Source: a virus. From it: a stretch of DNA of 38,690 nucleotides. Shown here in pieces: positions 1 through 38,690 of the stretch. The first letter of the stretch is position 1, and every line of letters starts with the position of its first letter. A program made the translations under genes and the position numbers. Below the pieces are notes generated by a model. It was not told where the DNA came from. It saw nothing but the letters and a program-made list of their open reading frames with translations, and ran no database searches. Location: the IMG/VR virus record IMGVR_UViG_3300032213_001428, positions 1 through 38,690 of that record. One strand, given 5' to 3'.

Positions 1-209
1 CCATTGGTGGTCGAAAGCCAACACACGTGAAAACCCGGAATATCCGGGGGTTTCGGCAGGGACTCTTGCACCCACTCCGAACGGAACATTCTACGACGCT
101 CCTGAGCACTAGCCAACTCATCCGTTGCTGCTCCGCGATTGCTGTCTTGCATAGCGCGAGACTCACGGCCACCAACGGTAAGATCTTTTTTCAATCGTTC
201 ATCTTTCAT
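1..209 (-). CDS. Partial phage protein, N-terminal 69 residues only
   Basis: An open frame starts at an ATG (207-209) and runs off the left edge without a stop. It reads MKDERLKKDL and ends near GFHVCWLSTTN. The start follows the scaffold-candidate stop by two bases and has an AAGGGG-type ribosome-binding site six or so bases upstream. The N-terminus is charged and the visible end is hydrophobic. Its place just after the head-assembly genes suggests a head or virion function, but there is too little sequence to name it. The reading frame is well supported; the role is inferred from position. Confidence 0.7.
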   Translation of the reverse strand, partial: MKDERLKKDLTVGGRESRAMQDSNRGAATDELASAQERRRMFRSEWVQESLPKPPDIPGFHVCWLSTTN

Positions 210-211
210 CA

Positions 212-1183
212 TTATCCCCTTGTGTTTGTGTTCATGCGGTCATATTCCGCGTACTTACGAATCATCTTGTTGCGGTCGGTGACGTTCTCCCACCTTCCGG
301 CATCTTTGATCGCTTTAACTCGCTCGGGCGACAGACGAAACTCGTTACCGCGTTGAGCGGTTGAGGATTCGCGGCCTGAACTTGTTACCACACTTCGGGG
401 TCTCCGATTAGACGACTGATTGTCGTTACCTGCATTATAACGGTGCGGCAGGTATTTTGTCAATCTATTATCCAGTTCCACCCAGTAGTCGGCGCTCTTG
501 GGGTCCCAGCCGTCGGCGACGAGCCCCTCGTCCACCTTCGTGGCGACTTGCGAATCGGTATCCCCGCCGTTGGGGTCGTACCAATCGTTCCGGGCCATCC
601 AGTCCGATGCGTGGCGCTTGAGTAGCGGGTCCGGGGCGCGGGGTACCGCATTGCGGTCGGGCTCGGAGGATACCGCTTTCTTCTTCAGCGCTTCCAGCGA
701 TTCGACTTGGCGTCGAGCGTCGTACCACGCCTCATTCGCGTCGGCCATCCCAGTGCCATCGGCCATTTCCGCCGCCTCTTTCAACTTCGCTTTGGCGTAT
801 TGCAGCCGCAGATGCCCGTCCTCGATCGCCTTGTCCAGCCGCGCAAGGTCGGACCCTGCGGTGCGCTTCTCCAAGACGCTCAGGCGCTCGGCCATCTGGT
901 CGTTCTGCCGTCGCAGCGAGGTGATCAGGTGGCTACTTTCGGACTGCTTCGCCTTTTGCAACCGCTTTTTCAGCTGCCGCTCGTCGCGCCTCGCTAGTCG
1001 CAGCGCTTCGCGCTCGGGGTCCGCGTGCGGGATGTTGTCCGCCGGGTGGTCGTCGTCGTCCCCATCATTCGAGTCGTTGCGCCCCTCGTTTTGGGGTGAA
1101 ATGTCGCCTTCGGGCAGAATCGCGACTGCGGAACCGTCCGCATCCTCGGCGACCTGCATTTCAAGTTTTTCTGTCGGGTTCAT
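212..1183 (-). CDS. Probable scaffolding / head-assembly protein (323 aa)
   Basis: No enzyme motif is visible. The protein has an acidic N-terminal third (a DGDDDD run near residues 41-46), a long charged helical or coiled-coil-like stretch over about residues 55-165, and a basic C-terminal region ending around residues 285-320. Acidic, helical, soluble proteins encoded downstream of the portal and next to other capsid-assembly genes are typically scaffolding proteins, which act inside the procapsid and are expelled or degraded before packaging. The ATG at 1183 overlaps the stop of the co-chaperonin gene by four bases, so the two are probably translationally coupled. The function is inferred from composition and position; an internal virion protein is the main alternative. 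Confidence 0.6.
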   Translation of the reverse strand: MNPTEKLEMQVAEDADGSAVAILPEGDISPQNEGRNDSNDGDDDDHPADNIPHADPEREALRLARRDERQLKKRLQKAKQSESSHLITSLRRQNDQMAERLSVLEKRTAGSDLARLDKAIEDGHLRLQYAKAKLKEAAEMADGTGMADANEAWYDARRQVESLEALKKKAVSSEPDRNAVPRAPDPLLKRHASDWMARNDWYDPNGGDTDSQVATKVDEGLVADGWDPKSADYWVELDNRLTKYLPHRYNAGNDNQSSNRRPRSVVTSSGRESSTAQRGNEFRLSPERVKAIKDAGRWENVTDRNKMIRKYAEYDRMNTNTRG

Positions 1184-1614
1184 AGGAATGCCTTCACTTT
1201 CATTGGGTCACCCGTAACCTTGGCGATTACTTCGTGATCGTTAAAAACGCTGAATAGAGCGGTTTCGCCCAGCTCTGGGTCGCCGTACGGCACCTCCCAT
1301 CGGTCTCCGCCCCATTTGGGCATGCGGACATAATCACCAACTTCTACCCAGTTACCTTCGGGCCACGGGTCGAGGCTGTCGCGTTTCTTGAAAGCTAGCG
1401 GTCCCATCGCGATGACTTTCGCCACCTGATTGTTCCACTTTTCGGTTTCCTTAGTCTCTTCTACTAGTACGATTCCAGAGGAGGTGACTTTCTTCGGAGT
1501 GGCACGCCACTGCACTAGAATTCGTCCACCTACTGGGACTGCACCGGGATTGACTGCTGGAAATGCTTCCTGCAACGCTGCTTCATTCGAAGCTACCGGT
1601 TCGTTATCGTTCAT
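1180..1614 (-). CDS. GroES-like co-chaperonin (144 aa)
   Basis: Residues about 28-140 follow the Cpn10/GroES pattern: a first strand GGRILVQW, a mobile-loop-like segment ending in SSGIVLVEET, a central NQVAKVIAMGP strand, VEVGDYVRMP, and a final strand FNDHEVIAKV. The mobile-loop hydrophobic tripeptide (GIVL) that docks on GroEL is recognisable. The family caps the host GroEL chamber; phage versions such as T4 Gp31 let the chamber fold the capsid protein. The 25-residue N-terminal extension is unusual. The position among head-assembly genes supports a capsid-folding role. The gene overlaps the preceding small gene by 11 bases. The family is judged from pattern only, so confidence is moderate. 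Confidence 0.68.
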   Translation of the reverse strand: MNDNEPVASNEAALQEAFPAVNPGAVPVGGRILVQWRATPKKVTSSGIVLVEETKETEKWNNQVAKVIAMGPLAFKKRDSLDPWPEGNWVEVGDYVRMPKWGGDRWEVPYGDPELGETALFSVFNDHEVIAKVTGDPMKVKAFL

Positions 1615-1792
1615 CTATGTCGTCTTCCTTTAATAGGTCATTTAGGATTACCAGAGCTTCTACAAGCCCTTGGTGCTGGCCAACTAGGCGTTGGTAGGCC
1701 TCATGGGTGGTGGCATTACCACTCACCAATGACTGCGCGATCGCCGATTTGCGCACTTCAATAGCACCAATGAAGTCGCTGACGTATCGCAT
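1604..1792 (-). CDS. Small conserved-looking helical protein (62 aa)
   Basis: This 62-residue protein is predicted to be mostly helical, with alternating hydrophobic and charged residues (for example LVEALVILNDLLKEDD near the C-terminus). Its ATG lies two bases after the TAA of the 55-aa gene, and its end overlaps the start of the co-chaperonin gene, so it sits inside a tightly packed head-gene operon. I do not recognise a family. A structural or assembly accessory role is possible from position only. Confidence 0.6.
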   Translation of the reverse strand: MRYVSDFIGAIEVRKSAIAQSLVSGNATTHEAYQRLVGQHQGLVEALVILNDLLKEDDIDER

Positions 1793-1794
1793 TG

Positions 1795-1962
1795 TTATTT
1801 CTTCTTGGCTTGCGCCAGTGCTCCACCGCCGCGACGAGCGGGGGAAGGAGACTTCGCCGGTGCTTTGCTTCCCAGCGTCGAGCCGTCGAGCTTCACACCC
1901 ATTGCGATGCGTTTGTGGTAGGGGACGTCCTGGCCCATTTGGGCGCTATCGTTTTGTGCCAT
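1795..1962 (-). CDS. Small basic protein (55 aa) after portal
   Basis: The translation starts MAQNDSAQMGQDVPYHK and ends in a glycine- and lysine-rich tail (GGGALAQAKKK). The start has a strong AGGAG ribosome-binding site about ten bases upstream, placed between the portal stop and this ATG. The stop is followed two bases later by the next ATG. The spacing and ribosome-binding site argue that it is a real gene although it is short. The basic, low-complexity C-terminus might contact DNA or the capsid interior, but no family is recognised. Confidence 0.65.
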   Translation of the reverse strand: MAQNDSAQMGQDVPYHKRIAMGVKLDGSTLGSKAPAKSPSPARRGGGALAQAKKK

Positions 1963-1968
1963 GATAAG

Positions 1969-4467
1969 TTACACTCCTAGGGTTCGTTGTGCGCTTTCCT
2001 GCGCGGCCATTGCAGTCTGCTCCTGCTCCTGCTGCAGCAACTGCGCGTTATTCGACAGTTCTGCAGACTTGATTCGTTCCTGGGTCAGGTTATCGTTCGC
2101 ATTGAGCGCGATCTTGATCTGCTGCTCCCGATTCTTCGCCAGTGCATCGTTGGTGAGCTTCTCCTGCTGCATCCCCAGCTCCCGCGCATCGCGCTCGGTG
2201 CGCCGTTTGGTCTCCGCCATGCTCGTTTGCAGCACCACTTGGTCCGAACCGTCCATAGGAGGCTTGGGCGCGAATTGCTGCATCATCTGCATGATCTGCT
2301 GTACCGCTGGCATCACTTTAACAAACGCTTCTTTCGCATCCATCCCCGTGTGCTGCGACGCTAGCGCGTAGAGCTTGTCGATGTCGCCCGTGATGCCCGC
2401 GATGTCGTAGTCCTTGACCGGCTTGCCCAGTGACTCCTCGACGTAGCCATTCATGTGGCCCAAGTACCAGAGCATCAAGTGCTGCTTGAAGTGTTCGAGG
2501 AACGCGGGCAGGAATTTCGGCGCGATAATCGGGTTCGCGCCCAGCATCGGGTGCAGTGCGAAGTCCAGATGCGCTTGGATGTGCGCCAGTTGATTCTGGT
2601 GTGGGTACGCGAACGCGGCACGTCCGATCGCCATCGCCGCATTCTCCTCGGCTGCGTTCACCTCCATCGGCTCGGCGGTTGCGGGCATGAGTTCGGTAAC
2701 GTTCGGCACCTTCATCTGCTTCAGCGCCCGCTGCACCACGGCTCGCCGGTCGAACAGGTCCGGGTACTTGTCCATGTACGCCATCACCGCTTGGGTCTGC
2801 GCCATGCGCTGGGTTTCGGAGAAGATGTGGGGGTCGCTCACCGGGAGCACATCGGTGTTGCGGTTAAAATCCTCGCGCCGGATGTTCAGCTCCTGCACGA
2901 TGTCGCCCATGCGCATTTCGTCGAGGTACCAGCGGTTGATGCGCTGCAGCACTCGGAACACTCGGCTCTGCGAATCGTGCAGTCGTGCGTGAATGGCCGA
3001 GAATACCTTGGAGCCTTGCTCGATCAACGCTTGAGTCGTACCCACTGGCGTGTTCGCGTTGAGTTCCGCGATCTTCTCTTCGCTCGTGGTCACCACGCCT
3101 TTGGCCGCGTCGGTGAGGAATCCCACCAGTTTGAACAGCGTTTCGCTCGGCGGGTTGAATGGCATCGGCATCGCGATCTTGCGAATGTCGTCCACGCCCG
3201 GTGCACCTTCGATCTCGGTGATCTGCGTCACATCCACGTTCTGCGACTGGCCCGAGATTTTCGCGCCTTTGAGCTTGAGCATCGTCGCCGCGTTGTTGAT
3301 GTGCGCCGTATCCAGCAACGCTCGCAGTCCGCCGGTGATCGCCGCCGCGAGGCCCCCAATCAGGTGCGGCAGTCCGATCGCGTAGGCACCGCGCCACGGA
3401 ATGAATTTGTACTCGATGATGTGGTCCAGCTTCGCCATCGCCTCGTCGCCCTGCTCCCAGTTGCGGTACAGTCCGATCACCTCGGTGTTGAGTTCGTCCA
3501 CCATGAGGATGTAGGGGGCGAGATCACCGCTGGAGTGCGAGTCGTCATCCACCACCATGTTCGTGTAGATGTGGTACACCCGGCGCAGCCCGTCCTCGTT
3601 ATCGGACCACTGCTTGCCTTCGATCTTGTTGCTCGCTTTTTCGGGCGATGTGGGGTCCGGCTCCATCGACGCTTTCACGATCGCGACGTCGCGGTATAAG
3701 CCCGACGCGATGCGCGACTCGAATTCCTGCTGCGTGATGTCCTGTACCTCCGTTACCCGCTGCGCGGTGTAGAAATTCACGGCGGAGTAGGGGAGCAGGA
3801 TGTTGTCGATCGGGACGAATTCGGCGCATGGGCGCTTCTTGCGCTCGTCGTACCAGAGCTTCATGAATTGGGAGCCCCCGAGCGGCAGCTGCGTGAGCAT
3901 CTGCTCCTGCTCGTCCCGGAATTCCTCGATCTGCTCGGTCAACTGCCAGTTCATGAAGTCGCGTTTGCGTTCCGCCCGCTCGGTCTCCTCCTCGGTCGCT
4001 TCGCCTATGATGTTGGTCCGCACCGGGCCGTCCGGGGGGAACAGCTCTTTGATCGCTCGCGACTCGAAATCGATACACGCTTCGGCCATGACTGGGTGCA
4101 CCACCCGGCTCGCCCCTTGGAATTGCGCTCCACCGGGCGCATCGTTCCCCAGTCCCGTGCGCTTGAGCCCTTCTTCGTACTGCTTATCCCGCTCTTTGCG
4201 CGCCTCTCTATCCTTGTCGATCATGTCTAGATAGCGCAGCGCGATCTTGTCCAAGTCCCACGAGTGCAGGTCGTCGGCGAGGTTGGCGTAGAAATCCTGG
4301 TCCTCTTTCGGCCCCCGGAATTCCTCCATCCGCACGATGGCCGAACCGTCCGGTTGCTCTTCCACTTCCGCGTACGGGTCGTCCAAGTCCAAGTCGAACA
4401 CCATCCCCTGCTCGTCCTCGGGACCGGCCTGCGGCTCTACTTGCTCCTGCGGGAATTCGGTTGCCAT
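1969..4467 (-). CDS. Portal protein (832 aa)
   Basis: This protein should form the dodecameric head-to-tail connector through which DNA is packaged by TerL and later ejected. Its length (about 830 residues), the acidic N-terminus, the segment with KRDFMNWQL near residue 170, the long central alpha/beta core and the long helical, Gln-rich C-terminal barrel-like region from about residue 730 match large portals of short-tailed phages. The gene lies after terminase and before head-assembly genes, as expected. The start ATG has AAAGGAATAACCG just upstream. I see no catalytic motif, so the call rests on size, composition and gene order. Confidence 0.8.
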   Translation of the reverse strand: MATEFPQEQVEPQAGPEDEQGMVFDLDLDDPYAEVEEQPDGSAIVRMEEFRGPKEDQDFYANLADDLHSWDLDKIALRYLDMIDKDREARKERDKQYEEGLKRTGLGNDAPGGAQFQGASRVVHPVMAEACIDFESRAIKELFPPDGPVRTNIIGEATEEETERAERKRDFMNWQLTEQIEEFRDEQEQMLTQLPLGGSQFMKLWYDERKKRPCAEFVPIDNILLPYSAVNFYTAQRVTEVQDITQQEFESRIASGLYRDVAIVKASMEPDPTSPEKASNKIEGKQWSDNEDGLRRVYHIYTNMVVDDDSHSSGDLAPYILMVDELNTEVIGLYRNWEQGDEAMAKLDHIIEYKFIPWRGAYAIGLPHLIGGLAAAITGGLRALLDTAHINNAATMLKLKGAKISGQSQNVDVTQITEIEGAPGVDDIRKIAMPMPFNPPSETLFKLVGFLTDAAKGVVTTSEEKIAELNANTPVGTTQALIEQGSKVFSAIHARLHDSQSRVFRVLQRINRWYLDEMRMGDIVQELNIRREDFNRNTDVLPVSDPHIFSETQRMAQTQAVMAYMDKYPDLFDRRAVVQRALKQMKVPNVTELMPATAEPMEVNAAEENAAMAIGRAAFAYPHQNQLAHIQAHLDFALHPMLGANPIIAPKFLPAFLEHFKQHLMLWYLGHMNGYVEESLGKPVKDYDIAGITGDIDKLYALASQHTGMDAKEAFVKVMPAVQQIMQMMQQFAPKPPMDGSDQVVLQTSMAETKRRTERDARELGMQQEKLTNDALAKNREQQIKIALNANDNLTQERIKSAELSNNAQLLQQEQEQTAMAAQESAQRTLGV

Positions 4468-4490
4468 CGGTTATTCCTTTGTAGGTTGCG

Positions 4491-4519
4491 ATTGTAACAC
4501 GGAGCGCTACTGATCACTG
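4491..4519 (-). promoter_or_regulatory. Weak promoter-like element upstream of portal
   Basis: In the 46-base gap before the portal gene the minus strand reads GTGTTACAATCG, the same context as the strong phage promoters (GTGTTATAAT) but with TACAAT as -10. At the expected 17-bp distance only a poor -35 (CAGTGA) is present. It may be a weak or decayed copy of the phage promoter family. Chance resemblance is possible. Confidence 0.25.
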
Positions 4520-5812
4520 GCGTCTTGCGATAAGATCGAAAATCGAGGGGTCATTGCGCAGAAAACGCGCTATTTCGTCCTCGTTCCGCAGCAACCCACT
4601 CTGCGCCATCCCCTCGACTGAATCCATTGCCGTGTCCTTCGAGTACGCCTTGGCCGTATCATACACCGTGGGCGACGCTTGCTTCAATGCACGCATGTAC
4701 GGGCGCATCGCGTACAGCGGGCTTTCGGACGGGGCACCTGTGAACATCTTCATGTTCTCTGCGGGGCGACTCGTATCGAGTAGGTCGGCGAGGTCTGCAT
4801 CGTCCCCGTCAAGATCGACGTTTTTGTACGGGTCCTTCAGCGTTTTGTAGATGTCCTTCACCACTCCGGGCTCGTAATCCGGGAATTGCAGCCTTGCGAG
4901 TTGTACTGCTTCCTTTTGCTTGATACCCTGACCGATCGCGCCCGCTAGCACTGATTCGAGAGTGACGGGCAGCGCAGCAGCGGCAGCTTGCACGGGCTTG
5001 GCCACATCCACGATTTTGGCGATTTCGCTCAGGATGTCCGGCGTCGGCACGACGTCACCCACTCCCGGCAGTAAGCCGCGCAGAACCTGACCGGCGGCAG
5101 CGGAAAGCACCGCGCGGCGCGACATCGGGGTTTCGCTGATGGATTGCAACGTCGATTTCGCTGCACCTTTACCGGGGTCCACCGTCACAGTCTTCTCGGT
5201 GATCGCCGGGGCCTTGGCCAAGTCTTTCCCCATGTCTTTGGTCAAGCTTTTCTCGATGTCGTCGATTCGGGCCAGCGGTAGGTCCAGCGCGGGTTGGGCC
5301 TTGAGGCCGAACAGCGAACGGCGAGCCAGATCGGGCTTGTCGGCGGTCTTGACGCCGCGCAGGAGCAGGCTGTCGGCCATCTGCTGCAACGTCTTTTTGA
5401 CGCCGCCACCTTTGTTGAACGCTCGCCTTTGCTGAACGGGAGCAACTGGTGCCGCTCGCATTTCGTGCCGGGGCTGAGGTACGAAGTCGGCACGGCGGGT
5501 GGCGAGTGCGGGCGGGTACTGCGACTCCTCCCGCATCCGTGCGGCGACGGCCTTGCGCAGCGCCTCCTCCGGGATTTGCTGCAACGCCTGTTGCTGCATC
5601 GCCGCGCTCGCCGCTGCATCCCGTTGTGCAGTGGAGGTCGCCCGGTTGCGGGCCTCGAATGCCAACTCGTCCGGACCGCTGGCGTCCTTCGAGTAGAGCC
5701 CCGAGTAGATCGGCACTGAGCCGCGAGCACCGGCAAACATGGTAGCCACGTCGGCGGGCTCCATGGTCTTGAGCATTTCGGCCAGATCGTCCATCCAAGT
5801 GCTACTGGGCAT
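4514..5812 (-). CDS. Unrecognised virion-type protein between TerL and portal (432 aa)
   Basis: The protein has an Ala- and Gln-rich N-terminal third, a glycine patch (NKGGGVKK near residue 135), a hydrophobic Ala-rich segment around residues 240-300, and a charged C-terminal domain containing DLDGDDADLADLL. No enzymatic motif is recognised. The ATG overlaps the end of the large terminase gene by 11 bases, and the portal follows 46 bases after its stop. Genes in this slot often encode virion-associated proteins, but the actual role is unknown. Confidence 0.7.
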   Translation of the reverse strand: MPSSTWMDDLAEMLKTMEPADVATMFAGARGSVPIYSGLYSKDASGPDELAFEARNRATSTAQRDAAASAAMQQQALQQIPEEALRKAVAARMREESQYPPALATRRADFVPQPRHEMRAAPVAPVQQRRAFNKGGGVKKTLQQMADSLLLRGVKTADKPDLARRSLFGLKAQPALDLPLARIDDIEKSLTKDMGKDLAKAPAITEKTVTVDPGKGAAKSTLQSISETPMSRRAVLSAAAGQVLRGLLPGVGDVVPTPDILSEIAKIVDVAKPVQAAAAALPVTLESVLAGAIGQGIKQKEAVQLARLQFPDYEPGVVKDIYKTLKDPYKNVDLDGDDADLADLLDTSRPAENMKMFTGAPSESPLYAMRPYMRALKQASPTVYDTAKAYSKDTAMDSVEGMAQSGLLRNEDEIARFLRNDPSIFDLIARRQ

Positions 5813-7250
5813 ACGGGTTGCCTTTCTTCTCGCGGTATTGTTCGTCCACGTACTCGGTATCGGGCGCTACCGGGTCGATGTCGAGGAAGCCCATGTCGCG
5901 CAGCAGTCGCAGCGCTTGGGAGAGCGTGTCGGTCAGGTCGTCCCGCTCCGAGTCGGGGAAGGAGCAGACCTGCGAGACGAGCGGCTCCGCCCAGTCGCGG
6001 GGCTGTCCCCGGTGCACGAGCGATTCGGGTATGTACACCCGGCCATGGGCGATGATGTTGGCCACAAGGTGCAACCGTTGGGTCTTGTCGGCCCGTCCCG
6101 GATTGTAGGCGCGGCACGGCACTCCGGCGCGTTGCAGGTCCTGGATGATCGAAATCCCCGAGGCTTTGTCCTCCACCAGCACTAGGTCCACCTTCTTGCC
6201 GGGGTCGCCGTAAATGCTGCCGTACTCCTCGATGATCTTGGGGCGCAGGTCCGGGTAGGCGAGGTGGTCCTCCCAGCAGTCGATGAGCATGGCGCACAGC
6301 TTGGTGTCGTCGTTCGGGCGGAACACACCCCAAACGCTGCACGCCGTGGGGTCGTTGATCGTCTTGTCCGTGTACGCGCAGTCGTACGATTGAAGCACGT
6401 AGAGGAAGTCGGGTAGCGCTTTGCTCGCATCCCACAGTTTGAACCATGGGCGGCGCACGATGCCGTAGTCCTCCGGGTCGATCACCTCAGCGTACAGCTC
6501 CTGCCTCCCGATGCGCGTGCCCTCGTACTGCGACACGATCTCGTCGCGGAACGTCGGCGCGAGGTTGTTGAAATTCTCGTGCGTCGTGCCGGTGGTCACG
6601 AATGTGCGGTCCTCGGCCAGTAGTCGGCGCACGATGGGAATCGGTTTCGGCGTGGTCGTGATGCAGACGCGGGGGCGCTGTCCTAGTCGTAGGCCGAACA
6701 TAAGGTTGGACCACATGTCCTCAGCGTTGCGGAATTTCGCCAGTTCGTCCACCCACGCCAGATCGTGCTGGGGTCCGCGTAGCGTCTCGGGGTCGTTGTC
6801 CGAATAGATCGTCGCGATCGCGCCGTTGGGCCACTCCACCCGGCGCTTGGAGGGGACGAATACCGGCTTGCATTTGGGGTGCGAAATAGCCAGCAGCCCC
6901 GATTCACCCTCGATCATCACGTCGCGAGCGTCGCCCGCATCCTCGGCGATCAGCGCCACGCGGCTAGCGAGCCCGTTTTCCACGTGGTAGCGCACAAACT
7001 CCGCACCGCACCGGGTCTTGCCCCACCCGCGTCCGGCGAGAATCATCCAAATGGTCCAGTCCGCTCCCGGCGGTATCGTCTGGTTCGAGCGTGCCCATGT
7101 GGGCCAGTCGTAGAACAGCTCGAGCGCCTCGGGGTCCGACATGGACGAGACGAACTCGTACCAGTTCGCCGGGTCTTTCGCCGCGTCTCGCTGGAGGGCT
7201 CGCGCCTTACTCCTTTGATTTCGAGACAAGCCGCTGTGCAAGCCGTTCAC
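5802..7250 (-). CDS. terL: Terminase large subunit, packaging ATPase and nuclease (482 aa)
   Basis: TerL pumps DNA into the procapsid and cuts the concatemer. The ATPase domain shows Walker A GRGWGKT (about residues 73-79), Walker B LAWVDE with the catalytic Glu, and the coupling motif ITTTP. The C-terminal RNase H-like nuclease shows three acidic sites: YDCAYTD, VLVEDKASG and DDLTDTLSQALR. I prefer the GTG at 7250 because GAGGGACTAC lies immediately upstream and the overlap with terS is then 44 bases. An in-frame ATG at 7295 would give 497 residues but a weaker ribosome-binding site and a longer overlap. The gene order terS-terL-portal is classic. Confidence 0.93.
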   Translation of the reverse strand: MNGLHSGLSRNQRSKARALQRDAAKDPANWYEFVSSMSDPEALELFYDWPTWARSNQTIPPGADWTIWMILAGRGWGKTRCGAEFVRYHVENGLASRVALIAEDAGDARDVMIEGESGLLAISHPKCKPVFVPSKRRVEWPNGAIATIYSDNDPETLRGPQHDLAWVDELAKFRNAEDMWSNLMFGLRLGQRPRVCITTTPKPIPIVRRLLAEDRTFVTTGTTHENFNNLAPTFRDEIVSQYEGTRIGRQELYAEVIDPEDYGIVRRPWFKLWDASKALPDFLYVLQSYDCAYTDKTINDPTACSVWGVFRPNDDTKLCAMLIDCWEDHLAYPDLRPKIIEEYGSIYGDPGKKVDLVLVEDKASGISIIQDLQRAGVPCRAYNPGRADKTQRLHLVANIIAHGRVYIPESLVHRGQPRDWAEPLVSQVCSFPDSERDDLTDTLSQALRLLRDMGFLDIDPVAPDTEYVDEQYREKKGNPYAQ

Positions 7251-7860
7251 GTAGTCCCTCGATGTTAACGTTGGAGTCGAGCGAGCCGGACACATTCATG
7301 TTCACGTCTTTCGCCCGGAATTTCGAATCGTAGCCCATGAGGGTGAATTGCAAGAGCGAGTCGCTGAATTTGCGCACCGTCTCGGTCCGAATGCCTTGGT
7401 AGAACACCGGTTCGTCGTGGCCCACCACCGCACGCCGGTACACCTCGGCCCGCATCGTGTCCACCATTTCGTCCTGAATGCTCTCCATGATCGAGTCGAA
7501 AAGCTTGTGGATTTTGCGCCACTCCACCATCGTCGAGCGGTGCACGTCGGCACTGGTGTACGCGTGACGCATCGAGAATCGGGCACTCTCGGGACCGTCC
7601 CGGAATTCGGCGATGATGACCAGCATGGAGAACGCTTTGTTCTCCTCATTGAGCTTCAACTCGCCTTTCGCCTCCAGCGCCGGGTCGTTGCACGAGAGGG
7701 AGTGCGCCAGTCGGCACGCGGGGGAATCAGGAATGCGAACGCGATCATTTCGCACCATGCTGAGCAGCGTTTGAACCGAAATCCCGGCACGGCGCTCGTA
7801 GTCCGCGATCGTCTCAGCGCCACGGGCCTCTAGCAGTTTAGCTTTGGTTGAAAAGTCCAT
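7207..7860 (-). CDS. terS: Terminase small subunit (217 aa)
   Basis: The small subunit forms a ring that recognises the packaging site and delivers DNA to TerL. An N-terminal helix-turn-helix-like segment covers about residues 15-40. The segment YRRAVVGHDEPV followed by RKFSDSLLQFTLMGYD is the typical TerS signature seen in many phages (a YRRA-type motif, then a SDxLLxxxLK-type motif). It lies directly upstream of terL and overlaps it. No clear ribosome-binding site precedes the ATG. The large non-coding region with repeats directly upstream could hold the packaging site. Confidence 0.85.
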   Translation of the reverse strand: MDFSTKAKLLEARGAETIADYERRAGISVQTLLSMVRNDRVRIPDSPACRLAHSLSCNDPALEAKGELKLNEENKAFSMLVIIAEFRDGPESARFSMRHAYTSADVHRSTMVEWRKIHKLFDSIMESIQDEMVDTMRAEVYRRAVVGHDEPVFYQGIRTETVRKFSDSLLQFTLMGYDSKFRAKDVNMNVSGSLDSNVNIEGLRERLAQRLVSKSKE

Positions 7861-7931
7861 AGGCCGAATTAAACCACAGGCGCGGGGAGCGGCACAATGG
7901 GGGAGATTTACAGGCTATTTTTAGCTCCGGA

Positions 7932-7993
7932 CTATCGTCGCGAGGGGCACGATAGGCGGAGACTATGGACTATCGAGACGCGTCCGCCGATAG
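7932..7993. repeat. Two identical-spacing inverted repeats CTATCG-N12-CGATAG
   Basis: CTATCG at 7932-7937 pairs with CGATAG at 7950-7955, and CTATCG at 7970-7975 pairs with CGATAG at 7988-7993. Both pairs have exactly 12 bases between the arms, and the two units are offset by 38 bases. Related half-sites (GACTATGG at 7961, GACTATGA at 7999) lie between and after them. They sit upstream of terS in a non-coding stretch. They could be operators for a dimeric protein, a packaging-site element or part of an origin. The sequence pattern is certain, the function is unknown. Confidence 0.6.
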
Positions 7994-8091
7994 TTTCCGA
8001 CTATGAACAATCGTGCGCATACACGAGGAACCTCTAAGCGAACCCCAGTGTGGTGGTGGACCAGTCTTGTCGTCTGAATCGCTTCGTTCGT

Positions 8092-8306
8092 GTTCCATCG
8101 TTCCACAATGATGGAACGGTTGATGGAACGCTTCTCCCATTCGGGAAGAGCATCGTGTTCCATTGTTCCATCTCGTATCCCCCCATATTCGAATTTTCGT
8201 GACAGGGCCTCATGGGTGTGCGCATGTGTAACGGTGGAACACCGGGGCTTTCTTCGAATGGGAGGAGTGTTCCATTGTGCGTTCCATTACGGTGGAACGG
8301 TGGAAC
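8092..8306. repeat. Cluster of eleven GTTCCA/TGGAAC boxes (iteron-like)
   Basis: This lies in the 591-base gene-free stretch 7861-8451. GTTCCA occurs at 8092, 8100, 8157, 8165, 8269 and 8281, and its complement TGGAAC at 8112, 8124, 8235, 8293 and 8301. Pairs are usually 8 or 12 bases apart and arranged as inverted arrays. The first four boxes plus a following CTCCCATTCG closely match a second array at 29838-29891. Iterated sites of this type bind replication initiators or regulators. The rest of the stretch (8307-8451) shows only short hairpins and no gene that I can support. Confidence 0.75.
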
Positions 8307-8451
8307 GCGGTGGGGTTTCGTTCCTCGCTTGCATTGCACAAGCGCTGGGGGGTGGCTCAAGGTCGTCCACCCCTCGATACTTTGTCCCGAATCGCACGGG
8401 CTGAGCCTACTTCACCGGTTCAAGACCGATTACAGACCTCCGACGAACGAA

Positions 8452-8883
8452 TTAGAGCACGCAAGCGGCCAGCGCGTCAAGTAGGTGCACGGTACGAGCG
8501 TTTCGCATTACAACGACTCTGCCGAACTCGCTCCATTCGGCGCGGGTCCAGTCCATCGAGATCGCGGCGGTGGCGGCGTTGAAGACGTAGACCTCCTCCT
8601 GCACTTGGACGACGAGCCAGCACTGGCCCCCGTGCAACGAGTGGCGGTTGGCCCAGTACCGCTGGCCCGTCGTCCAGTGCTCCAGTCGCACCGGGGTGGC
8701 GGGGCGCTTGGGGAACTCGGGCAGGACTTTCAGCTCCACCCACCCCCGCAGTGCTAGGGTAGCTTCTGCGATGTACAGGTCCGGCGTGTCGCGTTTGACC
8801 CGGTTCTCGACGCGCTCGACGAACGCCGCCGGACCGAGGACGCGCCGGAACCAGTCGTAGAGCCGCTGCTCAGGGAGTCGCAT
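8452..8883 (-). CDS. VRR-NUC-like nuclease (143 aa)
   Basis: The pattern E(24)-N-R-V...TPDLY...GWVELKV is that of the PD-(D/E)XK VRR-NUC family: an early acidic residue, an Asp in PDL at about residue 34, and the ExK pair in WVELK at about residues 48-52, followed by R..Q..W. Such small nucleases act on branched or flapped DNA as stand-alone phage Holliday-junction-type enzymes. The gene is the last of the early region and overlaps the 67-aa gene by 14 bases. The family is inferred from motifs; the substrate is unknown. Confidence 0.72.
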   Translation of the reverse strand: MRLPEQRLYDWFRRVLGPAAFVERVENRVKRDTPDLYIAEATLALRGWVELKVLPEFPKRPATPVRLEHWTTGQRYWANRHSLHGGQCWLVVQVQEEVYVFNAATAAISMDWTRAEWSEFGRVVVMRNARTVHLLDALAACVL

Positions 8884-9073
8884 GGCCGCTCCGTGGGGTC
8901 TCCGGGGCCTCCGGCGGGGTCGCTTCGGGCTTCGGGATAGTGGTACCGGTATGGTAATAGCCCGGCAGTGCTTCGGGCGCTCTTCGGGGCCTCTCTCGTG
9001 TGCCTATCGGCTCGCGCATTTTGGCCCGGTAGTAGGCGGGCAGATCGGTATCGGACAAGTCCCAGCTGCTCAT
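8870..9073 (-). CDS. Small proline-rich protein (67 aa)
   Basis: It starts MSSWDLSDTDLPAYYRAKMR and is Pro- and Glu-rich in the second half (KPEATPPEAPETP). It overlaps the 129-aa gene upstream by four bases (ATGA) and the nuclease gene downstream by 14 bases, so it is part of a coupled operon. No family is recognised. The second half is probably disordered. Confidence 0.55.
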   Translation of the reverse strand: MSSWDLSDTDLPAYYRAKMREPIGTRERPRRAPEALPGYYHTGTTIPKPEATPPEAPETPRSGHATP

Positions 9074-9459
9074 GCTCCCGCCCTCCGCAGTGCGTTGGCC
9101 AGCCGCATAGCGGCCACGCCGGGGTTGGGCGCTCCAGTGAAGATCGCGGGGTCAATACCCCAAACGGCGCACAGGGCGAGTCGCGCCTCGCGGGTCTTGT
9201 GGATAATCAGCAGCGACTGCACGGTATCGAGTGGTCGCGCCGCCTTTGGCACTGGGGGCAGCTCCCGCACGGCTTGGACCGTCCGGGGGGCGGGCTCCCG
9301 ATGGTGCACGACGGTGCCCTCGCGCAGCGTGTGGCCCGATTCGGTGGTGTACGAGTAGCCATTCTTGCGGGCGTACTCGCCTTTGGCCCAGTAGGGCACG
9401 TAGTCCGGGTCTCCGCTGGGGCGGGGGGCGTGTTCGGTGTGGGCGGTGAACTCGGTCAT
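9070..9459 (-). CDS. Unrecognised phage protein (129 aa)
   Basis: The N-terminal half contains YVPYWAKGEYARKNGYSYTT and a Pro-rich linker. The C-terminal 50 residues form a predicted helical domain (TVQSLLIIHKTREARLALCAVWGID). There is no recognisable catalytic motif. Its stop overlaps the next ATG in an ATGA. It starts six bases after the stop of the 84-aa gene and shares the promoter at 9757-9785. Confidence 0.6.
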   Translation of the reverse strand: MTEFTAHTEHAPRPSGDPDYVPYWAKGEYARKNGYSYTTESGHTLREGTVVHHREPAPRTVQAVRELPPVPKAARPLDTVQSLLIIHKTREARLALCAVWGIDPAIFTGAPNPGVAAMRLANALRRAGA

Positions 9460-9465
9460 TGGGGA

Positions 9466-9720
9466 TTACCCCGCTTCGCCGGTGGAGACGTGGACGAGGC
9501 AATCGGCGATCATGTCGCTCCACTTCTCCCCCCCGTCCTCGTTGTACGCGTCCAGTACGGTGTCGAGCGTGGCGTCCTCCAGATAGTCGTTGGCGCAATC
9601 GACGATCTCAGCCGCGCGGGCCAGTGCACCTACTCCGTCGGGGGTCAGGCCGAGCTTGGCCAGCGCCTTGGTGGCTTGCAGCAGCAGTTGGTGCGAGGCG
9701 GGGGTCAGGTTAACTTGCAT
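9466..9720 (-). CDS. Small acidic protein (84 aa), first gene of a promoter cassette
   Basis: It starts MQVNLTPASHQLLLQATKAL and ends WSDMIADCLVHVSTGEAG. The ATG at 9718-9720 follows the conserved leader with GAGGACACCCCACC, so the start is secure. The protein looks helical and acidic. The length and sequence resemble no family I can name. It leads a four-gene unit (84, 129, 67 and 143 aa) behind its own strong promoter. Confidence 0.65.
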   Translation of the reverse strand: MQVNLTPASHQLLLQATKALAKLGLTPDGVGALARAAEIVDCANDYLEDATLDTVLDAYNEDGGEKWSDMIADCLVHVSTGEAG

Positions 9721-9785
9721 GGTGGGGTGTCCTCTATCGGTTGGTTGAAAAGCTTGATTATAACACGGGTGGGGCAGGCTGTCAA
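9721..9785 (-). promoter_or_regulatory. Strong sigma70-type promoter and conserved leader (copy 1)
   Basis: On the minus strand TTGACA (9785-9780) and TATAAT (9762-9757) are separated by 17 bases, with an extended TGT before the -10. The leader contains AACCAACCGATAGAGGACA, which provides the ribosome-binding site. The TGA inside TTGACA is the stop codon of the preceding 74-aa gene. Both hexamers are perfect consensus. Confidence 0.92.
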
Positions 9786-10006
9786 GTATTTCCCCGCAGC
9801 CGCTCGTCGATAAACGTCTCCAGCGCCCGCAGTGCGAGCCACTGGTCCAGCTCCCGTCCGGAGCAATCCCGCACCGAAAGCTCGAACTCGGCCTCCACGC
9901 GGGGGTAGTCGATTTCGGCGCTGAAGTCGATGCGCTGACCATCCAGCAGCATTTCGCCCCGGATGGTCGCCCCGGCCACGCGAAGGGCGGCGCGCTTAGG
10001 CTGCAT
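9782..10006 (-). CDS. Small phage protein (74 aa)
   Basis: The preferred start MQPKRAALRVAGATIRG at 10006 overlaps the upstream 152-aa gene by 11 bases. An in-frame start at 10030 is possible but overlaps more. The protein has a beta-rich first half with alternating hydrophobics (FSAEIDYPRVEAEFEL) and a helical end (LALRALETFIDERLRG). Its TGA stop lies within the -35 box of the next promoter. No family is recognised. Confidence 0.55.
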   Translation of the reverse strand: MQPKRAALRVAGATIRGEMLLDGQRIDFSAEIDYPRVEAEFELSVRDCSGRELDQWLALRALETFIDERLRGNT

Positions 10007-10454
10007 TTGCGGCGGCCTCGCGCAGTGCACGGCGCAGCATGTTGCCCAGATTCATCCGCTGCATGCCGGGGTTGAGGTGGGAGAAGCGCTCGAGCAGATC
10101 AGCGATCGAGGAGCCGGTCGCGTTCGATACGGTCGCGTAGACCGACATCAGCACCAGCGGGCGCAGTTGCAGTGCCACGCTGTCGCCCTTGTCGATCGAT
10201 CGCTTGGTTGCGCCCTCGGTGGTCAGCGCCTTGTACGCCTCGTATTGGGGCAGGTACCCGGCGAAGACCACGCCGTTTTTGCGCTCCTCGATCAGTCGGG
10301 CGGTGGTGGGGGCGGTGATGGTGGTGTGGCCCGAGAGTGCGCCGTTGCGCACCTTAATGCTCACGTCGCCGGGAGTGCGAACGGTGGTCCATCCACCTGT
10401 AACGCTGACGATTTCGACTTGGAGACCGGTCTTGGTGATTGTAGCTACTTGCAT
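9996..10454 (-). CDS. Unrecognised phage protein (152 aa)
   Basis: It opens with a beta-rich domain of about 60 residues (TITKTGLQVEIVSVTGGWTT, then DVSIKVRNG), followed by a helical C-terminal part (SSIADLLERFSHLNPGMQR and NLGNMLRRALREAA). The ATG directly follows the repeated leader GAGGACATCAAA. The N-terminal fold could be a small barrel, but I cannot assign it. It leads a two-gene unit with the 74-aa protein. Confidence 0.65.
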   Translation of the reverse strand: MQVATITKTGLQVEIVSVTGGWTTVRTPGDVSIKVRNGALSGHTTITAPTTARLIEERKNGVVFAGYLPQYEAYKALTTEGATKRSIDKGDSVALQLRPLVLMSVYATVSNATGSSIADLLERFSHLNPGMQRMNLGNMLRRALREAAANAA

Positions 10455-10519
10455 TTTGATGTCCTCTATTGGTTGGTTGGTGAAGTCTCAATTATAACAC
10501 TGGTGCAACAGGTTGTCAA
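10455..10519 (-). promoter_or_regulatory. Strong sigma70-type promoter and conserved leader (copy 2)
   Basis: TTGACA (10519-10514), a 17-base spacer and TATAAT (10496-10491) with TGT extension lie on the minus strand. The leader contains AACCAACCAATAGAGGACA. The TGA in the -35 box is the stop codon of the preceding 93-aa gene. Confidence 0.92.
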
Positions 10520-10797
10520 GTATTGCCAGCGACAGCCTTTGTCGCACCTGCGACATACTCGGCCACGCTCTCGTCCCAGCGGGCGGCGGGCCAGTAGGCG
10601 ACGAAATGGTGGCCGTTGTACGCGATGCAGTGGGTCACGAACGCGTCCATCTGCGGCACGCTGAGCGTCTCGGCGATCTCCTCGATTTCGCATCCGACGC
10701 ACACGACGCCGTAGGTGCTGCTGCGGTACTCGATGGGGCGCAGTCCGCGCTCCACGATCTCGTCGATCAGGGCGGCGGTGGTGTTCAGTATCATCAT
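10516..10797 (-). CDS. Small phage protein, paralog of the adjacent 97-aa protein (93 aa)
   Basis: This protein shares the pattern of its upstream neighbour: an N-terminal helix (TTAALIDEIVERGLRP against TADLIDAIANRELPV), a middle with Cys residues, and the end YWPAARWDESVAEYVA against YWPAEIWDERVSEYVA. The two therefore look like a tandem duplication that has diverged. ATG ATG follows the repeated leader. No known family is recognised. The stop lies in the next promoter. Confidence 0.65.
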   Translation of the reverse strand: MMILNTTAALIDEIVERGLRPIEYRSSTYGVVCVGCEIEEIAETLSVPQMDAFVTHCIAYNGHHFVAYWPAARWDESVAEYVAGATKAVAGNT

Positions 10798-10858
10798 GGG
10801 TGTCCTCTATTGGTTGGTTAAAAGACTTTATTATAACACCGGTGCAACAGGTTGTCAA
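10798..10858 (-). promoter_or_regulatory. Strong sigma70-type promoter and conserved leader (copy 3)
   Basis: TTGACA (10858-10853), 17 bases, then TATAAT (10835-10830) with TGT extension on the minus strand. The leader AACCAACCAATAGAGGACA ends next to the ATG of the 93-aa gene. The stop codon of the 97-aa gene (10857-10855) is the TGA of TTGACA. Confidence 0.92.
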
Positions 10859-11148
10859 TCCCCCATCACGCCGGGGGGTGTCGCAAATGCGACTCCGGAG
10901 GCGTCGGCGATCATGGCGACGTACTCCGAGACCCGCTCGTCCCAGATTTCGGCGGGCCAATAGACCGTGTAGCCCTCGCCGGGTACTTCCCGCACGATGG
11001 CCCCGGCTCGCGGTAGCCCGTCCATATCGGAACCTCGGGCGATGAACGTCGAAACGCAGGGGGCGCTCGTCGCGCCGTACCAAAGGACCGGCAGCTCCCG
11101 GTTGGCGATCGCGTCGATCAAGTCAGCGGTGATAGTCGAAATTCTCAT
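10855..11148 (-). CDS. Small phage protein, paralog of the downstream 93-aa protein (97 aa)
   Basis: I choose the ATG at 11148 (MRISTITADLIDAIANR) because AAGAGGATAACC lies upstream and this start leaves a seven-base gap to the previous gene; an in-frame ATG at 11187 would overlap that gene. The protein resembles its neighbour over its full length, most clearly in YWPAEIWDERVSEYVA. The two genes arose by tandem duplication and each is now followed by its own promoter. Function unknown. Confidence 0.65.
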   Translation of the reverse strand: MRISTITADLIDAIANRELPVLWYGATSAPCVSTFIARGSDMDGLPRAGAIVREVPGEGYTVYWPAEIWDERVSEYVAMIADASGVAFATPPGVMGD

Positions 11149-11155
11149 GGTGTGG

Positions 11156-11359
11156 TTATCCTCTTTTATAGTGTACAGGTCGTTCATATTGGCCCCGCTC
11201 GTCGCGGTAGATGCTTACCCAGTGGCCCCATCGCGTGCCGTTGTCCCATCCCCATTGGCGCGTTTCGCCGTACGCGATTGGTGGGCTGCACGGGTCCCAG
11301 GCCTCCAAGAGGCCCTCGGACTCTAGCGCGTCGTTCAGCGTGTCGAACCGGTTGCGCAT
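11156..11359 (-). CDS. Small phage protein (67 aa)
   Basis: It contains a helical N-terminus (FDTLNDALESEGLLEAW), then an aromatic-rich stretch (ETRQWGWDNGTRWGHWVSIY) and a basic end. Six tryptophans in 67 residues is striking. The start ATG shares one base with the previous stop (TAATG), indicating translational coupling. No family is recognised. Confidence 0.6.
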   Translation of the reverse strand: MRNRFDTLNDALESEGLLEAWDPCSPPIAYGETRQWGWDNGTRWGHWVSIYRDERGQYERPVHYKRG

Positions 11360-11556
11360 TATTTCGCACCTCCCGTTGGCGCACTCTCGGCGATGTCGAA
11401 CAGCGCATTCTCAGCGTCTTCGAGCTTTCGCTCCACCGCGTCCAGCAGTGCACGCTCTTCGGGCTCCACGATGCCCAACCGGCGGGCATGCCAGCACAGG
11501 CCGAGGAGAAGGGAGACGTCCAAGGCGTCCAGATCGAGGGGTGTGGTAGCGGCCAT
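11359..11556 (-). CDS. Small acidic helical protein (65 aa)
   Basis: I take the start at MAATTPLDLDALDVSLL (11556), two bases after the upstream stop. The sequence is rich in Leu, Glu and Ala, and heptad-like spacing (LLDAVERKLEDAENALFDIAE) suggests a coiled coil. No family is recognised. It is the second gene in a four-gene unit from promoter copy 4. Confidence 0.58.
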   Translation of the reverse strand: MAATTPLDLDALDVSLLLGLCWHARRLGIVEPEERALLDAVERKLEDAENALFDIAESAPTGGAK

Positions 11557-11558
11557 GA

Positions 11559-11828
11559 TTATGCACGCTCCACGGTGCCGACCATTTCGCCGTCCATGAT
11601 TTCGCACAAGATGTGCTTGGCGATGTTTATCGCCTGTCGTGCCCGCTCCACGTCGCCGTGCGCCATCAGCTCCTGCGCGTCGGACATGAAGCTCATCGCA
11701 ACCATGTTCGCACCGGTGAATCGGTAGGTGATCGAGCCGCGCACGCTGTCCATGAATTGCTCAATGTCGGCGACGCCGTACATCCGGGCATTTGCGTCGC
11801 GCTGGCTGGTGGTAAGTGTGGTCATCAT
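11559..11828 (-). CDS. Small phage protein (89 aa), first gene of a cassette
   Basis: The ATG follows GAGGACACAAC of the repeated leader. The protein is soluble and mostly helical (NARMYGVADIEQFMDS, then HGDVERARQAINIAKHIL). Within it YRFTGANMVAMSFMSDAQEL could form a short hairpin. No family is recognised. Confidence 0.62.
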   Translation of the reverse strand: MMTTLTTSQRDANARMYGVADIEQFMDSVRGSITYRFTGANMVAMSFMSDAQELMAHGDVERARQAINIAKHILCEIMDGEMVGTVERA

Positions 11829-11890
11829 GTTGTGTCCTCTATCGGTTGGTTGAAAAGCCCGATTATAACACGGGTACTACAGGCTGTCAA
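11829..11890 (-). promoter_or_regulatory. Strong sigma70-type promoter and conserved leader (copy 4)
   Basis: TTGACA (11890-11885), 17 bases, TATAAT (11867-11862) with TGT extension. The leader reads AACCAACCGATAGAGGACA. A small dyad, CCCG and CGGG, flanks the -10. The -35 box lies just inside the 3' end of the 242-aa gene. Confidence 0.92.
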
Positions 11891-12605
11891 GTATCCCCTC
11901 CAGCGCGGTCAGTCCCCCGTTGCAGTGGTGGAAGCGCCCGTACTTCTTCCAACGTTCCTGCACCGAGTGGGAGACGAACCGGGTCATCATCACGATGTGC
12001 GCCCGCGCCGAGGGGTTGCGCCTCGCCGCTTCGTCCGAGTCCAGGTAGTCGATATCGAGCCGCTCGCGGTATTTGTCGCGCAGTTGGAACCCCATCGCCG
12101 ATTGCACACCGAGGAGCCAAACGCCGGGGCGGGCCTTGCCCGAACCGATTGCGGATTGTGGCGCGATGACCGCCGGTGGAACCCGCTGCGGCACGTGCTC
12201 GGGTAGCTGCAGCAGCACCCGCTCGGCCACTCGGTCCGCCACTCGGTCGGCGATGGCGTCCAGCAGCGCTTCCAGTACCCCCGCGAGCCCTCCGGTGGGG
12301 TCGCTTCGGGCCTCGGGCGTGGGGGCCGGTGTACTAATAGGGGCGGCGGGCTCCGGTGGCTTCTCGGGCTTCGCTTCGGGGGCTCGGCGGTTGAACTTGA
12401 CCGCTTGGGTCTGGGCCTGTTCCAGCGCCATTTTGTAGTTGAACACCCGTTGGTCGGTGATCACCACTCGGCGCTCGGCGGGTAGCGCCTCCTGAGCCAA
12501 GGTCAGGGCGTATTTGCGCGGCAGGTCTCGTTTTACGCAGTACAGCTCGAAGAGCCGATGGTTAACGGTTTCGCGCTCGGATTTGGACCAAACTATACGG
12601 GCCAT
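11877..12605 (-). CDS. Phage protein with possible DNA-binding N-terminus (242 aa)
   Basis: Residues 1-75 are basic and helical (ARIVWSKSERETVNHRLFEL, then RRVVITDQRVFNYKMAL) and could form a helix-turn-helix-like domain. A Pro- and Ala-rich linker follows at about residues 75-110, then a helical stretch with VADRVAERVLLQL, and a compact C-terminal domain (residues 165-242) with RFVSHSVQERWKKYGRFHHC. The two-domain layout with a central disordered linker suggests a regulator, but I recognise no specific family. It is preceded by an intrinsic terminator and a weak promoter. Confidence 0.65.
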   Translation of the reverse strand: MARIVWSKSERETVNHRLFELYCVKRDLPRKYALTLAQEALPAERRVVITDQRVFNYKMALEQAQTQAVKFNRRAPEAKPEKPPEPAAPISTPAPTPEARSDPTGGLAGVLEALLDAIADRVADRVAERVLLQLPEHVPQRVPPAVIAPQSAIGSGKARPGVWLLGVQSAMGFQLRDKYRERLDIDYLDSDEAARRNPSARAHIVMMTRFVSHSVQERWKKYGRFHHCNGGLTALEGILDSL

Positions 12606-12633
12606 GGTGGGGGGGTGTCCTCTATGTGTAGGT

Positions 12634-12660
12634 TAAAAAGCGGGGACCCGGAGGCCCCCG
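12634..12660 (-). terminator. Rho-independent terminator with UCCG tetraloop
   Basis: The minus strand reads CGGGGGCC-TCCG-GGTCCCCG, an eight-pair stem (one G-U pair) closed by a C(UCCG)G tetraloop, immediately followed by CTTTTTAA. The hairpin lies after the DUF932-type gene and before the leader of the 242-aa gene, so it should end the upstream transcript. Confidence 0.82.
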
Positions 12661-12687
12661 ATTGAAATGGCAACTATCGCAGCCGGG

Positions 12688-12715
12688 ATTATACCATCGC
12701 TAGCGCGGTGGTCAG
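12688..12715 (-). promoter_or_regulatory. Weaker promoter upstream of a terminator
   Basis: On the minus strand CTGACC (12715-12710), a 16-base spacer, and TATAAT (12693-12688) preceded by TGG (extended -10). The -10 overlaps the stop codon of the DUF932-type gene. Transcripts from here would meet the hairpin at 12641-12660 before reaching the 242-aa gene, whose leader again has ATAGAGGACA. This arrangement could give attenuation. Confidence 0.55.
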
Positions 12716-13666
12716 CGCGTCGCGTTTGAGTCTCGCTCCCGCCCCGAACCATGCCGATTGCAGCCGGGTATCGCGCGATGCCGCCTTGCGCTCGTGGTCC
12801 GCGAACCGGGTGACCGCGTTGAGCAGCCCCCACGCCGTGCCGGTCGCGGATTTGGCGCGTTGGCCCACTCCGTCGAGGTAGATCTTCGTTACCATGTCGA
12901 TCATCGGGCGTTTCGCTTCCACATCGATCGACTCGGCCTCCGCGCCGTAGAACACATCGAGGAAATAGCGGGCGGCTTCCTCTTTCGATACCTTACGTTT
13001 GGACAGGTCCACCGCGTTGGTCTTGAACGAGTCCCATGCGCCGCCCACCAGCCCGAGATCGGTCTTGAATCGCACCGGGTTGAACTGCGTGCTATGCGGC
13101 ACTCGGATTTGCCCCGACTTATTGTCCACCGCGATCGAGAGCGTATTGTTGCAGACCACGCGGGTAGTGGTGAATTGGGCCACGTTCGAGAGCGAGCCGT
13201 CGCAGGAAGTCGCGAGCAGCAGGTAGGGGAGCACGACGTCGCCGCCTCCCACGTCGAACGAGTCATCGGCGCGGGCCAACGCCCAGTAGGTCGAGCCGTT
13301 GCGCAGCATTCCGGCGGTCTCCATGCGGAAGCCCCCGACGTCGCACAGGTCGCGGAAGAACTCCATCACGGCGCGGGGTTGGGTGATGTGGTAGTTGCTC
13401 GACATTACCGAGAGCGGCTTGCCTGTATCCGAGCGGTACAGCGCCCAGCGAGCCGGGACGGTCTCCATGCGGACCGGGTTGCCCTCCTCGTCGCGCACCT
13501 CGTAGGCGATCGCGCCCTTTTTCACCTCCCAGTCGAAGCCCGCCTCGCGGGTCCAAGTGTCCAGTGTCGCGTCCGGCGTCAGCGCCTGTCCCAGTCCGTG
13601 CCACGGGGTTTCGCCCGTGTAGGCCATGTTGGCGCGTCCGTTGGAGAAGTCGAGTTCGTGTGCCAT
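12689..13666 (-). CDS. DUF932 / TIGR03299-type phage protein (325 aa)
   Basis: The N-terminus MAHELDFSNGRANMAYTGETPWHGLG matches the opening of the DUF932 (phage/plasmid-like, TIGR03299) family, as do VMSSNYHITQP, ATSCDGSLSNVAQFTTTRVVCNNTL and the C-terminal LLNAVTRFADHE region. Length is typical. Members are common in phages and plasmids; their biochemical function is unknown. The start has AAAGGAC upstream, overlapping the stop of the 30-aa membrane peptide. A terminator follows. Confidence 0.88.
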   Translation of the reverse strand: MAHELDFSNGRANMAYTGETPWHGLGQALTPDATLDTWTREAGFDWEVKKGAIAYEVRDEEGNPVRMETVPARWALYRSDTGKPLSVMSSNYHITQPRAVMEFFRDLCDVGGFRMETAGMLRNGSTYWALARADDSFDVGGGDVVLPYLLLATSCDGSLSNVAQFTTTRVVCNNTLSIAVDNKSGQIRVPHSTQFNPVRFKTDLGLVGGAWDSFKTNAVDLSKRKVSKEEAARYFLDVFYGAEAESIDVEAKRPMIDMVTKIYLDGVGQRAKSATGTAWGLLNAVTRFADHERKAASRDTRLQSAWFGAGARLKRDALTTALAMV

Positions 13667-13677
13667 GATTTAGTCCT

Positions 13678-13770
13678 TTAGATTGATGATGCGATTGATG
13701 CTAGGATTACGAGGGCCACCAGCATGATCACGCTGGCGGTCCACAAGAGCGCGTCGACGAGGCGCTTCAT
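13678..13770 (-). CDS. Tiny single-span membrane peptide (30 aa)
   Basis: An ATGA overlap with the previous gene (stop at 13767-13769) starts MKRLVDALLWTASVIM and continues as an unbroken hydrophobic stretch of about 20 residues before SSI and a TAA. The positive N-terminus and single membrane helix suggest an inner-membrane peptide with N-in topology. Very small holin-like or inhibitory peptides have this appearance, but no family is recognised. Coupling and composition support it as a real gene. Confidence 0.5.
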   Translation of the reverse strand: MKRLVDALLWTASVIMLVALVILASIASSI

Positions 13771-14063
13771 TTCACGATGTCCATCTGGTCGATTATCATT
13801 TTCTCGATCTCGACGAGGTGCGCCGCTATCCACTCCTCGCCCAATGCAGCACGGGCGGCGGTGGTGTCCATCGAGCGCTGCTGCGTGAACTTGATCGCCA
13901 CTTGGTAGTGCTCGCCCCGGTAGGTCGCCTCGCCGCCTTTGCGAAATACCTCTTTCAGGTACTTCTCGCGGGCCGTCAGCGCTCGGAGCTGGTCGCGCAC
14001 TTGGGCCAGCTCGTCCACCATCGCGGTGGTGATCACTTGGGGCTTGTCTATTGTCTTTGCCAT
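13767..14063 (-). CDS. Conserved-looking phage protein (98 aa)
   Basis: The protein has a helical N-terminus (VDELAQVRDQLRALTAREKYLKEVF), then a beta segment (ATYRGEHYQVAIKFTQQRSMD) and a helical end (TTAARAALGEEWIAAHL). This order, a coiled coil followed by a small beta unit with a basic RS-MDT motif, is familiar from uncharacterised phage proteins. The start follows GAGGACAGAGACC of the repeated leader. Confidence 0.65.
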   Translation of the reverse strand: MAKTIDKPQVITTAMVDELAQVRDQLRALTAREKYLKEVFRKGGEATYRGEHYQVAIKFTQQRSMDTTAARAALGEEWIAAHLVEIEKMIIDQMDIVK

Positions 14064-14129
14064 GGTCTCTGTCCTCTATCGGTTGGTTGGTGAAGGCCCA
14101 ATTATAACACGGGTGCAATACCCTGTCAA
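14064..14129 (-). promoter_or_regulatory. Strong sigma70-type promoter and conserved leader (copy 5)
   Basis: TTGACA (14129-14124), 17 bases, TATAAT (14106-14101) with TGT extension on the minus strand. The leader reads AACCAACCGATAGAGGACA. The TGA of TTGACA is the stop codon of the 93-aa gene. Confidence 0.92.
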
Positions 14130-14407
14130 TCCCCCCATTCCACGATTCGGTCCGCCACGATTTGGGCATACCCCGCTATGTCCACCCACGAGTCCCGGTG
14201 GTTGGGGTCGCCGTTCATGATGCGGGCGATCTTGTGCATGATCATTTCCAGCGATTCGCGTTGGTGCGCTTCCAGTCGCTCCCATCCGGGCAGCGTCCGC
14301 ACCGCGTCTTTCAGCTCCTGCGCGATGATGCCCTGCGTGCGAAAGTCCCCGTAGGCCGCACCCCGCTTCGCGATTATCGCCTCCAGCTCAGTCTTCGATT
14401 GTTGCAT
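14126..14407 (-). CDS. DUF6378-like phage protein (93 aa)
   Basis: The sequence has the features of a widespread small phage family: AKRGAAYGDFRTQGI near the start, then ESLEMIMHKIARIMNGDPNH and SWVDIAGYAQIVAD at the end. The conserved W-x-D-I-x-G-Y and K-I-x-R-I motifs stand out. Function is unknown; an all-helical fold is likely. The family name is from memory of the pattern. The gene overlaps the end of the 393-aa gene by 20 bases. Confidence 0.72.
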   Translation of the reverse strand: MQQSKTELEAIIAKRGAAYGDFRTQGIIAQELKDAVRTLPGWERLEAHQRESLEMIMHKIARIMNGDPNHRDSWVDIAGYAQIVADRIVEWGD

Positions 14408-15569
14408 GCGCCAACCCCCCCGTTCTATATCGCCCCTTGAGCGCTTCGTCCGCGCCGGGGTAGCCCAGCAGCTCCTGCACGATCTCCTCGGTCGTCTTCC
14501 CCTCTTGCAGTCCTCGCAGCAGCGCCTCGGTCGTTCCCGATCGCCCGACGATGCCGGTACCGAACCCGGACCGTATCCCCCGGCTCCCTTTGTCCGATGT
14601 CTCCGAGCCCCGAGTGCGGGCCACGTATTCTTTCAATCGGTCCAAATCCATCGGGTGCGCCACATCCACCAGCTCCTGCTCGCCGGGGACCGCGCCGAGG
14701 TAGTCGTAGTCCGGCAGCGTGTGGGCCTTCACCGCTTGCATCTCTTTCAGCGCCAGCAGTCCCGTCTTCGCATCGTCGCCGTAGTAACCCGCGCCTTGAG
14801 GGCTTAAACCCTTGGCCGTATCAAGGTTATGGCCCGAGAGCACCGATTCGAGTGCGCGCTCGGACGCCTGCGCCGCATTACCAGTCACGATAGGGTCGAA
14901 CGGGTCCAAATCGTAGCCGTGGCCGGGGAATAGCGGCACATTGGCGTAGTCCCCATGCGCTATACCGTGCGACATCACGTTGCCGGGACGCCGCAATTGG
15001 TTCACCCCGGTCAGGATGTCGAGGTAGTTCATATCCCCACCGGCACGAATCGCGTCGAGCATCGCGGCGTACCCGGTGCGCCCCATACCGGCGGGCATTT
15101 GCATCGTATCGAGGTTGAACGCCATTGGCGTCTCGCCGTTCCGGCTTGGTAGCCGCTTGAGCTGCGCGAGTTGTGTCAAGTCGTCATCGCGTGCCACCTC
15201 CGGCAGATTCTTGCCTGTCATGTAAATGCGCCCCTCCTCCGCCTTGGTGCGCGGGTTCATGAACGACATTACGCCCTCTTTAGGCAATTCCCCCCGGCTG
15301 AGCCTTTGGAGGTCCCTGACTGCGCCCGACGGGTTGCCGCTCGGCAACACTCGGTAGGTCAGCGGGTCCCCGGTGCTGCTAATGAACCGGCCTTCCTTCT
15401 GCATGCGGGTGAGCACATCGATCGGCATTTCGCCGGGTCGGATAGCACGGTCGGCACTCGAAATCGCCTGCGCTCCGGGCCGCTGGGCGAGCATCGAGTG
15501 GCCGCGCCCCACGCCACCCATGAGTTCATGAAAGCTCAGGTTCTGGGGTTTTGGCTTCGGCAGTGGCAT
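14388..15569 (-). CDS. Unrecognised large protein next to the deacetylase-like gene (393 aa)
   Basis: Segments that stand out are a Pro- and Lys-rich N-terminus, YMTGKNLPEVARDDDLTQLAQ around residue 120, GMGRTGYAAMLDAIRAGGD around residue 165, and YANVPLFPGHGYDLDPFDP around residue 215, with a basic C-terminus. The gene overlaps the deacetylase-like gene by 44 bases and should share its promoter at 16428-16456. No catalytic motif is recognised. Co-transcription hints at a joint function or packaging into the virion; both ideas are speculative. Confidence 0.7.
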   Translation of the reverse strand: MPLPKPKPQNLSFHELMGGVGRGHSMLAQRPGAQAISSADRAIRPGEMPIDVLTRMQKEGRFISSTGDPLTYRVLPSGNPSGAVRDLQRLSRGELPKEGVMSFMNPRTKAEEGRIYMTGKNLPEVARDDDLTQLAQLKRLPSRNGETPMAFNLDTMQMPAGMGRTGYAAMLDAIRAGGDMNYLDILTGVNQLRRPGNVMSHGIAHGDYANVPLFPGHGYDLDPFDPIVTGNAAQASERALESVLSGHNLDTAKGLSPQGAGYYGDDAKTGLLALKEMQAVKAHTLPDYDYLGAVPGEQELVDVAHPMDLDRLKEYVARTRGSETSDKGSRGIRSGFGTGIVGRSGTTEALLRGLQEGKTTEEIVQELLGYPGADEALKGRYRTGGLAHATIED

Positions 15570-16386
15570 GGAGTACCTCGTCGGATTGTTGAAGGGTCAT
15601 CAGGTGGATATCGATGGTCTGCTGCATCGGCTCGGCGTAACCCCCGGCCAGATTCCAGACGAGGGGGACCCCAGCTGCACGGGCGGCGAGGAAAATACCC
15701 CGATCGCGTTGCGCCAGTCCCATCTGCGTCAAGTACCCGGCCCCATAAGGGTCGTCCACCCAAGCGTCGGCTCCGGCCTGATACATGATTATACCCGGCT
15801 TGTGCCGCCCGATCAAGTCCTGCGTCCAGCGGTTCCATTCGGACGTGCCGAACCTCGATTGGGCCTCGCCTATATCGGGCCGGGTGACATGCCGCACCCG
15901 GTTGGCCAGTTGCAAGTGGTCGATGATGTCCTGCGTCCCGTCCCCGTAGTGCCCATCCCCGTCTATGATCAGCACGCAGCGAGCACCAATGCGCAGGGCT
16001 TGAATGGCCGAGATCATCAGGCCGTTGAACGTGCAGTACCCGCCGCCGCCGCCCCACGCCGCGTGGTGAAAGCCCTGGGTCGCCGAGCATGCGATACCGC
16101 CGTGCTCCAGTGCGTGCGCGGTCGCCGCCCAGTGTCCGCCGGTCGTGTACCGCAGCGCCTCGTTCACCTCCGGGTCGCGGTTGCCGAAACCGTTCACCGT
16201 CTTGCGGGTCATGACGGCACGTACGTACTGCGCATCGTGGGCGGTCGCGATCGTCGGATTGTCGAACCGGGGGAAATCGCTGCGGGGCTTGCGCCCGGAC
16301 TGCTGCACGAATTCGGGTATCTTGTTCACCGAGATGAACGAGAAGCCGACGTCCTGCGCCGGATGGTAAAAGATGGGGGTGGTCAT
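15526..16386 (-). CDS. Histone-deacetylase-family amidohydrolase (286 aa)
   Basis: The arginase/deacetylase fold motifs are all present: GFHHA with the paired His107-His108, GYCTFNG, the metal site DGDGHYGDGTQ (Asp144, His146), the second metal site GADAWVDDPYG (Asp207), and NLAGGY with the transition-state Tyr. Members hydrolyse acetyl-lysine, acetyl-polyamines or other amides with Zn2+. Length fits a compact bacterial-type enzyme. All expected catalytic residues remain, so it is likely active. In phages such enzymes are unusual. It lies directly after the Z operon behind its own promoter. Substrate unknown: host acetylated proteins, polyamines bound to DNA or a modified nucleotide are possibilities. 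Confidence 0.88.
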   Translation of the reverse strand: MTTPIFYHPAQDVGFSFISVNKIPEFVQQSGRKPRSDFPRFDNPTIATAHDAQYVRAVMTRKTVNGFGNRDPEVNEALRYTTGGHWAATAHALEHGGIACSATQGFHHAAWGGGGGYCTFNGLMISAIQALRIGARCVLIIDGDGHYGDGTQDIIDHLQLANRVRHVTRPDIGEAQSRFGTSEWNRWTQDLIGRHKPGIIMYQAGADAWVDDPYGAGYLTQMGLAQRDRGIFLAARAAGVPLVWNLAGGYAEPMQQTIDIHLMTLQQSDEVLHATAEAKTPEPELS

Positions 16387-16456
16387 ACTCTATACTAGTC
16401 CTCTATACTGGTGTTGGTGGGGGTCGAATTATACCACGCGTGGGATAGCCTGTCAA
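16387..16456 (-). promoter_or_regulatory. Strong sigma70-type promoter with palindromic spacer (copy 6)
   Basis: TTGACA (16456-16451), 17 bases, TATAAT (16433-16428) with TGG extension, located inside the 3' end of the zinc-ribbon gene. The spacer ends in the perfect palindrome CCACGCGTGG (16434-16443), which could bind a regulator. The leader is a diverged relative with ATAGAGGACTAG before the deacetylase-like gene. Confidence 0.9.
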
Positions 16457-16676
16457 CCCCCTTCCGCTTACCGAGATTGTCTTCGTACTCTTTCTTGATC
16501 ACGGCCCCGCGCTCCTGTTGCGCCCGCTGCACGTCCGCATCCTCCGCACTCTCCCGCGTCGTGAATCGGAAGTCGCAGTGCAAGCAGATGCGGCGACGCC
16601 GGGTGGTGTTGTTCGAATTTTGGTAGGTGGTCGAAACGCTCGTCGTTTCCCCGCATTTGACACAATTCACAGCCAC
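16395..16676 (-). CDS. NrdR-like zinc-ribbon protein (93 aa)
   Basis: Cys5-x2-Cys8 and Cys31-x2-Cys34, with RRRRICLHCDFRFTTRE between and after, match the zinc-ribbon domain of NrdR, the repressor of ribonucleotide reductase genes. The ATP-cone domain that senses dATP in full NrdR is missing; instead a short charged helical tail follows. The start codon is GTG and overlaps datZ by ten bases. As the last gene of the Z operon it might alter host nucleotide-reduction genes, but a general DNA-binding role is as likely. Only the ribbon is firmly recognised. Confidence 0.72.
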   Translation of the reverse strand: MAVNCVKCGETTSVSTTYQNSNNTTRRRRICLHCDFRFTTRESAEDADVQRAQQERGAVIKKEYEDNLGKRKGVDRLSHAWYNSTPTNTSIED

Positions 16677-17230
16677 CCCCCGTCTATACCGACTTCGCGC
16701 ACCACCTCCCGCACCCCCGCTCGAATGCTAAGCGCCGGGTACTGGGCCTCGTACTGCGTCACCATCTGCGCCAGTATCGCCCGCAGCCCATCGAGCACCT
16801 GCCGAGCGTGCGCCCCGACGCCGTTATCCTGCAAGAAGTAGATCGCCTCGATCTGGTCCGCCAGCTTCACGATCATTTCCACCTCAGTCCCCCGGATTTT
16901 GCGGTACGCCCCGGCCATGTCCCGGTCCACCACATCCTCGGCACGCTCCACGATTCCCGGTCCGGCCACCTGCTCCAGTGCCCGTTTGAACGGTGTCGGC
17001 ATGTCCCCCGTGCGCACCTCGATCATGTCGTGCGAGAGCGCCCATTGGACCAGCCGCAGTTGGTTCGAGTCGTGCAGCAGCCCGGTCCAGCGGATGCGGG
17101 CGGCGACGGTTCCGGCGATCACCGCGACGGCGTAGGAATGCTCGGCCAGGGTTTGCTCCCTCGACGTTTGCACGATGTGCCAGCGACGCACGTGGCATGC
17201 CCGGAGTTGTTCGGCTGTAGTGAGTGCCAT
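16667..17230 (-). CDS. datZ: DatZ: HD-domain dATP triphosphohydrolase (187 aa)
   Basis: DatZ removes dATP from the nucleotide pool so that the polymerase inserts Z instead of A. The HD-domain ligands are visible: His31 in AEHSYAV, His67-Asp68 in LSHDMIEV, and Asp125 in KLADQIEAI. RRWHIVQTSREQ before the first His matches the nucleotide-pocket start of YfbR/DatZ-like enzymes. The length is close to known DatZ. I chose the ATG at 17230, one base after the preceding stop, with AGGA about ten bases upstream; the open frame continues upstream but overlaps other genes. The presence of purZ, mazZ and dpoZ in the same operon makes DatZ far more likely than a generic 5'-nucleotidase. Confidence 0.9.
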   Translation of the reverse strand: MALTTAEQLRACHVRRWHIVQTSREQTLAEHSYAVAVIAGTVAARIRWTGLLHDSNQLRLVQWALSHDMIEVRTGDMPTPFKRALEQVAGPGIVERAEDVVDRDMAGAYRKIRGTEVEMIVKLADQIEAIYFLQDNGVGAHARQVLDGLRAILAQMVTQYEAQYPALSIRAGVREVVREVGIDGGWL

Positions 17231-17231
17231 A

Positions 17232-17525
17232 CTAATGGAGTCCTTTTCTATACTGTTTAATAAATACCCCAAACGACTCGCGAGTGTCGCTTGGAAATGC
17301 CCGCATCTGCATGATCTGGTACGCCACCATTTCGAGCGCTGAATTCCACCCGAAAACGTAGGCCAGCTCCGCCTCTCGCACCACATCCTGCTCTATGAAC
17401 GCCCGCAGCTCCTGCACCTCTTCGTGCAACCGATCAATGAGCATTTGTTGGCTTATCATCCCCGACTGGTGCTCCGGGTGCTCCTCGCACCGCTGGCCGA
17501 AATCCTTAATATCGTCGTACTTCAC
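17232..17525 (-). CDS. Unrecognised helical protein (97 aa)
   Basis: The best start is the GTG at 17525, which overlaps the preceding TGA as GTGA and follows GGAGAAGAACGC. The translation begins VKYDDIKDFGQRCEEHPEH and includes LIDRLHEEVQELRAF and ALEMVAYQIMQMRAF. It is likely all-helical. It sits one base before datZ. No family is recognised; the HEEVQEL segment only superficially recalls MazG. Confidence 0.6.
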   Translation of the reverse strand: MKYDDIKDFGQRCEEHPEHQSGMISQQMLIDRLHEEVQELRAFIEQDVVREAELAYVFGWNSALEMVAYQIMQMRAFPSDTRESFGVFIKQYRKGLH

Positions 17526-17689
17526 GCGTTCTTCTCCTTCAACGTCTCGGCATACTGCCAAAGTCTCGCAAGTACGCTCGGCTCTAGCGCCACTACCCTG
17601 TTTTCGTGGTGATTCACGGCCAGCCATATCTGGTAGCCGTCGAAACTGGCGTATACGCCATCGCCTAGGTGTGTCCCATTTTCATCCAT
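17522..17689 (-). CDS. Small conserved-looking phage protein (55 aa)
   Basis: It starts MDENGTHLGDGVYASFDGYQ and contains IWLAVNHHENRVVALEPSV, a motif I recall from small proteins in many phages and mobile elements. The ATG is preceded by GGAGAAGAACA. A small beta-rich domain followed by a helix is likely. Function unknown. Confidence 0.62.
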   Translation of the reverse strand: MDENGTHLGDGVYASFDGYQIWLAVNHHENRVVALEPSVLARLWQYAETLKEKNA

Positions 17690-17915
17690 TGTTCTTCTCC
17701 TCAAACGCGCCGTCTAGCCATGCATCCAGCTTCGCATGGAGCCAAATCCTATTGCGCTCACCAATGGTTTGACCGTTGTCTGTCATCAGTGGGTTTGTCA
17801 GCAAACTTCCGAACCCAGTACTAGAAGAAAATTCAATTTTTTCCAACATTGTTTTGACACCAATATCCCCAATCGGTCTTGATTCAAATTCATTTACCAA
17901 TACTTCTTCGGTCAT
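17682..17915 (-). CDS. Small accessory protein (77 aa), AT-richer region
   Basis: It starts MTEEVLVNEFESRPIGDIGVK and ends GERNRIWLHAKLDAWLDGAF. The ATG overlaps the upstream stop as ATGA and the end overlaps the next gene by eight bases. The base composition is clearly richer in A and T than in the surrounding genes, suggesting recent acquisition. No family is recognised. Confidence 0.55.
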   Translation of the reverse strand: MTEEVLVNEFESRPIGDIGVKTMLEKIEFSSSTGFGSLLTNPLMTDNGQTIGERNRIWLHAKLDAWLDGAFEEKNNG

Positions 17916-18316
17916 GTGTTTTTCTCCTTGAGTTTGGCTTCAATGGCTCTTGCATAATGAACAAATGGTTGATTGCTTAACTCAGCACCAACTCCATAGT
18001 CAGCAAATAAAGCAACCTTCCATATTGCTTCGATTTCTTTGTCCGTCAGCACAACCCATGTGCGCTGTGTCATGGCGTTCACAGCCTTGTCAACGCTGGA
18101 CTGCATCTGCTTTTGCCTGCCATCAATGACTCCACGCTCATAGTCCGAGGCAAACTCTCTCCACGGCTCCTGCACTGGCTGTGCTGGGTAGTTGTTGCTA
18201 CTACAAGCTACACATTCATATAACACCCCTGCTTTGCATTCAGGGCACACCGGCTCCTGCTCTGGCCGTGCCAGCTTGTCCTGCGCCGCTTTTCTTTTGC
18301 TGTCGAAGCCTGTCAT
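17912..18316 (-). CDS. Accessory protein with zinc-finger-like Cys pairs (134 aa)
   Basis: I choose the ATG at 18316 because it shares a base with the previous stop (TAATG). The N-terminus (FDSKRKAAQDKLARPEQEP) is followed by Cys-x2-Cys pairs in PVCPECKAGVLYECVACSSNN, possibly binding one zinc. The C-terminal half has WVVLTDKEIEAIWKVALFA. Proteins with this N-terminus recur as variable accessory genes in phages of Betaproteobacteria as far as I recall. Function unknown. Confidence 0.6.
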   Translation of the reverse strand: MTGFDSKRKAAQDKLARPEQEPVCPECKAGVLYECVACSSNNYPAQPVQEPWREFASDYERGVIDGRQKQMQSSVDKAVNAMTQRTWVVLTDKEIEAIWKVALFADYGVGAELSNQPFVHYARAIEAKLKEKNT

Positions 18317-18537
18317 TACTTCCCCCATATAACTAAACAAACAATCCACACACCAAGCACCATAGTCACGATCGTTAGCAAGGCTTTAAACGTGTCGACC
18401 AAATCGTCCAGTGGGTCGCCCAACTGTGCATCGTTGTAGCCGTTGGCATACGCATCATTGATTTCTTTGATGCGCTGCTGGCGTACAGGGCAGTCTTTGC
18501 CTTGGTCGCACACTCCGTTTGCGTTACAGCAATTCAT
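18316..18537 (-). CDS. Small Cys-rich membrane protein (73 aa)
   Basis: The start MNCCNANGVCDQGKDCP at 18537 overlaps the upstream TGA as ATGA. Four Cys residues sit in the first 16 positions. A charged helical middle is followed by a single membrane span (LLTIVTMVLGVWIVCLVIW) and a short GK end, which places the Cys-rich part on one side of the membrane. A longer in-frame version is less likely because it would overlap two genes. Confidence 0.6.
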   Translation of the reverse strand: MNCCNANGVCDQGKDCPVRQQRIKEINDAYANGYNDAQLGDPLDDLVDTFKALLTIVTMVLGVWIVCLVIWGK

Positions 18538-18632
18538 TTGGCATCCTTCCATGTCCAGCCGAGCAAGCGCTCGGTGTAGGCTTTGGCGTAAATCGTACCT
18601 GCAATCTCGTCTTTCATTTGTATGTCGTTCAT
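18534..18632 (-). CDS. Tiny accessory protein (32 aa)
   Basis: An ATGA at each end couples it to both neighbours. The translation starts MNDIQMKDEIAGTIYAK and ends LLGWTWKDAK. GGAGAAACAAA lies upstream of the ATG. Amphipathic and soluble in appearance. Its precise fit between two coupled genes is the main reason to accept it. Confidence 0.5.
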   Translation of the reverse strand: MNDIQMKDEIAGTIYAKAYTERLLGWTWKDAK

Positions 18633-18895
18633 TTTGTTTCTCCAAGGTTACCCAGTGCGTCCATGATAAGTTCCATGCCCACATTGGGGTTTGAGTGTTC
18701 CCATAAATAAACATCCGCTACCCTTCCGTTATAGTGGAATTGTCTTTTTATGTACCTGTAATTACTTATTTTCACAACAAGCCCATCGCCAACATCCATA
18801 CCCAAGAGTATTTGATCTATGGGAAATCTGCACTCCACCCCTAAGTCTGAAACTACCCGCCCGCCTCTCGGGCCACCAACGCACAGTAGGTTCAT
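18629..18895 (-). CDS. Small accessory protein (88 aa)
   Basis: It starts MNLLCVGGPRGGRVVSDLG and contains KISNYRYIKRQFHYNGRVADVYLW, a beta-rich segment also seen in small phage proteins. ATGA overlaps mark both ends. It lies in the AT-richer accessory stretch of the Z operon. Function unknown. Confidence 0.58.
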   Translation of the reverse strand: MNLLCVGGPRGGRVVSDLGVECRFPIDQILLGMDVGDGLVVKISNYRYIKRQFHYNGRVADVYLWEHSNPNVGMELIMDALGNLGETK

Positions 18896-19131
18896 TTTGT
18901 ACCTCCTACTTTTATAGCGTCAACGTCCGTGCGGTATTCGTCCAATCGAGAGTTAAGTCGAGTGATTCGGGTTACGTTGTAATCGACAATGCTCTGTGTG
19001 TACTCCACCGCAGTCTCTGCCTCTAGCTTCTCAAGGTGCGCGTCGGCCAGTTCAGCGGCGATCATTTCCAGGGGCGTGGGCTTCTTGAAGGGTGCCTTCA
19101 TCAGTTCCATCAACCGTATTTTTTTCATCAT
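18892..19131 (-). CDS. Small coiled-coil-like protein (79 aa)
   Basis: The sequence MMKKIRLMELMKAPFKKPTP is followed by a long helix rich in Glu, Ala and Leu (EMIAAELADAHLEKLEAETA) and SIVDYNVTRITRLNSRLDEY. A coiled coil is likely. Coupled by ATGA at both ends. The T and A rich Lys codons at the start are unlike the neighbouring core genes. No family is recognised. Confidence 0.57.
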   Translation of the reverse strand: MMKKIRLMELMKAPFKKPTPLEMIAAELADAHLEKLEAETAVEYTQSIVDYNVTRITRLNSRLDEYRTDVDAIKVGGTK

Positions 19132-19340
19132 TTCACCACCTTCATTCTTCGGATTTGGTCACTGATCTGGTCTCCGGTCAGCTCCTCGAACAGCTGGAAC
19201 TCGTACTGCTTGGCTACATGCTCCAGCATCGCGTTCCAAATGCGCCGGATGTGGTCCCGGTTCTCGTCGTCCTCGGAGCCCAGCACGCCGCCGAACATTT
19301 CAGCGTAGAACTTCTCGAATTCCTTTTTAGGTTGGTACAT
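19128..19340 (-). CDS. Small acidic protein after mazZ (70 aa)
   Basis: It starts MYQPKKEFEKFYAEMFGGVL and contains NAMLEHVAKQYEFQLFEELT. Predicted helical and acidic. It overlaps the end of mazZ by 14 bases, so it is probably translated along with the Z genes. No family is recognised. Confidence 0.58.
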   Translation of the reverse strand: MYQPKKEFEKFYAEMFGGVLGSEDDENRDHIRRIWNAMLEHVAKQYEFQLFEELTGDQISDQIRRMKVVK

Positions 19341-19827
19341 GGCGCATTATCCTCGTGTTCTCATCCACCTGCCAAGATCGGCCCTCGTTGATCTCCATCT
19401 TCGCTTCGATCGCCGCGTGCACGTCTATACCGTTGTGGTGTGCCACATCGAGCAGCAATATCATCACATCCCCCAATTCTAATGCCGACTTGGGGTTACG
19501 CGCGTATTCACCCACTTCCTCGTAGAGCTTGAGTAGTATATCCGCCGTCGTGCGTTTCGGAAAGTTATCATCAGCCCACCGCGTGATCCTATCCTGTAAT
19601 TGCCGAATGTCGGCACCCCCGCGTTTCTTGTAGGCATTGACTGCACGAACGGCAAGCGCTGCATTCTTGTCACAGTTCGCGAGCACGCCTCGATAGTGGT
19701 GACGAACTTCGAAAGACGCGATGGTAGCGCCATTCGCATCGACAATCTGTGCGTTGTCGATGGGCGAGACTTCCCACGGGAGTTCATTGGTCTCATCCGT
19801 GTGTACTTGCGATTCTACCTGTAACAT
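19327..19827 (-). CDS. mazZ: MazZ: MazG-like nucleotide pyrophosphohydrolase with extra N-terminal domain (166 aa)
   Basis: In known Z phages MazZ converts dGTP (and GTP) to the monophosphate, the substrate of PurZ. The C-terminal half carries the MazG metal site: Glu103-Glu104-x2-Glu107 in LYEEVGEY and Glu117-x2-Asp120 in LELGDV, followed by HNGIDVHAAIEAKM and the terminal NEGRSW typical of this fold. Residues about 15-65 form an additional small domain (PWEVSPIDNAQIVDANGATI then ALAVRAVNAY) of a kind seen alone in phage proteins, so the gene is probably a fusion. The start overlaps purZ by 35 bases. The specificity for dGTP is inferred from context. Confidence 0.88.
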   Translation of the reverse strand: MLQVESQVHTDETNELPWEVSPIDNAQIVDANGATIASFEVRHHYRGVLANCDKNAALAVRAVNAYKKRGGADIRQLQDRITRWADDNFPKRTTADILLKLYEEVGEYARNPKSALELGDVMILLLDVAHHNGIDVHAAIEAKMEINEGRSWQVDENTRIMRHVPT

Positions 19828-20902
19828 ATGCTCTCCAAAGTTGTACTATCTGCTCTTGCGTCTTCACCTCGAACACGTCATCGTAGGACGGCCCGAGCCC
19901 CACCCACCGCACTATAGCCCCAGTGGCGACGATACCATTCACCACGGTGCGCACCTCCACCTCGTCACGGCAGTAATTGAGGAAGTTAAGGAACACCTCA
20001 TTCGCTGCATTATAGCGTATAGCCTCGCGAATTTGCTTATTGCTGAACGTGAACACCCGCCTCGGCAGCTTGGGCACGGTGGTCAGCTCGGTGGGCTGCC
20101 CCAGCTCATCGAAGGAGATTTCGTGCTGGTCCTCGTAGCACGGCCCCGAATATCCCACCAGCACCCCCTCGGCGTCGAACCGGTTGGCCACGCGAATAGG
20201 AAATGTACGACAGGTGCCAATGACACGTAGGTCAGCGCACAACCCCGCGACCGAACCGCCAATGCCGCAGTCGGCCAGGATTTGCCAGACGCTTATATCG
20301 CGGGAGGTGGTGTAGGGATAGAACCCGTGGTACATCGAGAGCCCGTAGCCCTGCGCACCCTCGACGAGGATATAGTGCGCACGCTCTAACGCCTCAGCGT
20401 ACTCCTCGTTGGAGCAGACGTACTGGCTGATCGCGGTCTCGCACGCTCCGGCTATGTTCATATCGTCCGGGTCGCGCCGAATGCGCTGAATCATCGCCGC
20501 GCCTACGCCCTTTTTGGTGGACCCGATCTTCGTCATCGGCCCCGCTTCCTCGGCTATGTGCCGGTCCGTCGCGATCGCCGCGCACGGATGGATGAGAATT
20601 CGCACACCCTGCAGCAGGTCCGCGCAGCTCTCGATCTCGGCGACTAACTGTTCCGGATTGATCACCGAGCCCGGTCCGAGAAGCACCTGCTTCACCGAGT
20701 CCGATACGATGCCGTTGCCCAAGTGCGTGTGCACGAATTTGCGATTCCCCAGTCTCTTGCTCGTGATGTAGGTGTGCCCCGCATTCGGTGCCCACGCCGT
20801 CACTATCGTGTCGGGTCGTGTGTCTTCGGCGATTTTGCCCACGATCAGCCCCTTGCCGGTGCTGCCGTATTGCAAGTCTACTACCATCGTAATTGCTGCC
20901 AT
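19793..20902 (-). CDS. purZ: PurZ: 2-aminodeoxyadenylosuccinate synthetase (369 aa)
   Basis: PurZ condenses dGMP with aspartate using ATP or dATP, giving the precursor that host PurB converts to dZMP. The PurA fold motifs are clear: VVDLQYGSTGKG as the P-loop, NAGHT with the catalytic His, STKKGVG, VEGAQGYGL and HGFYPYTTSRD. At the position of the PurA catalytic Asp (WGDEGKG in PurA) there is Ser14 (YGSTGKG), the hallmark separating PurZ from PurA and allowing a 2-amino purine. The length (369) is shorter than PurA (about 430), as in PurZ. GATAGAGAGAACAG precedes the ATG, and the gene starts 13 bases after dpoZ. Confidence 0.95.
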   Translation of the reverse strand: MAAITMVVDLQYGSTGKGLIVGKIAEDTRPDTIVTAWAPNAGHTYITSKRLGNRKFVHTHLGNGIVSDSVKQVLLGPGSVINPEQLVAEIESCADLLQGVRILIHPCAAIATDRHIAEEAGPMTKIGSTKKGVGAAMIQRIRRDPDDMNIAGACETAISQYVCSNEEYAEALERAHYILVEGAQGYGLSMYHGFYPYTTSRDISVWQILADCGIGGSVAGLCADLRVIGTCRTFPIRVANRFDAEGVLVGYSGPCYEDQHEISFDELGQPTELTTVPKLPRRVFTFSNKQIREAIRYNAANEVFLNFLNYCRDEVEVRTVVNGIVATGAIVRWVGLGPSYDDVFEVKTQEQIVQLWRAYVTGRIASTHG

Positions 20903-20915
20903 AAGTCTGTTCTCT

Positions 20916-22751
20916 CTATCCTTTTGCTGCGTACCAATCTTCCCCTACGCCCCAGTCGCACGTGATTGGTACACGCAGTCGAATAGGACATTCCACACCG
21001 TCGAAGGTCGTGTAGATTCGGGCTACCTCTGTCGCTTTGGGCGACGAATCGTTGTCGAGCGATATCCCCACCTCGTCGTGCACGGTCAGCAGCAACCGCC
21101 CACAGGCCTCGGCGTTGAGGTATTTATGCAGCTCGATGAGTTTTAGCTTCATGCAGTCCGCGCTGGTCGCTTGGTAAATCAACCCCGACGCCTTGTGCAC
21201 GAACTGGCCACCGGGGAACCGCAGTCGCCGCCCCATGATCGAGTGCACCGAACCGCGCTCCTTGGCTATGCTGCTCGCCTTCTGAGCCGTGTTGCGCATT
21301 CCAGGGTTCGCCGCGTGGTATTTATCGAATAGCGCCATCGCCTCGGGTCCGGCCTTGAGGTAGATGTTGTCGTTCGGCCCCTTCTCCTCCGTGTACGGTA
21401 GCCCGCATTCCTGCGCCAACCGGCCCGAGCCCATGTTGAATGCGAGCCCGAGGTTGATCGCCTTGGAGGACGGCCCGCCCGCGTACTGCGCGTTGCGGGG
21501 GATACCGGTCATATCCGATACCAGTTGGTGGAAGTCGAGGTTCGGATTCTCGGCATACGCTTGAAGAATCGTGGGTACCTGACCGTAATGGTTAGCAACG
21601 CGAAATTCAAACTGGCTCCAGTCCAGACCCAGCCAATTGGCCCCAAAGTCTGGCTTGAATATGGGGCGCACCAGCGACTTAATATGCTGATCGCGAGAGG
21701 GGATTTGCTGTAGAGCCGGGTTTGTGATCGAAAGTCGTCCAGTTCCGGTGCCAGCCTCAGCATCGTTCTTAGTCTGGTTGTAATTGCAGTGTATGACGCC
21801 ATCATGTTGGTGCCCCAGTATATGCCCTTTAAGGAATGTATCCCGCGTCTTGAGCGCTTTGCGCAGGTCCAGTATCATCGTTGCCGCCGGATGCTTCATC
21901 CGCCGTAGGCAGTCCGCGTCGATCGAGGCCTTACCCCCATCGGTCTTGTCCGCCCGCGTTCCGTCGTTCAAGTACCACTCGCCGTCCTCGCCCAGCGTCG
22001 GCTTGAATAGCTGCACGATCGAGCCGGAGGGGTTCGGGTTGACCTCGAAGCCTGCCAACGTATTCAGACCCCGCTGCAATTCGTCGATGCGCACGGTGAG
22101 CCCACGGACGGCCCGCTCGGCCTGTTCCACGTCCACCCGTACTCCCTGCTCCTCCATGTCCATAATTACCGGCATGAGGTCGCGCTCCAGTCGGTGCACT
22201 TGGTGCAAGTCTTGCCGTTCGATCTCGGGCGTTTGCCAGTTGTACAGCGCCAGCGTCACTACCGCGTCTTGTATCGCGTAGCGGGCAACCATCGACTCGG
22301 GTGCTCGGCTGATGTTGGGCATCTGCGCGTTGCGCGTCGCACGGCCCCCGAATATCTGCGCCATCTCCGTGTATATCTCCTCCTCCTTTTTCATCCCGCA
22401 GTATTTACGGGCGAGGAAGTCCAGGGTGTACACGGGTTCGTGCTCCGAGATCAGCGCGGCCCGCACCATCGTGCAATCGATACGGTCCAGCGGAATGACC
22501 ACTCCGGCCTCGCGCAGGAAGTGCAGGTCGAATTTAAAATTGTGACCCACCCAAGTATCCACCCGGCGCTCGGCGATCAGGTCGTTGAGCCACTGAATAA
22601 CACCGGGGTCGGTGCGCGCATCCCAATAAGCCGAGAAATCGGGGAGCGCGACGGAAATCCCGAAGAGTCGGTCCTCCCACCACTTCAACCCCGTGGTCTC
22701 GGTGTCCACCACCATCACTGGCGCATGGTCTATTCGGGGGAATGCGGTCAT
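20916..22751 (-). CDS. dpoZ: DpoZ-type family A DNA polymerase with 3'-5' exonuclease (611 aa)
   Basis: The ATG at 22751 overlaps the SSB-like stop (TGATG). The exonuclease domain is intact: Asp16-x-Glu18 (VDTETTG), Asn71 and Asp75 (GHNFKFDL), Tyr158 and Asp162 (YAIQD). The polymerase domain has TGRLS (Arg339), motif A LDWSQFEFR (Asp377), motif B around Lys430 (SSKAINLGLAFNM), and motif C VHDE (Asp559-Glu560). There is no 5'-3' nuclease domain. Compared with Pol I the O-helix differs: Gly for Arg754, Leu for Phe762 and Phe for Tyr766. Being directly upstream of purZ, it is the expected Z-DNA polymerase; known DpoZ enzymes favour Z partly by exonuclease removal of A. Confidence 0.93.
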   Translation of the reverse strand: MTAFPRIDHAPVMVVDTETTGLKWWEDRLFGISVALPDFSAYWDARTDPGVIQWLNDLIAERRVDTWVGHNFKFDLHFLREAGVVIPLDRIDCTMVRAALISEHEPVYTLDFLARKYCGMKKEEEIYTEMAQIFGGRATRNAQMPNISRAPESMVARYAIQDAVVTLALYNWQTPEIERQDLHQVHRLERDLMPVIMDMEEQGVRVDVEQAERAVRGLTVRIDELQRGLNTLAGFEVNPNPSGSIVQLFKPTLGEDGEWYLNDGTRADKTDGGKASIDADCLRRMKHPAATMILDLRKALKTRDTFLKGHILGHQHDGVIHCNYNQTKNDAEAGTGTGRLSITNPALQQIPSRDQHIKSLVRPIFKPDFGANWLGLDWSQFEFRVANHYGQVPTILQAYAENPNLDFHQLVSDMTGIPRNAQYAGGPSSKAINLGLAFNMGSGRLAQECGLPYTEEKGPNDNIYLKAGPEAMALFDKYHAANPGMRNTAQKASSIAKERGSVHSIMGRRLRFPGGQFVHKASGLIYQATSADCMKLKLIELHKYLNAEACGRLLLTVHDEVGISLDNDSSPKATEVARIYTTFDGVECPIRLRVPITCDWGVGEDWYAAKG

Positions 22752-23020
22752 CAGAATGGGATGTCGTCGCTGATGATGCCGTCGCTCGCGTAGCTGCGCG
22801 GCGTGGACGATTGCGGCGCGTCCTTCGGATTGACCTTGACGGAGAAGTACTTCTTGCCCTCCATCCGGCTCCCCGGCTTGCCCTCGTTCACCCACGCCGA
22901 GAGCCAGTAATCGGTGCCCGCGACGTTCAGCGAGCCGGTAAAGTCCGGTTGGCTGTCCTTCTCTTTACGATCATTCCGGGCTAGAATGCCCGAGTTAGTG
23001 TTGTCGTATTGTGTTGCCAT
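22751..23020 (-). CDS. SSB-like small protein with DDIPF tail (89 aa)
   Basis: It opens with YDNTNSGILARNDRKEKDS and PDFTGSLNVAGTDYWLSAW, then KKYFSVKVNPK, a pattern of the DUF736-like small phage proteins. The C-terminus DGIISDDIPF closely resembles the acidic DDIPF tip that bacterial SSB uses to recruit partner proteins. A single-stranded-DNA or polymerase-partner role is thus likely. It is the first gene of the Z operon, with the GAGGACTGCAAATC leader, and is coupled to dpoZ. The OB fold is not proved from sequence alone. Confidence 0.72.
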   Translation of the reverse strand: MATQYDNTNSGILARNDRKEKDSQPDFTGSLNVAGTDYWLSAWVNEGKPGSRMEGKKYFSVKVNPKDAPQSSTPRSYASDGIISDDIPF

Positions 23021-23087
23021 GATTTGCAGTCCTCTATCGGTTGGTTGGTGATGGATGTATTATAACATCCGTGCTATCTATCGTCAA
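23021..23087 (-). promoter_or_regulatory. Z-operon promoter with symmetric -10 region (copy 7)
   Basis: TTGACG (23087-23082), 17 bases, TATAAT (23064-23059) with TGT extension on the minus strand, then the conserved leader with AACCAACCGATAGAGGAC. The -10 sits in the centre of a perfect inverted repeat, GGATGT-TATAAT-ACATCC (23053-23070), an operator-like feature. It should drive SSB-like, dpoZ, purZ, mazZ and the genes down to datZ. Confidence 0.9.
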
Positions 23088-23090
23088 TCG

Positions 23091-24506
23091 TCACAGTTTG
23101 TATCCGTTGTACCCCTCCACTATATCTAGCTTCCGTTTCGATCGGGTCATGCCGACGTAGAACACCCGCACCTCGTCGTCGGGCGACTTCTCGGCGGTCT
23201 GCTGCACCCGCGTCGTCATGTCCGTGAGTAGAATAACTTGATCTGCCTCATGACCTTTGGCAGCATGTATCGTTGAAAGTCTGATGGTCGGCTCCGCGTC
23301 AAGGTCCGCATCGCTGTAGAAATCGACAACGCGGCCCGGAATTTGAAGCGCGACCCAAAACGGGGTCTTCGCCACGGCGTCGTAATCGTTGCGCTCAAGC
23401 GCTGCCCGAGTGTGTGCAGATGCGATAGCAAAGATCGAACCGCGTTCACTATCTGTGACTCGCTCGCCACGGACGATCTTGTTGTACGCCCGGATGGCGG
23501 CGGCGTACCGATTTTGGTACATCCCCGGTCGCCCCGATTCGCGCACGTACGGGATGCGGCGCTCGATGAGCTGGTTTTCAACTTCGCGCAGGACTGAATG
23601 CGTCCGTCCCAGCAGTAGCGTATCGTTCCCATGCCGGATATCCACCGAGTTGATAGAGCCATGTATTTGGACCAATCCCACATCCGGTCGGGGACTGAAC
23701 TCCTTATCCACGCGGAAAGCGATTCGACGTATGAGGTCTTGAGATCGTGCGTGGACTGCAACAGGCAGTCGATGCGAGTAGGAGAGCACATGATGATCAC
23801 CCTTGTGCTTCTGTGTGAATCGTGCCATACCGTGTGCATCAGCACCGGCCCACGTATAAATCGCTTGATCGTCGTCCCCCGCGATATGGACCTCTTGAGC
23901 GCGTCGAACGAGCTTCTCGATGACAGCCCACTGAAGAGGTGATAGGTCTTGAGCTTCGTCGACAAATACGACTTCGACATCGTTTCGCATCGCCCCTTTC
24001 GCGGCCCGTTCCAGCATGTCGGTGAAGTCGTAGTAGCCATACGTAGATTTCCACTCAGCGTAAGCGCGAACGAACGCATTGAACTCGGCACGCGTGCCGG
24101 GTCGGTCCGAAATGTCGTAGACTTCGGCAGGATTTGAGAATGTGTTGCGTGCATAGTTGAGTAGGTCAAGGTAGAAATCCCCGTCCGCCCGTTCCTCGTC
24201 GTCCTCGGGTGATTTGCCAATAATCGGTATCCCCATCACTATGGAGAATTCGCGCAGCTTCATCGCATCCACTACCTGCGCCTGCCGCAGAGCCATGCTG
24301 CGAAACGCCATAGCGTGGATAGTGCTCACATTGTTCGACTTGCGAAGTCCGAGCCTGGACAGCGCCTCGCTAGCTGCGGCACGGGTGAAGGAGACGAAAG
24401 CGACACGCTCGGATTGAACGCCCGCCGCCTTCGCCGCCCCCACTCGGCGCAGTAGCTCGGTGGTCTTGCCAGTCCCCGGTGGTCCGTAGATGGCGTGGAC
24501 CTGCAT
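23091..24506 (-). CDS. UvrD/PcrA-like superfamily 1 helicase (471 aa)
   Basis: I choose the ATG at 24506, which overlaps the upstream TGA (TGATG). Motifs in order: Walker A GPPGTGKTT (residues 8-16), FVSFTRAAA, STIHAMAFR, VFVDEAQDLS (DEAQ at 183-186), GDDDQAIYTWAGA, STIHAAKGHEADQVILL and RVFYVGMTRSKRKL. This is a compact 3'-5' helicase of the UvrD type and shorter than UvrD (720 aa), lacking most inserted subdomains. It probably supports phage replication or recombination. The downstream promoter for the Z operon begins four bases after its stop. Confidence 0.93.
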   Translation of the reverse strand: MQVHAIYGPPGTGKTTELLRRVGAAKAAGVQSERVAFVSFTRAAASEALSRLGLRKSNNVSTIHAMAFRSMALRQAQVVDAMKLREFSIVMGIPIIGKSPEDDEERADGDFYLDLLNYARNTFSNPAEVYDISDRPGTRAEFNAFVRAYAEWKSTYGYYDFTDMLERAAKGAMRNDVEVVFVDEAQDLSPLQWAVIEKLVRRAQEVHIAGDDDQAIYTWAGADAHGMARFTQKHKGDHHVLSYSHRLPVAVHARSQDLIRRIAFRVDKEFSPRPDVGLVQIHGSINSVDIRHGNDTLLLGRTHSVLREVENQLIERRIPYVRESGRPGMYQNRYAAAIRAYNKIVRGERVTDSERGSIFAIASAHTRAALERNDYDAVAKTPFWVALQIPGRVVDFYSDADLDAEPTIRLSTIHAAKGHEADQVILLTDMTTRVQQTAEKSPDDEVRVFYVGMTRSKRKLDIVEGYNGYKL

Positions 24507-24826
24507 CAGGACACGTTCTTGACCGCTTGCAATGCCCACAGGTGGGCGGTACGCGTGGCCACGATCGCCTGATTGAAATCCGCCTGCACTTGACCATCGT
24601 GGAACGAATCGCGCAGAACGGTGAGGTAGGTCATCAACTCCGAGTAATGCTGATTCACAACAACCTCGCGCCTTGACGACGTTTCCGCCACATGCTGCGT
24701 ATCCACCGCAGCTACCACCGGAATGGCGGTAGATGCGACTTCGGGAATCGGCTCGGAGGTGGTGAGCTCGGGAGAATCCCCGACTTTGCCAAAGGGCTTG
24801 TCGGTCATGGGTTTTTTAGTAGCCAT
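24506..24826 (-). CDS. Unrecognised phage protein (106 aa)
   Basis: A disordered N-terminal half (Pro-, Thr- and Val-rich) precedes a helical C-terminal region (HYSELMTYLTVLRDSFHDG, then FNQAIVATRTAHLWALQ). It is coupled to the helicase by TGATG and follows the 247-aa gene by 14 bases. GGGAGCGG precedes the ATG. A helicase partner is conceivable; no family is recognised. Confidence 0.6.
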   Translation of the reverse strand: MATKKPMTDKPFGKVGDSPELTTSEPIPEVASTAIPVVAAVDTQHVAETSSRREVVVNQHYSELMTYLTVLRDSFHDGQVQADFNQAIVATRTAHLWALQAVKNVS

Positions 24827-24840
24827 TCATCCGCTCCCGT

Positions 24841-25584
24841 TCAATACTCGGTGGGCGCTGCGTCGTGCACTTCGCCTTCGTAGTCGTTGCTCACCTTGAC
24901 GCCGCCGGTGCGCACGGTCTCGTATAGCTTCTCAGCACGCTCGTAGATGTCCTTCGTCACAAACCCGAGGGTGGTGATGTTGAAGTTGAAATACGACTCG
25001 TTCCGTGCGTTGGTCTCGACTGTAGCCGACAGCTTGTAGGCGCGACTGAACGAGTCGGTGTTGGTCAGGCGCATGAGCGAATTCCAACGCTTGCTCACCT
25101 TGATCTTGGATTTCGACATCGACACCACTGCCTCTTGCCAGTCGTCCCCGTTGCGCACGAGCACGAAGTGCTGCGCGGTGTCGGCCACTTCCAGTCCGTC
25201 TTCGGCCAATTGGGCGATCGCATCGCGTGCTGCCGCCTCGGTCGCGAACGCGCCCCGGAACCCGTTGCTACCACCACCACCGAGCTTGCGGTCTTTCCAC
25301 ACGAGGAACTGCTTGGTGTAGTACACCGGAATCACGGTGACCTCGGTTCCGTACAATGCGCGGGTGACGTTGTTGTACAGCATCCCCTCCTCTGCGCCCT
25401 CGATGTATGCCGGGTCGCTCTTCTTGCGCACTGGCGACAGCGCTTGAATCAGCTCGATACGGGGGACGATCATATCCTCCGTGCCGACGTTCTCCGCTCC
25501 CCGGTTGCCCTGCTTCATGTAGTCGGGCAATGTGTCCGACATCAACTGGAACTCTTCTTTCACTGCTACTTGGTTTTTAGCCAT
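24841..25584 (-). CDS. Conserved phage replication-region protein, possible DNA-binding (247 aa)
   Basis: The N-terminus (LPDYMKQGNRGAENVGTEDM then IVPRIELIQALSP) and the core with MLYNNVTRALYG, EVTVIPVYYTKQFLVW and WNSLMRLTNTDSFSRAYKL match a protein type frequently found in phage replication blocks next to helicase and primase genes. I recall it as uncharacterised or annotated as an ssDNA-binding-like protein; that function is not proved. A Gly-rich loop (KLGGGGSNG) lies near residue 100. A terminator separates it from the 145-aa gene upstream, so it may have its own weak promoter or depend on read-through. Confidence 0.68.
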   Translation of the reverse strand: MAKNQVAVKEEFQLMSDTLPDYMKQGNRGAENVGTEDMIVPRIELIQALSPVRKKSDPAYIEGAEEGMLYNNVTRALYGTEVTVIPVYYTKQFLVWKDRKLGGGGSNGFRGAFATEAAARDAIAQLAEDGLEVADTAQHFVLVRNGDDWQEAVVSMSKSKIKVSKRWNSLMRLTNTDSFSRAYKLSATVETNARNESYFNFNITTLGFVTKDIYERAEKLYETVRTGGVKVSNDYEGEVHDAAPTEY

Positions 25585-25605
25585 GGTACATACTCTCCAT
25601 TAAGG

Positions 25606-25630
25606 TTAAATAGACGCACCGGAGTGCGCC
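25606..25630 (-). terminator. Possible intrinsic terminator with UCCG loop
   Basis: The minus strand reads GGCGCAC-TCCG-GTGCGTC followed by TATTTAA. The stem has seven pairs (one G-U), a C(UCCG)G tetraloop as in the terminator at 12641, and a short U-rich tail. It lies between the 145-aa and 247-aa genes. The weak U-run lowers confidence; it may act as a partial terminator. Confidence 0.48.
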
Positions 25631-25657
25631 ACTGGTATCCGGCGGGTGCCGAATTCT

Positions 25658-26095
25658 TTACTTGCGAGTGATACTCGCTCGGGTGAATGGGGACACGTTG
25701 AGTAACGTCTCCGGCACCACTTCCCCCGACTTGAACATGTTCTTCACCGCCGCCTTAAGCGTCGATGGGTTGATCGTCTCTTGCAGCAGATCGGAGCGCC
25801 CGTTGTCCCGGAGCCACTCGTAGAACTGCGGCTTGCTGTCGGCCTTAATGCTCACGTGCATGTCGGCGGTCAGATTCACGCGGCCAACGCTGGCGACGTT
25901 GATGTTCTTCACATCGTCGTCCTCCATCTTAGTCGGAATCTTCGTGATGCGCAAGAAGTCGAACCGCTTGTTCACCTCTTTGAGCTGCTCCTCCAGTACA
26001 TCCTTCTGCTTCTGCACCGCATCCATTGCGATGACTAGCTCCACGAGCGTAAGCGAGTCGTACTCGCTGAATTCTAGCACTTGATCAGTTGACAC
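25658..26095 (-). CDS. DUF7173-like conserved phage protein (145 aa)
   Basis: The start is a GTG (26095) with AAGGAGTAATGG just upstream. A coiled coil (LVIAMDAVQKQKDVLEEQLK) leads to a domain with KNINVASVGRVNLTADMHV, QFYEWLRDNGRSDLLQETI and the terminal NVSPFTRASI. This order is a well-known uncharacterised phage family, typically found near replication genes. It may be a single-stranded DNA or recombination accessory factor, but this is not established. Overlaps the previous gene by 11 bases. Confidence 0.75.
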   Translation of the reverse strand: MSTDQVLEFSEYDSLTLVELVIAMDAVQKQKDVLEEQLKEVNKRFDFLRITKIPTKMEDDDVKNINVASVGRVNLTADMHVSIKADSKPQFYEWLRDNGRSDLLQETINPSTLKAAVKNMFKSGEVVPETLLNVSPFTRASITRK

Positions 26096-26426
26096 CCATT
26101 ACTCCTTTAAGTCCGATGCGAATCGCGGTGTAGATGCGGTCGCGGTTGTTCCATTTCAGCACGTTGAACGTATCCCCCTTCTCCCGAGCGATTGCGAACA
26201 CCAATCCCGAGATAATCGGGGAACCACTGGGGGCGATGAAATCGCACACGGGGTCGTATCCGGAGAAGCGGTCGCGAATGAGCCCCACGAGCTTCTGGTT
26301 ATGCAGCGAATCGGGCACATTCGACACCTCACTAGTAGAGAGAAATACGGGGTCCCCGAATCGCTCCACATCGGCGTAATTCGCTGTTGTGACCTCTTGG
26401 GTCACGTACACTTTCGATTTTTTCAT
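26085..26426 (-). CDS. Unrecognised phage protein (113 aa)
   Basis: It starts MKKSKVYVTQEVTTANYADV and contains ERFGDPVFLSTSEVSNVPDS, DPVCDFIAPSGSPIISG and IYTAIRIGLKG. A beta-rich soluble fold is likely. ATAGAGGGAAT precedes the ATG. It is the first gene behind the promoter at 26459-26487 and overlaps the next by 11 bases. Confidence 0.65.
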   Translation of the reverse strand: MKKSKVYVTQEVTTANYADVERFGDPVFLSTSEVSNVPDSLHNQKLVGLIRDRFSGYDPVCDFIAPSGSPIISGLVFAIAREKGDTFNVLKWNNRDRIYTAIRIGLKGVMGVN

Positions 26427-26458
26427 ATTCCCTCTATATCCATATTCGCTATGTCTCG

Positions 26459-26487
26459 ATTATACACTACGCCAGCGCCCCCAGCAA
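26459..26487 (-). promoter_or_regulatory. Moderate promoter inside the end of the helicase gene
   Basis: TATAAT (26464-26459) lies 17 bases from TTGCTG (26487-26482) on the minus strand, overlapping the end of the SNF2-like gene. The -10 is perfect, the -35 matches only in TTG. The downstream leader has ATAGAGGGAAT, related to the conserved cassette. Confidence 0.55.
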
Positions 26488-28209
26488 CCCCTGCTCGTTT
26501 CGGCTGTCGATGCTTGTGCGCACGAATTCGCTCACGTCCTTCTTCTCGACCAACGCCTTCGCCACCACTACGTCCACGGTGCCTTCGGCGACCAGATCGA
26601 TGTAGGTTACCGATTTCGTCTGCCCCATCCGGTGCGCCCGGTCCTCGGACTGCTCGCGGTCTGTGAAAGAGAACGAGTTGGAGTAGTAGACGACCAGCTC
26701 GGCGCGAATCATGTTAAGTCCCACACCACCAGTAGCGGCGTTGCCCACGATGAACCGCGCTTTACCAGTCTCGAACAGCTCCTTCACATTGCGGTGCCGG
26801 TCCTCCTCGGAGATCGCGCCGTAGATTTCCACTACTGCTGATCGCCCATACCGCTCGCGGAGCGCCTCACAGACCATTTCAATCTCGGGGATGAATCGAC
26901 ACCAGACGATCGTGCTGACCTCGTTCTCCTCCGTGATCGCTAATAACTCCTCGATCTTTGGATTCGTGCCCGCAATGCGATTACGCGTGAACTTATTCGG
27001 GTTGTAGAGATCGGGATTGCGCTCGAATGTGATAATCCCCCCTGCGATCTCTTGTAGTCGGAGCATTCGCTCAAGTACGGTCTTGACTGTAATGCCTTGA
27101 TCTCCAGATACCGCTCGGTCACGTTTAGCAATTTCTTTATATAGTCGCTTTTGTTCATCATTCATCAGTACCGTTCGGGTCTGGTACACTTTCGGTGGAA
27201 GCTCTGTCAGCACTTCCGATTTACGCACTTGGTAGACGAATGGAGCGACCAACTCAATCAGCTCCTCCATGTGTTGGTATCCCACAATCTGCTTCCCCTC
27301 GAACCCGCCCATCACCGCGTAGCGATTGCGGAACGAGTAGAAGTCGCCGATGCCGATGATGTTGGGGTCCAGGAATTCGAACTGCATAAACACATCCATC
27401 GGCCCGTTGGCAACCGGGGTGCCGGTCATTATAACCTTGTAGTTGGCCGACAGCCCGAGTCGCACGCAATTCTTGCTCCGTACCGCCGAGTGCGACTTGA
27501 TCATGTGCGCCTCGTCCACCACCATGCCGACTCGGGTGCTGCAATCAACGAATTTCTGCGCTAGATTCACCGCACCCCCGGCGGCGAGCGACTCGGTGCC
27601 GACGATCAGGAACTTGCACCGCCCATCCACCGCCGTGTTCCACTGCTCGAACGCCTTCGCCTTCGATGTATCCAGTGCCATCACGTCGCACTCGATAGGG
27701 CTATGGATGCGAATCTCGTCCATCCAGTTCTTCTTGGTACTCAGCTTCGTCACCACCAGCACCCGATCGATATCGCCATTAATAAAGTATGCGGAGAACA
27801 GGTCCAACAGCGTTTTAGTCTTGCCCGTCCCCATGTCCATGTAGTAGGCGAATGTGCGCTTCTCCCACGCCTTATCCAGCCCCTTGCGCTGGTACTCCCT
27901 CGGCTCGGTTTTGAACCGGTACAGCGCCGGGAACGCGGCTACTGGTAGCGATCGTGTCCGCTCGATAGTTTCATTTGCCACCTTTTGAGCTTCAGCTGCA
28001 AAAGAGTCAGTGCTAAAATGGGACAGCAGATACTCGCTATTAGCGCGTAGAGCAGGAGCAGTCCACACCCGACGGCGAGAGTCCCAGCGGCGATTAGGAA
28101 GGCCGCGCACCTTCTCAACCATCCAAACCGGGGTGGTAATGATAAATCGACTGGTTCGGGTGTCATATTCAATGCTAACTTTAGAATTCGGATTTAAATC
28201 GGGGTTCAT
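26467..28209 (-). CDS. SNF2-family superfamily 2 helicase (580 aa)
   Basis: An N-terminal segment (VWMVEKVRGLPNRRWDSRRR then VWTAPALRANSEYLLSHF) resembles the HARP domain that binds forked DNA. The helicase core shows DMGTGKTKT (Walker A, about residues 125-132), VDEAH at 231-235, IMTGTPVANGP, and the second domain with SIVWCRF, FIVGNAATGGVGLNM and REQSEDRAHRMGQTKSV. Such small SMARCAL1-like enzymes in phages are thought to remodel forks or anneal strands. It overlaps the primase gene by 29 bases. Role in unwinding the replication origin is possible because no DnaB-like helicase is seen. Confidence 0.92.
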   Translation of the reverse strand: MNPDLNPNSKVSIEYDTRTSRFIITTPVWMVEKVRGLPNRRWDSRRRVWTAPALRANSEYLLSHFSTDSFAAEAQKVANETIERTRSLPVAAFPALYRFKTEPREYQRKGLDKAWEKRTFAYYMDMGTGKTKTLLDLFSAYFINGDIDRVLVVTKLSTKKNWMDEIRIHSPIECDVMALDTSKAKAFEQWNTAVDGRCKFLIVGTESLAAGGAVNLAQKFVDCSTRVGMVVDEAHMIKSHSAVRSKNCVRLGLSANYKVIMTGTPVANGPMDVFMQFEFLDPNIIGIGDFYSFRNRYAVMGGFEGKQIVGYQHMEELIELVAPFVYQVRKSEVLTELPPKVYQTRTVLMNDEQKRLYKEIAKRDRAVSGDQGITVKTVLERMLRLQEIAGGIITFERNPDLYNPNKFTRNRIAGTNPKIEELLAITEENEVSTIVWCRFIPEIEMVCEALRERYGRSAVVEIYGAISEEDRHRNVKELFETGKARFIVGNAATGGVGLNMIRAELVVYYSNSFSFTDREQSEDRAHRMGQTKSVTYIDLVAEGTVDVVVAKALVEKKDVSEFVRTSIDSRNEQGLLGALA

Positions 28210-29743
28210 CTACTCGTACCTCATGTTCGTCGGTGATTGGGGCGTACCATACGTTGACGGGCTTGCCGCCCGGTATTCGCATCTTGTCGTGGCTCGCCCC
28301 GCAATCGCGCCGCAGCGAGGTCCAAAGGTCCATCCCGGTCATCACCTCCGCCTTGTTACGCTTGAGGAATTCCGAGAACGCCGTGCCCCGGAACACGATG
28401 CATCGAACGCCATCCACCACCTGCACCACCGGGATGTTGCGCGAGAGCGCCTTGCGGTCCTCGGTGCTGGTGCCGTCCGAGGTTAGGTCCGCCTTCTGCA
28501 CGAACTCGTTGAATTTCGACATGATAATGCCCGACGCGCTCGCCTCCTTCGGCACTTCAATCGTGCGCAGCGTGGGAACCAGTGGGTCGAGGACTCGTCG
28601 CCGCCACGCATCCTGGGTCATCTTCGGTATGTTAATCTTCATCTGCTCGAATATCAACGTCCCTATCATCGCCGGGTCGCGCAGCACCATGGTGGGAATG
28701 TTTGTAATGAGCTTCCCATTCACGTGGATGCCCCAACGCGGGGGCTCCGAGAGGTACTCGATAAGCTCGGTGAATTGGGGTAGACTGTCGTGCGCATCCA
28801 GATCGCGGCTCTCCTCGGTGGAAATGCCGAACTCGCGAGTCACGCACACCTTGCGATCGCAGAGCGACTTGCAGGGCTCCTCGCCGCATTTGTACAGGTA
28901 ATCACGCCGGGATGCGGACCTAATCACCTTCTTCGCCTCCGCTGGCCCCAGCGGCTTGTCGAACATCGTCTGGTTCAGCGCCATCGCGTCGTCGAAGAAT
29001 GTGTCGGGGCGGGCGCGTTTCAAGTAGACCACCACATTGTACATCGAGTCATTGCGCGACCCCGATTCGACGCCGGTGTGAATCATCTTCTGTATGCACG
29101 GTGGTGCTTCCAGATGCTCCCGGTGCGCGATCTCCTCCAACTGCTTGGCCGTCACCCGCTTGGACTGCGCGTAGGAGATAAACAGCTCGAACGACAGCCG
29201 GTTGCCCTCCGCATCCAGCGCGTACCGCACCGTGTCGTCCTGCCGGAAGTAGCACAGGTTAATCCAGTTACCCAAGGTCTTCTCCCCGCTGCTCGTCACC
29301 AGCGAGTCCTGCTTGGGGAATATATCCACGTGGTTCGGGATTTGGAGCATGTCGCGCCACGAGTTGAGCAGCCGAATAACGAGTTTAGCCGGGAGGTACT
29401 CCTCGCCGAATAAGTACAGGTGCGCCCCCCCGCTCTTGGAGCGCGTCGCCACCAGCGGTAGCCGGTAATGCTCGATCTTCTTCACCAGCGCGGGCAGGTC
29501 CACGTCGGAGCCATCCGAACCCTTACCGTGGTTGTCCACGTCGATGCAGCCGAATAGCACCGTACCACCATCGGTGATTGGGACGATGCCCAACCCCATG
29601 CGACCATTCAGATGGTCCTCGTAGTGCTCCAGCGTCACCTCACTCTTCTCGGTGGACATGCCGCCGTTGGCCGGATGCCACTGGCCGAATGAGCGAAGAT
29701 TGCCGGAGAACAGGTTGGCAAAGTCTTGAACCAGACTCGTCAT
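28181..29743 (-). CDS. Archaeo-eukaryotic-type primase (TOTE/PrimPol-like, 520 aa)
   Basis: Catalytic motifs of the AEP superfamily are visible: the metal-binding FGCIDVDNHG (Asp68, Asp70), RSKSGGAHLYLF (SxxxxH, His108) and GNWINLCYF further on. A Cys-rich segment (YKCGEEPCKSLCDRKVCVTREFGI region, about residues 285-310) could bind zinc or an Fe-S cluster and matches TOTE-type primases; the rest is a helical C-terminal PriCT-like and wing-like region. The enzyme should make primers on a Z-containing template. It directly follows a promoter and the second GTTCCA array, the probable origin. Confidence 0.85.
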   Translation of the reverse strand: MTSLVQDFANLFSGNLRSFGQWHPANGGMSTEKSEVTLEHYEDHLNGRMGLGIVPITDGGTVLFGCIDVDNHGKGSDGSDVDLPALVKKIEHYRLPLVATRSKSGGAHLYLFGEEYLPAKLVIRLLNSWRDMLQIPNHVDIFPKQDSLVTSSGEKTLGNWINLCYFRQDDTVRYALDAEGNRLSFELFISYAQSKRVTAKQLEEIAHREHLEAPPCIQKMIHTGVESGSRNDSMYNVVVYLKRARPDTFFDDAMALNQTMFDKPLGPAEAKKVIRSASRRDYLYKCGEEPCKSLCDRKVCVTREFGISTEESRDLDAHDSLPQFTELIEYLSEPPRWGIHVNGKLITNIPTMVLRDPAMIGTLIFEQMKINIPKMTQDAWRRRVLDPLVPTLRTIEVPKEASASGIIMSKFNEFVQKADLTSDGTSTEDRKALSRNIPVVQVVDGVRCIVFRGTAFSEFLKRNKAEVMTGMDLWTSLRRDCGASHDKMRIPGGKPVNVWYAPITDEHEVRVDEPRFKSEF

Positions 29744-29797
29744 AGTTAAACCTCTCTATACGTCTATATATTGACACCACCATCGTGGGCTGATAGA

Positions 29798-29826
29798 ATT
29801 ATAGCACAGCACAGACGGGACATCAA
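29798..29826 (-). promoter_or_regulatory. Promoter for the primase operon
   Basis: TTGATG (29826-29821), 17 bases, TATAAT (29803-29798) with TGC extension on the minus strand. The leader (29744-29797) differs from the shared cassette but ends with TATAGAGAGGTTTAACT before the primase ATG. It sits at the edge of the GTTCCA array, so an initiator binding there could also control this promoter. Confidence 0.75.
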
Positions 29827-29837
29827 TCCCCGTCATT

Positions 29838-30063
29838 GTTCCACCGTTCCACCATGATGGAACACAGATGGAACGCCCTCCCCCATTCGAACGACAGGCC
29901 CTCTGTTCCATCGTTACACGCGTACGCGGGGGTTATTAATTCACGATTCGTAACCTGATATATGGGATATAGATGGAACAGATGGAACGATGGAACACGA
30001 CTCTCCGCTTCGAATGGAAGAAGCCCTTCGAAGCGTTCCAGACGGCGTACCATCTTATGGAAC
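29838..30063. repeat. Second GTTCCA/TGGAAC array next to an AT-rich stretch; candidate origin
   Basis: This occupies the 431-base gene-free stretch 29744-30174. GTTCCA lies at 29838, 29846, 29905 and 30035; TGGAAC at 29858, 29869, 29974, 29983, 29991 and 30058. The first four boxes with CATGATGG and CCCATTCG repeat the start of the 8092 array almost base for base. Three direct copies at 29974-29996 are spaced eight to nine bases apart and follow an AT-rich tract (29930-29970). An iteron-plus-AT-rich layout fits an origin. The part 30064-30174 has a weak hairpin but nothing that I can name. Confidence 0.75.
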
Positions 30064-30174
30064 GCTATGGGGCATCACGGGGTTCTTACGTGTATGCGCA
30101 TGAAGCTTCGTGTAAGCTGGGCCAAAGAGAGGCCCTGGAAGACCCTTCGAGGGGCGGTGGGCTATATAAGTAGC

Positions 30175-32205
30175 CTACTGGGCTAGAGCGCCCAGCGGCG
30201 ACGCTGCGGGAGCGCCCGGCGGTGTGTCTTCGGACTCGGGGTACTGGTCCTTCGGCGAGCGGGTGGCCGCGAGCCCGCCGGTGAGTGCCGCACCCCCTGT
30301 GGTGGCTTGCGCCGCTTGCAGGAGTCGCGCCTCGTCCGCTTTCAGCGACTGCATAATGCTGCCGATCACCGCTTGCGATTCGGAGGTAGGGGCAAGGAGC
30401 TTAGCCACTGTGGGCGCGGCCACTCGGGGCGGAGTTCCGGTCAGGCTGGGAAAGGTGGCGCGCAGCGCGTCTTGGGCGGCGGCTACCGGGCGACCGGAGA
30501 ACAGGTTTGCGGCGGCACCCACCCCGCCCGCCGATTGGTCCAGATCGGTATCGAGCGGTGTCTTGCGAAACCCGGCTTTTTCGGTGTTAAGCATCGTCGA
30601 TTCTTGCTCTAACCGATTCTTGAATTGATCGAATGCGGCGTCGTCCCGGAATGCTCGGCGAATCTTGGCTTCGGCGTCCCGCGATAGCACCGATTTCACC
30701 GGGTCCGCTGTAGGTCCCGCCACGCGCAGCTTCTCTAGCATCGATTGCGCGATTCCGGAGCGGAACGCATCGTATTCGGACGGCGAATCCTTGAATCGAT
30801 CGATCAACTTGCGCATCTCCATCTCGGGCAGCTCGTAGATTCGGCGACCTTCGTTCATCGCAGTCAGCATTTCCGAATCCCCTGCGTACGCTTGGCGTGC
30901 CACTCCATACTCGGGCGCTGCGCGTTCCATGTCTTTCAGCATCCGCTCTTTCATTCCGATCAGCACTCCCGCTTGACCACCCTTGCCCGCCCGCACCGCC
31001 TCGCCGATCATGTCGTCCAGTGCGATCTTGGTCTCGTGCAGCGCCCGCAGCGTGTTCTTCGGGTCGGCGATGTCCAGCTCTTGGTCCGCCATCCGTTTCG
31101 CGCCCAGTTTCATCGCCTCCTTGAATGTCGGCAGGTTACGCAGCTTGTCGATCTCGGGTGCGGTCTTCGCACTGAATTGTGCGCCGGAATCCCATGCGGC
31201 TTTGTAGAGCGAATCGGCATCTGTGGCCCGCTTTTTCATCAAGTCCTGCACGTCGGTGTAGAAATCCTTCGAACCCGACATCAGCGAGCGCATATCGTCC
31301 GAGACGCGGGGGATGCGTCCGGCCTCACGTGTTGCCAGCTCGCCCTTGGCTTCAATCCGGGCCGGTCCGGGCGCAGCGCTTGAGCGGCGCAGCAGCGCGG
31401 TGGTGTTCTCGCCCAAATCGGCCAGCGCCATTTCGCCACGCGAGAACGCTTGCAACTTCGCCAGCGCTTGGTCTGGCGTCAGTCCATCCTTCTCCAGCGC
31501 CCGAGCGATCGCCACATCGGAAGCTTTGTTCGCATCGCCGAATCCGAGCGCCATCTTGATCTTGCCGAATGCTGGGGCGAGGATATACTTGCCCAGCACC
31601 CCAACGGTTCCGGCGGTAGCACCACCCGCGACTGTGCCACGGAGTGCCTCTGCACCCAGTTCGGCACCCTGCTTCTCGCTCGTCCCGACTGCGGTAACAG
31701 CCCCAGAACCCGCTCCGGCGGTGGCCATCCGGCCAATGCTCGGGGCTTGGCCGAGTAGCAGTCCAGCGGCACGTGGGCCGAACGTCCGGACGGCGGCGGC
31801 ACCAACGCTGGGAATGGAGCTGAGGCCACCAGTGAGAACGGCGGGGAGGGCACCCCCGGCTAGCTCGGCGGCGGTGGACATGACCGGATGCTCCTCGGCG
31901 TATTTGCGTTGCGCTTCCCGTTCGGCTTTTACGTAGTCCTCGTAACTGCGGTTGCCACCCAGTGCTCGTGCGCGAGCGATGGCTTCATCCGAGAACCCCA
32001 TGGTGAGGCCTTGCAGTGCGGCACCTCCGGCTCCGGTGAACATCGGTTCGGGCCGAGCGGCGGGCGGGGCCGCTGGTGTTGGCGCTGCGGGCGTTGCTCC
32101 GGGGGTCGATGCTGCCTTGTTCGCTTCGAATTTCCGAATCACGGCGGCGGGTGTGCCGTCCGGGAACTCGTAAACGACGCCATTGATCACTCGCTCGATA
32201 GTCAT
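30175..32205 (-). CDS. Large Ala-rich virion or ejection protein (676 aa)
   Basis: The start MTIERVINGVVYEFPDGTPA is followed by a Pro- and Ala-rich stretch and several Gly- and Ala-rich hydrophobic segments (about residues 100-210), then long helical regions (KGELATREAGRIPRVSDDMR; DDMIGEAVRAGKGGQAGVL) and a Ser- and Pro-rich C-terminus. The overlap ATGA with the 575-aa gene shows coupled translation. Ala-rich proteins with potential membrane-active segments located among tail and head genes are often injected internal virion proteins. No catalytic motif is recognised. Confidence 0.72.
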   Translation of the reverse strand: MTIERVINGVVYEFPDGTPAAVIRKFEANKAASTPGATPAAPTPAAPPAARPEPMFTGAGGAALQGLTMGFSDEAIARARALGGNRSYEDYVKAEREAQRKYAEEHPVMSTAAELAGGALPAVLTGGLSSIPSVGAAAVRTFGPRAAGLLLGQAPSIGRMATAGAGSGAVTAVGTSEKQGAELGAEALRGTVAGGATAGTVGVLGKYILAPAFGKIKMALGFGDANKASDVAIARALEKDGLTPDQALAKLQAFSRGEMALADLGENTTALLRRSSAAPGPARIEAKGELATREAGRIPRVSDDMRSLMSGSKDFYTDVQDLMKKRATDADSLYKAAWDSGAQFSAKTAPEIDKLRNLPTFKEAMKLGAKRMADQELDIADPKNTLRALHETKIALDDMIGEAVRAGKGGQAGVLIGMKERMLKDMERAAPEYGVARQAYAGDSEMLTAMNEGRRIYELPEMEMRKLIDRFKDSPSEYDAFRSGIAQSMLEKLRVAGPTADPVKSVLSRDAEAKIRRAFRDDAAFDQFKNRLEQESTMLNTEKAGFRKTPLDTDLDQSAGGVGAAANLFSGRPVAAAQDALRATFPSLTGTPPRVAAPTVAKLLAPTSESQAVIGSIMQSLKADEARLLQAAQATTGGAALTGGLAATRSPKDQYPESEDTPPGAPAASPLGALAQ

Positions 32206-33929
32206 TGCGCCACCTCCCGGCCTTGTGCGTCCACCTGCACTCGCGGGGCGCTAAAGTACTGCTGCGGCGTCATCATCGTGGTATTCGGAATGACCCGGCC
32301 CTTAGCGTCGCGCGCCGTCAGTGGGTTCGCATTCAGGTATTTGCGCCATTGGGCTTCCGCGTAGGGTGTGATCGCCCCGTTAACGGCGGCAAAGTTGGTG
32401 ATATACGCGTTGTAGTCTCGGTCCCGCATCCTCTGCGCGAGTTTGTACCTAATAATGGTATCGTTCGTACTCGGCTCCTTGTCCGAGCTGAACGTACCGA
32501 GCTGCATCATCTTGACGTCCAGGTTCGACACATTGGAATCGCCGGGAATGCGGTTCTGCTTCGCCGAGAGTGCCGCCAGTGAGTCGAATTCGTTAATCTT
32601 GGCCCGATCGCCCGAGAGCACCTTGGCCACCCCGCCCACACCCGGTAGTCCGTAGGTCACCCCGGTGCTGATCTCTTTGTTAATGTCCAGCGCCCGTTGC
32701 AGGTCGGTGATATCCGCATCGATACCCTGCACGAATGGTGCCACCTTCTCCTTAATGTACTTGCTCGACTCTTTCAAGTCCGATTCGCGTTTTTTCGCCG
32801 CCTCGATCTTGTTCATCCCGGCGTACGGGTTCCGGGGGTCCACCGGCACACCCGCCGCAGCGGCTGTCCGGGCTATCGCCCCCATGTCGCCCGTACGGAG
32901 GTGGTCATCGATCTCCTGCTTAGTCCGTATGGTCTGCGCCCGCATCGCGGCCATCGAAACGTTCTTGCTGTCCTGCTCCAGTCGCAGATTTTCGGCCACG
33001 ATTTTGTTCGCTCGAGTTAAATCCTGCGGGTTTAGCGGATCACCCCCGAATGTGGACAGCGCATCCGCCACGAGCTTGTTTTCGGCTCGGAACTTCGAGG
33101 CTTGAACAATCTTTTGCGCTCGCGCTAAATCGGCGGGGTTGCTCGGGGAGCCCCCGAACGTGGACAGCGCATCCGCCACGTCCTTATTTTGCGCCGTGAA
33201 CGATTCGCGCTGCATCTGAGCTTCCACCTTCACCCGGTCTTCCGGATTCTCGGGGTTGAGCCCCATGCGTGCCGCCACATCGCGCAGCGGCTTGGTCGTC
33301 TGGAACGTTCGGAATCGTGCGGCGAATCCAGGGTCATTCAGCGGCAGACCCGACTGCGCAGCGAAATCCTTCTGCTCCGGCGTCGCCTTATCGGTGGCCA
33401 ACAGGTCTTTAACCCTTGCCACCCCTTCGGGCGACCTCGGGTCGATACCCTCAGATTGTACCTGCTGCTGGTACGCGGTCATCTTCGGGGTAAGCTTCGA
33501 GACCACACTAAGGCCCAGCTGCGCCGCTTGCTTCTCCTCGTTCATCGACTGGAGTGCGAGATCGTAGCGCATCTTGGCCAGTTGCGCGTTCCGGTCCCCC
33601 TCCGCCTCTTGCGCTTTGTTGTACCCACCCACTGCGGTACCGAGCGACTCGCCGAACGAGCCGGTACGAGTAGGAGCAAGGAATCCTTGGGCGAGCGCCA
33701 GCATGGTTGGGTCAATGCGACCTTTACGGTCCTGAAGCGCCGACTCCATCATAGTACGGGCTCTTTCCACCTCGGCCCGTGCGTTCTTGTATTCTTCCGT
33801 ATCGGCCCCGTAGGCTTGCTTCCCTAGCGCCGACAACGACACACTCCCAATCTTGTTGGGGTCGATCTTCAGCATCTGCGCCAGCAGTGGGCTGTAGGCG
33901 CTTCCAGTATCTTCTACGGTTTCGGCCAT
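32202..33929 (-). CDS. Large helical virion protein (575 aa)
   Basis: The sequence is mostly helical and Ala- and Lys-rich, with two near-identical segments, SKFRAENKLVADALSTFGGD and KDVADALSTFGGSPSNPADL, forming an internal repeat of about 35 residues (around residues 265-330). N-terminal YSPLLAQMLKIDPNK and FLAPTRTGSFGESLG resemble uncharacterised structural proteins of environmental phages. Coupled to the 676-aa gene by ATGA. A role as internal virion protein is inferred from position and composition. Confidence 0.72.
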   Translation of the reverse strand: MAETVEDTGSAYSPLLAQMLKIDPNKIGSVSLSALGKQAYGADTEEYKNARAEVERARTMMESALQDRKGRIDPTMLALAQGFLAPTRTGSFGESLGTAVGGYNKAQEAEGDRNAQLAKMRYDLALQSMNEEKQAAQLGLSVVSKLTPKMTAYQQQVQSEGIDPRSPEGVARVKDLLATDKATPEQKDFAAQSGLPLNDPGFAARFRTFQTTKPLRDVAARMGLNPENPEDRVKVEAQMQRESFTAQNKDVADALSTFGGSPSNPADLARAQKIVQASKFRAENKLVADALSTFGGDPLNPQDLTRANKIVAENLRLEQDSKNVSMAAMRAQTIRTKQEIDDHLRTGDMGAIARTAAAAGVPVDPRNPYAGMNKIEAAKKRESDLKESSKYIKEKVAPFVQGIDADITDLQRALDINKEISTGVTYGLPGVGGVAKVLSGDRAKINEFDSLAALSAKQNRIPGDSNVSNLDVKMMQLGTFSSDKEPSTNDTIIRYKLAQRMRDRDYNAYITNFAAVNGAITPYAEAQWRKYLNANPLTARDAKGRVIPNTTMMTPQQYFSAPRVQVDAQGREVAQ

Positions 33930-33938
33930 GTTCAGTCC

Positions 33939-34991
33939 TTAAATGGGCGGCATTTCCGGGATCTCATCGATCGGCACAGTCGGCTCTTCGAGATCGCCCG
34001 GATATATCGGCTCCGCCACGTAATCCGGGTCGCCGGGGACGGGTCCGGGTCCAGTAGTATTCGAACCGCCGGTGGTGTCGGTCGGGGTTTTAAACCAGTC
34101 CTTCCAATTCGGGGATATGGAGTTGAGCCAGTTGGTGAACCCGGTCGCGGCACTCGTTCCTTGCGAACCCGATGCGAACAGGGAGGCGAGTCCGGAAATC
34201 TGCGACAGTGGTGAGTTCGAGTACGCACCGGGTATTGGGGCACTGGCGGTCTCAGCAACGGTGGACGGAACTTTGACGTTAGCGAACACATCCGCCGACG
34301 ATTTAGCCGCAGCCAGCGGTGCGAGTATTTTAGATTGGCCAAACGCTTGCTCTTTACCACCCAGCTCGTAGCGCGAGGCCAAATCTTTCAGCAATTGGTC
34401 CTGCTCTGTGGTTGCCAGCCCTTTTTGCGTCTCCGCCGCAGTGCCGTAGAGCTTCGCTTGGTTCAGTGCCGCTTGCAGCGCCGAGTCGTAGCCCGATTGC
34501 AGCGATTTGGTCTGCGCCCCCAACAGGTTCGCTTGCTGGTCCGCCCCCATTTGGCCCAACGCCCCCATCATGCGGGAGCTGCCCGCACCGCCGGTTGCAG
34601 TGAATGCGCCTTTCAACGATGGTAGCAGGTTCCGCTGGATGTTCTCCTGCTGGAGTCGCGCCATTTCGTTATTTACTGACCCGATATACGGGTTCATGTA
34701 TTGCTGAATCAGCTCCGGCGTAATACCTTGGGCTGCGAGATCTGCGTTATCTTTGGCTTTATCCAGCTCTGTGGTGTAGCCCGACAGCGCTCCGGGCTTT
34801 TTGGCTTCGGTGAGCACATCCGACTGCAACGTGGACATCGGCGCGACGAGCTGGTCGCCCGTTTTCCCCATCGCGCTAGTCCCGGCACTGGCTAGGTCCT
34901 TGAGGTAAGTCTCGTACCAGTCCGGCCCCTTAGTAGCTACCGATTTGGTCGTGGTGATATTCGGTAGTGCTTCACCTTGCAACAAGCTCAT
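33939..34991 (-). CDS. Virion-type protein with disordered C-terminus (350 aa)
   Basis: An N-terminal segment (DWYETYLKDLASAGTSAM) leads into a Gln-rich helical middle (LIQQYMNPYIGSVNNEMARL; QENIQRNLLPSLKGAFTATG, about residues 95-140) and a Gly-, Pro- and acid-rich C-terminal tail. The YMNPYIGSVNNE segment is typical of an uncharacterised structural family in environmental phages, to my memory. It overlaps the 1068-aa gene as ATGA. Probably an internal or tail-associated protein. Confidence 0.7.
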   Translation of the reverse strand: MSLLQGEALPNITTTKSVATKGPDWYETYLKDLASAGTSAMGKTGDQLVAPMSTLQSDVLTEAKKPGALSGYTTELDKAKDNADLAAQGITPELIQQYMNPYIGSVNNEMARLQQENIQRNLLPSLKGAFTATGGAGSSRMMGALGQMGADQQANLLGAQTKSLQSGYDSALQAALNQAKLYGTAAETQKGLATTEQDQLLKDLASRYELGGKEQAFGQSKILAPLAAAKSSADVFANVKVPSTVAETASAPIPGAYSNSPLSQISGLASLFASGSQGTSAATGFTNWLNSISPNWKDWFKTPTDTTGGSNTTGPGPVPGDPDYVAEPIYPGDLEEPTVPIDEIPEMPPI

Positions 34992-37900
34992 TTGATGCCT
35001 TTCATATACGCCAGTGGCGACTTGGCTTTGGGCGGTATGGTGCCGATCGGGCCGCTGCGTTTATGCTTGCGAATCGACTCGCGCCACTTGTCCAGGATTT
35101 CGGCCCCACGCTTGTTGGACCCATCGCCCAGCGCCGCCACGATCTCGGCGTCCAGCACATATTCGCCGTCCGCGAGCTTGGCCGGGATGAGATCGTCCTG
35201 ACCGCCGCCCGCGCCTTGCACATAGTGTGACCCTTTGTGTTCTGCATCGCCGCCTGTCGCCGCCGCCATGAGTGGGGAAGCCACCATTTTACCACCGGTG
35301 GCCATAGTGTGTACAGTCCCCCCGTGCATATACGGGGCGAGTACTTCCGAGGCGGACGGTTCCGAGCCATAGGAGTAGAATCCCGAGTTCGGCGAGGATT
35401 GCTCCGCATCTTCCCCCGACGCTTGACGCAGCGCGGAGAACAGTTGGTTCTCTTGGTTCATAGCTTGTTTTCCCATCAATAATGCAGCGAGTGCGGATTT
35501 CGGGGCCGCGTCAGTGAATGTACCGCCGAGCCACGTGGCGAGCAGATCATGCTCTTTGGCCGAATACGTCGGCTCCGTAGTGGTGGGCAACGTATACTTG
35601 TTCGAGGGCGTCGGCGTAGTTGGCGCTTTCGGCGTTGTTGGGGTAGTCGGGGTGGTCGGCTTAGTCGGGGTGGTCGGCGGTGGTGTCACTACCGGGGTGA
35701 CAGTGCTGTCCGGCGGCGGCGGTGCAGGGGTGATTGGTACTAACGGGGTCTCGGGCTCAGGCTCGGGCGTCGTTGGTGGTGGCGTAACCGGAGCGACCGG
35801 TGGTGGTGTAGTAACCGGCGTCTCGGGCGTCACTATCACTGGCGTCGGCGTCACAGGGATGGGCGTAACTGGCTCGGGCACAACTGGCGTTGGGGAGACT
35901 GGGACGGGGGTGACCGGCGTCACAGGTGACACGGGCGTGGGGTTCAGAATCGTCGAGAAGTCGTCCGGATTTTTAACCGGTTCAGGTACCACAGGTGTCG
36001 GGGTTACAGGTGTCGGGGTTACAGGTGTCGGGGTAACAGGCGTGGGGGTTACCGGCGCGGGAGTTACCGGCGCGGGAGTTACCGGCGCGGGAGTTACCGG
36101 CGCGGGAGTTACCGGCGCGGGAGTTACCGGCGCGGGAGTGAAAGGCTCTGGCGTTATGGTAGGTGTTGGAGCGACCGTTGGAGTTTGAGAAGGCTCCGTG
36201 TTAGGTCGTGGGGGCGGGGCCAACACGGACGAGAAATCATCCGGGTTTACCACCGGCTCTGGTTCTGTCTCGCGGATGGGGGGCGTCTCCGCTATCACCT
36301 CCACCACCGGCGGGGTGACTACTGGGGGTTGCGGCACAAGCTCCGATAACGGGGGCTCAACCGGAGACTCAATCGGGGGCAGTGGTCCAAGGTCCGTGAC
36401 CGTTCCAGTAGTGGGTGTCGAAATCGGAGTAACGACATTCGCAGGCGGCGCGGGCGTCGGAGTGGCGGGCGTCGGAGTTATGGGCCTCGATGGCAGCAGC
36501 ACACTGGTCGGGTTGTAACCGGTGTAATTCTTAAATCTATCTGCGAGTTCTTTAGCCTCATTCGGGTCGCCTGCATTGGGACTGTACGTCAGAAGCGTCG
36601 CCGCAAGCGTGGCGGGGGCGAGCCTACCAGCCAACTCAGCGATGGTAACCCCGGCTCGCGCCAGTGTCTCCTCGATTTTAGGCAGCAACACCTTGTAGTT
36701 CGGGTCATTTGCGGCCTCCACCACCCTCCTCAGTATCGGTTCCGCATTCTTAAATGCTGATTCAGCGTATACATTCACGGCTGCTGCTGGGAGGCCCGCG
36801 AGTTGGACGCTTTTAAGTCCATTATCGATTATGCCATTAATATCTATAACAGGGCTATCAACCTTGTACCGCTCTTCAATAGCCTTCACATAATCAGTTG
36901 TATCTGATTTAATAACCTTGCCCATGTCTTCAGCAGTGGGGTCTCTGCCATACAACTCTTTGTACTTGTCTGAAGCCTTTTGGTAGTCTTGTAGCTTTTC
37001 AGAAATTAAAGCAGTATTTTCATATTCTGTTTTATTAAAATCATCTAACGCCGCATCAAGCGCTGGCTGGTAAGTGTTATCAAGGTCTGATTTTAAAGTG
37101 TCATAAGTTGCTTTGACTGATTTAAAATCAGCATCCAAACTATCAATTTTAGGTTTGGCAGTAGAGTAATCTGCATTAAATTTTTCAATTAAACCGTTGG
37201 CCGCTTCAGCGGCAGAATTTGCACGGCTCAGTAATGTAGACTTATCTGGTGCTCTATTGCCTTCGTCGTCCACCCAAATTGATCTAAAGCCTCTTTGTCT
37301 AAAGTCACCTAAATCGTCTTCTTCCTCTTCTGATCTATTATATACAGTATAGTAATTATCATATTTATTTTTGTAATCGTTGTACTTATCAATTGCGGTT
37401 TGCGCTGCATCTTGTTGTTTTTGTAACGGGCTAATTGTGTCTTCGTAATCTTTAGCAATAGCCTGCTGACGAATTATGTTGTTGTTGATTTCGTCTTGTG
37501 CGGAAGAAACTTTTGATGCCGAATCTTTTAAAGCAGTTCCGGCGTCTTTAAGCGCATTTTTTACGTCTGGCCCAACGGTCTTAATAAAAGAATCTATCAG
37601 TGAGCTTCCAAAAGCCTGACTTGCATCGCCACCAAGAACAGACGTTGCAATAGCGCTACTTGTCGCACGCGAAAGCGCTGCTCCAGAAGCGGTAGAAGAT
37701 AAATCGCTAAAACCCGGAATGCTGCCAGTTACTTTATCTACTGCAAGCCCAATACCCCCACTCAATGTAGCCGTCAATCCAGATTTCAACATGGCATCAA
37801 TTGGGTTTTTGCCTTGAAGAAGCGCCGATGTACCGCCTGTAATAGCAGCAGAAGATGCGCTTCCAAGCACCGTAGCCATTGCGTTTGCTGTACTTTGGCT

Positions 37901-38194
37901 TACCCCGCTTGAAATTAAATTTTGAGCTACGTTTTTTGACACCGACTGCGATACGGTCTTTCCAACAGTTCCACCTACATACGAAGTGATGCCACCCAAA
38001 ACAGCATTTTTAAGAATGTCCTCTGGCTTGTCCCCCTTCAATGCAGAAAAAGTAGCACCAATGGTTGCTGCACCAATCGCTGTGGCTGTTGCTGCGGTAA
38101 CACTACCAATACCAATAAAAGATGCAACGGCAGTGCCAATCGCTGTTGCGCCATAATAAGTTACTGCTGCTGGAACAACGATAAAAAATGACAT
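34988..38194 (-). CDS. Giant mosaic virion protein with Pro-Thr repeat stalk (1068 aa)
   Basis: The N-terminal 190 residues contain hydrophobic Ala- and Gly-rich stretches. Residues about 200-420 are long charged helices (coiled-coil-like), residues about 560-890 form a Pro-, Thr- and Val-rich low-complexity stalk (PVTPAP repeats), and the C-terminal 150 residues contain [20 protein letters not shown] followed by [11 protein letters not shown], a motif common in phage structural proteins. The N-terminal half is encoded by clearly AT-richer DNA than the C-terminal half, suggesting a fusion of two origins. Likely a tail or ejection protein; no enzyme motif. Confidence 0.75.
36001..36135. repeat. 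15-bp tandem repeat in the stalk coding region
   Basis: Nine consecutive 15-base units are present. The last five (36061-36135) are identical, GAGTTACCGGCGCGG, and the first four (36001-36060) are diverged. They encode PVTPA and PVTPT pentapeptides on the minus strand. Identical copies suggest recent slippage, so copy number probably varies between related phages. Confidence 0.9.
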
Positions 38195-38195
38195 G

Positions 38196-38690
38196 TTATT
38201 TCACTTCCAATGGCTTATTGGTTGAGTCAATCAGACCAACCTCTTCATATGTTTTGGCGGTGTGAAAATCAGTGATGTCGTCTAAGTTCTCTTCTCCTAC
38301 TTGCTTGGTCATTAGTACGTTAAGCCACACACAGTCTTCCAGCACATAGCCAACGCGCTTGACATTTGGCTCTGATACATAAACGCATGGGGCTTCAACA
38401 ACCCTGCGCCCATTCTCAGAGACAACAGCCAGCTTGCCTTTAAGCAATACGTTGATTACGGGGTGTTTATGGATCCTGCCAACAACAATCGCACCTTTGG
38501 CTAGAGTCATTTCTCGGCCATACATAGCGCAACCAAACTCATCATGCAATTGCGTGAAGTGGTGCTTATAGCTGTACTCAGCAGGAGTCAGGTTACCTGC
38601 ATCAAAAGCCTTGATGTACTCGCTTTGAAACTCATTGATCTTCTCACGCGCTTGTACTTTTAAAGAGTGATTTTTGTGGAGCAGCGAAGC
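38196..38690 (-). CDS. Cupin-like phage protein, 5' end missing (at least 164 aa)
   Basis: The frame stays open to the right edge, beginning ASLLHKNHSLKVQAREKINE, so the start is outside the window. Residues from about 60 on show a small cupin-like barrel pattern: GAIVVGRIHKHPVINVLLKG, then KLAVVSENGRRVVEAPCVYV and a conserved KR...YVLEDCVWLNV. The IHKHPV pair resembles the cupin metal-binding HxH. Proteins of this type accompany virion genes in many phages; their role is unknown. The DNA is AT-richer than most of the window. Its stop is two bases before the next ATG. Confidence 0.75.
   Translation of the reverse strand, partial: ASLLHKNHSLKVQAREKINEFQSEYIKAFDAGNLTPAEYSYKHHFTQLHDEFGCAMYGREMTLAKGAIVVGRIHKHPVINVLLKGKLAVVSENGRRVVEAPCVYVSEPNVKRVGYVLEDCVWLNVLMTKQVGEENLDDITDFHTAKTYEEVGLIDSTNKPLEVK

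Follow-up and report, generated by a model that had tools for sequence, protein, structure and literature searches.

The 38,690-nucleotide stretch of DNA analysed here (hereafter the window), a 38.7-kb fragment of an uncultivated virus of bacteria, very probably encodes a complete pathway of the PurZ type by which a tailed phage makes 2-aminoadenine (Z) DNA. The original prediction, that PurZ, MazZ, DatZ and a DpoZ-type polymerase occur together here as a Z pathway, was supported by family scores, matches in the PDB, functional residues and the PurZ tree. For each of the four proteins the top PDB match is a Z-phage enzyme, and alignments with the S-2L and phiVC8 proteins show that the residues named in earlier structural work are kept (PMC8342488, PMC8065100, PMC8599892), with one PurZ position standing apart, as discussed below. 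Against the curated NCBI families, PurZ scores 328.9 bits (NF038379; cut-off 300; E 2.5e-98) and DpoZ 788.7 bits (NF038380; cut-off 500; E 3.3e-237), and at such E-values chance is no explanation for the gene set. The window falls among the same relatives in the PurZ, DpoZ and DatZ trees, MazZ and DatZ accompany PurZ in 62 and 61 of 63 PurZ loci, respectively, and dN/dS of the four Z enzymes lies between 0.04 and 0.13 when the window is compared with its closest relative, L002.

As predicted from characterised homologues, MazZ would convert dGTP to dGMP, which PurZ would join to aspartate to form succino-2-amino-dAMP, with the phosphate coming from ATP or dATP. PurB and kinases of the host would then carry this product to dZTP, DatZ would remove dATP, and DpoZ, aided by the SSB-like protein, would favour dZTP opposite T, resulting in a genome with Z for A that would resist enzymes reading A. 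Full replacement of A by Z in the phage DNA is what we strongly infer.

Organisation of the Z-gene cluster

The Z genes sit on the minus strand in a compact run of SSB, DpoZ, PurZ, MazZ, small ORFs, DatZ and an NrdR-type zinc ribbon, preceded by one promoter (Table 1). The SSB-like partner and the NrdR-like zinc ribbon that had originally been noted beside the Z genes are both present. A promoter match of at least 10/12 was detected upstream of SSB in 35 of 38 relatives (chance level, ~4% of random 120-nt stretches), and this conservation supports the promoter call. In none of the 38 relatives did PurZ, DatZ or the zinc ribbon have a match of this strength upstream, and terminators inside the operon showed no excess over shuffled sequences. 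Between MazZ and DatZ lies a gap of ~2.1 kb, which holds seven small ORFs, mostly variable cargo; in two relatives, L004 and L005, DatZ directly follows the 70-aa gene. The genome in the fragment is probably incomplete, since relatives reach up to 55-59 kb.

Table 1. Features of the Z-gene cluster and its neighbourhood (window coordinates).
Feature	Position	Strand	Evidence or remarks
Sigma-70 promoter of the Z operon	23059..23087	minus	TTGACG-N17-TATAAT, extended -10 TG; 11/12 consensus match
SSB-like protein, 89 aa, first operon gene	22751..23020	minus	phrog_7364 SSB 6.9e-15; overlaps DpoZ start
DpoZ, aminoadenine-selecting family A DNA polymerase with 3'-5' exonuclease, 611 aa	20916..22751	minus	NF038380; best PDB match 7pbk, 4.6e-137; hallmarks; tree
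PurZ, succino-2-amino-deoxyadenylate synthetase, 369 aa	19793..20902	minus	NF038379; fold; tree; residues
MazZ-1, (d)GTP diphosphohydrolase, 166 aa	19327..19827	minus	best PDB match 7ody MazZ, 7.7e-14; PF04447 domain; residues
Conserved 70-aa protein, directly after MazZ	19128..19340	minus	in 49/63 PurZ loci
Variable region, six small ORFs between Z genes	17232..19131	minus	mostly absent from relatives
DatZ, dATP triphosphohydrolase, HD domain, 187 aa	16667..17230	minus	phrog_7076 2.5e-30; PDB 6zpa DatZ 4.9e-17
NrdR-type zinc ribbon without ATP-cone, 93 aa	16395..16676	minus	PF22811 1.3e-6
Second promoter, perfect TTGACA-N17-TATAAT	16428..16456	minus	12/12; CACGCGTG palindrome in spacer; upstream of deacetylase-like gene
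Class IV-like histone deacetylase superfamily enzyme, 286 aa	15526..16386	minus	PF00850 9.9e-26

The enzymes surrounding PurZ retain the features expected of their families. The enzyme part of MazZ comprises residues 72-166, behind an extra N-terminal stretch of ~70 aa, and its metal residues (E34/E35/E38/E50/D53), guanine residues (I56/D60) and R83, in S-2L numbering, are all identical (PMC8342488). DatZ, for which the likely start is the ATG at 17230 rather than 17386, keeps the HD metal site along with R19, W20, I22, P79, K81 and K116 (S-2L numbering; PMC8065100). In DpoZ, whose start was taken at 22751, a GTG at 22895 being an unlikely alternative, comparison with published work (PMC8599892) shows that the exonuclease residues D26/E28/D85 are kept (DTE and HNFKFD in the sequence) and that the motif B Leu and Phe and the helix-O insertion are present (RNAQYAGGPSSKAINLGLAFN). 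DpoZ alone would not prove Z, because phage phiJL001 has a phiVC8-like polymerase without Z genes (PMC8599892); unlike in phiJL001, three other Z genes accompany the polymerase in the window.

PurZ and the predicted extent of replacement

The PurZ active site reads GSTGKG, in which the catalytic Asp13 of PurA is replaced by Ser, the hallmark of the family; this motif is kept in every relative covering the site, whereas E. coli PurA has GDEGKG. The closest PDB sequences are the phiVC8 and S-2L PurZ proteins, and the structure model has S-2L PurZ as its top match (7odx; E 5.9e-34, TM 0.83), with PurZ0 only 11th. Phylogeny, which had been proposed as a check, placed the protein within a 46-row phage PurZ clade (support 99/99), with PurZ0 on a separate branch (97/99) and PurA also outside, contrary to a position within true PurA. 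It is extremely improbable that the protein is instead an adenylosuccinate synthetase of the PurA or PurZ0 type, working in normal adenine synthesis or on another route. PurA-family models do match it, but below their cut-offs, and the PurA equivalog scores fall far short (e.g. 84 bits against 402); the Ser substitution, the tree, the top fold matches and the presence of DatZ, MazZ and DpoZ beside it all speak for PurZ.

A more specific concern is residue 277 (window 20074-20072, codon CCC), where Pro makes the aspartate-binding loop read TTVP (T277P), while TTVT stands at the same loop in 63/63 metagenomic relatives and 12/12 aligned PurZ isolates; TTVT is a conserved feature, and the NF038379 cut-off is passed without it. 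The corresponding residue in S-2L, T276, lies at a loop tip described as crucial and strictly conserved (PMC8342488). The claim that all four enzymes have intact catalytic residues accordingly holds for DatZ, MazZ, DpoZ and the PurZ hallmark, but is not exact at this position. Perhaps, then, the pathway is present but this phage's own PurZ is impaired, so that little or no Z is made here while the clade makes Z, a reading to which we give a slim chance. It would fit with the restriction of TTVP to the window and with the 14 window-specific as against 6 L002-specific changes in PurZ, a small excess that carries no formal test. On the other hand, T277P is a single-base difference (ACC to CCC) in a metagenome assembly and may be a sequencing or assembly error, and the three other Z enzymes are conserved. 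Relaxed selection on the window PurZ is not supported either, as dN/dS against L002 is 0.13, and the reading frame is intact. The reservation raised by T277P concerns this single genome and does not extend to the clade. It also seems quite improbable that A is only partly replaced, with a non-selective host polymerase or a second polymerase doing some of the polymerisation. When E. coli carried three Z genes but no DpoZ, a significant share of its DNA adenine, though not all, was converted (PMC8342488), and the level of replacement is not readable from sequence; however, the window carries DpoZ, DatZ and MazZ, all of them conserved, and full substitution is described for the characterised Z phages (PMC12884076). 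A functional pathway with full replacement remains our preferred reading.

Neighbouring genes and palindrome-marked promoters

The zinc ribbon that closes the Z operon has invariant Cys ligands, Arg run and RFTT across 17 aligned sequences. It was rejected as NrdR itself, as it lacks the ATP-cone and scores 24.7 bits with the NrdR model, against a cut-off of 124.65. The second promoter starts a separate unit with the gene for the histone-deacetylase-like protein, and a match of at least 10/12 occurs at this promoter in 42/42 relatives. In the protein, the Zn ligands, HH pair and Tyr are invariant among 20 aligned sequences, and its model (pLDDT 90) has Vibrio cholerae HdaH (9gky) as best PDB match. 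A role as a Z-pathway enzyme was considered and rejected: the gene has its own promoter, is absent in the L029/L052 lineage, and has ~40% identical relatives in phage loci without Z genes. Near the deacetylase in loci L143 and L146, the PurZ-like matches are of the PurA type, still with the Asp (GDEGKG), and are therefore no evidence for a link to Z. The deacetylase-like gene is a clade-specific neighbour, outside the core Z pathway.

Many perfect sigma-70 promoters with a CACnnGTG palindrome in the spacer occur in the clade; perfect promoters are also found in other viral contigs. It is tempting to speculate, though we consider it unlikely, that the clade has a regulon in which the NrdR-descended zinc ribbon reads a CACnnGTG operator within near-perfect extended -10 sigma-70 promoters, the class IV-like deacylase being among the controlled genes. 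Consensus promoters might also compensate for harder melting of a Z:T -10 element, and the system bears on how host RNA polymerase opens promoters where A:T has become three-hydrogen-bond Z:T.

Relation to known Z-DNA phages

Phages with the same four genes have been described previously (PMC8342488, PMC12884076), SH-Ab 15497 among them, and what the window adds is a member of a broad uncultivated clade, to which Z-DNA phages are thereby extended. Counting metagenomic loci whose DpoZ shares 70% identity or more, the clade has at least 44 members. No isolate of it was present in the collection searched, and no record of the phage collection matched the window's Z region at the DNA level. PurZ searches of genome collections gave scattered hits, mostly on MAG contigs at 28-51% identity, and yielded no host. 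Less ordinary in this clade are the deacetylase-like enzyme under its own consensus promoter, the cone-less NrdR-type ribbon and the palindrome promoters, which are possible extra parts of the lifestyle. In addition, PurZ, DpoZ, MazZ and DatZ variants at most ~48% identical to those of cultivated phages would be usable for laboratory Z-DNA.

The Acinetobacter phage SH-Ab 15497, Klebsiella K21lambda1, Pseudomonas PSA28 and Providencia Kokobel2 have the same four enzymes plus SSB, with PurZ ~46-48% and DpoZ ~44-48% identical to those of the window. Their order is helicase-DpoZ-SSB-PurZ-MazZ-DatZ (the helicase is annotated in several), so that SSB follows DpoZ rather than preceding it; their MazZ proteins carry other fused domains, and the variable small-ORF region also sets the window apart. 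No deacetylase was found in this group, and an NrdR zinc ribbon was found in none of the 12 isolate regions. The deacetylase-like protein has the fold and zinc-site residues of V. cholerae HdaH and HDAC11-like deacylases, but is phage-encoded and only ~24% identical to them. PurZ0 phages (Gordonia Ghobes, Arthrobacter Glenn) likewise have Z-DNA and a PurZ-like enzyme, yet they form the separate PurZ0 branch, outside which the window falls, and have other partners, DutZ and DmtZ (PMC12884076). The Z-cluster of cyanophage S-2L (purZ-mazZ-datZ) encodes the best structural match of the window PurZ and, as in the window, a MazZ of the MazZ-1 subtype with guanine-specificity residues I56 and D60. 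S-2L MazZ, however, lacks the N-terminal fusion and has a pocket residue, N20, that is unique to S-2L and is Phe in the window, and S-2L uses a non-selective PrimPol instead of DpoZ (PMC8065100). Vibrio phage phiVC8 shares with the window PurZ, DatZ and a DpoZ with the characteristic insertion and Leu/Phe motif B, but its MazZ is of the MazZ-2 type, whereas that of the window is MazZ-1.

Gene order and transcription

The window is a single IMG/VR virus record (38,690 bases) in which every assigned gene is encoded on the minus strand. It is probably a fragment, since several assemblies with a related PurZ reach 55-59 kb. A weak match to phage co-chaperonin GroES was also seen at 1180-1614 (phrog_3188, 1.8e-8).

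Features of the Z operon and its surroundings in the window
Feature	Coordinates	Strand	Remarks
UvrD-type helicase	24539-23091	minus	upstream of Z-operon promoter
Z-operon promoter	23087-23059	minus	sigma-70, 11/12 match before SSB
SSB-like	23020-22751	minus	first gene; PHROGs SSB, 6.9e-15
DpoZ	22751-20916	minus	passes NCBI curated cut-off
PurZ	20902-19793	minus	passes NCBI curated cut-off
MazZ	19827-19327	minus	MazZ-1 type
70-aa protein, function not assigned	19340-19128	minus	directly 3' of MazZ; kept in 49/63 PurZ loci
Six variable small ORFs	between 70-aa protein gene and DatZ	minus
DatZ	17230-16667	minus	PHROGs dATP triphosphohydrolase, 2.5e-30
NrdR-type zinc ribbon	16676-16395	minus	no ATP-cone
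Second promoter	16456-16428	minus	before deacetylase-like gene
Deacetylase-like gene	16386-15526	minus	class IV-like histone deacetylase superfamily; intact zinc site
Six exact-consensus promoters	16456, 14129, 11890, 10858, 10519, 9785 (within 9757-16456)	minus

Transcription of this run goes from high to low coordinate, and most neighbours abut or overlap, which fits a single transcript. The original prediction had placed the Z genes behind one promoter, and a scan of the 120-base region ahead of each gene in relatives from the same uncultivated clade supports this: a sigma-70 match of at least 10/12, present in about 2-6% of random 120-nt stretches, precedes SSB in 35 of 38 relatives, and PurZ, DatZ or the zinc ribbon in none. 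Such a match precedes the deacetylase-like gene in 42/42 relatives, so this gene begins a second unit.

Enzyme identities and the reading of PurZ

Characterised Z-phage enzymes are the top solved-structure matches for PurZ, MazZ, DatZ and DpoZ alike, and PurZ and DpoZ score 328.9 and 788.7 against NCBI curated cut-offs of 300 and 500. In alignments with S-2L, phiVC8, SH-Ab 15497 and nine other isolates, PurZ retains its base-pocket residues and a GSTGKG active site, with Ser where PurA has Asp; DatZ retains Arg19, Trp20, Ile22, the HD metal site, Pro79, Lys81 and Lys116 (positions as in PMC8065100); and DpoZ retains the exonuclease acids, the motif B Leu and Phe, and the helix-O insertion (compared with PMC8599892). 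MazZ retains Glu34, Glu35, Glu38, Glu50, Asp53, Ile56, Asp60 and Arg83, and is thus assigned to the guanine-specific MazZ-1 type (PMC8342488). About 70 aa ahead of its MazG-like domain give the impression of a small phage domain; this N-terminal stretch fits the MazZ-1 fusions reported as frequent (PMC8342488).

The claim that all catalytic residues are intact calls for a caveat in PurZ, where residue 277, in the aspartate-contacting loop, is Pro (codon CCC, 20072-20074). All 63 metagenomic relatives have Thr there (TTVT loop), encoded by ACC in the closest, locus L002; the one-base difference may be a sequencing error or a private variant. The AlphaFold model of PurZ best matches S-2L PurZ (7odx), but its confidence (mean pLDDT 77.7) is low in the active-site loops, which we therefore leave uninterpreted.

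Phylogeny, named in the original prediction as a check on PurZ, placed the window protein inside PurZ (99/99) and PurZ0 on its own branch (97/99) in a tree of 50 rows. Its closest neighbour within PurZ is L002 (89% identical), and both belong to a metagenomic clade distinct from the groups of SH-Ab, phiVC8 and S-2L; the same clade is recovered in the trees of DpoZ and DatZ (SH-aLRT 100 and 98). A 1-Mb Proteobacteria MAG contig (L156, UBA6503) also carries a PurZ-like gene, at 33% identity.

We consider it highly probable that the window holds a complete Z pathway working as in known Z phages, and infer full replacement of A by Z. The small remaining probability is shared by an impaired PurZ in this genome, for which Pro277 speaks, by only partial replacement of A, and by misidentification of PurZ.

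The zinc ribbon and the deacetylase-like neighbour

The zinc ribbon, conserved in the clade, retains the Cys ligands and also the run of arginines with which NrdR grips DNA phosphates. At the positions of the NrdR base-reading residues D15 and R17 (PMC9110341) it has a conserved T-Y-Q, placed by eye in the alignment, so any operator would be new; from its sequence it is a candidate DNA-binding regulator with altered base-reading residues. Besides the SSB promoter, six exact TTGACA-N17-TATAAT promoters, each with an extended -10 TG, lie in the window. A CACnnGTG palindrome holds a fixed spacer place in 5/7 window and 98/169 clade promoters, against 0/302 in other viral contigs selected for having such promoters and 0/13 in Z-phage isolates; these counts are not independent, since the clade loci share ancestry and the extended -10 TG itself supplies two of the palindrome's six fixed letters. 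It is tempting to speculate, purely as a hypothesis, that the zinc ribbon regulates these promoters.

The deacetylase-like gene, which in one clade is kept next to the Z operon, occurs in 47/63 PurZ loci; its dN/dS is 0.12, and its zinc ligands, HH pair and Tyr are invariant in 20 aligned sequences. Among phage records the enzyme is rare, with 5 matches, and its predicted structure (pLDDT 90) is similar to those of V. cholerae HdaH and an HDAC11-like deacylase. A role in Z metabolism stays putative, because one lineage (loci L029/L052) lacks the gene and some phage loci that have no Z genes encode relatives about 40% identical. Two other contigs, L143 (260 kb; 18581-19687) and L146 (51 kb; 16344-17453), carry a PurA-type adenylosuccinate synthetase (GDEGKG) with an HDAC-like gene 5-8 kb off.

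Comparison with known Z phages

In the phage collection, 204 records have a PurZ-like protein, all less than 60% identical to that of the window. The window polymerase matches the NCBI DpoZ_1 model, a name in conflict with PMC12884076, where the PurZ-associated polymerase is named DpoZ-2. The four-gene set itself is not new, as phages with PurZ, MazZ, DatZ and DpoZ, including SH-Ab 15497, have already been described (PMC8342488, PMC12884076).
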